From Singulisphaera sp. GP187 (GTDB lineage: Bacteria > Planctomycetota > Planctomycetia > Gemmatales > Gemmataceae): a DNA stretch of 39,384 bases. A program made the position numbers and the translations under genes. Below the pieces are notes generated by a model. The model saw nothing but the letters and a program-made list of their open reading frames with translations. It made no database searches and was not told the DNA's origin. Where the stretch lies: the NCBI GenBank assembly GCA_945905925.1, contig CAMDQN010000062.1, positions 1 through 39,384 of the forward strand, in the 5' to 3' direction. Shown piece by piece: positions 1-39,384 of this stretch; within the stretch, counting starts at the first letter, position 1, and each line of letters starts with the position of its first letter.

Positions 1-753
1 GTCCGTCATCTTCTTCGTTTCGCCTAACTCGGAGAGCCACTTCCGCTGATCGTTGACAGCGGTAAGGAGCGTCATGCGGTCTTGCAGTTGGGTCACGTCC
101 ATGCCGGTCGCGGGGCGGAGGTTGTCCACCTTGAAGTCGGCTTTGTTGGGGTCTTGCGTGATCTGCATCACGTCATGTTTCGGCCCGAGAAACCCCGCGT
201 ACTGACCCGGCCACAGCAGTGGACCTTCCATCAAGTACGTAGGCAGGTTGACGCCGACTGGCGTGCCTTCGGGTGGGCTGCGGTGGTAACTGAGTCCGGC
301 AGCGTAGTTCGGGAAGTCATCGCGCGAAGCGATTTTGTCGAAGAACGCGCCGGGTTGCTTGTGTCCTGTCAGGACGTGGTGCGTCGCGACGAGGTGGTTG
401 TTCTCGCGGTGCGAAAGCGACCGCACCACGGAGTACATTTTCGACCGCGTGGCGAGCTTCGGGATGTGTTCGCTCGCGAGCAGTCCGGCTGTCTTCGTTT
501 GGATCGCCTTGTACTCGCCGCGAATCTCCGCGGGCGCGTCCGGTTTCGGGTCGAACGTCTCGTGGTGGCTCGCCGCGCCTGTGAGGAACACGATCAGCAC
601 CGACTTCGGTTTCTTGCCGTGTGCAAGTGAGGGTGCGTCTTTTGAACCGGCGCGCGCGAAGGACGACAGCCCAAGTCCGAGCAACCCGGAGTAGCCGACT
701 TGGAGCAACTCGCGGCGGTTGATGCCGATGGTGTGGCGGTGTGCGGTGGGCAA
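1..753 (-). CDS. DUF1501 family secreted protein (partial, C-terminus beyond window)
   Basis: The 251 visible codons run off the left edge. The chosen start is TTG at 753: an in-frame TGA lies three codons upstream and no ATG lies before the signal. The N-terminus has a twin-arginine-like signal (INRRELLQVGYSG, then a hydrophobic stretch ending in FARAG), so the protein is probably Tat-exported. The mature part begins with a beta-strand (KSVLIVFLTGAASHHETFDPK) and contains LASEHIPKLA and VRSLSHRENNH, typical of DUF1501. That family is related to the sulfatase/alkaline phosphatase fold and is heavily expanded in planctomycetes; its substrate is not established. Such genes often pair with DUF1549/DUF1553 cytochrome genes. 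No such partner is seen upstream here, and the downstream side lies outside the window. Confidence 0.85.
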   Translation of the reverse strand, partial: MPTAHRHTIGINRRELLQVGYSGLLGLGLSSFARAGSKDAPSLAHGKKPKSVLIVFLTGAASHHETFDPKPDAPAEIRGEYKAIQTKTAGLLASEHIPKLATRSKMYSVVRSLSHRENNHLVATHHVLTGHKQPGAFFDKIASRDDFPNYAAGLSYHRSPPEGTPVGVNLPTYLMEGPLLWPGQYAGFLGPKHDVMQITQDPNKADFKVDNLRPATGMDVTQLQDRMTLLTAVNDQRKWLSELGETKKMTD

Positions 754-1098
754 GGGGGCCCCTCAGAAACGCGGAGGTTCGGCGGGATACATCTATTAGA
801 GCATCTGGCGACGGTGGAGCAAGAGGTTCGGTGCAGATTGGACTCTCAGCCGGCCACGGTCGGTGAGCGCTCCGCGTGTGCGTCACGGAGAGGATGAGGA
901 CATCAGTGGCCATGACCCGGTAGGCCATGGCGACTTGGAACGACAGGACGAGTGATCAGAGTCGCTGCACAATGGGGCCCGCGGGTTTAGGTTTGGTCTA
1001 TGAGCCACACGAGCCGTTCGAAGCGAATGCCTGTCACGTTCCGGCAAACTGACCGGGGTCACGCTTGAGGCGTTTGACCAACCGTTGGGCGATCGGTG
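754..1098. other. Intergenic stretch without a recognisable gene
   Basis: These 345 bases separate the DUF1501 start from the altronate dehydratase stop. Short open frames exist on both strands, but none has a recognisable family, ribosome site or signal peptide. The stretch should contain the DUF1501 promoter; I could not identify convincing -35/-10 boxes. Confidence 0.5.
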
Positions 1099-2667
1099 TT
1101 ACAGTGTGGGGCCGATCGACCACGGGGCGAACTCCTCTTCACCGACGCCGTTCAGTTCGCTCTTCGTTTGCTCCCCGCTTGCCACCGAGAGCACCTTCTC
1201 GAAGATTTCGCGGCCCACGGTTTCCACCGGCACGCCGTCGAGAATCTTCCCGGCGTCGATGTCCATGTCGCCGATCATGTGCTTGTAGAGCGGCGTGTTG
1301 GTAGCGACCTTCACGCACGGGGCCGGCTTGCACCCGAACACACTCCCGCGACCCGTCGTGAACACGCAGACGTTCGCACCGCCCGCGACGATGCCGGTCA
1401 TGCTCACCGGGTCGTAACCGGGCGTGTCCATCACCACGAATCCCTTCGCGGTGACCGGTTCCGCGTAGCGGTAAACGTCTACCATCGCGGTGCCGCCGGC
1501 CTTCGCGATTGCACCCAACGACTTCTCGTAAATCGTCGTGAGGCCGCCTTCTTTGTTACCCGGCGAGGGGTTGTTGTTGATCTCCGCGCCGAACATCGAC
1601 GTGTACCACTCCCACCATTTGATGCGCTCCACGAGCTTCTCGCCGACTTCCTTCGACACCGCGCGGCGTGTGAGGATGTGTTCGGCACCGTAGATTTCGG
1701 TCGTTTCGCCGAGGATGCTCGTGCCGCCTTGCTGAACCATCATGTCGCTCGCGACGCCGAGCGCCGGGTTTGCGGTCACGCCGCTGTTGCCGTCGGAACC
1801 GCCGCAATTCGTTCCCAGAATGAGGTGCTTCGCGGAGATTTGTGTCCGGCGCACATCATTCACGCGAGGCAGCATCTCCGCGACTGCTTGCACACCGGCT
1901 TCGACGGTTTTGCCGATTCCGCCGCACTCCTGAATCGAGAGCGCGAGTGGGGTGCCTTTCTTGCCGTCGAGTTGGAGCAGGTTCAACTTCTCGTTCTCGA
2001 TCAGGTGCGAAGCCTGCACGATCTCGCAGCCCAAGCCGACGAGCAGGTACGCCGCGACGTTCGGGTGCCGTGCGAAGCCCGCGAGCGTGCGGTCGAGTTG
2101 CTGGTGGTCGGGGCCGTCGAACTGCATCCCGCAGCCCTGACGGTGAACGATTGCGATAACGCCATCGACGTTCGGGTAGTCCTTCAGAAGTCCCAAACCG
2201 CGCACGCGGTCCGCGATGTACTTGCTCGTGCTCGCGGAGCAGTTAACGGTGCTGATGATCGCGAGGTAGTTTCGCGTGCCATATCGCTGGTGAACCGCTT
2301 TCCCGGCGCCTCGGTCGAAACCCATGAACGAGCGGTACTCGGCCGGTGGCGGGAGCGGCGCGGGAATCTGACTCGCGTAGGCGTAATCGCGCTCGAACGC
2401 GCCCGCGATCACGTTGTGAACATGGATGTGTTCGCCTGGGCTGATGCTCCGGCCTGCAAACCCGATGACCTGACCGTACTTGTGAATCGGATCGCCTTCC
2501 TTGATCGGCACGAGCGCGAACTTGTGACCCATCCCGATCCCCTTCGAGAGCGTGAACGTGCCGCCATCGAACGCGAAGGTGGTGTCCTTCGGGATCGGTT
2601 TGCGGGCGACCGCTACGTTGTCGGAGGGGCGCAGGTGAACGGCGTAATCGCTGATCGGAACGGACAT
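1099..2667 (-). CDS. uxaA: Altronate dehydratase (UxaA family), full length
   Basis: The 522-residue protein has the full two-part UxaA architecture. An N-terminal SAF domain occupies about residues 1-100, and the large C-terminal catalytic part carries the conserved Cys/Gly motifs NCSAS, GCGMQFDGPDHQQLDRT, IQECGGIGKT, GTNCGGSDG, NPSPGNKEGG, and MDTPGYDP followed by CVFTTGRGS. The family dehydrates D-altronate to 2-keto-3-deoxygluconate in the galacturonate pathway, using a metal cofactor in the cytosol. Galactarate and other sugar-acid dehydratases share the fold, so the exact substrate is an inference. The ATG at 2667 has a GGAG ribosome site about 8 bases upstream. No other uronate-pathway gene is directly adjacent. 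SDR, SMP-30 and TIM-barrel sugar enzymes lie 12 kb away. Confidence 0.9.
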   Translation of the reverse strand: MSVPISDYAVHLRPSDNVAVARKPIPKDTTFAFDGGTFTLSKGIGMGHKFALVPIKEGDPIHKYGQVIGFAGRSISPGEHIHVHNVIAGAFERDYAYASQIPAPLPPPAEYRSFMGFDRGAGKAVHQRYGTRNYLAIISTVNCSASTSKYIADRVRGLGLLKDYPNVDGVIAIVHRQGCGMQFDGPDHQQLDRTLAGFARHPNVAAYLLVGLGCEIVQASHLIENEKLNLLQLDGKKGTPLALSIQECGGIGKTVEAGVQAVAEMLPRVNDVRRTQISAKHLILGTNCGGSDGNSGVTANPALGVASDMMVQQGGTSILGETTEIYGAEHILTRRAVSKEVGEKLVERIKWWEWYTSMFGAEINNNPSPGNKEGGLTTIYEKSLGAIAKAGGTAMVDVYRYAEPVTAKGFVVMDTPGYDPVSMTGIVAGGANVCVFTTGRGSVFGCKPAPCVKVATNTPLYKHMIGDMDIDAGKILDGVPVETVGREIFEKVLSVASGEQTKSELNGVGEEEFAPWSIGPTL

Positions 2668-2998
2668 GATTGTCTCCGGGAGGAGGTTCGCACGGGGTAT
2701 TTCTTCAACTTAGCGGGTCGCGGCGTGATGTGTAACGGGAACCGTCGCGCGGGTCGCGTTGGCGGCGTGATCGTGTTGCGTGTGACGGTTGTGCCGCTCG
2801 CACGGCGGCGCCAGGAAAGTGTCTCAACGGAGGTCGAGGAGCAGTGTTGCGGCGCGTCGCGGGGCAAGTAGAATACCAAAACTCCGTAACCCTTACCGTG
2901 TCCGATCTTGGCATGTCCTACTATCTTGACGGCCAACACTGGGGTTCGCCGTCATGGGCGCGTTACCAATCGGCCGCGGGTCGCGGAAAGGTCGGGCG
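2668..2998. other. Divergent intergenic region
   Basis: These 331 bases lie between the divergent starts of the altronate dehydratase and the small membrane protein, so both promoters should be here. No recognisable gene, repeat or operator was found. Confidence 0.4.
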
Positions 2999-3199
2999 AT
3001 GGACAAGGCACTTTGCTTCGGGGCGCTCGGTGTCGGTGCCCTCATGATGCTGGTCTTTCTGCTCGATCTCATCATGGCGGTGCCGTTCGGCGGCGGTGTG
3101 ACGAAGGGCAATCCGTATCTCGTCGCCGATATCCTGGGGCTACTCGCTTCGGGCGTCGTCGCGTACCTCGGCTGGAACGCGTCGCGCGACTTGAAGTAG
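2999..3199 (+). CDS. Small two-helix membrane protein, unknown function
   Basis: The 66-residue product starts at ATG 2999 with an AAAGG-like ribosome site about 9 bases upstream. An in-frame extension to 2954 is possible but adds a charged, unlikely leader. Two hydrophobic segments (around LCFGALGVGALMMLVFLLDL and VADILGLLASGVVAYLGW) are joined by a Gly/Pro loop, giving a hairpin in the inner membrane, and the tail is basic (NASRDLK). I do not recognise a named family. The gene is followed by a strong symmetrical terminator shared with the convergent cobA-hemD gene. Confidence 0.75.
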   Translation: MDKALCFGALGVGALMMLVFLLDLIMAVPFGGGVTKGNPYLVADILGLLASGVVAYLGWNASRDLK

Positions 3200-3213
3200 G
3201 CAGAAGGCAGTAG

Positions 3214-3275
3214 GTAAAAAGTAAAAGAGAAGACGGAGGGCAGAAGCGCCACCCGTCTTCTCTTTTACTTTTTAC
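3214..3275. terminator. Bidirectional terminator, perfect 23-bp inverted repeat
   Basis: Bases 3214-3236 and 3253-3275 are perfectly complementary (23 of 23), separated by a 16-base loop. Each arm begins or ends with an A/T-rich run, so the transcript from either strand ends in a U-rich stem. It sits between two convergent genes and overlaps the TAA stop of cobA-hemD at 3265-3267. Confidence 0.75.
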
Positions 3276-4815
3276 ATTCCTCGCCTGCGAGATGCACGAC
3301 CGCCGCAATCAGTCCGTCCTCGGTGAAGGTAGTCGCCTCGGCCGCGACCGGGAAACCGAGCGCGCGAACCGCGTCTCCGGTGATTGGACTGATCGCGACC
3401 AGTCGGATTTCGCCGCGCTCCACGCGACCGCGGATGGTCTCGTCGAAACCACTGAGTATTCCGCGCGCAATGTTTGGACTTGGCAACGTGACGTAGCGGA
3501 TTTCGCCGCGCCGCAGCGCATCGAGAACGGTCGCGATTGGCGTGATCGCGTCCACCTGGTCGTACACTGCGACCTGATCAATCGTCGCAACCTTCGCCAA
3601 CTCATCCTGAAGTTCCGCACGCCCGCGGTTGGCACGCGCGAGCAACACGCGATTCCCGCGGACGTACGGCTTGAGTGCGTTCGCGAGTCCTTCGGACGAG
3701 AATGTGTCCGCGGGCACCACGTCGGCGCGGAGCCGGTATTCGCGGAGTGCGTCAGCCGTCTTTGGGCCGATCGCAGCGAACTTCACACTGCCGAGATCGC
3801 GCAGATCGCGCCCGATCGCGTCGAGGCGACGGAGCATGGCGTGAACCCCGTTCGCGCTGGTGAACACGAGCCAGTCCCATTCGCCACGCCGCAGTTGTCC
3901 CAGCGCCGCATCCACGAGCGTGAAGTCCGCGAGGTCGCGAATTTCGACAGCCGGCATTTTTGAAACGACCGCGCCGAGATGTTCGAGTTTGCGGACCATC
4001 CCGCCAGCCTGGTGTGACGGGCGCGTGACCAACACTCGTTGACCGAACAACGGGCGTGACTCGAACCACGGATGCGACGCGCGCTGTGCTACCGTTTCGC
4101 CGATCAGGACGAGGCCGGGCGCTTCCAGGCCGGCATGTCGGCGGGTTTCTTCCAGTGTGCCGAGGGTCGCGAACACGGACCGCTGTTCCCCAACCGACGC
4201 GCGTTCCACGATGGCTGCGGGCGTGTCTGGGGACTTCCCGTACTTGAGCAATTCCGCGACGATCACCGGGAGCCGCGCAATGCCCATGTAGATCGCGAGC
4301 GTGCCCGGGAACGCGGCAACGGCTTTCCAGTCGAGTTTGTTGCCGGGCTTGGTCGGCAACTCGTGCCCGGTGATGAACGCGATGCTGCTCGAATACATCC
4401 GGTGCGTGAGCGGGATTTCGAGGTACGCGCCGGCCGCGAGCGCTGCGGTCACCCCGGGCACGATCTCATACGCGAGTCCTGCGGCGCGGAGCGATTCGGC
4501 TTCTTCGCCGCCGCGGCCGAAAATGAGTGGGTCGCCGCCCTTCAACCGCACGACGGTCTTGCCTGCGGTCGCGGCCTCAACGAGTTTCTTGTGGATGTGT
4601 GGGTACTTGTCCGGGTGGGTGCCGGGCAGGTCGCGGACGCAGATGCGCTCAGCGTGTGGCGGTGCCAAATCGAGCAAGCGCTCAGGCACGAGTTGGTCGT
4701 AGAGCACGAGGTCGGCGCGGCCGAGCACTTCCGCCCCGCGAACCGTGAGCAAGCCGGGGCTGCCCGGACCGGCGCCGACGAGAAAGACAAACGGGTTCGC
4801 GGGGTCGTTTTGCAT
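3265..4815 (-). CDS. cobA-hemD: Uroporphyrinogen-III C-methyltransferase / uroporphyrinogen-III synthase fusion
   Basis: This 516-residue bifunctional protein acts at the tetrapyrrole branch point. Residues 1 to about 245 are the SAM-dependent methyltransferase (SUMT), with VGAGPGSPGLLTVRG, LKGGDPLIFGRGGEE, VPGVTAALA and FITGHE motifs; it methylates uroporphyrinogen III at C2 and C7 to give precorrin-2. Residues about 257 to 505 are the HemD domain (QRVLVTRPSHQAG, FTSANGV, AIGPKTADALR, LPSPN), which closes hydroxymethylbilane to uroporphyrinogen III. This fusion order is known in several phyla. The start at 4815 is an ATG. The gene follows tatC on the same strand with a 75-base gap holding an imperfect inverted repeat, so co-transcription is uncertain. 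No cysG-type oxidase/ferrochelatase is nearby. Confidence 0.93.
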   Translation of the reverse strand: MQNDPANPFVFLVGAGPGSPGLLTVRGAEVLGRADLVLYDQLVPERLLDLAPPHAERICVRDLPGTHPDKYPHIHKKLVEAATAGKTVVRLKGGDPLIFGRGGEEAESLRAAGLAYEIVPGVTAALAAGAYLEIPLTHRMYSSSIAFITGHELPTKPGNKLDWKAVAAFPGTLAIYMGIARLPVIVAELLKYGKSPDTPAAIVERASVGEQRSVFATLGTLEETRRHAGLEAPGLVLIGETVAQRASHPWFESRPLFGQRVLVTRPSHQAGGMVRKLEHLGAVVSKMPAVEIRDLADFTLVDAALGQLRRGEWDWLVFTSANGVHAMLRRLDAIGRDLRDLGSVKFAAIGPKTADALREYRLRADVVPADTFSSEGLANALKPYVRGNRVLLARANRGRAELQDELAKVATIDQVAVYDQVDAITPIATVLDALRRGEIRYVTLPSPNIARGILSGFDETIRGRVERGEIRLVAISPITGDAVRALGFPVAAEATTFTEDGLIAAVVHLAGEECKK

Positions 4816-4824
4816 TGCGTCTTC

Positions 4825-4890
4825 GGCGAGCGGCGCGGCGTTAGCCCGCCGGCGATTCGGGAGGTAACCGGCGGGCTGCCGCCGCTCGCT
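4825..4890. repeat. Imperfect intergenic inverted repeat (REP-like)
   Basis: Arm 4825-4852 pairs with 4868-4890, with two small bulges in the left arm. The outer ends read GGCGAGC / GCTCGCT. It lies between the tatC stop and the cobA-hemD start and may act as a terminator or attenuator. Similar repeats occur elsewhere in this window. Confidence 0.55.
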
Positions 4891-6078
4891 CTAAACCGCG
4901 ACCTCCTCGGCCGCTTCGGATTCCTCGTTCTCGTTCGGGTCGAAACCCGGGAACAGGTGACAGATCAGGATGCCGGTCAGGTACAGCCCGAACATAGGCG
5001 CGAACAGGTACATCATCGTTACCACGTCGGGTGTGGGCGTGACCATCGCCGCGAAGAATGCGATGATGATGCACGCGTACCGCCACTTGGTGAGGAAGTC
5101 CTGCGCCGTGAATAGCCCGATCCTGTTCAGGAAGACCATTACCAGTGGAGTCTGGAACGAGATTCCGAACACCAGCGGCAAGATGATCGCCAGGCTGAGC
5201 CACTCGTTGAGTCGGATGTCCGGGTCGAAGCCGAGCATCTCGTTGAACTTCAAGAGCGCCTTGACCGCGCCTGGTAACACGATGAATTGACAGAGCAGCA
5301 CGCCGCCAATGAACAGGAACACGCTGGGGCCGAAAAACAGATACGCGTACTTCTTCTCGTGCGGATACAACCCGGCCCCGACGAACGCCCAGAACTGGTA
5401 CAGGATGAACGGGCACGCGAGCACGATCCCGCACAGTATCGACACCTTGAAGTACACCACGAATGCTTCCTGTGCGCTCAACGTGGTGATGTATTTCTTG
5501 CTGTCGATTAAGATCTGGCCGGTGTCGCTCATCCCGCTGATCTCGGCAGGGTAGACTTCCCACTCGACTGGCAACTGCTGCGACGCCCCCGCCTTGACCG
5601 GGCCGAACGCCGGCTCGAACTGCTTCGGGTTCACCAGGACACGCAACTTTTGCGGCGCCCCGAGTAACGTCACCCGCTCTTCCGCGCTGAGCGCTCCGAT
5701 GTTGTTGCCGTTCGCAGCCAGTTTCTCGCGGACCTGGGCGATGGCGTCCGGGTCGGACTGGGTGATCTGTGCGATCTTCTCGTTGGCGTTCTTGACCGCT
5801 CGCCGGTAGAAGTAGTCACGCGTTTGGGACTCGACCGGCTCCGTGATGACGGTGAGCATCGGACGGCCGACGCCGATGTTCCTGTTCCCGATCGAGGTGC
5901 CGATCGCGTCGAGGATGAAGCCAATCACGAGGAACAGCAGGAGCCACTTCAGCGCGTTCAGCATCCGGTAACGCAGTTCCTCGATGTGTTCGCCCAGAGA
6001 CATCCTCGTGTCTTTGAACATGTCATCGGGGTACTCGTTGTACTGTTCCTTGAGCTTTGCGATCGCCTTGGTGGGCAT
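4891..6078 (-). CDS. tatC: Sec-independent protein translocase TatC with enlarged first periplasmic loop
   Basis: The 395-residue protein is the multi-helix receptor of the twin-arginine translocase, which exports folded proteins across the inner membrane. The hallmark MSLGEHIEELRYRML lies at 27-40, TM1 at about 41-60, then KVSILCGIVLACPFILYQFW and GAGLYPHEKK (211-243), and the later helices including VTPTPDVVTMM (346-356). The usual length is about 250 residues. The excess is an insertion of roughly 115 residues between TM1 and TM2 (about 62-200) with a charged, partly helical character and no Cys. The start was set at ATG 6078; a longer frame to 6198 adds a non-conserved leader. The acidic C-tail is normal. 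No tatA or tatB is adjacent. Confidence 0.93.
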   Translation of the reverse strand: MPTKAIAKLKEQYNEYPDDMFKDTRMSLGEHIEELRYRMLNALKWLLLFLVIGFILDAIGTSIGNRNIGVGRPMLTVITEPVESQTRDYFYRRAVKNANEKIAQITQSDPDAIAQVREKLAANGNNIGALSAEERVTLLGAPQKLRVLVNPKQFEPAFGPVKAGASQQLPVEWEVYPAEISGMSDTGQILIDSKKYITTLSAQEAFVVYFKVSILCGIVLACPFILYQFWAFVGAGLYPHEKKYAYLFFGPSVFLFIGGVLLCQFIVLPGAVKALLKFNEMLGFDPDIRLNEWLSLAIILPLVFGISFQTPLVMVFLNRIGLFTAQDFLTKWRYACIIIAFFAAMVTPTPDVVTMMYLFAPMFGLYLTGILICHLFPGFDPNENEESEAAEEVAV

Positions 6079-6393
6079 AACGACGGACCCCGTGCTGGGG
6101 GTAACCCAACCCGAGGCGAAGGTGCCCAACCGGTTGGCAAAAGTGGGTGAGGCTGGAAGGTCATTTTTTATCGTATGAAGCGGACCCGACACACACAAGA
6201 CAAGCTTCGGGCGGTCGGCTGCCTACGGCTTCGCGGGGAAGGATTCCGGGCGTCGTCGGGGCAAGTCGTTCCGGTCGTGCCGGCTCCAACTTCTTTCATC
6301 TGGGGGCACCGCATTTGCGAGGTGCAGACCGGTCGCGTCGCGGGGCGATAATGCCTGTGCGAAGGATTCGCATTTGTCGACTCGGAGTTTCCC

Positions 6394-6612
6394 ATGCGCT
6401 CGCGATTGCTCGTATTGGCATTGATCGCGGTGACCGGATGCGGTCGGTCCTCCGGCCCTCTGGAAACGCGACAGTTGGGGCGCGCTGACGCACCCGGTCA
6501 CGACATCTCGGAGCAGCAGAAACGCGGGCGCGAGCGGCTCTCCATTTCCGAAGACGACTTCCGTATTGGGCCAAGGGGCTACATTGACCGGCCCAGCCCG
6601 ACAGGGCGGTGA
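6394..6612 (+). CDS. Small predicted lipoprotein
   Basis: The 72-residue product begins with a basic n-region and a hydrophobic stretch ending in a lipobox (LIAVTGC, Cys16), so it should be lipid-modified and anchored in a membrane. The mature part of about 56 residues is polar, rich in Arg, Gly and Asp, and probably unstructured. I recognise no domain. It is divergent from tatC and transcribed alone. The region between the two starts (6079-6393) holds no other gene. Confidence 0.7.
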   Translation: MRSRLLVLALIAVTGCGRSSGPLETRQLGRADAPGHDISEQQKRGRERLSISEDDFRIGPRGYIDRPSPTGR

Positions 6613-6869
6613 GTCGCGGACCGCTACAATCGCCCTGCCCACCGACCGCGACGTAATCATCGTTCGATGCTCGGACTCACGGTCGGCGACGCGCCAGGTC
6701 TGCAGGCAGAACCTGTCGCCGCGGCGCGTGAAGAGAATCTTCCCGGACCGCAGGGCGAGAGCGTTTTCAGACAATTCGTAGCGGAGTCGCGACAATCAGG
6801 GCGTGTGTGAACGTTCGCTCCCTGCCGGTCGCGGCTCGGGCCAGACGCTACGCAGTAACTGAAAGTGCT

Positions 6870-7122
6870 CTATCCGGAAGTTGGGTTTGGGTGGTTGAGC
6901 CGTTGGATCGCCTTCTCGGGCAGAGCGGCGATCTCGTGTGTAGCGGCGGCGATGCTCAGGGCGTCCATTCGGTTGAGCAGATACACGGCCACGTTCCGCA
7001 ACGATGCCAGTACCTGTGGCGTTCCCTTTGCGAACCCGGCAACGGTCCTCGCCCAACGTCACATCACGCACCTATTGCAGACCGTTCTCGAGCGACCAAT
7101 GCAGGCGGGTCAGACCCCATGA
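6870..7122 (-). pseudogene. ISAs1-family transposase relic (C-terminal end)
   Basis: The reverse strand reads WGLTRLHWSLENGLQ, then a TAG (7072-7074) where the family has Trp or another residue, then VRDVTLGEDRCRVRKGNA. After an extra base at about 7017 the frame changes to QVLASLRNVAVYLLNRMDAL, running to a TAG stop at 6870. The pattern HWxIEN...DVxxGEDxxRxRKGNAPxxLAxLRxxAxNLL is the C-terminal signature of ISAs1 (DDE) transposases. With one nonsense change, one frameshift and the whole N-terminal part missing, this is a dead fragment. I did not find terminal repeats. Confidence 0.8.
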
Positions 7123-7277
7123 CACGGCCCCTCAGAAAGCGCCAAACTCATACCCAAAGCCACCAACTCGCCCAAGATCAACCCAGTGTCGCCCTGCCGC
7201 GACTGTAAGTGAAGTGCCCCGCCAGGGGTATTCTCCGATATGCAATGACAGCATCCCGAACCTGCGGAGAACTCGTC

Positions 7278-8066
7278 ATGGCCGAAGGCCCTTTGCCCGA
7301 ATCGCTCGACGTGATCGCGGTCGCCCCGCACCCGGACGACCTCGAAATTCTCTGCGGGGGCACGCTCGCGAAACTCGTCAAGCAGGGCTACAAGGTCGGC
7401 ATCTTCGACCTCACGAGCGGCGAACCGACCCCGCGAGGTTCGCTCGACACTCGAAAGCAAGAAGCCGAAGACGCGCGGCGCATCCTGAACGTGCCGGTGC
7501 GCATCAACGTCGAATTGCCGAATCGCGTCTTGATGGACGGCCCGGAAGCGCGGTTCGCGCTCGCGACGCAGTTCCGCAGATACCGGCCCGGCATCGTGAT
7601 CATCGCCGCGGGTCGCACGCCTGCGGCTTCGCCGGATCATCTCCAGGGCGGGCTGATCGGCGAAGCGGCGCGGTTCTATTCGCAACTCACGAAGTGGGAC
7701 GAGCGGTTCGACGGCACCAGTCCATATCGCGTGCCGCACCTCGTGTACGTTCCGTTCGCGTTCGAGGCGGAACAGCGGTCCTGGCACAGCACGTTCGTGG
7801 TGGACATCAGCGACACGATTGAATTGAAGATCGCGGCGGTGAAGGCTTACGCGTCCCAGTTCGACGCGGCCCGCTTCTCTCGCGTTGAACACATGATCCG
7901 TTCGACGAACGGGTTCCACGGCGCGCGCTGCGGATACATGTACGGCGAGCTATTCGTGCTGCCGACGCCGGTCGGCGCCCCGGACTTGGTCGCGTTGGTT
8001 CACGGGAGCAAAGGCTCGCTCGCGCCGGTGCAGATACCGGGCAAGGATCACTTACCGATGGGGTGA
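7278..8066 (+). CDS. PIG-L / LmbE family deacetylase
   Basis: This 262-residue protein belongs to the zinc-dependent N-acetylglucosaminyl deacetylase-like family (PIG-L, BshB, MshB). The signature VIAVAPHPDDLEILCGG lies near residues 12-28, with His and Asp-Asp as metal or catalytic ligands; SGEPTPRG and ASPDHLQ (distal His ligand) follow in the usual order. The start is ATG 7278, with GGAGA seven bases upstream; the frame could extend to GTG 7209 but without a ribosome site. Size and the SGExxxRG motif resemble the BshB1 (bacillithiol) group, but no bshA or bshC is nearby, so the substrate is open. Its end overlaps the convergent gene by 15 bases. Confidence 0.88.
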   Translation: MAEGPLPESLDVIAVAPHPDDLEILCGGTLAKLVKQGYKVGIFDLTSGEPTPRGSLDTRKQEAEDARRILNVPVRINVELPNRVLMDGPEARFALATQFRRYRPGIVIIAAGRTPAASPDHLQGGLIGEAARFYSQLTKWDERFDGTSPYRVPHLVYVPFAFEAEQRSWHSTFVVDISDTIELKIAAVKAYASQFDAARFSRVEHMIRSTNGFHGARCGYMYGELFVLPTPVGAPDLVALVHGSKGSLAPVQIPGKDHLPMG

Positions 8067-8609
8067 GGAACGTGCGACTGGAGCCAGGATTTCCAGAACC
8101 TCGACGGCGGGCTGGTCACCGGTGTAGATGACCCCGAGGCGACCGAACGTCTCGGTGCCAGCGGGCACGCGGAACCATTCCGCCATCTCGGAACTGAGCG
8201 CCACGCGAAGGTAGGCGACCGGCTCGATGCGGCGGAGCATATGGTGTTGAATCAGCACGCGGCCGAGCGGCGTCTTCCCTTCGACAATCGCATTGCGAAC
8301 GATGTCGGGGCACACACCGAGGTCGATCCGCACGAGGCCGAACTGAACCACATACGCCGGGTCTTCCTTCAGAGCGAGCAGGATTTTTCGAGCGTACTCG
8401 TTACCACCGCGCCGACAACTCATTACTCGCACGTCCACGGGCGAACCATAGAACTCTTCGACCGTCACGGTCATGTGGTGCGTGTGGACGAGTAGTTTGT
8501 GGTACGGTTCGGGGACTTCGTGTGCGCGCACTTCGACCGCGAAGGGGCGGTCCGGTGAATCGGGGAACAGTCGGTACAGGTGGTCGAAGGTGGGGGCGGT
8601 GGTGAGCAA
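8052..8609 (-). CDS. Chorismate lyase-like (UbiC/UTRA fold) protein
   Basis: The roughly 185-residue protein has YGSPVDVRVMSCRRGGNEYARKI, VQFGLVRIDLGVCPDIVRNAIVEGKTPLGRVLIQH, RRIEPVAYLRV, and a C-terminal pattern of Gly-Arg-Leu-Gly and AVEVLEILAP. The fixed order of the Arg after FG and the LGRVL/E-rich segments is that of the chorismate pyruvate-lyase superfamily, which makes 4-hydroxybenzoate for quinones. I take the TTG at 8609 as start because the frame upstream runs into the antisense of the prenyl synthase; the true start is uncertain within about 20 codons. It lies 130 bases downstream of the polyprenyl synthase gene on the same strand, which fits a role in a prenylated aromatic compound. 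Activity on chorismate is not shown. Confidence 0.65.
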   Translation of the reverse strand: MLTTAPTFDHLYRLFPDSPDRPFAVEVRAHEVPEPYHKLLVHTHHMTVTVEEFYGSPVDVRVMSCRRGGNEYARKILLALKEDPAYVVQFGLVRIDLGVCPDIVRNAIVEGKTPLGRVLIQHHMLRRIEPVAYLRVALSSEMAEWFRVPAGTETFGRLGVIYTGDQPAVEVLEILAPVARSSPHR

Positions 8610-8706
8610 CTTGGCGCCCCCTCGCGGCGGGAAGTCGGGCTGGGCGGGCTGGGAGAGGATACAGGCCCGCGCGATGGCGCTTGCAGGCGAACCATTTGAG
8701 CGATGC

Positions 8707-8739
8707 TTGCGGCTTCGTGCCTGACTCGCGAAGCCGCAA
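8707..8739. repeat. Short inverted repeat after the prenyl synthase gene
   Basis: Arms 8707-8717 and 8729-8739 (TTGCGGCTTCG / CGAAGCCGCAA) pair perfectly over 11 bases with an 11-base loop, immediately beyond the TAA stop of the upstream gene. The arm is close to the GCCGCTTGCGGCTTCGCG unit found at 16200 and 20976. It could terminate or stabilise the transcript. Confidence 0.5.
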
Positions 8740-10560
8740 TTACTTTCCGAGTTCCACGAACTGCACCACGCCCTGGCGCGGTAGTTCGGGCTTTTCCAGC
8801 ACGCTATCGACGAGGTAGTAGAGCAGTTCGCGGAACTCGGTCGGTTGTACCTCGTCGGCCAGCGATTCAGCCTTGGCCCGGAACTTGTCCACGAGTTTGT
8901 CGGCCTTCTCGAACACCTTCGCCGCGAAGTACAAGTGCCGCACGCGGGCGACGATCTCGTCGGCGTCGGTGCCCGCGTTCCGGGCACTCGCGATGAGGTG
9001 AAGCAGTTCTTCGCGCAGCGCGGGGGACGAGCCTTCGAGCGCGAGCGCGAGGAGTAGCGTCGGGCGCGCCGCGAGGACATCTTGACCGGATACCAGTTTG
9101 TTGTCGTCGTCGCCGACCCAGTCCTTGATGTCGTTGAGAATCTGGAACGCGACGCCCACGTTGCGGCTGAAGTCCGCGATCATCTTTTCGTAGGAGGTCG
9201 CTTCGCCCGCGAGCCGCACGCCGGTGTAGAGTGCCGCCTCGAACGCCGGCGAGGTCTTCAGCGCGTAAATCTTCAGCGCGTCGAGCGTTGTGAGCGCCTT
9301 GTTTTTCGCGTCGCGCCAGAGCAATTCCGCGCCCTGACCTTCCGATAACTTGATGTGCGCGTCCGCGAGCTTGTCGAGGATGTCCGCGGCGGTCTCCGCG
9401 CCGAGCGATTTGCGGTCGCGCGATACACAGCGGTACCCGAGACCGATGAGGTAGTCGCCGAGGTTGATCGCGGTGCCGACCCCGTGAACGCGGTGAAGCG
9501 TTTCGACGCCGTAGCGGTACGCGTCGTCGTCCTCGATGTCGTCGTGAACGAGACTCGCCTTGTGGAAGGTCTCGATCGCGATGGCTGCGCGTTTCGCCGC
9601 GTCCGGCAGTTCCCAACCGCTATCGGAGAGCGTCGCCGGCGCGCCTTTGAGCGCGTCGTAGGTCGCCAGCGTCATGAAGGGGCGGCTTCTCTTACCACCA
9701 CGCGCAAGAAAGTCGTAAGCGATGCTCTCGTGACGCGCGAGTGGGTCTTTCACCTCACGCCCAGCGACTGCGGTCGCTGGGGTTTGCCGCGCCTTGGGAA
9801 CCAACCGAGTGAGTTCCGGTTCCTCAAACATGGCATTCGCGGCGCGCATCAGGTGCACGTACGTCTTGGTCTTCGCGCCGGGTACGGGCGTGTGAAGACT
9901 GATCGACTCGAAGACCCAGTCGTTATCGACGGACGTGTTCTTGCAGTTACTCGACAGGAGCGGCGTCGCGATGCACGGGATGCCGGCGAGCAGCACCTTG
10001 TCGAACGCTTTCTCCAATACGTTGAGGCACGCCACACCGACGATCGCGTCGATGTGGCCGCTGACGATGATCTTCAGCACGATCGGCGTGCCTTCTGACA
10101 CGAGTACTTTGTAGCCCAACTCTTCTGCCTTCGTGCGGAAGTCGCCGACCTCGCACGCGCCACACTTCTTGCAGTCCAGCCCCAACTCGTCGTATTCGGC
10201 TGGGCAGCCTTCCGCGTTCTTCAGACAGTGTGGGAGCAGCATCAACCGACGGTGGAATGGAATCGCCGCGACCTGTTCGCGCCAGAACTCGTTTGTCAGC
10301 ATCACCATAGTGAAGCCGAGGCACGACTCGCCGAGTCCGAGCGGCTTCAGCACCGCTTCGGCCATTTCCTTGGTCGATTCGCGCGTGAGCGGTTTCGACT
10401 TGTCCACCGTTTTGCAGAACTTCTCGACCGCGGCGCGGATGCTGTCCCGCACCGCGCGCACCTGTGGAACCTCCTTGAATGCGGCAGAGTTCAGCTTTGG
10501 CGGCTTTGTTGGGGCGCGTTCGGTTGTGGCTTCCGTCAGGGCTTCGGCGACAGTCGTCAC
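8740..10560 (-). CDS. DUF116 domain fused to polyprenyl (isoprenoid) diphosphate synthase
   Basis: The 606-residue product has two domains. Residues about 75-245 match DUF116: a Cys-rich segment HCLKN...C...DCKKCGACEVGDF (111-141), a Rossmann-like part with IVGVACLNVLEKAF (173-186), and CKNTSVDNDW (206-215). Residues about 265-606 are a trans-isoprenyl synthase: GGKRSRP (288-294), first Asp-rich motif DDIED (340-344), GDYLIGLGY, EGQGAEL, and a second motif NDIKD (476-480) in place of the usual DDxxD. It would elongate isoprenyl diphosphates with IPP in the cytosol; chain length cannot be told. The start is GTG 10560 with AAGGGA six bases upstream. The frame continues to 11781, but that part is only the antisense of the neighbouring gene. 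Confidence 0.88.
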   Translation of the reverse strand: MTTVAEALTEATTERAPTKPPKLNSAAFKEVPQVRAVRDSIRAAVEKFCKTVDKSKPLTRESTKEMAEAVLKPLGLGESCLGFTMVMLTNEFWREQVAAIPFHRRLMLLPHCLKNAEGCPAEYDELGLDCKKCGACEVGDFRTKAEELGYKVLVSEGTPIVLKIIVSGHIDAIVGVACLNVLEKAFDKVLLAGIPCIATPLLSSNCKNTSVDNDWVFESISLHTPVPGAKTKTYVHLMRAANAMFEEPELTRLVPKARQTPATAVAGREVKDPLARHESIAYDFLARGGKRSRPFMTLATYDALKGAPATLSDSGWELPDAAKRAAIAIETFHKASLVHDDIEDDDAYRYGVETLHRVHGVGTAINLGDYLIGLGYRCVSRDRKSLGAETAADILDKLADAHIKLSEGQGAELLWRDAKNKALTTLDALKIYALKTSPAFEAALYTGVRLAGEATSYEKMIADFSRNVGVAFQILNDIKDWVGDDDNKLVSGQDVLAARPTLLLALALEGSSPALREELLHLIASARNAGTDADEIVARVRHLYFAAKVFEKADKLVDKFRAKAESLADEVQPTEFRELLYYLVDSVLEKPELPRQGVVQFVELGK

Positions 10561-10776
10561 GGTTGATCCCTTGGCAGCGTCAGAGGAAAAGCGAGTCTCG
10601 CGCTCTTGCGGGCGAGCAGAGAGAAGATACGGGGCGGGGTGTACGCGACCAGTTTGGTCACAACTCGTTCGCGATGCAAATGAAAACGGCGCTTGCGTTC
10701 CGGTTCGCGGCGCGGTTTCGTGTACTCTACCCGATACCACCCGCCATACCATCACCGCACCGGAGTCTTTCACACC
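10561..10776. other. Divergent intergenic region
   Basis: This 216-base gap between two divergent starts should carry both promoters. No gene or strong motif was recognised. Confidence 0.35.
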
Positions 10777-11742
10777 ATGACCCGATTCCTCTCCGCTCTC
10801 ATCCTGTTCACACCGTTCGCTACACTTCGGGCCGAAGATCCGAAGGTCGATCCCTACGACCAGTCGAAGGTCGAACTCGAGAAGGAACCGCCCGCCGGCT
10901 TCAAGGGGAAGCGGGTGCTGATCGTTGCAGGGCGCCAGAGTCACGGGGCCGGCGATCACGAGTTCTTCGCAGGCAGCACGATTCTCATGAACTTGCTCAA
11001 GCAAACGGACGGCGTGTTCCCGATCCTGGCCCGCGACGGCTGGCCGAAGAACGAGAAACTCTTCGACACCGCGGACTGCATCGTGATGTACATGGACGGT
11101 GGTGGCGGTCACCCCGCGATCAAGCCAGAGCGGATGACGATCATCCAGAAGCAACTCGACCGTGGCACCGGTTGGGTGAATTTGCACTACGCGGTGGAGT
11201 ACCCAGTGAAGTCCGGTGACCGCGACATCGCAGGTCCGGTCAAGGGCTGGCTGGGCGGCTACTACGAAACCGGGTACTCGATCAACCCGCACTGGGATGC
11301 GAACATCCGCAGCCTCCCGAAGCACGACATTACCAAGGGCGTGAAACCGTTCACGATTCGCGACGAGTGGTATTTCGGGATGCGGTGGATTGAGGACATG
11401 AAAGGCGTGACGCCGATTCTGCAAGCGATCCCGCCGGACGGGACGCGCGGTACCCCGCACACGAAGGAACGCAAAGGCGAGATTGAAACGATGGCGTGGG
11501 CCTTCGATCGCAAGGACAAGGGACGCAGTTTCGGCTTCACCGGCGGGCACTTTCACCGCAACTGGGCCGACGAGAACTTCCGCAGGGTGGTTGTGAACGC
11601 GACGTTGTGGAGCGCGAAGGTCGACGTTCCGGAAGCCGGCGCGCCAGTGAAGTTCGACGCGGCCGACCTGAACAAGAACCTCGACAGGAAGGGGAAGGGC
11701 GAGTTCAAGCCGATCCTCCCACCGGAACCGACGAAGAAGTGA
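10777..11742 (+). CDS. Secreted ThuA-like domain protein
   Basis: The 321-residue protein starts at ATG 10777 with a signal peptide (MTRFLSALILFTPFATLRAE; cleavage probably after Arg-Ala). The mature part is a ThuA-like, class-I glutamine-amidotransferase-like fold: KRVLIVAGRQSHGAGDHEF near the start, TADCIVMYMDGGGGHP, GTGWVNLHYAVEYP, LGGYYETGYS, and near the end FGFTGGHFHRNWADENFRRVVVN. Planctomycetes carry many secreted ThuA proteins linked to carbohydrate use (ThuA itself acts in trehalose uptake and use in Rhizobium), but no activity is established for this group. It appears monocistronic and is followed by a hairpin at 11758-11783. Confidence 0.85.
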   Translation: MTRFLSALILFTPFATLRAEDPKVDPYDQSKVELEKEPPAGFKGKRVLIVAGRQSHGAGDHEFFAGSTILMNLLKQTDGVFPILARDGWPKNEKLFDTADCIVMYMDGGGGHPAIKPERMTIIQKQLDRGTGWVNLHYAVEYPVKSGDRDIAGPVKGWLGGYYETGYSINPHWDANIRSLPKHDITKGVKPFTIRDEWYFGMRWIEDMKGVTPILQAIPPDGTRGTPHTKERKGEIETMAWAFDRKDKGRSFGFTGGHFHRNWADENFRRVVVNATLWSAKVDVPEAGAPVKFDAADLNKNLDRKGKGEFKPILPPEPTKK

Positions 11743-11757
11743 TCGCGTTTGCTCTTC

Positions 11758-11783
11758 GCGTGGCGTTGCGCAGGTCGCCACGC
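11758..11783 (+). terminator. Hairpin downstream of the ThuA-like gene
   Basis: GCGTGGCG (11758-11765) pairs perfectly with CGCCACGC (11776-11783) around a 10-base loop, 15 bases after the stop codon. No U-run follows, so its role as a terminator is only plausible. Confidence 0.5.
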
Positions 11784-11790
11784 TTCCCTA

Positions 11791-11808
11791 ACGTTCCACG
11801 TGGAACGT
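11791..11808. promoter_or_regulatory. parS-like palindrome (putative ParB binding site)
   Basis: An 18-base perfect palindrome is centred on CACGTG. Its 14-base core GTTCCACGTGGAAC (11793-11806) is identical to the core of known chromosomal parS sites such as those of Pseudomonas; only the outermost base of each half of the 16-mer differs (C/G instead of T/A). It is intergenic, between the ThuA-like gene and the ECF sigma factor. No parA or parB is in the window. An ordinary bHLH-like or repressor operator is the alternative. Confidence 0.6.
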
Positions 11809-12024
11809 CGATCTTGGTTAGAATGTCGTCACGCAACACCGCGTGCTGTCGGAGCGCCGTGACGGTGGAGCAGTCGGTTCGGCTTCTCGGTTCGGTCCAT
11901 TTTTCATTCCGACCTCACTAGACTGCTAGCGTGGTGTAGTTTTGGTTACGCGCACCGGACCAGTTTTCGGCCTGTTCCGGGAACTTCGGCTCTGGGCGGA
12001 ACGTCGAACCCTCAGAAGTGAGTC

Positions 12025-12666
12025 GTGAGCGACGACGATCGCAGGCTCATTGCGGACTGTCTGGGCGGCCGACGGGATGCCTTTGGCGAGTTGGTATCCC
12101 GATACCAGGCAAGACTTTATAATTCCGCGATGCGTCTGGTCAACAGCCCCGAAGATGCCGCGGATGTCGTTCAGGACACGTTCCTGAGCGCTTATCAGTC
12201 GCTGCACACCTTCAAAGGTGACGCCGAGTTCTTCACCTGGCTGTACCGGATTGCGTTTAACACCGCGATCAGTTTGAAACGAAAGAAGCGGCCTTCGGTG
12301 AGTTTGGAGTCGCACACGCGAGAGACGGGCCTCGATCCTGACGACGAGTCGGATTACGTCAAGCCGAATTCCGCGATCGAGCGATCCGAGGATGAGCGGC
12401 AGTTACACGACGCGATCGCAAGGCTTTCCCCCGAACACCGCGACGCGCTTGTGCTGAAAGACCTCGAAGGCATGAAGTATGAGGAGATCGCGGAGGTGTT
12501 GGGCGTGCCGATCGGGACGATCCGCAGTCGCTTGCACAGGGCGCGATTGGAACTCCGAGACTTGCTGGTTCCGCTCGACGAGCGGGGAAGTGGCCCGGAC
12601 GCGATCGACGCTTCCGATGAAGTGAACCCAAAACCTCAGCCGCGACCGACCCCTCGGCGCGATTGA
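12025..12666 (+). CDS. ECF-type RNA polymerase sigma factor
   Basis: The 213-residue sigma-70 family protein carries region 2 (LVSRYQARLYNSAMRLV, DVVQDTFLSAYQSLHTF, FFTWLYRIAFNTA) at about 22-90. Region 4, with a helix-turn-helix (LSPEHRDALVLKDLEGMKYEEIAEVLGVPIGTIRSRLHRAR), is at about 135-178. The start is the GTG at 12025. The Pro-rich basic tail of about 25 residues has no known function. The gene is followed after 10 bases by a membrane anti-sigma candidate, so the two form an operon and the sigma factor is probably held at the membrane until a signal releases it. It resembles the SigW/RpoE-like group; target promoters are unknown. Confidence 0.93.
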   Translation: MSDDDRRLIADCLGGRRDAFGELVSRYQARLYNSAMRLVNSPEDAADVVQDTFLSAYQSLHTFKGDAEFFTWLYRIAFNTAISLKRKKRPSVSLESHTRETGLDPDDESDYVKPNSAIERSEDERQLHDAIARLSPEHRDALVLKDLEGMKYEEIAEVLGVPIGTIRSRLHRARLELRDLLVPLDERGSGPDAIDASDEVNPKPQPRPTPRRD

Positions 12667-12676
12667 GCTTAACCAT

Positions 12677-13984
12677 ATGACCGCAGACCAATTACTGTTG
12701 ATTACCGCAGCCGTGGACGGGGAACTGTCCGCGACGGAAGCCCGCGCCTTCCGCCTCCTGATCGCGAGTTGCGCCGAAGCCCGCGACCTCTACGCGAAAC
12801 TCAAGGCCGACAGCGATCGCGTTCGTGGGCTGCCGCGCGTGGCGATTCCAGCCGATCTCCATGCGAAGATTCTGGCCAAACTCGCCGCCACGCCACCTGC
12901 TCCGCAGGTCCGTCCGCAGCCACACGCTGAACCCAGTCCGACGCCGATCCCTTTGCGTCGCTTCCCCGCGTGGGTGCCGGTCGCAGCGGCTGCGAGCGTG
13001 TTCCTCTGTCTTGCTGCCGCGTCGTTCGCATTCTTCTCAAGTCCGGGCGCGCCGAATGGTGGCGTCGCCAAAAACCATTGGTCGAATGTTCTACCCGCAC
13101 CGCAAGAAGGCTCGGCGGTGCCGTCACCAACGCAACCCGTGCGCCCCGATCCCGCGACCGTTGTTCGCAGTGAGGTGTTGCCGGTTCCGCCAGCCCCGAC
13201 GCCGCGCCCGGTGGTGCCCGACGCGGTCGTGGTCGCGCCGGAACCGCGGAGCGTGCCAGCGCCCGATTTTATCGGGTTCCCGCCGCTCCCAAAACTGCCG
13301 CCTATCGAGCGAATCGAAGTCAAACTTCCGTTCCTGCGTCCGGTCGCGGACCTCGGGCGCGAAGACATCAACCAGGAACTGCTCGACCAACTCCATCACG
13401 GCCGCGACCTGGCGTTCAAGTTCGACGTGTTCGTGCGCGACACGGGTCGCGGGGTGGAGGTTTTTCAGCACACGGCGAAGGCGAGCGGTCTCGCGGTGTT
13501 CGCAGACGCGGCAACGCTCGACAAGCTCAAGAAGAAGCAGGCGCATTCGATCGTGATTTACACAGAGAGCTTTACCGCGGATGAACTCGCGAAGTTGTTC
13601 GCAAAGTTCTCGACTGAGGACGCGAAGTTCTCCCCGAAGGTATGCGACTCCCTGCACGCGATCCCGGTTGTTCGTTCCGAGGAGTTGGAATTGAAGTCGC
13701 TCCTGGGTGTCGATGTGGGTCTGTTCAAGCGCCCAGTCGGGAACGGCGGGGCAGGGCAGGGCGCGGACAAGAACGTGAGTTCGGGGACGATCGACAGCGT
13801 GGTGAAGGCGGTGTCGAAGCCGGGTGAGAAGCTCGCGGTGATGCTGACGTGGCAGACCACGCACGCGAACATTGCCCGGACGAACCCCGTGATGTCAGCC
13901 GAACTGAAGGCGTTCCTCGCAAAGCGAGGCGAGCGCAAGCCGAACGTGGTGCCCGCGATCATCGTTCTCCGCCCAGCGGGGTGA
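12677..13984 (+). CDS. Membrane anti-sigma factor with large extracytoplasmic domain
   Basis: The 435-residue partner of the ECF sigma factor begins with an anti-sigma-like helical domain (TAAVDGELSATEARAFRLLI, about 1-70). It lacks the His-x3-Cys-x2-Cys zinc ligands of classic ZAS proteins. One transmembrane helix lies at 98-120, followed by a Pro/Val-rich linker (about 121-210) and a 220-residue C-terminal domain outside the membrane containing FKFDVFVRDTGRGVEVF and LTWQTTHANIARTNPVMS. I do not recognise that last domain; it is the likely sensor. The ATG at 12677 lies 10 bases after the sigma stop. The gene ends at the border of an IS630 relic, but the C-terminus looks complete. Confidence 0.8.
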   Translation: MTADQLLLITAAVDGELSATEARAFRLLIASCAEARDLYAKLKADSDRVRGLPRVAIPADLHAKILAKLAATPPAPQVRPQPHAEPSPTPIPLRRFPAWVPVAAAASVFLCLAAASFAFFSSPGAPNGGVAKNHWSNVLPAPQEGSAVPSPTQPVRPDPATVVRSEVLPVPPAPTPRPVVPDAVVVAPEPRSVPAPDFIGFPPLPKLPPIERIEVKLPFLRPVADLGREDINQELLDQLHHGRDLAFKFDVFVRDTGRGVEVFQHTAKASGLAVFADAATLDKLKKKQAHSIVIYTESFTADELAKLFAKFSTEDAKFSPKVCDSLHAIPVVRSEELELKSLLGVDVGLFKRPVGNGGAGQGADKNVSSGTIDSVVKAVSKPGEKLAVMLTWQTTHANIARTNPVMSAELKAFLAKRGERKPNVVPAIIVLRPAG

Positions 13985-14262
13985 CGGAAGAAATACAATT
14001 GGCCATGGAGTTGTCGATCACCTTGTTGTACCTGCTGAACTACTCTCCCTATCTGAACCTGATCGGGAGCCACTGGCGGTTCCTCAAGCGGAAGAGCGTA
14101 TCTGGCGAGTACCACCCCAAGTTTGCCGCCTTCAAGGCCGCCTTCAAGGCCGCCATCGCGGATACCCCGAACCAACTCAGCACAACACGCGCTGACGCGC
14201 TGGCTTCGCTGGCGCCCCTCAACTTCCAGGAGTTCGGCGATGTTTCACTCCTGGCCGCGTGA
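13985..14262 (+). pseudogene. IS630-family transposase relic (C-terminal end)
   Basis: In the frame ending at TGA 14262 the sequence reads LLYLLNYSPYLNLIGSHWRFLKRK, matching the LPxYSPDLNxIExxWxxxKxx block of IS630 transposases, followed by a helical tail with AAFKAAFKAAIADTP. The catalytic Glu of the NxIE motif is Gly here, and everything before this block is missing. A 12-base direct repeat (TTCAAGGCCGCC twice) lies within the tail. The fragment starts right after the anti-sigma stop and ends 3 bases before the SDR stop. It is inactive. Confidence 0.75.
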
Positions 14263-14265
14263 AGT

Positions 14266-15069
14266 CTAATCTTGTTTTCGTTGCTTCTCGGCTTCCGTCA
14301 CAGGGCGCAGCGCCAATTGCTGCGCATCTAGACCGCCGTCAACAGTGAACACGCTCCCGGTACTGTAGTTCGCGCGGTCGGACGCCAGGAACACGTACCA
14401 CCACGCGACATCTTCGACTGTCGCGATCCGGCGGATCGGAATCTGTGCAATTACAGATTCGCGCTCCCGTGGCGATGACTTCAATCCGAAGTCGGTGAGC
14501 GGCGTTTCCACCAGTCCTGGCGCGATGGCTGCGGTCGTGAACCCGTGCGGGGCGAGTTCCACCGCGAGCTGCCGCGTGAGGGCGTTCACCGCGCCCTTGC
14601 TCGCGTCGTAGAGCGTGTGCAGAGGTTCGGAACGGGTCGCGTTCAGCGAGGTGCTGAACAGGATACGCCCACCCCGCTTCACCGCGTATGCGCGCCTGAC
14701 CACCTCGCGCGACAGCGCTACGGGAATCCAGACGTTCAGCCGGAAAATGAAGTCGAAGTGATCGCGCGTGATCTGCGCGAGCGGCGGTTCTTTGTAAGTG
14801 CCCAAGTTATTCACGAGAACGTCGATCCCACCGAACGCGGTCCACGCCTCCGCGATCAGTCGCTCTGGTTCGCCGTCGCTGAGCAAATCGGCCTGCACGT
14901 ATCGCGTGTGTTCGTAGTCGCTGAGTAACCGTTGAACGTCGGGACACTTCGCTAGCGGCTTCTCGGATGTCACGACCACCTTCGCCCCGCTCGCGGCGAA
15001 CGCCTGTGCGACGCCGAGGCCGATACCCTGACTGCTCCCGGTGATGAGCGCGGACTTGCCTTTCAGCAT
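14266..15069 (-). CDS. Short-chain dehydrogenase/reductase (SDR)
   Basis: The 267-residue classical SDR has a Rossmann fold for NAD(P)H. The nucleotide motif TGSSQGIG lies at about 10-17, then NNLG, a catalytic Ser in STSLNATRSE, and the YDASK active-site Tyr/Lys, with APGLVETPL and the C-terminal TGSVFTVDGG. Glu in VVVTSEKP after beta-2 would favour NAD. The substrate (sugar, polyol or keto acid) cannot be told. The start is ATG 15069; the frame runs 11 codons further but without support. It is divergent from the SMP-30 gene, with an inverted repeat in the shared 159-base gap. Confidence 0.88.
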   Translation of the reverse strand: MLKGKSALITGSSQGIGLGVAQAFAASGAKVVVTSEKPLAKCPDVQRLLSDYEHTRYVQADLLSDGEPERLIAEAWTAFGGIDVLVNNLGTYKEPPLAQITRDHFDFIFRLNVWIPVALSREVVRRAYAVKRGGRILFSTSLNATRSEPLHTLYDASKGAVNALTRQLAVELAPHGFTTAAIAPGLVETPLTDFGLKSSPRERESVIAQIPIRRIATVEDVAWWYVFLASDRANYSTGSVFTVDGGLDAQQLALRPVTEAEKQRKQD

Positions 15070-15090
15070 GACGTATACTCCCGCACAAAG

Positions 15091-15159
15091 TAGTAGGCAC
15101 ACGCCATGCGCCGTTGCGATTCCTTGCGTTAAGCGATGGCGTGCGGCATGTGCCTACTA
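15091..15159. repeat. Imperfect inverted repeat between divergent genes
   Basis: Arms 15091-15117 and 15133-15159 match at about 21 of 27 positions, with the outer TAGTAGGCACA / TGTGCCTACTA perfect. It lies between the divergent SDR and SMP-30 starts, so it is not a normal terminator. It could be a mobile REP-like element or an operator region. Confidence 0.5.
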
Positions 15160-15228
15160 ATTTGAAAGACTCGCCAGCGACGCGATTCACGGGTAACGTA
15201 GCAACCGCACCGCAAACGGAGTACCGCG

Positions 15229-16200
15229 ATGAGAAGTACCGAGGCCCGCGTCTACATCGATTTCACGGAGGAGGCCGACCGGTTTCTGCCCGAAGGCCCG
15301 CGCTGGATGATGATCGCGGGGCAGCCGGCGCTCGTCTGGGTCAACATCCAACTCGATGCGTCTACCACCCGGGGCGATCTTCACATGCACTTTCCTGGCA
15401 CCGACGGGGGCGGCGATTCCGGGATGGGATGTCCGGGACGCCCCGGGTTCTTGCTGCCGCTCGCGGACGAGGATCAGGCGCTCGTCGGGGTTGATAAAGT
15501 GCTTCGGGTTGTCGATCTCGCGGACGGCATGTGGACCGAACCGCTCGCGACGATTCCCGACGACAACCCGCGAACGATCATCAACGACGCGGAAATTGTG
15601 CCAGGTGGCAAAGCTGTCGTGTTCGGCACGAAGGACACGCAGTTCGACGCCGACGCGAAGCTCGCCCACCTGTACCTCTACACCGTCGATGACAACCGGG
15701 TGACGGCCCTCGCGGACAAACAGGTGTGCTCAAATGGAAAGGTGTTCGCGACCGACGCGCGCGGGGTGATCTTGTTCGACATCGACACACCGACGCGAAA
15801 GGTTGTTCGCTACCGGCTCGATGTAAGTGCCCGCATACTTGTTCCGGACGGCATCGCGCTCGACCTTCGGAACGAACCCGGATTCCCAGATGGGATGTTC
15901 GATTGTGGCGACGGAAGCGTGATCGTCGCGTTCTACAACCCGGACCTCGTTGAGGCGGGAAGGGCGGTTCGGTTCTCGCTCGTGACTGGCGAATCGCTGG
16001 AGGAGTGGACCACGCCAGGCTCGCCGCGCGTGACGTGTCCCCTTCTTGTGAAGCGCCAGGACGGTGTGAAGTTGATCCTCACCACCGCGACCGAAGGCAT
16101 GCCCACCGACATGCGAGCGAAGTGCCCCACCGCGGGGTGCCTGTTCATCGCGGAGACGCAGTTACTGGATTGCCCCGCGCCTGAAGTCGTAAGACTCTGA
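15229..16200 (+). CDS. SMP-30/gluconolactonase-like beta-propeller protein
   Basis: The 323-residue protein follows the SMP-30/gluconolactonase/LRE plan. A metal-ligand Glu lies in LPEGPRWM (about 20-27), Asn-Asp in IINDAEIVPGG (about 117-127), SNGKVF, and Asp in VPDGIALD (about 204-211), in the right order and spacing. The family opens sugar lactones with a bound divalent metal in a six-bladed propeller. No signal peptide is seen, so it is probably cytosolic. It ends with a Cys-containing segment (CPTAGCLFIAET) that, with the propeller-closing strand, is usual in the family. Its setting beside an SDR and a TIM-barrel epimerase fits sugar or sugar-acid catabolism. Confidence 0.8.
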   Translation: MRSTEARVYIDFTEEADRFLPEGPRWMMIAGQPALVWVNIQLDASTTRGDLHMHFPGTDGGGDSGMGCPGRPGFLLPLADEDQALVGVDKVLRVVDLADGMWTEPLATIPDDNPRTIINDAEIVPGGKAVVFGTKDTQFDADAKLAHLYLYTVDDNRVTALADKQVCSNGKVFATDARGVILFDIDTPTRKVVRYRLDVSARILVPDGIALDLRNEPGFPDGMFDCGDGSVIVAFYNPDLVEAGRAVRFSLVTGESLEEWTTPGSPRVTCPLLVKRQDGVKLILTTATEGMPTDMRAKCPTAGCLFIAETQLLDCPAPEVVRL

Positions 16201-16248
16201 GCCGCTCGCGGCTTCTCGAGCCGTTTCCCCGCGAAGCCGCAAGCGGCT
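16200..16248. repeat. Inverted repeat between convergent genes
   Basis: Arms 16200-16218 and 16231-16248 match 16 of 18 (AGCCGCTCGCGGCTTCTC against GCGAAGCCGCAAGCGGCT). It separates the convergent SMP-30 and TIM-barrel genes and can act as a terminator for both. The arm sequence recurs at 20976-20996. Confidence 0.6.
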
Positions 16249-17086
16249 AACTCGCCAGGCACTCGCGCAGGAACCGCACGCCATGTTCGATGTCACGGTA
16301 GCGATCCGCCTGGCTGCCGACTTCGCGCTCGATGCACAGTGGCCCGGTGAAGCCGATGCGTTGAAGCGCCTTCACGAACGCCTTTGTGTTCGTCTGTCCC
16401 AATCCCAACGGCACTTCTTCGCCCCACGTCCCCTTCACGCTCGGGCGTTTCGCGTCTTTCAAGTGAACGCTCGCGATGTCCGGTGCGAGCAGATCGAGCA
16501 CCTGCAGTGGGTCGTCCTTGTCGTAAAGCAGCATGTTCGCGGGGTCGAAGTTCACCTTCAGGTTCGGTGATTTCAAGTCGTCGAGCGTGCGCCGGAGCAG
16601 CGCCGCTGACTCCTGACCCGTCTCGAACGCGACCGTCACGCCGGCCCGCTTCGCGAGGTCCGCGACTTGGCTGAGCGTGTCTAAAAACGCTTTCCGAGTT
16701 GGAGAACCGACTTCGGGGATGAACCCGGCGTGCAGCATCACGTCCTTCAGTCCGAGTTCTTCCGTGCGGGCCAGTGCCCACTTGAACCGCTCGATTCGTT
16801 CGGGTCGCGTCGAGGGATCTCCGAACCCGCCGGTCTTCTCGATAGTTTGGGGACTGGTGTAGTCCTCGCCGGGAAATCCGAGCATAGCGCCGGACATCTG
16901 GAAACCCGCGGCACACGCCGCTGCCGGCATTGCATCGCCTTCGGCCCAACTCGCGTGGTGCGGATCACCACATGCGATCTGCACCACGTCGATCCCGAGC
17001 CGGTCCATGAATGATCTCAGTTCCTGTACGCTGGTCACTTGAAGCGACCAGCTACAGACCCCGATCGCTAGCGGTGGAATCGTCAT
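16247..17086 (-). CDS. Sugar phosphate isomerase/epimerase-like TIM-barrel protein
   Basis: The 279-residue protein fits the xylose-isomerase-like TIM barrel (AP endonuclease 2 superfamily): IGVCSWSLQV at the first strand, VVQIACG, MLGFPGEDY, VMLHAGFIPE (metal His), VAFETGQES (metal Glu), VNFDPANMLLY (metal Asp), SVHLKDAKRP (His/Asp) and GPLCIEREVG (final Glu). These give a full metal site for a sugar or inositol isomerase or epimerase. No signal peptide is present. The start is ATG 17086. The exact substrate is unknown; dehydratase or isomerase roles in inositol pathways are alternatives. Confidence 0.85.
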   Translation of the reverse strand: MTIPPLAIGVCSWSLQVTSVQELRSFMDRLGIDVVQIACGDPHHASWAEGDAMPAAACAAGFQMSGAMLGFPGEDYTSPQTIEKTGGFGDPSTRPERIERFKWALARTEELGLKDVMLHAGFIPEVGSPTRKAFLDTLSQVADLAKRAGVTVAFETGQESAALLRRTLDDLKSPNLKVNFDPANMLLYDKDDPLQVLDLLAPDIASVHLKDAKRPSVKGTWGEEVPLGLGQTNTKAFVKALQRIGFTGPLCIEREVGSQADRYRDIEHGVRFLRECLAS

Positions 17087-17231
17087 GTGGAAGTCCTCGG
17101 AGGGAGAGTCTCGCCGCGATTGTAATGGTTCACGCAGTCGCTGTCGCGAGGTGATTGTGTAGTTCCCGTATCGGAGAATGTTGTCGAATTCCAGAGTATT
17201 GCCCGAGGAGCCAGGGCAACACAGTTGTTGA

Positions 17232-17919
17232 TCTTGGGTGCAGCACCAGGTCGGCCATCCGGTTCCGCTCCAGGCGTTGCGGCCCGCGGTGCCGGCTGCG
17301 GTCGCCGAACTCGTGGCCCGGATGATGGCGAAGAAACCGCACGATCGGTTCGCCAGCGCCGGAGAGGTGGCTGCGGCACTGGCACCTCGCGCCCGTTACC
17401 CCGCCGAGTCCGTGGTGGTGCCCGTTGTCGCGGTCCACAGCCACGGTCAGGGGGCCGTCGTTGCGGGACACGGTGCCGCCGGTGGGTGTGGTCGCGGCGT
17501 CCGGTGATCGTGCCTCGATTAGCCCCGGTCCACCCCTCGAAATCCCGATCGATCCGGTGCCCGTGCTGCAACTGGTCGCGCCGTCCGACGACACCCGGCA
17601 TCCGCGCGGTATCGCGAAGGTGCTCCCACTCATCGAACCGAGCACCGATCGCGTGTCCAACCGTCACGCCCCCGCGTCCCGGCGCGTTCCGCAGCGGCCT
17701 GCCCCGGCGGCGGATTGGAATTCTCGTGTCCTCAAGTCGAGTCTGCTCGCCGTGGTGGTCGCGATCCTGGTCGTGCTCGCGGTCTGGGCCGCGACGCCCT
17801 TGACCGGACCTGACCCCAACCCCGGACCTGGGCCGAAATCCTCGCGCGGGCGGGATGATACCATTCGGGGTAAGACAACAACCGGTGTTGTTTTCACTTC
17901 CCCGTGCTGTGAATCGTGA
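17232..17919 (+). pseudogene. Ser/Thr protein kinase relic (C-lobe end and membrane anchor)
   Basis: The first frame (17232-about 17430) reads VGHPVPLQALRPAVP and VARMMAKKPHDRFASAGEVA, the last helices of a Pkn-type kinase domain. It begins after an in-frame TGA, so the N-lobe and catalytic loop are absent. The continuation is in another frame (17425-17919) and holds a low-complexity Pro-rich linker and one transmembrane helix (SLLAVVVAILVVLAVWA) followed by Gly-Pro repeats, the usual order in Gemmata-type membrane kinases. A frameshift therefore lies near 17430. The 3' end overlaps the convergent propeller gene by 26 bases. Confidence 0.7.
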
Positions 17920-20221
17920 GGAATACCGAGCCGACAACCGGTTTGCCGTCGGCGGACTTCACGTTGTATCCCACCTGCATTTGCATAACCGGTTTGAGCG
18001 CGTCGAATGTGATCTCCAGCGTGCGGCCGTCGGGCAGCAGTTTCGCGGAGCGAACCGGTACGTCGTCCTGTCCCTCCGCGTTTGGGTTGGTCACCTTCCA
18101 GCGTTTCGAGCCGTAATCGCCGCTCCACCGGTAGTTCCACCACGCACAGCGGTAGTTGTCGGGCGGTGCCACTGATTTTGCGTCGAGCGCTGCACTGAAC
18201 GTCAGGCGGATCGTGTTGCTTTTCACTTCCATCGCGGTCGGCACATCCAGAGCCTTGTCGGTGTACCGGACGCGCTGAAGACACCCGTCGGCTTGCGCCG
18301 CGGTCTGCCATCCATTCAAACCGCAGACGTAGAGGTTTCCGTCCGAACCGAATCGGCCGCGACACACGCCCGACAGGAACTGCACGTTGAACGCCGCGAC
18401 CCCGCCTTGAACTCGCCCTTCACCTAACTCCTGGCGGAGCAACACGAAGGGCCGGCAGCGCCCGTAGGAGAGGTGGAGGGGTAGTCCCGCGAGTGGGCCG
18501 AAGGTCTTTTCGGGCACCCACACCTGACCGCCGGCGGAGTTGTCCACCTCGCGCGGGAGCCAGCACAGCGGCGGGTCGAACGTCGCCGGTGGCGTCGCGC
18601 GATGGTGCCCGCGCATGTCGCCGTAGAAGCCGCCCTTCTTGTACTCGTCGATGCGTGTCGCCGGCATCCAGTTGCCTTCCTGGTCGGCGCCGGTGAGGAC
18701 ACCTGTCGGGGACATGCCCATTCCGATCGGGTGCCGGAATCCGGTGCTAAACACTTCGGACTTCTTCCCGTCTTTGCTCACCTTGATGAGACACCCACCG
18801 GTTGGCGTGTCGGTGTCGCCCGTTTTGAAGAAGTAGTAGTTGCCGTCGGGGTCGATTTCGAGGCAAGTGTCGTAGGAATGTTCACCGCCACCGCAGTGCC
18901 AGTCGTTGTTCACACTCTCGTAGAAGTCGGCTTCGCCGTCGTCGTTGATGTCGTGTAGGCGCGTGAGTTGCCCGCGTTCGAGGACGATGACCTTCCCGTC
19001 TACGACCCTCAACCCAAGCGCGTGATACAGGCCGGTCGCGAACCGCTGCCAGGAGCAGGTGCCAGTTTTCTCGTTCACGGTCACGAGCCACACGTCGCCG
19101 TGGCAGGTGCAGACTGCGATGCGGCCGTCCTTCAAGAAGTCGAGGCCGGTGCAGAAGAACAGCGCGTTGAAGCGGTTCTTGTACGGGATCGTGAGCGTGT
19201 CCACCGCGAACGCACCGGGTTCGGCGCCGCGGACCAGTTCCGTGACGAGCGGTGCGCCCCACCGCTTCGGGCCGGCTTTCGTGAGCGTGCTCAGGTCGGC
19301 CGGGTCCGGGAGTTTCGCGAGCGCCACGATCAACTTTTCCACGTCCTTCGCGGCGACTTCCGCTACGCCCACAGTAAAGGACGTGGACTTGTCGTTTGGC
19401 GCGACGACGATGTTGACCGCAGTGCCCACGTTGAGCGATATTCCGTTCGTGTGTCGCACCCACGCGAACCGCACTCTGGCGCCGGTGCCCGAGGTGATTA
19501 CCGACAATCCCTTCACATCGAGCGTTGTCGAATTTCCGCCGAGAAGGTCACAGAGGTGACGGCTCGCCTCCGCGTTGCCTGACGCGACCGTTAGCGTCGA
19601 TGTGGTGAACCGGTTGTCGCCGACAGTCACGACATCAACGCACTCCAGGACCGCGCGTGTGCCCACCCTGTAGTCGAATACGACGCGGTCGCCATGAATG
19701 TGCAGTCCCTTGTATTGCGCCCACTCGCGCGAGATCGGGGCCGTGAGGCGATTCACACGTGCGTCCCACTGCCCTTTCGGGTCGGCCCACCCGGCTCCCG
19801 TGTTCGCGGCGGACACCATGGTCCCCTTTGGCGTCGGCGTGTTTAGCAACCCGAACCGGCGGTCGCTGTGGTTCAGGTACCCGCCGGTCCAGGTGGCACT
19901 CAGTCGCAGCGTGTTGCGGTCGAAGACGGCCGCCGCGTCGCCCTTCTCGCCGAGCTTCACGACCGTTGCCTTGTAGACCGTCTGGTTCGCCGCGCCGAGG
20001 GCGTAGCGCATAGTGCAACCGAGGAATGGCCCGGTATTCATCTCACGGAACCGCGCGTCGGTCCAGTCCTTGTCGGTCATCTTTTCCCACGGCGCCGCGT
20101 GCCCGGTCGCGGGCCTGGGAGTCCAGTCAGCGAGCGAAGGATCGACGCCGCGCGGCGGCGGCGCGACCGGTAACTGGGCGGCAGGCGCAGCGAGCAACAG
20201 CGCGAGAAGGGGGGTGAGCAT
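17894..20221 (-). CDS. Secreted DUF6797-type protein with dehydrogenase-like beta-propeller
   Basis: The 775-residue protein starts with a signal peptide (MLTPLLALLLAAPAAQLP). The N-terminal 330 residues contain a motif set that I associate with DUF6797 of planctomycetes (WEKMTDKDWTDARFREMNTGPFLG, GGYLNHSDRRFGLL). The second half is a glucose/sorbosone-dehydrogenase-like propeller: FCTGLDFLKDGRIAVCTCHGDVW, YHALGLRVVDGKVIVLERGQLTRL, INDDGEADFYES, FRHPIGMGMSP, GVCRGRFGSDGNLYVCGLNGWQ. The last 120 residues are a beta-sandwich. The protein is likely periplasmic and involved in carbohydrate breakdown. No heme motif (CxxCH) is present, unlike many relatives that are fused to cytochrome c. Confidence 0.82.
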   Translation of the reverse strand: MLTPLLALLLAAPAAQLPVAPPPRGVDPSLADWTPRPATGHAAPWEKMTDKDWTDARFREMNTGPFLGCTMRYALGAANQTVYKATVVKLGEKGDAAAVFDRNTLRLSATWTGGYLNHSDRRFGLLNTPTPKGTMVSAANTGAGWADPKGQWDARVNRLTAPISREWAQYKGLHIHGDRVVFDYRVGTRAVLECVDVVTVGDNRFTTSTLTVASGNAEASRHLCDLLGGNSTTLDVKGLSVITSGTGARVRFAWVRHTNGISLNVGTAVNIVVAPNDKSTSFTVGVAEVAAKDVEKLIVALAKLPDPADLSTLTKAGPKRWGAPLVTELVRGAEPGAFAVDTLTIPYKNRFNALFFCTGLDFLKDGRIAVCTCHGDVWLVTVNEKTGTCSWQRFATGLYHALGLRVVDGKVIVLERGQLTRLHDINDDGEADFYESVNNDWHCGGGEHSYDTCLEIDPDGNYYFFKTGDTDTPTGGCLIKVSKDGKKSEVFSTGFRHPIGMGMSPTGVLTGADQEGNWMPATRIDEYKKGGFYGDMRGHHRATPPATFDPPLCWLPREVDNSAGGQVWVPEKTFGPLAGLPLHLSYGRCRPFVLLRQELGEGRVQGGVAAFNVQFLSGVCRGRFGSDGNLYVCGLNGWQTAAQADGCLQRVRYTDKALDVPTAMEVKSNTIRLTFSAALDAKSVAPPDNYRCAWWNYRWSGDYGSKRWKVTNPNAEGQDDVPVRSAKLLPDGRTLEITFDALKPVMQMQVGYNVKSADGKPVVGSVFLTIHSTGK

Positions 20222-20250
20222 AGGGTACCTATCGGAGAGTTTCGTCTGCA

Positions 20251-20337
20251 GGCGAGCAGGGCGTCGGCTCCCCTGTAATCTTTATACCCAGCGGGTTGCT
20301 GTGAAGTTTAACAGGGGGCCGACGCGCCCTCCTCGCC
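20251..20337. repeat. Imperfect inverted repeat upstream of the DUF6797 gene
   Basis: Arms 20251-20275 and 20311-20337 pair with a few mismatches and a 2-base bulge. The ends read GGCGAGC / CTCGCC, as in the repeats at 4825 and 28414. The 35-base loop is A/T-richer than its surroundings. Confidence 0.5.
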
Positions 20338-20405
20338 TAAAACTGGCTCGATTCCTCACGGTAGCACCCGGTCACATTTCCGTGAGAAAGGATTTTAGTC
20401 GCTTC

Positions 20406-20434
20406 TTGCACTGGCGCGAACCGATAGCTATAGT
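20406..20434 (+). promoter_or_regulatory. Sigma-70-like promoter for the Cys-rich protein gene
   Basis: TTGCAC (20406-20411) and TATAGT (20429-20434) are separated by exactly 17 bases, which fits the housekeeping promoter. Transcription would start near 20441, giving a leader of about 70 bases before the ATG at 20512. Confidence 0.5.
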
Positions 20435-20511
20435 GTCTCCGACCGGTGGGGTCGTGGCGCTCGTGTCGGGTGTCAGCGCTGCCGGAGTCAACGAACACAA
20501 GGGTTCCTCTC

Positions 20512-20865
20512 ATGCTGCGTGCAGCGTTAGCAATCGCACTCGGGTTCGCCGTCGTCACCCTGGCCGGGACGAACTTCGACGCGAATGCCCAGGACAAGAA
20601 GGAAGAGAAGAAGGCCGAAGCAAAGAAGCTCGAAGGCAAACTGACCTGCACGAAGTGCGCCCTGAGCGAGACTGACAAGTGCGGTCACGCCCTTCTCGTC
20701 AAAGAAGGCGACAAGACCGTCAAGTACTACCTGAACGACAAGGGCGGCGCCGAGAAGTACCACGGCAAGTGCTGCAAGGCCGACGTGGACGCGACCGTGA
20801 CCGGCAAGGTCGCTGAGAAGGACAAGAAGAAGGTCATCAACGAGCCGAAGGTCGAAATCAAGTAG
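20512..20865 (+). CDS. Small secreted Cys-rich protein (DUF6370-like)
   Basis: The 117-residue protein begins with a signal peptide (LRAALAIALGFAVVTLAG, cleavage probably after ANA), a Lys/Glu-rich charged linker, then a beta-rich domain with LTCTKCALSETDKCGHALLV, VKYYLND, KYHGKCCKADVDATVTG and a C-terminal strand KVEIK. The order CxKC...C...KYHGKxC...TVTGxV is that of a small planctomycete family that I associate with DUF6370; function is unknown. Five Cys residues suggest disulfides or metal binding in the periplasm. The start at ATG 20512 was preferred over the longer frame because it opens the signal peptide. The gene has its own promoter and terminator. Confidence 0.8.
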   Translation: MLRAALAIALGFAVVTLAGTNFDANAQDKKEEKKAEAKKLEGKLTCTKCALSETDKCGHALLVKEGDKTVKYYLNDKGGAEKYHGKCCKADVDATVTGKVAEKDKKKVINEPKVEIK

Positions 20866-20890
20866 GATTTGCGGTGCTTTCGCACCACAC

Positions 20891-20914
20891 AACGCCACCC
20901 TCGCGGGTGGCGTT
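20891..20914 (+). terminator. Rho-independent-type terminator
   Basis: AACGCCACCC (20891-20900) pairs perfectly with GGGTGGCGTT (20905-20914) around a TCGC loop, 26 bases after the stop, followed by a T-rich stretch (CGTCGTTTGT). Confidence 0.75.
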
Positions 20915-20975
20915 CGTCGTTTGTAAAGACGGCTCTCCCCTCCGCGTAAAGCGGGAGCATGAATTTGCTTGTCTG

Positions 20976-20996
20976 AGCCGCTTGCGGCTTCGCGAG
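20976..20996. repeat. Single unit of the GCCGCTTGCGGCTTCGCG repeat
   Basis: This unpaired copy (AGCCGCTTGCGGCTTCGCGA) matches the arm at 16231-16248 in reverse complement. It is itself able to form a small hairpin (AGCCGC..GCGGCT). It lies upstream of ispH. Confidence 0.45.
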
Positions 20997-21090
20997 TTGC
21001 GCTCCTCTTCCCTTATCGAGCGGGTTGGGAGCGGGTCTGTCTTCGCAGCGCCCTTCGGCGTACCATGATGGTGCAAACAGGAGGTCACGC

Positions 21091-22023
21091 ATGAAGATCA
21101 TTCTCGCAAACCCACGCGGGTTCTGTGCCGGCGTGAATATGGCGATCGAGGCGCTCGAGACGGCGCTCAAGCACTACGGCAGTCCGCTGTACGTGTATCA
21201 CGAGATTGTTCACAACCGGCCCATTGTCGAGAAGTTTCAGGCGCGTGGCGTCGTGTTCGTGGATGACATCACAGAGGTGCCGACCGGCGGCACAGTGATG
21301 TTCAGCGCGCACGGCATTTCGCCCGTGATCCGCCAACACGCGCAAGAGCGGAACCTCTGTGCCATTGACGCGACGTGTCCGCTTGTGACGAAGGTTCACA
21401 AGGAGGCGATCAAGTTCGCGAAGGAGGGCTACACGATTGTGCTGATCGGCCACGAGGGTCACGACGAGGTCATCGGCACGATGGGCGAAGCCCCGGCGAA
21501 CATGGTGCTCTTGGAACGCGCGGCTGACGTGGAGGCGCTATCGATCCCGGCTGACGCTAAACTCGCGTTCCTGACACAAACGACTTTGAGTGTGGACGAG
21601 GCAAGGGCGGTGATCGACGCGTTGAAGCGGAAGTACCCGCAGATAGTGGGTCCGGGGAAGGACGACATCTGTTACGCGACGCAGAACCGCCAGGATGCGG
21701 TGAAGCAACTTGTGGCTGAGGCGAGCGTGGTGTTGGTCTTGGGCAGCCAGAACAGCTCGAACAGCCAGCGCCTGGCGGAACTCGCCCGCACGAGCGGCAA
21801 GACCGCGTACCTGATCGATCGCGTATCCGAACTGAAGGACGAATGGTTCGCGAGCGCGGACGCCGTCTTGGTTACTGCTGGCGCGAGCGCACCAGAGGAA
21901 CACGTGCAGGACTGCATCGAATATCTGCGTGTCAAGTTCGGCGCGACGGTGGAAACGCGCACGGTGCGCGAGGAAGACGTGAGCTTCCCGTTGCCGCGCG
22001 AACTCCGCGTACTCGCCGGGTGA
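21091..22023 (+). CDS. ispH: 4-hydroxy-3-methylbut-2-enyl diphosphate reductase
   Basis: The 310-residue iron-sulfur enzyme of the last MEP-pathway step reduces HMBPP to IPP and DMAPP. The three cluster Cys are in NPRGFCAGV (Cys12), CAIDATCPLVTKVH (about 96) and DDICYATQNRQ (about 197). Other family motifs are VYHEIVHN, FSAHGISP, LIGHEGHDEVIGTMGE, QTTLSVDE and VLGSQNSSNSQRL. The start is ATG 21091, with CAGGAGG seven bases upstream. Its products feed the polyprenyl synthase 11 kb away. No other MEP gene is adjacent. Confidence 0.96.
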   Translation: MKIILANPRGFCAGVNMAIEALETALKHYGSPLYVYHEIVHNRPIVEKFQARGVVFVDDITEVPTGGTVMFSAHGISPVIRQHAQERNLCAIDATCPLVTKVHKEAIKFAKEGYTIVLIGHEGHDEVIGTMGEAPANMVLLERAADVEALSIPADAKLAFLTQTTLSVDEARAVIDALKRKYPQIVGPGKDDICYATQNRQDAVKQLVAEASVVLVLGSQNSSNSQRLAELARTSGKTAYLIDRVSELKDEWFASADAVLVTAGASAPEEHVQDCIEYLRVKFGATVETRTVREEDVSFPLPRELRVLAG

Positions 22024-22081
22024 TCCACCCAACCTCCGGTTTTGCGTGCGACCCGCCGGGTCGCCTTTCGGTGACCACGCG

Positions 22082-23206
22082 ATGTCAACCCCCATCCACT
22101 CCGACCCTTCGCTCGGGCTGAACTACCGGCCCCAACTCCCGCACCGCCGCGACTGGCGCATCGGCTGCCTCGGTGCTGGTTTCATCATGCGGGACTGCCA
22201 CCTCGTCGCTTACAAGAGTGCTGGCTTCAAACCGGTGGCGATCGCATCGCGGAACGTGGACAACGCGCGCGAAGCCGCTCAGCGGCACCACGTCCCGACC
22301 GTTCACGACACCATCGATGCGCTGCTCGCGGACGACAACATCGAGATACTCGATGTCGCGGTGCCGCCGGACGCGCAACCGGACCTCATCCATCGCGCCG
22401 TGGAGATGGGCAAAGGACGGCTTCGCGGCATCCTCGCGCAGAAGCCACTTGCGATGTCGCTTGCCGTTGCGCGCGAACTCGTGAAGGTATGCGCGGACGC
22501 GGGTATCGTTCTCGCGGTGAATCAGAACATGCGGTTCGATCAGAGCGTGCGGGCCGCGAAAGACATCCTCAATCGCGGTTGGTTGGGCGAAGTCGTGCTG
22601 GCGACCATCGACATGCGGGCCGTTCCGCACTGGATGCCGTGGGCCGAATCGCTGCCGTCGCTCTCCACGTTTGTGATGAGCATTCACCACCTCGATACTT
22701 TCCGCTACTGGCTCGGGACACCGGACCGCGTACTCGCCTCCACACGACCGGACCCGAGAACCAAGTTTTCGCACCACGACGGCATCAACCTCTACATCCT
22801 CGAATACGAGAGCGGGGCGCGGGCTTCATCGTGGGATGATGTGTGGACCGGGCCGAGCAAGGAAGGCGTCGCAGGGGATATCGGGATCAAGTGGCGCATC
22901 GAAGGCACGGACGGACTGATGCAAGGCACCATCGGCTGGCCGAAGTACCCGGCACGCGAACCGAGTATGCTGGAGTACAGCACTCGCGAATCGAATGGGT
23001 GGCAGCGGCCGAAGTGGGACGACGTGTGGTTTCCAGACGCGTTCGTCGGCACAATGGCGCAGTTGCTCGTCGCGGTGGAGCAGGGAACCGAGCCGGAGAT
23101 CGATGGGCGCGATAACCTCGAAACCATCGCGCTCTGCGAAGCCGTTTTCAGTGCCGCGAGCGAACACCGCGTCGTGCGGATGGCCGACGTGTTGGGGACC
23201 GCATGA
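22082..23206 (+). CDS. Gfo/Idh/MocA family oxidoreductase
   Basis: The 374-residue protein has an N-terminal Rossmann domain starting at about 24 with IGCLGAGFIMRDCHLVAY and FKPVAIASRN, then ILDVAVPPDAQPDLIHRAVEMGKG and AQKPLAMSLAVARELV (EKP-like motif written as QKP), and VNQNMRFDQSVRAAKDIL. The C-terminal alpha/beta domain carries FVMSIHHLDTFRYWLG, with the catalytic HxxD-type His/Asp. The family oxidises or reduces sugars and inositols with NAD(P). No Tat signal is seen, so it is cytosolic. The start is ATG 22082. The next gene starts inside its stop codon (ATGA), so the two are translationally coupled. Confidence 0.88.
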   Translation: MSTPIHSDPSLGLNYRPQLPHRRDWRIGCLGAGFIMRDCHLVAYKSAGFKPVAIASRNVDNAREAAQRHHVPTVHDTIDALLADDNIEILDVAVPPDAQPDLIHRAVEMGKGRLRGILAQKPLAMSLAVARELVKVCADAGIVLAVNQNMRFDQSVRAAKDILNRGWLGEVVLATIDMRAVPHWMPWAESLPSLSTFVMSIHHLDTFRYWLGTPDRVLASTRPDPRTKFSHHDGINLYILEYESGARASSWDDVWTGPSKEGVAGDIGIKWRIEGTDGLMQGTIGWPKYPAREPSMLEYSTRESNGWQRPKWDDVWFPDAFVGTMAQLLVAVEQGTEPEIDGRDNLETIALCEAVFSAASEHRVVRMADVLGTA

Positions 23207-24027
23207 CGCCCGACCTCCGCATTCAGCAAGCCCTCGCGGTTACTGACACGCGAGGCGTTCGGATCGTGGCACAAACCGACGACTTCGACGCGCCCGAAGC
23301 CGAACGGATCGCGGTGCTGTTCGGGTCGCCCCCAGAAGGCGTCGCGTGTCCGCAATCCCACTTCGCGTGCCCGTTCGGCAAGAAGCACGTTGCGGTCGTC
23401 ACCGTTGAAGACCGGCCCGCGGGCGCGCTCGGGTTTCGCTTCTTGGTGCTGTCTCGCGAACTCTACAAGCATCTCGGCGACCCGTTCGCGGTCGCCGACC
23501 GCTATCCGCCAGACTGGAACACTACCGGTGTACTCGCCGACCTCGCGTGGCCGATGGAAGTTCTGCCGGAGCGCACGCTCGAACGACTCGACGCGATCCT
23601 CAAGACTGGCGACATGTCGCTCTTGCTCGGTTCGGTGCAGGCGCTCGTGGACGGGAACCGCGTGCTGTTAAATCGCGCCGCCCCGGCACAGTTCGTGCGC
23701 GATTTGTGGCAACTGCTGCCGGACCGCACGCGCTGCGACCTCTGGCCCGCGACGTTCGCGTTCTCAGACGAACTCGATTTCCACGCGGCCGTTGGGCCGA
23801 CGTTTCCGACTCCGCGCCACGGTGTTCAAGTGTTGATGGAAGAGGCGATTCGCGACTATCCGCAGAGCAGTTACGAGTTGAACCTGCAACTCGCAATCGA
23901 ATCGGGAGATCGCGCCGCTTTGCGGAAGCTCCTCGCGCGACGTACAGCGGACGACACTGTTCGACTGGGGCTGTACATCCTCGCGTTCGCGCTGGTCACG
24001 GCGGCCGTGCTGAAGTTCGCGTTCTGA
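23203..24027 (+). CDS. Uncharacterised protein with C-terminal membrane anchor
   Basis: The 274-residue product shares four bases (ATGA) with the end of the Gfo/Idh/MocA gene. It has a compact mixed N-terminal part (VAVVTVEDRPAGALGFRFLVLSRELYKHLGDP), a central segment LLGSVQALVDGNRVLLNRAAP, then WQLLPDRTRCDLWPATFAFS, and one transmembrane helix at about 253-271 (LGLYILAFALVTAAVLKFAF) at the very end. That arrangement places the body in the cytosol as a tail-anchored protein. I do not recognise the family. Coupling to an oxidoreductase suggests a shared function or only an accident of packing. Confidence 0.75.
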   Translation: MTPDLRIQQALAVTDTRGVRIVAQTDDFDAPEAERIAVLFGSPPEGVACPQSHFACPFGKKHVAVVTVEDRPAGALGFRFLVLSRELYKHLGDPFAVADRYPPDWNTTGVLADLAWPMEVLPERTLERLDAILKTGDMSLLLGSVQALVDGNRVLLNRAAPAQFVRDLWQLLPDRTRCDLWPATFAFSDELDFHAAVGPTFPTPRHGVQVLMEEAIRDYPQSSYELNLQLAIESGDRAALRKLLARRTADDTVRLGLYILAFALVTAAVLKFAF

Positions 24028-24033
24028 CGGTGG

Positions 24034-24129
24034 TGCCGCTTGCCGAGCGGCACGGCTCCGCGAGTCATGTTGCTGAACGAGTCCCCACTGTCGCATCCGG
24101 CGCGAAGCCGTGTCGCTCGGCAAGCAGCA
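24034..24129. repeat. Inverted repeat between two same-strand genes
   Basis: Arms 24034-24057 and 24106-24129 match 22 of 24, with a 48-base loop. It lies between the tail-anchored unknown and the Nudix gene and could terminate the first transcript. Confidence 0.55.
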
Positions 24130-24146
24130 CCTACTGAAAGGCCAGA

Positions 24147-24758
24147 ATGCCACTCGACGAAAAGGTGTTGGTCATTCCCACTGAACGGTTCCGCGCCGCG
24201 GGATACTTCCACGGGATGCGCGGCGCGGACGACACGTACCGGGCCGCGATTCTCGACGCGACCGCGTTCGAGTTCCGCCCGCGGTACGAAGTCGAAACGG
24301 ACCCGTCGTTCAAGCAACTCATCCCATACATCTTGCTGAAGTGCGGGGACCAGTTGTTCCACTACCGGCGTGGGTCGGCGGGTACGGAGAAGCGGTTAGA
24401 ATCGTTGCGCTCGATTGGCATCGGCGGTCACATCAGCGAGGCGGACGCCGCAGGCGGAACCGACCCGTACCAAACCGGCATGATGCGCGAGCTTACGGAG
24501 GAAGTGGAACTCGGCAGCGGGTTCCGCGAGCGATGTGTGGGGTTCATCAACGACGACCGCACGCCGGTGGGGAGCGTTCATCTCGGCGTGGTTCACCTCT
24601 TCGAGTTGGAATTGCCCGCGGCGCGGTCGCGTGAGGACGCGCTCGCGGACGCCGTGTTCGCGCCGCTCTCGGAGCTGGTGAAGCAGAGCGAGCAGTTCGA
24701 GACGTGGTCGCAGTTCGCGCTCGACTACCTTGCGAGCAACTTCACCTTCGCTAAATGA
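24147..24758 (+). CDS. Large Nudix-type phosphohydrolase
   Basis: The 203-residue protein resembles the predicted phosphoesterase group of the MutT family (COG4112-like). It has an N-terminal part with VIPTERFRAAGYF and QLIPYILLKCGDQLFHYRRG, then SIGIGGHIS and the Nudix box with GMMRELTEEVEL (usual RExxEExG written as RELTEEVEL), followed by VHLGVVHLFELELP. The Glu pair binds Mg2+ for pyrophosphate cleavage of a nucleoside-diphosphate-X substrate, which cannot be told. The start at ATG 24147 is preceded by GAAAGG. Confidence 0.85.
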   Translation: MPLDEKVLVIPTERFRAAGYFHGMRGADDTYRAAILDATAFEFRPRYEVETDPSFKQLIPYILLKCGDQLFHYRRGSAGTEKRLESLRSIGIGGHISEADAAGGTDPYQTGMMRELTEEVELGSGFRERCVGFINDDRTPVGSVHLGVVHLFELELPAARSREDALADAVFAPLSELVKQSEQFETWSQFALDYLASNFTFAK

Positions 24759-24763
24759 ATCCG

Positions 24764-25432
24764 CTACTTCGCGACCACCAACTTCTGATTGTTCGGCAGG
24801 ATCAATTCCCACCCTTGTTGTGTGCGCTCGATGGTGAGCGGCTTGTATTCCGCCGCGACCGGGGCCGCACGCACTACCGCGTCGTCCGGCCAGGGCTGGC
24901 CCGCGACCGCGTTCGGTGGTAGCGTCGGTGCGTTTAGCAACCTGGGTAGGCTGTCGGTTTGCGCAGAAGTCGGGAGCAGCACACCCTTCACATCGAGGGC
25001 TCGATCACCGCCCGCCCGCGGTATCGCCAGCACCGGGATGCGGAACGTCAGCGCGACCGTCACCTCGTTGGGTGGTACGATAGTCACCGCGTCCACGTTC
25101 GCGACCCACGGGTGTGCCGCGAACGCGGTGGTCAGCTTCTTCTTGAGGTCGGTGTCGAGCGATTGAAAGGTCGCCTCTGCGTTGGCGGCGTAGCGCACTT
25201 CGACGAGGAATGTTTCGCGCGTGGTGTTCGGTGGCGCTCCGCAACGGATGTCTGCGAACCGGACCGCGTAGCGGTCGCGCGGCCCGATGTTGCGGCGGGC
25301 CGCGTCGCCCACCACCGACAGTCCGAACAGCACCAACACCGCGAAGCCAAGGGTCAGCGCAACGGAGACGAGGCGCCGCGCGCCGCGCCGGCGTGTCGCG
25401 GGCGGAGGGTCAGCCTTGTTGGCTCGCTTCAC
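24764..25432 (-). CDS. ftsQ: FtsQ/DivIB-like cell division protein with POTRA domain
   Basis: The 222-residue product has a basic cytosolic N-terminus (KRANKADPPPATRRRGARR), one membrane helix (LVSVALTLGFAVLVLFGLSVVG, about 21-42), then a POTRA-like domain with LKKKLTTAFAAHPWVANVDAVTIVPPNEVTVALTFRIPVLAI, the usual WV..V.V....P..v.V....R.PvA pattern of FtsQ. A short FtsQ-type beta part follows, ending in ELILPNNQKLVVAK. The start is the GTG at 25432, which overlaps the murB stop as GTGA, and is taken because the upstream frame is antisense. FtsQ links septal wall synthesis to the division complex in most bacteria; its partners in planctomycetes, which generally lack FtsZ, are unclear. Confidence 0.75.
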   Translation of the reverse strand: MKRANKADPPPATRRRGARRLVSVALTLGFAVLVLFGLSVVGDAARRNIGPRDRYAVRFADIRCGAPPNTTRETFLVEVRYAANAEATFQSLDTDLKKKLTTAFAAHPWVANVDAVTIVPPNEVTVALTFRIPVLAIPRAGGDRALDVKGVLLPTSAQTDSLPRLLNAPTLPPNAVAGQPWPDDAVVRAAPVAAEYKPLTIERTQQGWELILPNNQKLVVAK

Positions 25433-26307
25433 CAAACATGTAACTCCCGTTCGAGCAACACGCCGGTGCGTTCCTTCACCTTCGCCCGCACGATCTCGGC
25501 TAGTTGCAGAATGTCGCGCGCCGTGGTGCCGGGGTGCGCGACTGCGTAGTTCGAGTTCCGCTCGCTCAGTTCTGCTCCGCCGGTCCGCGCCTTGGTCATC
25601 TGCGCGCGGTCGATGAGTGTCGCGGCGGTGTGCCCCGGCGGGTTGCGGAACAATCGCACAGCCGCCTGGAAGCTTAGTGGTTCGGCTGCTTTCCGCTGGA
25701 TCCACGCCTTGAGCATCCGCTTCAGCACCACGTCCGGCGGCTCGCTGTCCAATTCGAATTCGACCGACAGGATGACTGGTTCGTCGAGGTCGCTCTGGTG
25801 TTCGGTGAACGTAAGTTCGTCGCGCCCACGCACCTGAACCTTGCCCGCATCGGTGAGCACGGTCACGTTGCGTACAGTCTGGCTGATCTCGCCGCTGCGG
25901 TCGCCGACGTTGCATCGCACGCTGCCGCCGACCGTGCCGCGAATCCCGACGAGCGTTTCGAGTCCGCCGAGCCCGTGCTTCACGGTCAACGCGATGAGGT
26001 CGAACAGTTGCCCGCCTCCGCCCGCGGTGACGCGCTTGCCGTCACGGTGGAGGTAGGTGAATGGTTCGGCCGTGAGACGCACCACCGCGCCGGGCACGGG
26101 GTCGTCCTTGATCAGGAGGTTGAATCCGCCGCCGAGCATGCGCACGGGAACTTTGTCGCGCTGGCACGCGCTCAGAACCGCGTTGAGTTCGTCCAGCGAG
26201 CGCGGATGCACGACGAACTCGGCCGGGCCACCGATCTTCAGGTGCGTGAACGGCGCGAGCGGCTGATTCCGCTTGGTGATGTCGGGAAACTGGTCGGCGA
26301 GGGACAT
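25429..26307 (-). CDS. murB: UDP-N-acetylenolpyruvoylglucosamine reductase-like (MurB), altered active site
   Basis: The 292-residue protein has the MurB fold. The FAD domain has HLKIGGPAEFVV, RMLGGGFNLLIKDD, GLGGLETLVGIRGTVGGSVRCNVGD; the substrate part has FRNPPGHTAATLIDRAQ and GGAELSERNSNYAVAHPG and ends in LERELHVW. The family reduces UDP-GlcNAc-enolpyruvate to UDP-MurNAc with NADPH. Canonical residues differ: GGGSN is GGGFN, GIPG is GIRG, the fGYR-S segment is FTEHQS, and the GSxFKNP motif with the catalytic Ser reads VRLFRNP. The start is ATG 26307, with AAGGAGG six bases upstream. It is coupled to ftsQ by a GTGA overlap. Confidence 0.85.
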   Translation of the reverse strand: MSLADQFPDITKRNQPLAPFTHLKIGGPAEFVVHPRSLDELNAVLSACQRDKVPVRMLGGGFNLLIKDDPVPGAVVRLTAEPFTYLHRDGKRVTAGGGGQLFDLIALTVKHGLGGLETLVGIRGTVGGSVRCNVGDRSGEISQTVRNVTVLTDAGKVQVRGRDELTFTEHQSDLDEPVILSVEFELDSEPPDVVLKRMLKAWIQRKAAEPLSFQAAVRLFRNPPGHTAATLIDRAQMTKARTGGAELSERNSNYAVAHPGTTARDILQLAEIVRAKVKERTGVLLERELHVW

Positions 26308-26340
26308 TCGCGGCCTCCTTGCCGACATTGTATGGGCAAA

Positions 26341-26430
26341 GTGGTCTGCCGCTCCGTGGTGGTGCCTTTGGGTGTTGGTCGCGGGTGCTATGGTAGTCCG
26401 AACGAGGACCGCCACGGAGCGGCGGACCAC
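26341..26430. repeat. Inverted repeat between murB and the PQQ-propeller gene
   Basis: Arms 26341-26363 and 26408-26430 match 21 of 23, with a 44-base loop. It lies immediately before the TAA stop (26432) of the PQQ-propeller gene and upstream of murB on the same strand, where it may terminate one transcript before the next. Confidence 0.55.
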
Positions 26431-26431
26431 A

Positions 26432-27670
26432 TTACTTCTTCTCGGTGATACACCACAGGTGCTTCGCGCCGCGAATGAAGATGTCGCCGTTCGAGAACGC
26501 CGGCGAGGCGTACACCGATTCGCCCAGCGGGTTCTTCGCCAGCAACTCGTACTCGTCGCCGGCTTTTAATACGAACGTGATGCCTTCGTCGGACGTGAGG
26601 TAGATGCGCCCGTCGGCCGCGACCGCGGACGCATGATGCTTCGCCCGGCTCAACTGCTCCTGCCAGTACTGCTTGCCGGTCTTCACGTCCCAGCAACTCG
26701 CCAGTCCCTTGTCGTCTACCAAGAACAACTTGCCGGCGTGTGCGACCGGCGACGGGACGTACCCGCCCTCGTTCTTCTTCGACCAGAGAACGTGTGTTTT
26801 GGACACGTTCCCGGTCCCGGACGGGTCGATCGCCATCACCCAGTAGACCGGGAAACCTGCGGTGAGCAGCAGAACACCGTCGTGCATCACCACGCTCGAA
26901 ACGAATTGCTCCGTCGGGCCGTCGATGATCCATAGTTGCTTGCCGGTGTCCGGGTCGTAGCTCGCGACGCACTTGCTCCCGGTCAGCACCAGTTGCTTCT
27001 TGCCCGCGGCCTCCACCACGACAGGCGGGCAGTACGAACGCAGTTTGTTCGGACGCTCGGTGCGCCACTTCTCCGCACCCGTTTTCTTGTCGAGCGCGAC
27101 GATGTACGCGGTCTGGCCCTTGGGTGCGTCCTGGTCGCCATTCACGATGACCAGATCCTTGTAGAGCATCGGCGGGCTACAGAACCCGTGTACCGAGTGG
27201 AACTCGCCCGGGTTCTTCTCCCAGACCAGTTTGCCGCTGTAGTCGTAGCAGTAGACGCGCATCTGCGGCTTGTCCCAGAACGTGATGTACACTCGCTCGC
27301 CGTCGGCGACCGGGGTAGAACTGGCCCAACTGTTCTGCCCGTGCTTGGACTCCAGATCGGAGACGACAGAGGTTTTCTCCCACAGAAGTTTCCCGGTGTC
27401 GCGGTCCACACAGTACAGCACGCGCTTCTTGTCGGCCTCCACACACCCGGCGACGAAAACCTTCCCCTTGCTCACCACGGGCGACGAGTGTCCGGTGCCG
27501 GACAGTTCGAATTTCCACTTCACATTGTCCTTCGCGGTCCACTTGAGCGCGAACCCCTTGTCAGTGACGGTGCCGTCGGCGCGCGGGCCGCGCCAACCGG
27601 CCCAGTCCTCCGCGGTGGCCAGACCAGTGACGGCCAGAATCGCGAGTGCTGCAATGGCTCGGGAATACAT
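26432..27670 (-). CDS. Secreted PQQ-type beta-propeller protein
   Basis: The 412-residue protein starts at ATG 27670 with a signal peptide (YSRAIAALAILAVTGLATA, cleavage before EDWAGWRG). The mature part is a quinoprotein-like propeller of eight blades. Its recurrent blades read GKVFVAGCVEADKKRVLYCVDRDTGKLLWE, VYCYDYSGKLVWEK, AYIVALDKKTGAEKWR and ASYDPDTGKQLW, with the WDVKTGKQYWQEQL blade last. The WRGPxxDG motif at the N-terminus is frequent in planctomycete homologues. Relatives include BamB-like and PQQ-dehydrogenase-like proteins. No PQQ-ligand Cys pair was seen, so it is probably a binding protein rather than an enzyme. Confidence 0.85.
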   Translation of the reverse strand: MYSRAIAALAILAVTGLATAEDWAGWRGPRADGTVTDKGFALKWTAKDNVKWKFELSGTGHSSPVVSKGKVFVAGCVEADKKRVLYCVDRDTGKLLWEKTSVVSDLESKHGQNSWASSTPVADGERVYITFWDKPQMRVYCYDYSGKLVWEKNPGEFHSVHGFCSPPMLYKDLVIVNGDQDAPKGQTAYIVALDKKTGAEKWRTERPNKLRSYCPPVVVEAAGKKQLVLTGSKCVASYDPDTGKQLWIIDGPTEQFVSSVVMHDGVLLLTAGFPVYWVMAIDPSGTGNVSKTHVLWSKKNEGGYVPSPVAHAGKLFLVDDKGLASCWDVKTGKQYWQEQLSRAKHHASAVAADGRIYLTSDEGITFVLKAGDEYELLAKNPLGESVYASPAFSNGDIFIRGAKHLWCITEKK

Positions 27671-27870
27671 GAGAACGGTTCTCCGGGCGGGGCTGATGTG
27701 GTAAAGTTGGTGGGGACCGCGGTGCGGTCGGGTTCTGTGGGCAGAGATAGATTCCATCATAGGGAACGCGACGAGGGAACGAAAATCCCCGTTTCCGCGT
27801 CGAACCGGTACACGGATCCTGCTGGAGTGTTCAACAAGTCATTAGAGTCGCGTCCTCGTGGGAGATAATC
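27671..27870. other. Divergent intergenic region
   Basis: These 200 bases separate two divergent secreted-protein genes. No repeat or clear promoter box was recognised. Confidence 0.3.
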
Positions 27871-28401
27871 ATGGTTACCGCTCGGTTTGTAAAGGCGATG
27901 TGTGCCGTGGCGCTTTTCAACGGCGCGCTGTTCCTGTGCCTAAAAGAAGAGGCACTCGCTGGTGAAAAGGATGACCTTGCGAAGAAGTACACGGAGGAGT
28001 TGCGCAAGAGCAAGGATGTAAAGGTGCGCGTGAACGCGCTTCAGGAACTGGGGAACCTCGCACAGATCAAGAAGTCGTTGGCGAAGGACGCGATGCCGGA
28101 CATCTACAAGGCGCTCGAGGACAAGGACGCGGGCGTGCGGGCTGCTGCGGCCGAGGCGCTCGGCAAGACCGACCCGGAGTACAAGGACGCGGGCGCTGTC
28201 CTCGTGAAGTTGCTCAAGGATGACAAAGAGGAGAGCGTGAAGATCGGGGCGGCGAAGGGTTTGGCCGCGATGGGTGCCACCGCGAAGGACGCGCTGCCGG
28301 CGCTCCGCGAGATCGCGAACGCGAACAAGGCCGACAAGAAGAGCAAACTCGGTGCGGCCGTGAAGACCGCGGTTACCTCGATCAGCGGCGCGAAGAAGTA
28401 A
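27871..28401 (+). CDS. Secreted HEAT-repeat protein
   Basis: The 176-residue protein has a hydrophobic N-terminus (about residues 7-24; cleavage likely near LAGEKDD), then alpha-helical HEAT-like repeats. Visible units are KDVKVRVNALQELGNL, DKDAGVRAAAAEALGKTD and EESVKIGAAKGLAAMGATA, with a helical Lys/Ala-rich end. Such repeats bind proteins. The protein is very Lys/Ala-rich and probably periplasmic. ATG 27871 has GGGAGA about 7 bases upstream. A large hairpin follows the gene. Confidence 0.8.
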   Translation: MVTARFVKAMCAVALFNGALFLCLKEEALAGEKDDLAKKYTEELRKSKDVKVRVNALQELGNLAQIKKSLAKDAMPDIYKALEDKDAGVRAAAAEALGKTDPEYKDAGAVLVKLLKDDKEESVKIGAAKGLAAMGATAKDALPALREIANANKADKKSKLGAAVKTAVTSISGAKK

Positions 28402-28413
28402 GGCGTGATATTT

Positions 28414-28499
28414 GGCGAGCGGGGGGCGGAAGCCCTCCGAGAGAAGTACAACTCATTTCAGTTGTGCTTCACTCGGATGGCTTACGCCCCCCGCTCGCC
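28414..28499 (+). terminator. Very long intergenic hairpin
   Basis: Arms 28414-28441 and 28472-28499 match 26 of 28. Inside them, 28443-28453 and 28460-28470 pair 10 of 11 around a 6-base loop (CATTTC). The 86 bases thus form a nearly continuous stem. It lies 12 bases after the HEAT gene and 35 bases before the next start, so it may terminate the former. The outer ends GGCGAGC / GCTCGCC match the repeats at 4825 and 20251. Confidence 0.65.
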
Positions 28500-28534
28500 T
28501 ATAACAAGACGCACACCCCGCGAGAGGCTTCGCC

Positions 28535-29872
28535 ATGCTCCCGCTCGACCGCCGCGCGTTCCTAGCCTCCACTGGTGCGCTCGTAACGGGGGGCTTCCCC
28601 CCACTCGCCAAGAGCGCTGATTCGCCGCGCACGAAGCCGCCGAAACGCGCGAAGCCCGCCGCGAAGAAGCTCGCGGTGGTGTGCTCCACCTACCACTACC
28701 TCTCGCACGCGTACCACATCGCGGGACGCTACCTCGACGGCTACATCAAGGGGGACGAACACCAGTTCCCGGAGTTCGGTATCGCCAGCACCTACGTCGA
28801 GCAAGTGAAAGCGAACGACCTGAGCCGCGAGTTGGCGAAGGAGCATAGCTTCCGGCTCTCGGAAGCGATCGACGACGCGCTCACGCTCGGCACGGGCAAG
28901 CTCGCGGTCGATAGCGTGCTGCTGATCTGCGAACACGGCGACTACAAGTACAACGAGAAGGCCCAGAAGCTCTACCCGCGACACGACTACTTCAAAGCGA
29001 TCACTGCGGTGTTCGAGAAGTCCGGCAAGACCGTGCCGGTGTTCTGCGACAAACACCTCAGTTACGACCGCACGAAGGCCGCGGATATGGTCGCGACCGC
29101 GAAGAAGATGAACTTCCCGCTAATGGCCGGGTCGTCGCTGCCGGTCACGTGGCGCCGACCGGAACTGGAGCTCAATCGCGGCACGAAGATCACGGAAACA
29201 CTCATCGCGTCGCGCGGCGAGTTGGAGATTTACGGCATTCACGCGCTCGAAGCATTGCAGTGCATGGTCGAACGCCGGTTCCCCGGAGTCGATCCGAAGC
29301 CTTCCAATCAGGGCGTGAAGGCCGTCACGTGTTTGCAAGGCGATGCAGTGTGGAAGGCCGGCGACGACGGGCTGTGGTCGTGGGACCTGCTCGAACACGC
29401 CCTCGGGCGGAGCGTGTCGCGCAACGCCGGCGACATCCGCGCGAACTGCAAGCGATTCCCGCGACCCGCGACCTGGGGCAACTTCGTGAAAGGACCGATC
29501 GCGTTCCTGATCGAGTATTCCGACGGTTTGAAGGCGACCGTTCTACAACTGGACGGGCACGTCGCTGACGAGACGTTCGCGGCTCGCGTCGAAGGCGAAA
29601 AGAAACCGTCGTCGTGCTTGTTCTGGCTCCCGCCTCCTCCCGGAGCGGCGTTCCTCGAAGCACTCGCGTCGCACACGGAGACGTTCTTCGCGACAGGTAA
29701 GCCGCCGTACCCGGTGGAGCGCACGCAACTCACCGGCGGCATTCTTGACTACGCCCTCGAATCGCGTGTGAAGGAATCGAAGAGGCTCGAAACGCCGGAC
29801 CTCGACATCCGCTACGACCCGCCCGCGGACAGCGGCTTCATGCGCGGCGACTATGCCAAACCTGTTAAGTGA
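28535..29872 (+). CDS. Tat-exported protein of unknown function
   Basis: The 445-residue product has a Tat signal (LDRRAFLASTGALVTGGF, twin Arg at 6-7) and a Pro/Lys linker. The body starts with a Rossmann-like strand (KLAVVCSTYHYLSHAYHIAGRY) and contains STYVEQVKANDL, VDSVLLICEHGDY, TVPVFCDKHLSYDRTKA, and GSSLPVTWRRPELEL. The later part has IYGIHALEALQCMVERRFPG and FLIEYSDGLKATVLQLDGH. The overall plan is reminiscent of Gfo/Idh/MocA proteins with a lost dinucleotide motif, but I cannot assign it. The start is the ATG at 28535. Export by the Tat system fits a folded, perhaps cofactor-bound protein. Confidence 0.8.
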   Translation: MLPLDRRAFLASTGALVTGGFPPLAKSADSPRTKPPKRAKPAAKKLAVVCSTYHYLSHAYHIAGRYLDGYIKGDEHQFPEFGIASTYVEQVKANDLSRELAKEHSFRLSEAIDDALTLGTGKLAVDSVLLICEHGDYKYNEKAQKLYPRHDYFKAITAVFEKSGKTVPVFCDKHLSYDRTKAADMVATAKKMNFPLMAGSSLPVTWRRPELELNRGTKITETLIASRGELEIYGIHALEALQCMVERRFPGVDPKPSNQGVKAVTCLQGDAVWKAGDDGLWSWDLLEHALGRSVSRNAGDIRANCKRFPRPATWGNFVKGPIAFLIEYSDGLKATVLQLDGHVADETFAARVEGEKKPSSCLFWLPPPPGAAFLEALASHTETFFATGKPPYPVERTQLTGGILDYALESRVKESKRLETPDLDIRYDPPADSGFMRGDYAKPVK

Positions 29873-29971
29873 CCGCATGAATCTTTCGTGTGCCGTTGAC
29901 GCACTTCGCGCCGGCGCGTAGCATGGATTTTTCGATTCTCTAGCCGTGGCTCGAATTTGGGATCGTCGCGG

Positions 29972-30832
29972 ATGGCCGACCCGCTCCTCACTGCTGAAGC
30001 GTTCGCCGCAGCCGTAGACCGGCTGTGCGCTCAGCGCGGACGGCTGGTAGTGGTGAAGCTCGGCGGCAGCGCGATGGAAGACCCCGACGCGACCGACGCC
30101 TGTCTGAAGTCTGTCGCCGCACTCAATCAACTTCGCGTTCCGGTTGTCCTCGTTCACGGCGGCGGCAAGCCCATCGACCGCGCGATGGCCGAAGCCGGCA
30201 TCACGCCGCGAAAGGTCGCCGGACGCCGCTACACCGATGACGCCACGCTTGAAATCGTCGTGCGGGTGCTGCACGAGATCGCGCGCGGGCTAGTCTCGCG
30301 GATGAATTCATTTGGCGTGCGAGCGGTGTTCATGCCGTATCAGTTGACGGGAAACCAACTCTCGCTCGCAGATGCGGATAGCCGCGCGATTGACTTGGGC
30401 CGCGTCGGTACTGTGACCGATGTCGGGAGTTCCACCATCGCGCAGATCCTGGACCAAGCGGACGTCCCCGTCATACCCTCACTCGCGCTACACGAGGACG
30501 GCGGTTGGCTAAACGTGAACGCGGACACCGCAGCGTCCGCGGTCGCGGGCGCGATGCAGGCCGATAAGGTCATCTTCCTCACCGACACGCCCGGCGTGCT
30601 GCGCGACCGTGCGAACCCCGCGTCGCGCATTCCCTCTCTCACCGAACGCGAAGCACGATCCCTCATCGTTAGCGGCGTCATCGATGGCGGGATGGTGCCG
30701 AAGGTAGAAGCGTGCTTCGAGGCGCTCGAAGCCGGCGCGAAATCCGCCCTCATCCTCGACGGCAGGGTGCGATTCTCCCTGTTGGACGTGTTCCTCCACG
30801 ATACGTTCACCGGTACCGTAATCCGGCGCTAA
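29972..30832 (+). CDS. argB: Acetylglutamate kinase
   Basis: The 286-residue amino-acid kinase phosphorylates N-acetylglutamate in the second step of arginine synthesis. Motifs are VVKLGGSAM (about 24-32), VLVHGGGKPIDRAM, AGRRYTDD (usual GxRVTD), NVNADTAASAVAGAMQADKVIFLTDTPGVL near the centre-right, and SGVIDGGMVPKVEACFEAL followed by a final LILDGRV. The start was set at ATG 29972; an in-frame extension to 29957 is not excluded. It precedes argD by 63 bases. An extended N-terminal helix, as in arginine-inhibited kinases, is short here, and arginine feedback is not predictable. Confidence 0.93.
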   Translation: MADPLLTAEAFAAAVDRLCAQRGRLVVVKLGGSAMEDPDATDACLKSVAALNQLRVPVVLVHGGGKPIDRAMAEAGITPRKVAGRRYTDDATLEIVVRVLHEIARGLVSRMNSFGVRAVFMPYQLTGNQLSLADADSRAIDLGRVGTVTDVGSSTIAQILDQADVPVIPSLALHEDGGWLNVNADTAASAVAGAMQADKVIFLTDTPGVLRDRANPASRIPSLTEREARSLIVSGVIDGGMVPKVEACFEALEAGAKSALILDGRVRFSLLDVFLHDTFTGTVIRR

Positions 30833-30895
30833 ACGCTCGCCTGAGGCTTGCGGCTAATAACAGACTCAATCCCGTTCCCCATTCCCAAACACGAA

Positions 30896-32104
30896 ATGAC
30901 GACAACCGATTTAATGTCAAGCGAACAGATCATCAGCTTGGCGAAGAAGCACTTGACGGCGAACTACACGCGGTATCCCGTGGCGCTGGTGCGCGGCAGC
31001 AACTCGTGGGTCTGGGACGCGGAAGGTAACAGGTATCTCGACTTCTTCCCGGGTTGGGGCTGTGGCATTCTTGGCCACTGCCCGCCGCGCGTGGTTCAAG
31101 CGGTCCAGGAGCAGGTCGCGACGCTAATTCATGTGCCGAACACGTGGTACACTGAACCGCAGACGCTACTCGGTCAGGCGCTCGGCGACCGCACCGACTT
31201 TGGCGGCGTGTCGTTCTTCTGCAATAGCGGCACCGAGGCGAACGAGGCCGCGATCAAACTCGCTCGCCTCAACGGGAAGCCGAAGAACAAGTACAAGATC
31301 GTCACGCTTACCGGCAGCTTCCACGGGCGCACGATGGGGTCGCTCACCGCGACCGCGCAACCGAAGTACCACGTTGGCGTCGAACCGATGCTGCCGGGCT
31401 TCAACTACGCGACCTTCGGTGACCTCGAAAGCGTCGTGAAAGCGGTCGACGGCGAAACGTGCGCGATCATGCTGGAGTCGATTCAGGGCGAGGGCGGCGT
31501 GAACATCGCTCCGCCGGGCTTTCTCGAAGGGCTGCGCGAGTTGTGCGACAAGCAGGGCTTGCTGCTCATCCTCGACGAGGTGCAAACCGGGATCGGCCGC
31601 ACCGGGAAGTGGTACGCTTACCAACACTGGAACATCAAACCCGACATCGTGACGCTCGCGAAGGCGCTCGCGGGCGGCGTCGCGATGGGCGCGATGGTGG
31701 CGAAGTCGGATGTGGCGGAGAAACTGAAGCCGGGCACGCACGCGGCGACCTTCGGCGGTAACCCGCTCGCAGCTCGTGCCGCGCTCGCCACCATCGAAAC
31801 CATCGAGCAGGATGGACTACTGGCACGTGCCGTTCAGATCGGCGAACGATTCCTACAGCGGTTTTTGGGGTTGAAGGAGAAGCGCCCGCTCATCACAGCG
31901 GTGCGCGTGAAGGGCGCGATGATCGGCGTGGAACTCAGCGTCGAAGGCGCGCCGGTGGTGCAGGGCTGTTTGGAGAAAGGACTCCTCATCAACTGCACTC
32001 ACCAGACCGTACTCCGGTTGCTCCCGGCGCTCACGCTGTCCGACGAGCAGATTGAAGATGGCTGCGACATCATCGGCGACGTGTTGCTGAACCTCCGCTC
32101 CTGA
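30896..32104 (+). CDS. argD: Acetylornithine aminotransferase
   Basis: The 402-residue PLP enzyme of class III transfers an amino group from glutamate to N-acetylglutamate semialdehyde. Visible motifs are FLDFFPGWGCGILGHCPP, FFCNSGTEANEAAIKLAR, TLTGSFHGRTMGSLTATAQPKY, ESIQGEGGVN, LLILDEVQTGIGRTGKWYAYQHW, the PLP Lys in TLAKALAGGVAMGAM, and HAATFGGNPLAARAAL. The start at ATG 30896 was preferred over the longer frame and over an internal ATG at 30914. It is the second gene of an arg cluster; no argC or argJ is in the window. Confidence 0.95.
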   Translation: MTTTDLMSSEQIISLAKKHLTANYTRYPVALVRGSNSWVWDAEGNRYLDFFPGWGCGILGHCPPRVVQAVQEQVATLIHVPNTWYTEPQTLLGQALGDRTDFGGVSFFCNSGTEANEAAIKLARLNGKPKNKYKIVTLTGSFHGRTMGSLTATAQPKYHVGVEPMLPGFNYATFGDLESVVKAVDGETCAIMLESIQGEGGVNIAPPGFLEGLRELCDKQGLLLILDEVQTGIGRTGKWYAYQHWNIKPDIVTLAKALAGGVAMGAMVAKSDVAEKLKPGTHAATFGGNPLAARAALATIETIEQDGLLARAVQIGERFLQRFLGLKEKRPLITAVRVKGAMIGVELSVEGAPVVQGCLEKGLLINCTHQTVLRLLPALTLSDEQIEDGCDIIGDVLLNLRS

Positions 32105-32120
32105 ACCGTCACCGTCACAG

Positions 32121-32188
32121 GTCTCAAGTCCGCAGGTCGCAAGTCAGTCGGCTCTAGCCGCTCTGCTCTTCGACTTCGGACTTGAGAC
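32121..32188. repeat. Inverted repeat upstream of argF
   Basis: GTCTCAAGTCCG (32121-32132) and CGGACTTGAGAC (32177-32188) pair perfectly over 12 bases with a 44-base loop. CTTGAGACT recurs at 32196-32204. The structure ends 24 bases before the argF start and may separate argD and argF transcripts. Confidence 0.5.
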
Positions 32189-32211
32189 TTGCTGACTTGA
32201 GACTCGAAGAC

Positions 32212-33123
32212 ATGCGACACTTTTTGAACCTGATTGACCTGACGGCTGACGAGTTGAATCACCTGCTCACCGAGTCAGCCCGGCTGAAGGACGCGCACTC
32301 GCGGCGCATCCCGTCGCATAGCCTGAGTGGGCGCGTCGTGGGTCTGGTGTTCGAGAAACCGTCCCTGCGCACGCGCGTGAGCTTCGAGGCCGGCGTCGCG
32401 CAACTCGGTGGCACGAGCCTCTATTTGCCCGGTAACGAGGTCGGCTTGGGCTGGCGCGAGAGCCTCGCTGACTTTTCGCACACCATTTCGCAGTACCTCG
32501 ACGCGCTGGTTCTTCGCGTGTACCAGCACAAGACACTCGACGGCATCGCGCAGGTCAGTGGTATTCCGATCATCAACGGGCTGTCTGACTGGTCGCACCC
32601 GTGTCAGGGGTTGGCCGACGTGCTGACTGTGCGCGAGTTGTTCGGCACCGAAGCCGGCCGCACGGTGGCGTTCGTCGGCGACGGCAACAACGTCGCTCGC
32701 TCGCTCGCGGTCGGGTGTGGCAAACTCGGAATGCAGTTCGTGCTCGCGTGTCCCGTCGGGTACGGCTTCGATGAAAAATTCAAAGCCGATTACTGCAAGA
32801 AAGTGTCACCTGACTTCCCGAAGGAAATCAACGACCCGTTCCCGGCGGTGAAGGGTGCGGACGTGATCTACACCGACGTGTGGACGAGCATGGGTCAAGA
32901 GGCGGAACGCGAAGAGCGTCTGAAACGGTTTGCTCCGTTCCAGGTGAACGCGGAACTGCTCTCGAAGGCGTCCGCTCAGTGCAAGGTACTTCACTGCCTC
33001 CCGGCGCATCGCGGTGAGGAGATCACCGACGACGTGATGGACGGTCCCGCGTGCGCCGCGTTCCAGCAAGCCGGCAACCGCATGCACGTACAGAAAGCCG
33101 TGTTGGAGTGGCTCCTTCGTTAG
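32212..33123 (+). CDS. argF: Ornithine carbamoyltransferase
   Basis: The 303-residue enzyme condenses carbamoyl phosphate with ornithine to give citrulline. Carbamoyl-phosphate contacts are in EKPSLRTRVSFE (SLRTR instead of the commoner STRTR), followed by HPCQGLADVL, FVGDGNNVARSL (ornithine domain), VIYTDVWTSMGQE, and the HCLPAHRGEEITDDVMDG loop. The start was set at ATG 32212. It lies 107 bases after argD and 93 bases before rph, so the arg genes may be one transcript broken by repeats. Confidence 0.95.
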   Translation: MRHFLNLIDLTADELNHLLTESARLKDAHSRRIPSHSLSGRVVGLVFEKPSLRTRVSFEAGVAQLGGTSLYLPGNEVGLGWRESLADFSHTISQYLDALVLRVYQHKTLDGIAQVSGIPIINGLSDWSHPCQGLADVLTVRELFGTEAGRTVAFVGDGNNVARSLAVGCGKLGMQFVLACPVGYGFDEKFKADYCKKVSPDFPKEINDPFPAVKGADVIYTDVWTSMGQEAEREERLKRFAPFQVNAELLSKASAQCKVLHCLPAHRGEEITDDVMDGPACAAFQQAGNRMHVQKAVLEWLLR

Positions 33124-33153
33124 GAAATCCGAAACACATAGTAGGAAATCCGA
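33121..33153. repeat. Direct repeat after argF
   Basis: TAGGAAATCCGA occurs at 33121-33132, where it includes the argF stop, and again at 33142-33153. Function is unknown. Confidence 0.4.
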
Positions 33154-33216
33154 TCGTAGCGGACTCGTAGCCAACGTCCAGATTTCGGCCTTCGAGTTTC
33201 AGATTTGGAGTGTGAG

Positions 33217-33951
33217 ATGCCCCGTCCAAACGATCGCGCTTCGTCTGCACTTCGCGAACTCAGTTTCACGCGAGCATTCACGCGACCCGCACCGGGATCG
33301 GTGCTAGTGAAGATGGGCCGCACCACCGTGCTCTGCACCTGTTGCGTCGAACCGAAGGTGCCGGATTTCCTCGTGGGAAAAGGGAAGGGCTGGCTGACTG
33401 CGGAATACGGCATGTTGCCCGGGTCCACCAACACGCGAAAGCCGCGCGACAAGGCCGGCAAGATCGACGGCCGCGGCGTCGAGATTCAGCGGCTCATCGG
33501 GCGCAGCCTGCGGGCCGTCGTGAACCTCGACAAACTCGGCGAGCGCACACTCTGGATCGACTGCGACGTCCTCGAAGCAGATGGCGGCACGCGCACGGCG
33601 AGCATCACTGGGGCGTTTGTCGCGGCCGTCGATGCGGTCAACTCCATCAAGGCGCTGCTTACAGTTCCCGTGTCGGAGGTGCTAACGGACAGCGTCGCAG
33701 CCGTGAGTGTGGGACTTGTGGACGGAGAGGAGCGGCTCGATTTGGAGTACGTCGAAGATCGCGACGCGGACGTGGACTTAAACCTTGTCATGACCGGTAG
33801 TGGCAAGATCATCGAAGTGCAAGCCGGCGGCGAAGAGGCCACGTTCACGCGCAATCAACTCGACGCGCTCGTGGACCTGGGCGAAGCCGGCATCCGCATG
33901 ATTACCGCAGCGCAGCAGTCGGTGCTTGGCGCCGCTTGGCCCTTCGCCTAA
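33217..33951 (+). CDS. rph: Ribonuclease PH
   Basis: The 244-residue phosphorolytic exoribonuclease trims tRNA 3' ends. Motifs follow the family in order: LVKMGRTTVLCTCCVE, GWLTAEYGMLPGSTNTRKPRD, GRGVEIQRLIGRSLRAVV, LWIDCDVLEADGGTRTASITGAFVAAVDA, VDGEERLDLEYVEDRDADVDLNLV, and GEEATFTRNQLDALVDLG. Length is normal. The start is ATG 33217. It is the last of the arginine-side genes on this strand and meets the next gene tail to tail with a 4-base overlap. Confidence 0.96.
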   Translation: MPRPNDRASSALRELSFTRAFTRPAPGSVLVKMGRTTVLCTCCVEPKVPDFLVGKGKGWLTAEYGMLPGSTNTRKPRDKAGKIDGRGVEIQRLIGRSLRAVVNLDKLGERTLWIDCDVLEADGGTRTASITGAFVAAVDAVNSIKALLTVPVSEVLTDSVAAVSVGLVDGEERLDLEYVEDRDADVDLNLVMTGSGKIIEVQAGGEEATFTRNQLDALVDLGEAGIRMITAAQQSVLGAAWPFA

Positions 33952-34745
33952 CGGCCCACCGCGTACATCAACTTGCTTTCCACTACCACGGCATATTCTG
34001 GCTCCGGGATCGCGCCCGTTGGCGTCAGGCGTACGGCCCTCACGTCGTGGAGGCGCTTTACGCCGTCCTGGAACGCAGGCACTTCCAGCGCCGGGAACCG
34101 CACGCATACCGCGTGGAACAGTTCTGGGAGCGGGCACTCCCCCCGCGCGCCGGATTCGGTTCGCTTGTCCAGGTATTCCAGAGCATCAATCGCCCATGGC
34201 ACCACCTGACCCACCGACTCCGCTACCACCGGACCGCTCGTCTCGGCTCGGCGGAGGGCCGCTTCGCAGCGATTCGCGAGGTCGTCGAGGCGGGCGAGCA
34301 TCGCTGCGGCGCGTGATTCAAAAATTGTGGAGAGTGTCGCGAGTTCCGCCTTCGCTTCCGCCATAAACTGCGGCACGCCGGTCCGAGTCGTTTGCAACAC
34401 GTCTTTGAGTTCGCGCAGAATCGAGCGTGGTGAGTCGTGTTCGTGAACGAAGCCTACCGCCTTAGGTGTCGCGCACACCCACTCCGTGATGAGCTTCCCT
34501 CTAGCCTCTGTGCGAACCGTTTCGAGCAATCCGGCGCGGATCGCGTGGAGTGCGGCTTCCGCCACAAGCCCGGTGCGAGCCGGGAACAACCCCGGCAGCT
34601 TGCCCGACTGGAACAACCGATGTTCGCCGGCCGTGTGAAGTGCGGTCTTCATCGCTTCGAGCAGGAACTCGTTGCGCCGCGGGTCGTGGACCGCAACAAA
34701 GCCGTCGGGCGCGTGCGTTTCGGGGGTGGAGTTGGGGCCATCCAT
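33948..34745 (-). CDS. Uncharacterised protein with winged-helix-like N-terminus
   Basis: This 265-residue protein is of unknown family. Residues about 24-105 look like a winged helix of the kind used for DNA or protein binding (GLVAEAALHAIRAGLLETVRTEARGK, VCATPKAVGFVHEHDSP), followed by a helical region (RELKDVLQTTRTGVPQF... ESRAAAMLARLDDLANRCEAALRRA, about 106-170) that could form a coiled coil. The C-terminal 90 residues (ALEYLDKR, ELFHAVCVRFPAL) look like a second winged helix or small domain. It could be a regulator or phage/secretion accessory. It overlaps the end of rph by 4 bases and is divergent from trpS. Confidence 0.7.
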   Translation of the reverse strand: MDGPNSTPETHAPDGFVAVHDPRRNEFLLEAMKTALHTAGEHRLFQSGKLPGLFPARTGLVAEAALHAIRAGLLETVRTEARGKLITEWVCATPKAVGFVHEHDSPRSILRELKDVLQTTRTGVPQFMAEAKAELATLSTIFESRAAAMLARLDDLANRCEAALRRAETSGPVVAESVGQVVPWAIDALEYLDKRTESGARGECPLPELFHAVCVRFPALEVPAFQDGVKRLHDVRAVRLTPTGAIPEPEYAVVVESKLMYAVGR

Positions 34746-34834
34746 GCCGTGATCCGTGGCTCTTGGGCTGTATCAGCCGTAATGTAACCGTGTCCGTGCT
34801 GATAAGAAAAGCCCAACGGCGAGAGTAGAACGCG

Positions 34835-35977
34835 ATGTCTACAGAGATTACCCGCGAGTGCTTCGATGAACACCCGCGGACACCCAGACCCAGTGCCAAA
34901 CCGTCCGGCGGGCGCCCGCGAATCCTCAGCGGGGTGCAGCCGTCCGGCAAGTTGCACCTCGGCAACTACTTCGGCGCGATCAAACAGCACATCGAGCGGC
35001 AAGATTCGGGCGAGTGCTTCTACTTCATCGCGGACTATCACGCGCTCACATCGTTGCGCGAAGCAGAAGAGAAAGAAGCCGAACTGGCGGCGAAGAACAA
35101 GGCGATGGTCCCGCGGCCCGCGAGGCAGATTCTCAGCGACAACGTGCGCGATGTGGCCCTCGATTACCTCGCCCTTGGCCTCGACCCCGCGAAGTGCAGT
35201 TTCTTTCGCCAATCGGACGTGTCGGAAGTGTGCGAACTCGCGTGGATCTTCTCCACGGTCTGCGGCATGGGCCTACTCGAACGCGCCCACTCGTACAAGG
35301 ACAAGGTAGGTCGGGGGATCACACCGAGCGTCGGGCTATTCACCTATCCCGTTCTAATGGCTGCGGACATCCTCATTTATCGCTCTCATCTCGTTCCGGT
35401 GGGACGGGACCAGGAACAGCATCTCGAAATGACGCGCAATATCGCGGGGTCGTTCAACCACGCGTTCGGCGAAATCTTCCCGATCCCGGACGCGACCTAT
35501 ACGGAAGCAGCGATCGTGCCCGGAACCGACGGCCAGAAGATGAGCAAGAGCTACGGCAACACCATCGAAATCTTCGCGGAAGGGAAATCGCTCAAGAACG
35601 CGGTGATGGGCATCGTCACCGATTCAACACCGGTCGAGGAGCCGAAGAACCCGGAGAAGTGCAATGCGTTCGCGCTCTACAGGCTGTTCGCAACTGCCGC
35701 CGAGCAAGCGGAGTTGGCCAACCTATACCGCAATCCGATGAATGGCGCGGAAACTCGCGGCGGTCGTGCGTTCGGTTACGGCGACGCGAAGACACTCCTA
35801 CTCGCGAAGATCGAAACGTACTTCGCCGGAGCACGCGAGCGCCGCAAGCAACTGGCTCGCGATCCGGGCTACGTCGAGGAATCGCTCTCGGCGGGCGCGA
35901 AGCGAGCTCGCGCCGCGGCGCAGATCACCTTGCAACTCGTTCGTCAAGCGATCGGCATTCACGCGCGCCCGGTGTGA
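34835..35977 (+). CDS. trpS: Tryptophanyl-tRNA synthetase
   Basis: The 380-residue class-I synthetase charges tRNA-Trp. The HIGH-type motif reads KLHLGNYFG (about 39-47) and the KMSKS motif is GQKMSKSYGN. Other family segments are SGVQPSG, FIADYHALT, LGLDPAKCSFFRQSD, VGRGITPSVGLFTYPVLMAADILIY and VGRDQEQHLEMTRNIA. The start is ATG 34835. About 30 N-terminal residues before SGVQPSG are not conserved. The segment with EAEEKEAELAAKNKAM between the HIGH part and DYLALGLD is longer than in most bacterial TrpS. The gene is monocistronic here. Confidence 0.96.
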   Translation: MSTEITRECFDEHPRTPRPSAKPSGGRPRILSGVQPSGKLHLGNYFGAIKQHIERQDSGECFYFIADYHALTSLREAEEKEAELAAKNKAMVPRPARQILSDNVRDVALDYLALGLDPAKCSFFRQSDVSEVCELAWIFSTVCGMGLLERAHSYKDKVGRGITPSVGLFTYPVLMAADILIYRSHLVPVGRDQEQHLEMTRNIAGSFNHAFGEIFPIPDATYTEAAIVPGTDGQKMSKSYGNTIEIFAEGKSLKNAVMGIVTDSTPVEEPKNPEKCNAFALYRLFATAAEQAELANLYRNPMNGAETRGGRAFGYGDAKTLLLAKIETYFAGARERRKQLARDPGYVEESLSAGAKRARAAAQITLQLVRQAIGIHARPV

Positions 35978-36218
35978 GGCAAGCTTCCACTCACGTCTGA
36001 ACTCGGTTCCGGTTTCCAACGCGGTTTTCAGCTCGGGGCGTAACGGTGCGCACTCCAAGCGGTTTGGCCGACGCCGCCGGGAAAAGTGACCTAGCCTCAT
36101 GGTGTGGTGGCGTGCTCAGTTTCGCCCGTACCCGGCGCCTGCCTTCGCACGCCGCCCGCCTCGCATCGAGGCGCAGTAATTCCGATTAGAGTCCGAGTCG
36201 TCTTGTGTCCACAAGTGT
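35978..36218. other. Intergenic region with no recognised gene
   Basis: These 241 bases between trpS and the IS relic contain no supported gene. A short palindrome CTTGTG-TC-CACAAG lies at 36202-36215. Confidence 0.35.
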
Positions 36219-36515
36219 TTACTGAGGTGACAGAGATGCCGACACGTGGTCGGACCAGTCGAGCATCTGTTCGGCCACGTGGAGCAACCAGTCCGTCAGT
36301 GTGCGGAGGCGGAGTGGCTCCAAATGCACACGACGACTGCCTCGACGCCAGAACCACCCAGTGGGGCCAAACTCTGAGGTTCCGCAACAGCAACGCAATC
36401 GCTACGAACAAAAGCCGCAACGCCGGGTTCCACGTGCAGATGCGAATCGTCGGCCAAGTGCCCAAAGACTGGCGAGATGAGTTGGTTGGAGCACGTGGTG
36501 GAATTCGGTTGCGGT
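36219..36515 (-). pseudogene. IS4-type transposase relic (C-terminal end)
   Basis: The reverse strand encodes SLGTWPTIRICTWNPALR followed by LLFVAIALLLRNLRVWPHWVVLASR, matching the tail of DDE transposases found often in planctomycetes (RIRT..NPxLRLLFVxxALLLRNxWVWLH). After a one-base shift near 36345 it continues as RRVHLEPLRLRTLTDWLLHVAEQ to a TAA at 36219. The catalytic part is missing and the frame is broken, so it is a dead fragment. Confidence 0.65.
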
Positions 36516-36631
36516 GAGGGCACGCTCAACTCGACGCAGGGCTGGATCTGCAGAAGTGTGGTGTTGTAACCTGCCCCACGAACAGCCACGCGTCATCTTC
36601 AATCCACAACTCCGAATCGGAACTACCGGGG
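36516..36631. other. Intergenic region upstream of the giant kinase
   Basis: These 116 bases between the IS relic and the kinase start hold nothing recognised apart from possible transposase-derived sequence. The kinase promoter is expected here. Confidence 0.3.
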
Positions 36632-39340
36632 GTGCCCGCTGTGGCCATCACCTGCCCGTACTGCGCCCACAAACTGAATCTGAAGTCCGCGAAGCCGGGG
36701 CGCTACCGGCCGAAGTGCCCTGCCTGCGCCAAGCAATTTTTGCTCTGGGTGCCGGACGAAGCCGGAAGCGCGTGCGAGGCGCGTGAGCTTCCAAGCGACA
36801 CACGGGTGCGCGACCCGGAACCGGTCGCGGCGTTCACTCTCGCGGTCCCAATGGCGATGAATGCTTCGCGCGAGGGGAGCGGTTCGCACGCGTCCGGCTT
36901 CGAGTACACCAACCCCGACCCCGACAAACTCGAGGCGACCAGGAACCCAGGCGAAGAGGACGAACCCACCATCGCGCCGAAGCCGGTGATTCGCGGGTAC
37001 GCGATCGCGAGCGAACTCGGGCGTGGCGGGATGGGCACGGTGTACCTCGCGACACAGCTCTCCCTCGACCGCCCAGTCGCTCTGAAGGTGATGCGCAAGC
37101 GGTGGGCAACGGACCCTGTGTTCGTCGCTCGCTTCACCCGAGAGGCGTTCGCGGCGGCCCAACTATCGCACCCGAATATCGTTCATATTCACGACATCGG
37201 AGTGGTCGAGGGGACGCGATTCTTCAGCATGGAGTACGTGCGAGGGAAGTCGCTCTCGGACTTGGTCAGGGTGGAAGGAAAACTCGATCCGGAGACCGCT
37301 GTTGGCTACGTTCTCCAGGCCGCACGGGGGTTGAAGCACGCGCACGACCGCGGCATGATTCACCGCGACGTGAAGCCCGATAACCTGCTCATCGACGGTC
37401 AGGGACTGGTGAAGGTCGCGGACCTGGGGCTTGTGAAAACCCCAACACTGTCACCCTCCGACGATCGGCGCCGGGGCACCGGTTCGCGCAGCGGACTGGA
37501 TCCGCTTCCGCCGGACATGACCGGCGACATGACTGGCGACTGGATCGCGCTGGGCACGCCCACGATGACTGGCGACCGGATCGCGCTGGGCACGCCTGCG
37601 TACATGTCACCGGAACAGTGCCGCGACGCCGCGAGCGTCGATCACCGCGCTGACATCTACTCTCTTGGCTGCACGCTGTACGTCCTCGTGACCGGCCGGC
37701 CGCCGTTCGAGGGAACGACCGCTGCCGAACTGATGTCGAAGCATACATACGACCCGCTGGTGCCGCCAGAACAGATCGTGAGTCGTGTGCCGAAGGCAGT
37801 GTCGGCGGTTATTCAGCGGATGATGGCGAAGTGCGCCGACGACCGCTATCAGGACATGGCGGAAGTGGTGCGCACGCTCGAAGCGTGGCTCGGGGTTCAT
37901 CACGCGGGGACGTTCTCGCCGCGGGAAGCGCAGATTGCGCAACTCGAAGCATCCGTGCTTCGGTTCAACACGTGCGGTTCCGCGGTGCTGCGCGGGCGGC
38001 TCATCACTGGCTTCTTCGGAGTGATAGCGCTCGTGGCCGTGCTGCTCGTGTTCTTTGGGAAAACGCACTGGGCGTTCGGAGCGTTCGGCCTCGCGCTCGA
38101 AGCCACACTCGCGTACTTCGTACTCGACGGGATCATGCGAAAGGGGCACCTTTTCAGTTGTGCGCGCCGGCTCGTCGGGGGACTGAGTTGGTCCGATTGG
38201 GCCGTGGCGCTCTCGTGCTTCGCGATGTTCTGCATGCTGCTCGCGCTCCTGAAAGTGCTGTGGATTTGGATCGGCTTCGGGTTAATCGGTTCGGGGCTGG
38301 CGTTCACGCTACGCTATGGCTTCGATCGCGCGATCGCTGAAGAACGCCGTGCGGTTCTCGACGGTTGCGAACCGCAACTCCGCCGGATGCGTGCGCGCGG
38401 TCTGGACGAAGTAGAACTTCGCCAGTTCGTGGCGAAGTTCGCAGGTCGCGACTGGGAGGAGTTCTTCGAGGCGCTGTTCGGCTACGAGGCGAAGTTGGTC
38501 GCGCGGGGGATTCTCCTGCGCGGAGGCGCGGCCGGGGCACGCGAGAAGCACGCGGCTTGGCGCGAGCCGCTGATCGCGACGATGGACCGCATCGAGAAGC
38601 ACCGAAGGGAAGAGAGCGAGCGGAAGTTGCTCCTGGCGGTTGAGCGCGCCAACTTGCTCGCGACCGGCGCGACTGCCGAGATCGCCGAAGATCGGGCGAA
38701 GGCCGTAGCCGACGCGATGGTGCGAGGGGCCGACGAAATCCGGCGTACTGAAACCGCTCGCGCCGCGCCTGGGCACGTTACCGGTCAAGCCCCCGCGAAC
38801 GTCGGGGCGCTGGTTCACGCGGCTCAACGGCCCAACGACTTCGCGTTCGTGCCGACCCCGAAGAGTGACCCTCTGGGCTCCGTGATCTCGCTGTTCGTCG
38901 GACCACACGTTCGCGCTGTCGCGGCTTCGGTTCTCCTGGCGGCGTGCGCCCTTTGGGCGCATCAGAACGGACTCGTTCCCGGAGCCGAGATTCGGGCGCA
39001 GGCCGCGCAAGCCGTCGAGAACCAAGACCTCACGGGTCTTCAGAAACAGGCCGCGCTCGACGCGAGCCGCCAAACAAAACCGCTCGCAATCGCAGGAGTG
39101 CCGTCTGCGGTGGTCGGTTGGGTGGACGGCTTCAACGTCGGGCTGGCCGGGCTGATGTTGCTTGCGTCGCTATGCTGTCGCGGTAACCTGATGAGCGGGT
39201 TCGTGTTGATCGGCGCCGCAGTGGCGATCACCGGTCATCAGTTCGGCATCCGCACCGTGGAGCCATTCCGCGACTATCACGTCTCGCTCATGCTTGGCTC
39301 GGTGTTGGCGCTCGTGGGATTCCGTCTGGGCACGCGGTAG
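36632..39340 (+). CDS. Giant membrane Ser/Thr protein kinase with zinc ribbon
   Basis: The 902-residue kinase starts at GTG 36632. Residues 8-32 form a CxxC...CxxC zinc ribbon. The kinase domain is about 122-415: G-loop GRGGMGTVYLA (130-140), ATP Lys152 in VALKVM, helix-C Glu171, IHRDVKPDN (243-251), DLG (264-266, for DFG), and AYMSPEQ (323-329). A second copy of MTGDxIALGTP lies in the activation segment. Four helices follow at about 455-565, then a charged helical region (about 565-755), and a final set of about four helices ending at residue 902. It is likely an inner-membrane signalling protein; its substrates are unknown. It stands alone, with a 32-base palindrome just after the stop. 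Confidence 0.92.
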   Translation: MPAVAITCPYCAHKLNLKSAKPGRYRPKCPACAKQFLLWVPDEAGSACEARELPSDTRVRDPEPVAAFTLAVPMAMNASREGSGSHASGFEYTNPDPDKLEATRNPGEEDEPTIAPKPVIRGYAIASELGRGGMGTVYLATQLSLDRPVALKVMRKRWATDPVFVARFTREAFAAAQLSHPNIVHIHDIGVVEGTRFFSMEYVRGKSLSDLVRVEGKLDPETAVGYVLQAARGLKHAHDRGMIHRDVKPDNLLIDGQGLVKVADLGLVKTPTLSPSDDRRRGTGSRSGLDPLPPDMTGDMTGDWIALGTPTMTGDRIALGTPAYMSPEQCRDAASVDHRADIYSLGCTLYVLVTGRPPFEGTTAAELMSKHTYDPLVPPEQIVSRVPKAVSAVIQRMMAKCADDRYQDMAEVVRTLEAWLGVHHAGTFSPREAQIAQLEASVLRFNTCGSAVLRGRLITGFFGVIALVAVLLVFFGKTHWAFGAFGLALEATLAYFVLDGIMRKGHLFSCARRLVGGLSWSDWAVALSCFAMFCMLLALLKVLWIWIGFGLIGSGLAFTLRYGFDRAIAEERRAVLDGCEPQLRRMRARGLDEVELRQFVAKFAGRDWEEFFEALFGYEAKLVARGILLRGGAAGAREKHAAWREPLIATMDRIEKHRREESERKLLLAVERANLLATGATAEIAEDRAKAVADAMVRGADEIRRTETARAAPGHVTGQAPANVGALVHAAQRPNDFAFVPTPKSDPLGSVISLFVGPHVRAVAASVLLAACALWAHQNGLVPGAEIRAQAAQAVENQDLTGLQKQAALDASRQTKPLAIAGVPSAVVGWVDGFNVGLAGLMLLASLCCRGNLMSGFVLIGAAVAITGHQFGIRTVEPFRDYHVSLMLGSVLALVGFRLGTR
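37529..37600 (+). repeat. 36-bp tandem duplication inside the kinase activation segment
   Basis: Units 37529-37564 and 37565-37600 match at 33 of 36 bases and stay in frame, giving MTGDWIALGTPT and MTGDRIALGTPA. A partial third copy (MTGD) precedes them at 37517-37528. Confidence 0.85.
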
Positions 39341-39352
39341 CAGAGTAGACCC

Positions 39353-39384
39353 ACCCCCGGCCCTCCCTAGGGAGGGCCGGGGGT
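39353..39384 (+). terminator. 32-bp perfect palindrome at window end
   Basis: The last 32 bases form a perfect self-complementary stem centred on CCTAGG, 12 bases after the kinase stop. It probably terminates the kinase transcript, but the window ends before any U-run could be seen. Confidence 0.6.

Follow-up and report, generated by a model that had tools for sequence, protein, structure and literature searches.

Results

The palindrome and its neighbouring genes

The window (the whole analysed stretch of 39,384 nucleotides) is contig C62 of a 6.47-Mb draft genome in 251 contigs (G000). In the gap between a gene encoding a ThuA-domain protein and a gene encoding an ECF-type RNA polymerase sigma factor lies the sequence ACGTTCCACGTGGAACGT, which is its own reverse complement and whose symmetry ends at the next base on either side, confirming the perfect 18-base palindrome of a preliminary description. 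The features of the locus are listed in Table 1. The palindrome follows the end of the ThuA gene by 48 bp and precedes the sigma factor gene by 216 bp; the TAGAAT of the site is found at 11819-11824, 12 nt past the core. The ThuA gene is retained in relatives and was used as the anchor for the window site.

Table 1. Features at the palindrome locus of the window
Feature	Position	Strand	Basis
ThuA-domain protein gene, upstream neighbour	10693..11742	+	Pfam PF06283; start codon uncertain
Perfect 18-bp palindrome, parS-like	11791..11808		sequence symmetry
14-bp core GTTCCACGTGGAAC	11793..11806		same letters as the copies upstream of G000 parB
Asymmetric second part of the composite site, GTC-n7-GTTAGAATGTCG	11807..11828	+	alignment of 57/67 sites
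ECF-type RNA polymerase sigma factor gene, neighbour on the other side	12025..12666	+	NCBIfam/Pfam

No second match to the 14-mer core was found in the window even with up to two mismatches (0.19 expected at two mismatches), and an order-1 Markov model of the window predicts 0.0003 exact cores in 39 kb and 0.056 in 6.47 Mb. Only one further perfect 18-bp palindrome exists in the window, GCCCTCCCTAGGGAGGGC at 39360-39377; it is located at the contig end and is unrelated in sequence. As had been noted before, the outermost base departs from classical parS, with C/G on both sides in place of T/A. C/G is the outermost base in 24 of the 26 half-sites of G000, and the outer base of the core is not constant between relatives. 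The palindrome looks like a genuine parS and is a predicted binding site of ParB.

Copies in the genome and association with parB

The exact core GTTCCACGTGGAAC was found 13 times in G000 and the reversed control pattern 0 times. Three copies are arranged in tandem at C2:66075-66210, with gaps of 172, 112 and 50 bp between core and parB start. Since these three stand just before the only strong ParB gene of the genome, the predicted identity of the motif as parS is well supported. The remaining 10 copies are single and dispersed over ten contigs.

Among the 17 readable parB loci of the genus, 12 (G000, G001, G002, G003, G007, G009, G010, G011, G012, G015, G016, and G017) carry two to four exact cores each within 700 bp upstream of parB, and four (G004, G008, G013, and G014) carry a site with one mismatch there. 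In the 700 bp before parB of G006, no parS-like site was found with up to three mismatches. Two loci were left out, namely G005, where the contig starts at this place, and G018, which gave no strong ParB hit. The G006 genome (82% complete) contains no exact core copy, and its ParB is the sole case of 15 aligned in which the parS-class arginine is lost (GLSS for GLDR); the joint absence of arginine and motif fits a link between ParB and the motif. The earlier claims that the motif is parS-like and tied to ParB, and that the window site lies outside a parAB locus, are upheld.

ParB, ParA and SMC proteins

The ParB of G000 (L036:6261-7190) has the N-terminal, HTH and dimerisation domains (Pfam), and its close relatives include ParB proteins of Gemmata sp. 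IIL30 and of Gemmataceae MAGs, which makes G000 a Gemmata-like planctomycete. Aligned with Caulobacter ParB, it has R, L, N and G at the specificity positions, which is the RxxG parS class and not the QKKR of Noc; these four positions separating parS-binding from NBS-binding proteins are those described in PMC7383237. Three of the six usual ParB/Noc DNA contacts differ (K171 to L, S172 to D, and R204 to K). The recognition helix reads GLDR in 13 of 15 ParB proteins of the genus versus GKSR in Caulobacter, with GVDR in G002 and GLSS in G006, and K occupies the 204 position in all 15. With contact residues that differ, a shift in the specificity of ParB is possible. G006 (L214), as regards both its ParB and its genome, represents a natural control.

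The NCBIfam Noc model outscores the general ParB model on the G000 protein, although its 200 bits fall short of the 315-bit cut-off. G000, G003, G011, G015 and G017 gave no second strong ParB-type protein. A second ParB/Noc paralogue as reader of the sites was considered and rejected, since only weak partial hits (E >= 1e-6) were obtained in G000, G003, G011 and G017 and none in G015; other members of the genus encode further ParB-like proteins, with hits up to E = 2.5e-26. A Noc-like N-terminal helix of ParB seemed promising in G000 and G003 and was also rejected, as it is not conserved in G015 or elsewhere; the N-terminal helical moment is 0.14 in G000 and 0.17 in G003 versus 0.24 for the median of the protein's own 12-mers.

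No ParA-type ATPase motif was present in the 12 kb around parB of G000, and KGGxGKT was absent from the fetched 10-16 kb around parB in nine of 10 loci, the exception being G017, where it is about 3.5 kb away. An SMC protein above the family cut-off was found in G000 and 12 others of the 19 genomes.

A composite site with a second box

In 67 sites from four species, a box was counted where at least four of the six letters of TAGAAT were present. In 57 sites, TAGAAT-like letters stand 12 nt after the core, and the alignment of these sites has a second block, GTC-n7-GTTAGAATGTCG, on one side of the core at fixed spacing. In its composite form, the site joins the 14-bp parS core to an asymmetric second box at constant spacing, GTC-n7-GTTAGAATGTC. 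The ten sites without the box are four of G000 (C5, C8, C17, and C47) and six of G003. The site at C47:40388 (L008/L041), which is without the second box, has a longer symmetric flank, ACCGTTCCACGTGGAACGGT. At the parB-proximal copies, the TAGAAT-like part was found in 3/3 in G000, 4/4 in G011, 3/3 in G017 and 1/4 in G003, and in three of the four G011 copies it occurs without GTC.

The loci had mostly been gathered by the exact core, which is corrected in part by searches with the flank alone and with the element ends described below. When the block alone was searched, with the core left open and three mismatches allowed, G017 gave 54 places (47 with the exact core and seven with a changed core), G011 gave 35 (20 with the exact core and 15 without it), and G000, G003 and G015 gave 3, 3 and 1, respectively; the reversed pattern gave 0 in each genome. 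These matches indicate that box and core mostly go together. At two places in G011, C46:60059-60113 and C22:58263-58299, the second box is also repeated in tandem, and the additional copy lacks a parS core of its own.

Distribution among relatives

The exact core was searched in 59 genomes, 20 of which match, and in 95 genomes of the family, 34 of which match; the genus set comprises 19 genomes including G000. Within the genus, seven members (G001, G002, G007, G009, G010, G012, and G016) have two to four core copies, and seven (G004, G005, G006, G008, G013, G014, and G018) have zero exact cores. The copy-rich relatives have totals of 15 (G003), 24 (G011), 9 (G015) and 48 (G017). With the parB cluster subtracted, the dispersed cores number 10 in G000, 11 in G003, 6 in G015, 20 in G011 and 45 in G017. 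In G001, two cores lie away from parB, at 2.27 and 8.99 Mb.

In a ParB tree of 19 rows, the species with dispersed sites form two groups, {G000, G003, G015} and {G011, G017}. The best tree has two changes of state, of which the well-supported branches force only one. The genomes of both lineages are smaller than most of the genus.

Two members of another genus of the family, G091 and G095, hold 15 and 6 copies. Among the 20 fetched copies, most have the classical outer T/A and so conform to the classical 16-bp type, the second box is absent by eye, and nine are inside a called reading frame; in G091, four tandem copies are found in a stretch that also holds parB. Since these copies lack the box and nine of 20 are in reading frames, they were treated as a separate parS set, which is probably ordinary parS, and were left out of all counts of dispersed sites.

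Gene context of the dispersed sites

The gene context was tallied with a simple gene caller for 86 dispersed sites of four species (45, 20, 10, and 11 sites). Convergent gaps hold 41 sites, co-directional gaps 36 and divergent gaps six, one site is inside a called gene, and two are at a locus edge. In the background of 209 other gene pairs of the same loci, 38 are convergent, 53 divergent and 118 co-directional, so that the convergent excess is 41/83 sites versus 38/209 pairs (Fisher p = 1.8e-7). At co-directional sites, the box points with transcription in 18 cases and against it in 14. The convergent excess and the mixed orientation of the box speak against a promoter or operator.

The gap of the window site was followed through the relatives. 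Downstream of the ThuA gene, G001, G007, G012 and G016 have a convergent gene, with no such site in the gap between the two. A composite site is present in the same gap in G003 and G015, and also in G017 with the element in reversed orientation; in G011, whose locus showed no ThuA gene, a reversed element adjoins the convergent gene. The gap of G000 is preserved towards ThuA and rearranged towards its other neighbour. The ECF sigma neighbour is unlike that of the relatives, which places a rearrangement edge between the site and the sigma gene (11828-12025, read against L085, L203 and L238). The gap may be a favoured target into which sites were inserted more than once, or it may have held an ancient site that was later turned round and, in other species, lost.

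Inverted-repeat elements around the sites

In G011 and G017, an AT-rich stretch of roughly 155-195 bp encloses the site, which is set about 20 bp in from one of its ends. These ends are inverted (GATGTCTA-n-TTTTG ... CAAAA-n-TAGACATC), and the G+C content of the stretch is 34-38% versus about 60% around it (measured in G017). The DNA common to the G011 loci ends within about 190 bp at the site. The end motif TGTCTANTTTTG gave 72 hits in G017 (one for the reversed control); every hit belongs to one of 43 parS elements, of which 40 have exact and three have variant cores. In G011 it gave 23 hits (control 4), 22 of them at elements, and in G001 one hit (control 3). These elements look like non-autonomous mobile repeats.

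In genome searches, the end motif was absent from G000, G003 and G007, and from its absence in G000 and G003 it follows that the terminal inverted repeats do not apply to the window's own site. Three G000 sites (L043-L045, on C57, C70 and C167) are found at the centre of an imperfect inverted repeat of about 180 bp, located between convergent genes and with arms that resemble GTAGGGTGGGTCGAGCCGGC.

Conservation of core and box

Orthologous places were determined by blastn of 3-8 kb loci. For 15 of the 20 dispersed exact sites of G011, an exact G017 site was found at the orthologous place, with the same orientation in all 15; the flanks match over 150 bp or more, two-sided in 12 pairs and one-sided in three (L073, L078, and L080). 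Of the remaining G011 sites, L067 is ambiguous, and L066, L074, L077 and L079 were unmatched in G017. Since the exact core was used for finding the sites, its identity within pairs is given by construction, and the test is the fraction recovered: at 69% identity per base, a 14-bp core is expected intact in well under one of 100 pairs, compared to the 15 of 20 seen.

The identity between G011 and G017 is 87% in the 21-bp block after the core and 78% in the 25 bp before it, 65-69% in the element beyond the block, and 63-64% in the adjacent DNA, where random sequences give 60% under the same alignment (totals of the 15 pairs and two uncertain pairings of L067). Columns identical in all 15 pairs are the core, GTC, and positions 18-19, 21, 25, 28-29, 33, -1 and -11. 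The bodies of the elements are thus almost saturated with change between the two species, while core and box are kept.

In the group of the window, four of the 11 G000 loci have a common place in G003; the core is exact in both species at three of these and has a single mismatch in G000 at one. Seven loci are without a G003 counterpart, a number to be read with the small contigs that limit matching. The window site is present at the same place in G003 and G015, and at this place the core plus GT and GTTAGAATGTCG are identical in the three species, while other flank columns vary. The comparison of orthologous places shows core and box to be kept by selection.

Concerted evolution of the elements was rejected, since they are hardly more alike within a species (identity 0.69 and 0.66) than between orthologues (0.69). 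A second place seemingly common to both groups (G000 C70, G017 C14, and G011 C17) was also rejected; it is only a neighbouring gap, because the matching genes are one-sided in G000 and two-sided in G017 and G011.

Chromosomal position of the sites

The contig order of G000 is not fixed, and positions were taken from relatives. The preliminary description had placed the window near the origin, which is not supported by four closed or nearly closed relatives (G001, G007, G012, and G016), where the window's genes are about opposite parB. In G001 (one contig of 9.0 Mb), the DNA of window positions 7200-27000 is mostly found at 4.1-5.1 Mb, with few weak hits elsewhere; the ThuA gene is at 4.27 Mb and parB at 0.06 Mb. 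Among 19 readable 20-kb intervals of G001, those up to 4.06 Mb mostly have a positive GC skew (seven of 10) and those from 4.51 Mb mostly a negative one (seven of nine), which puts the change of sign between these two points. G007 (10.1 Mb) has the ThuA gene at 5.47 Mb and parB at 0.06 Mb. In G016 (9.8 Mb), where parB is at 3.97 Mb, the strong window hits are spread around 8.9 Mb, beginning at 7.1 Mb and running slightly beyond the end of the record. In G012, where parB is at 6.35 Mb on an 8.3-Mb contig (9.2-Mb genome), they lie at 1.0-1.7 Mb. These positions put the window in the terminus half in the relatives.

For the other nine G000 sites, one flanking gene each was placed in G001 by a joined protein search. 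The best hits are at 8.69 (C5), 0.44 (C8), 3.42 (C36), 1.27 (C57), 8.92 (C70) and 2.80 Mb (C167); C54 (46% hit at 0.15 Mb) and C17 (48% hit) are weakly placed, and C47 is without a hit. Four of the eight mappable genes are within 0.45 Mb of the record ends, one of them being C54 with its identity of only 46%. Overall, the G000 sites are spread out and somewhat enriched towards the origin. The 45 dispersed copies of G017 are found on 15 contigs totalling 3.93 of 4.8 Mb; 8.1 sites would be expected on the site-free contigs of about 0.87 Mb (P = 0.0003), indicating an uneven density.

Clustering at the origin, typical though not defining for parS, was not observed, as only the parB cluster is near the record start (G001 and G007). 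A random distribution had been named beforehand as evidence against the motif; the sites are indeed dispersed, but their sequence, context and conservation are anything but random. A marked KOPS-like polarity was rejected, since the orientation of the elements does not follow local GC skew in G017, G011, G003 and G000; a weak polarity may be missed in the small local intervals used.

Discussion

Comparison with known systems

The sites resemble chromosomal parS in the core palindrome, in the cluster next to parB and in a ParB of the parS class, and GTTCCAC, half of the core, is a main half-parS motif bound by ParB of P. aeruginosa (PMC10419367). Elsewhere, parS is described as almost exclusively near ori (PMC5815017, PMC7333895), with 22 sites near the origin in M. 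xanthus (PMC3899335) and eight over about 0.75 Mb in B. subtilis, and a wider scatter is reported for a few lineages including Bacilli (PMC8357415). The present genomes differ in having up to 45 dispersed copies, most of them with an asymmetric box, and an excess between convergent genes. The half-parS of P. aeruginosa is similar in that ParB is found at many scattered genomic places, as is predicted here, and differs in consisting of 7-bp half sites, whereas here full palindromes are embedded in a composite element, many of them at orthologous places.

With the NBS of Bacillus, the sites share scattered palindromes around the chromosome, predicted here to be read by a ParB-type CTPase as well; the NBS differ in sequence, in the specificity residues of the reader, in having a dedicated second protein and in being absent from the terminus. 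The core GTTCCACGTGGAAC is unlike the NBS consensus TATTTCCC-GGGAAATA (as given in PMC7383237), and the ParB of G000 has neither the QKKR nor the N-terminal amphipathic helix by which a Noc protein is recognised. The SegB sites of Sulfolobales are scattered over the chromosome and cluster at segAB, and differ in being archaeal, mostly within genes, and without long-range spreading (PMC12284271). SegB is the closest parallel for a scattered map of a partition protein (PMC12284271), and Noc for scattered sites of the ParB type (PMC4331003). Bacterial MITE/REP sequences are likewise short, intergenic and multi-copy with inverted ends, as in G011 and G017, and differ in that conservation here is highest in the internal parS and box rather than at the ends. 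Among the matches listed in open-licence literature on parS and Gemmata segregation, no account of such dispersed composite parS was found.

Interpretation and alternatives

The most probable reading, in which we place a fair measure of confidence, is that the palindromes are composite parS sites used by ParB along the chromosome, partly spread on short inverted-repeat elements. The copies would derive from the unit of the parB type, in one group by spreading on such elements, would have settled between genes with a convergent excess, and would then have been retained by selection. ParB would nucleate at each dispersed copy, a binding that we infer, form a closed CTP clamp and from there move along the adjacent DNA, and the SMC-loader function that ParB has elsewhere would probably act at many chromosomal places and no longer at the origin alone. 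The role in the cell would presumably be condensation or segregation of the whole chromosome. Weighing against this reading are the decayed cores among the copies found by their flanks (7/54 in G017 and 15/35 in G011) and at one of the four places common to G000 and G003, the seven G000 loci without a G003 match, the ten sites without a box, the three altered DNA contacts of ParB, and the flanking genes that map near the origin.

For parS away from the native cluster, a disadvantage is mostly reported: near ter in P. aeruginosa and B. subtilis, and at mid-arm in Caulobacter, where an extra site costs fitness while one near ter is tolerated (PMC5815017). Widely spaced strong parS lead to noticeable SMC collisions in B. 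subtilis (PMC8357415), and far extra parS are disfavoured partly through SMC recruitment (PMC5815017, PMC8357415). Given these effects in B. subtilis and Caulobacter, the Gemmata-like species with dispersed sites, whose chromosome would be loaded from many points, should have adjusted something, and the second box is the obvious candidate. A stronger form, in which the chromosome would be polycentric, with about 10-50 selected composite sites at which ParB and a second factor bound to the GTTAGAATGTC box drive segregation and condensation throughout instead of from a centromere at the origin, is possible but doubtful. It would apply to the two Gemmata-like groups, with sites from the origin side to the terminus side, and would need two changes of state on the ParB tree.

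That the sites are remnants of MITE/REP-type non-autonomous inverted-repeat elements, with a parS-like palindrome by chance and no role for the cell, is unlikely. Such selfish spread would account for the position of the G011 and G017 sites about 20 bp inside an element with the inverted ends TGTCTA-n-TTTTG, for end motifs that occur almost only at elements (72/72 in G017 and 22/23 in G011), and for copy numbers that differ strongly between species; yet core and box are kept in bodies near saturation, a like composite unit stands at parB, and the dispersed copies of G000 and G003 are without such ends. An ordinary origin-proximal parS cluster obscured by the fragmented assembly is quite improbable. 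The four G000 flanking genes near the record ends of G001 and the uneven density in G017 agree with it, whereas the window's genes about opposite parB in four relatives, the other flanking genes at 1.3, 2.8 and 3.4 Mb in G001, and the 15 occupied contigs of G017 do not.

There is only a slight chance that the single ParB acts as Noc, bringing the scattered sites to the membrane and steering budding or division. The scatter resembles the about 70 Noc sites described for B. subtilis (PMC4331003), and the Noc model ranks above the general ParB model, although under its cut-off. The specificity residues are of the parS class and not QKKR, and the first 13 residues of ParB vary among relatives, with a low helical moment in G000 and G003, so that no membrane anchor is supported; moreover, Noc sites are described as absent from the terminus (PMC4331003), while the relatives place the window site towards the terminus. 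Least probable of all is an operator or promoter of an unrelated regulator, with the palindrome 12 nt before a -10-like TAGAAT and serving the ECF sigma gene. The fixed spacing in 57 of 67 sites and a window box that points toward the sigma gene would suit it, but convergent gaps are favoured and divergent gaps avoided (41 versus 6 of 83), the box is oriented almost equally with and against transcription, and the same core clusters at parB; this reading was rejected on gene context and orientation. A known RNA family was rejected as well, since a tRNA was the sole Rfam hit above the gathering thresholds across 10 sources.

Implications for planctomycete chromosomes

Budding planctomycetes are not known to possess FtsZ. 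The nucleoid of G. obscuriglobus is described as highly condensed (PMC3440768). Centromere-like sites that are scattered and nearly unchanged are unusual and suggest that ParB may work along much of the chromosome, as judged from the genomes compared. A natural lineage with many selected sites across the chromosome would offer a direct means of studying how ParB and SMC behave once they are loaded at numerous points. The second box would be a concrete handle for finding a new partner, and the sites may bear on how planctomycete chromosomes segregate.
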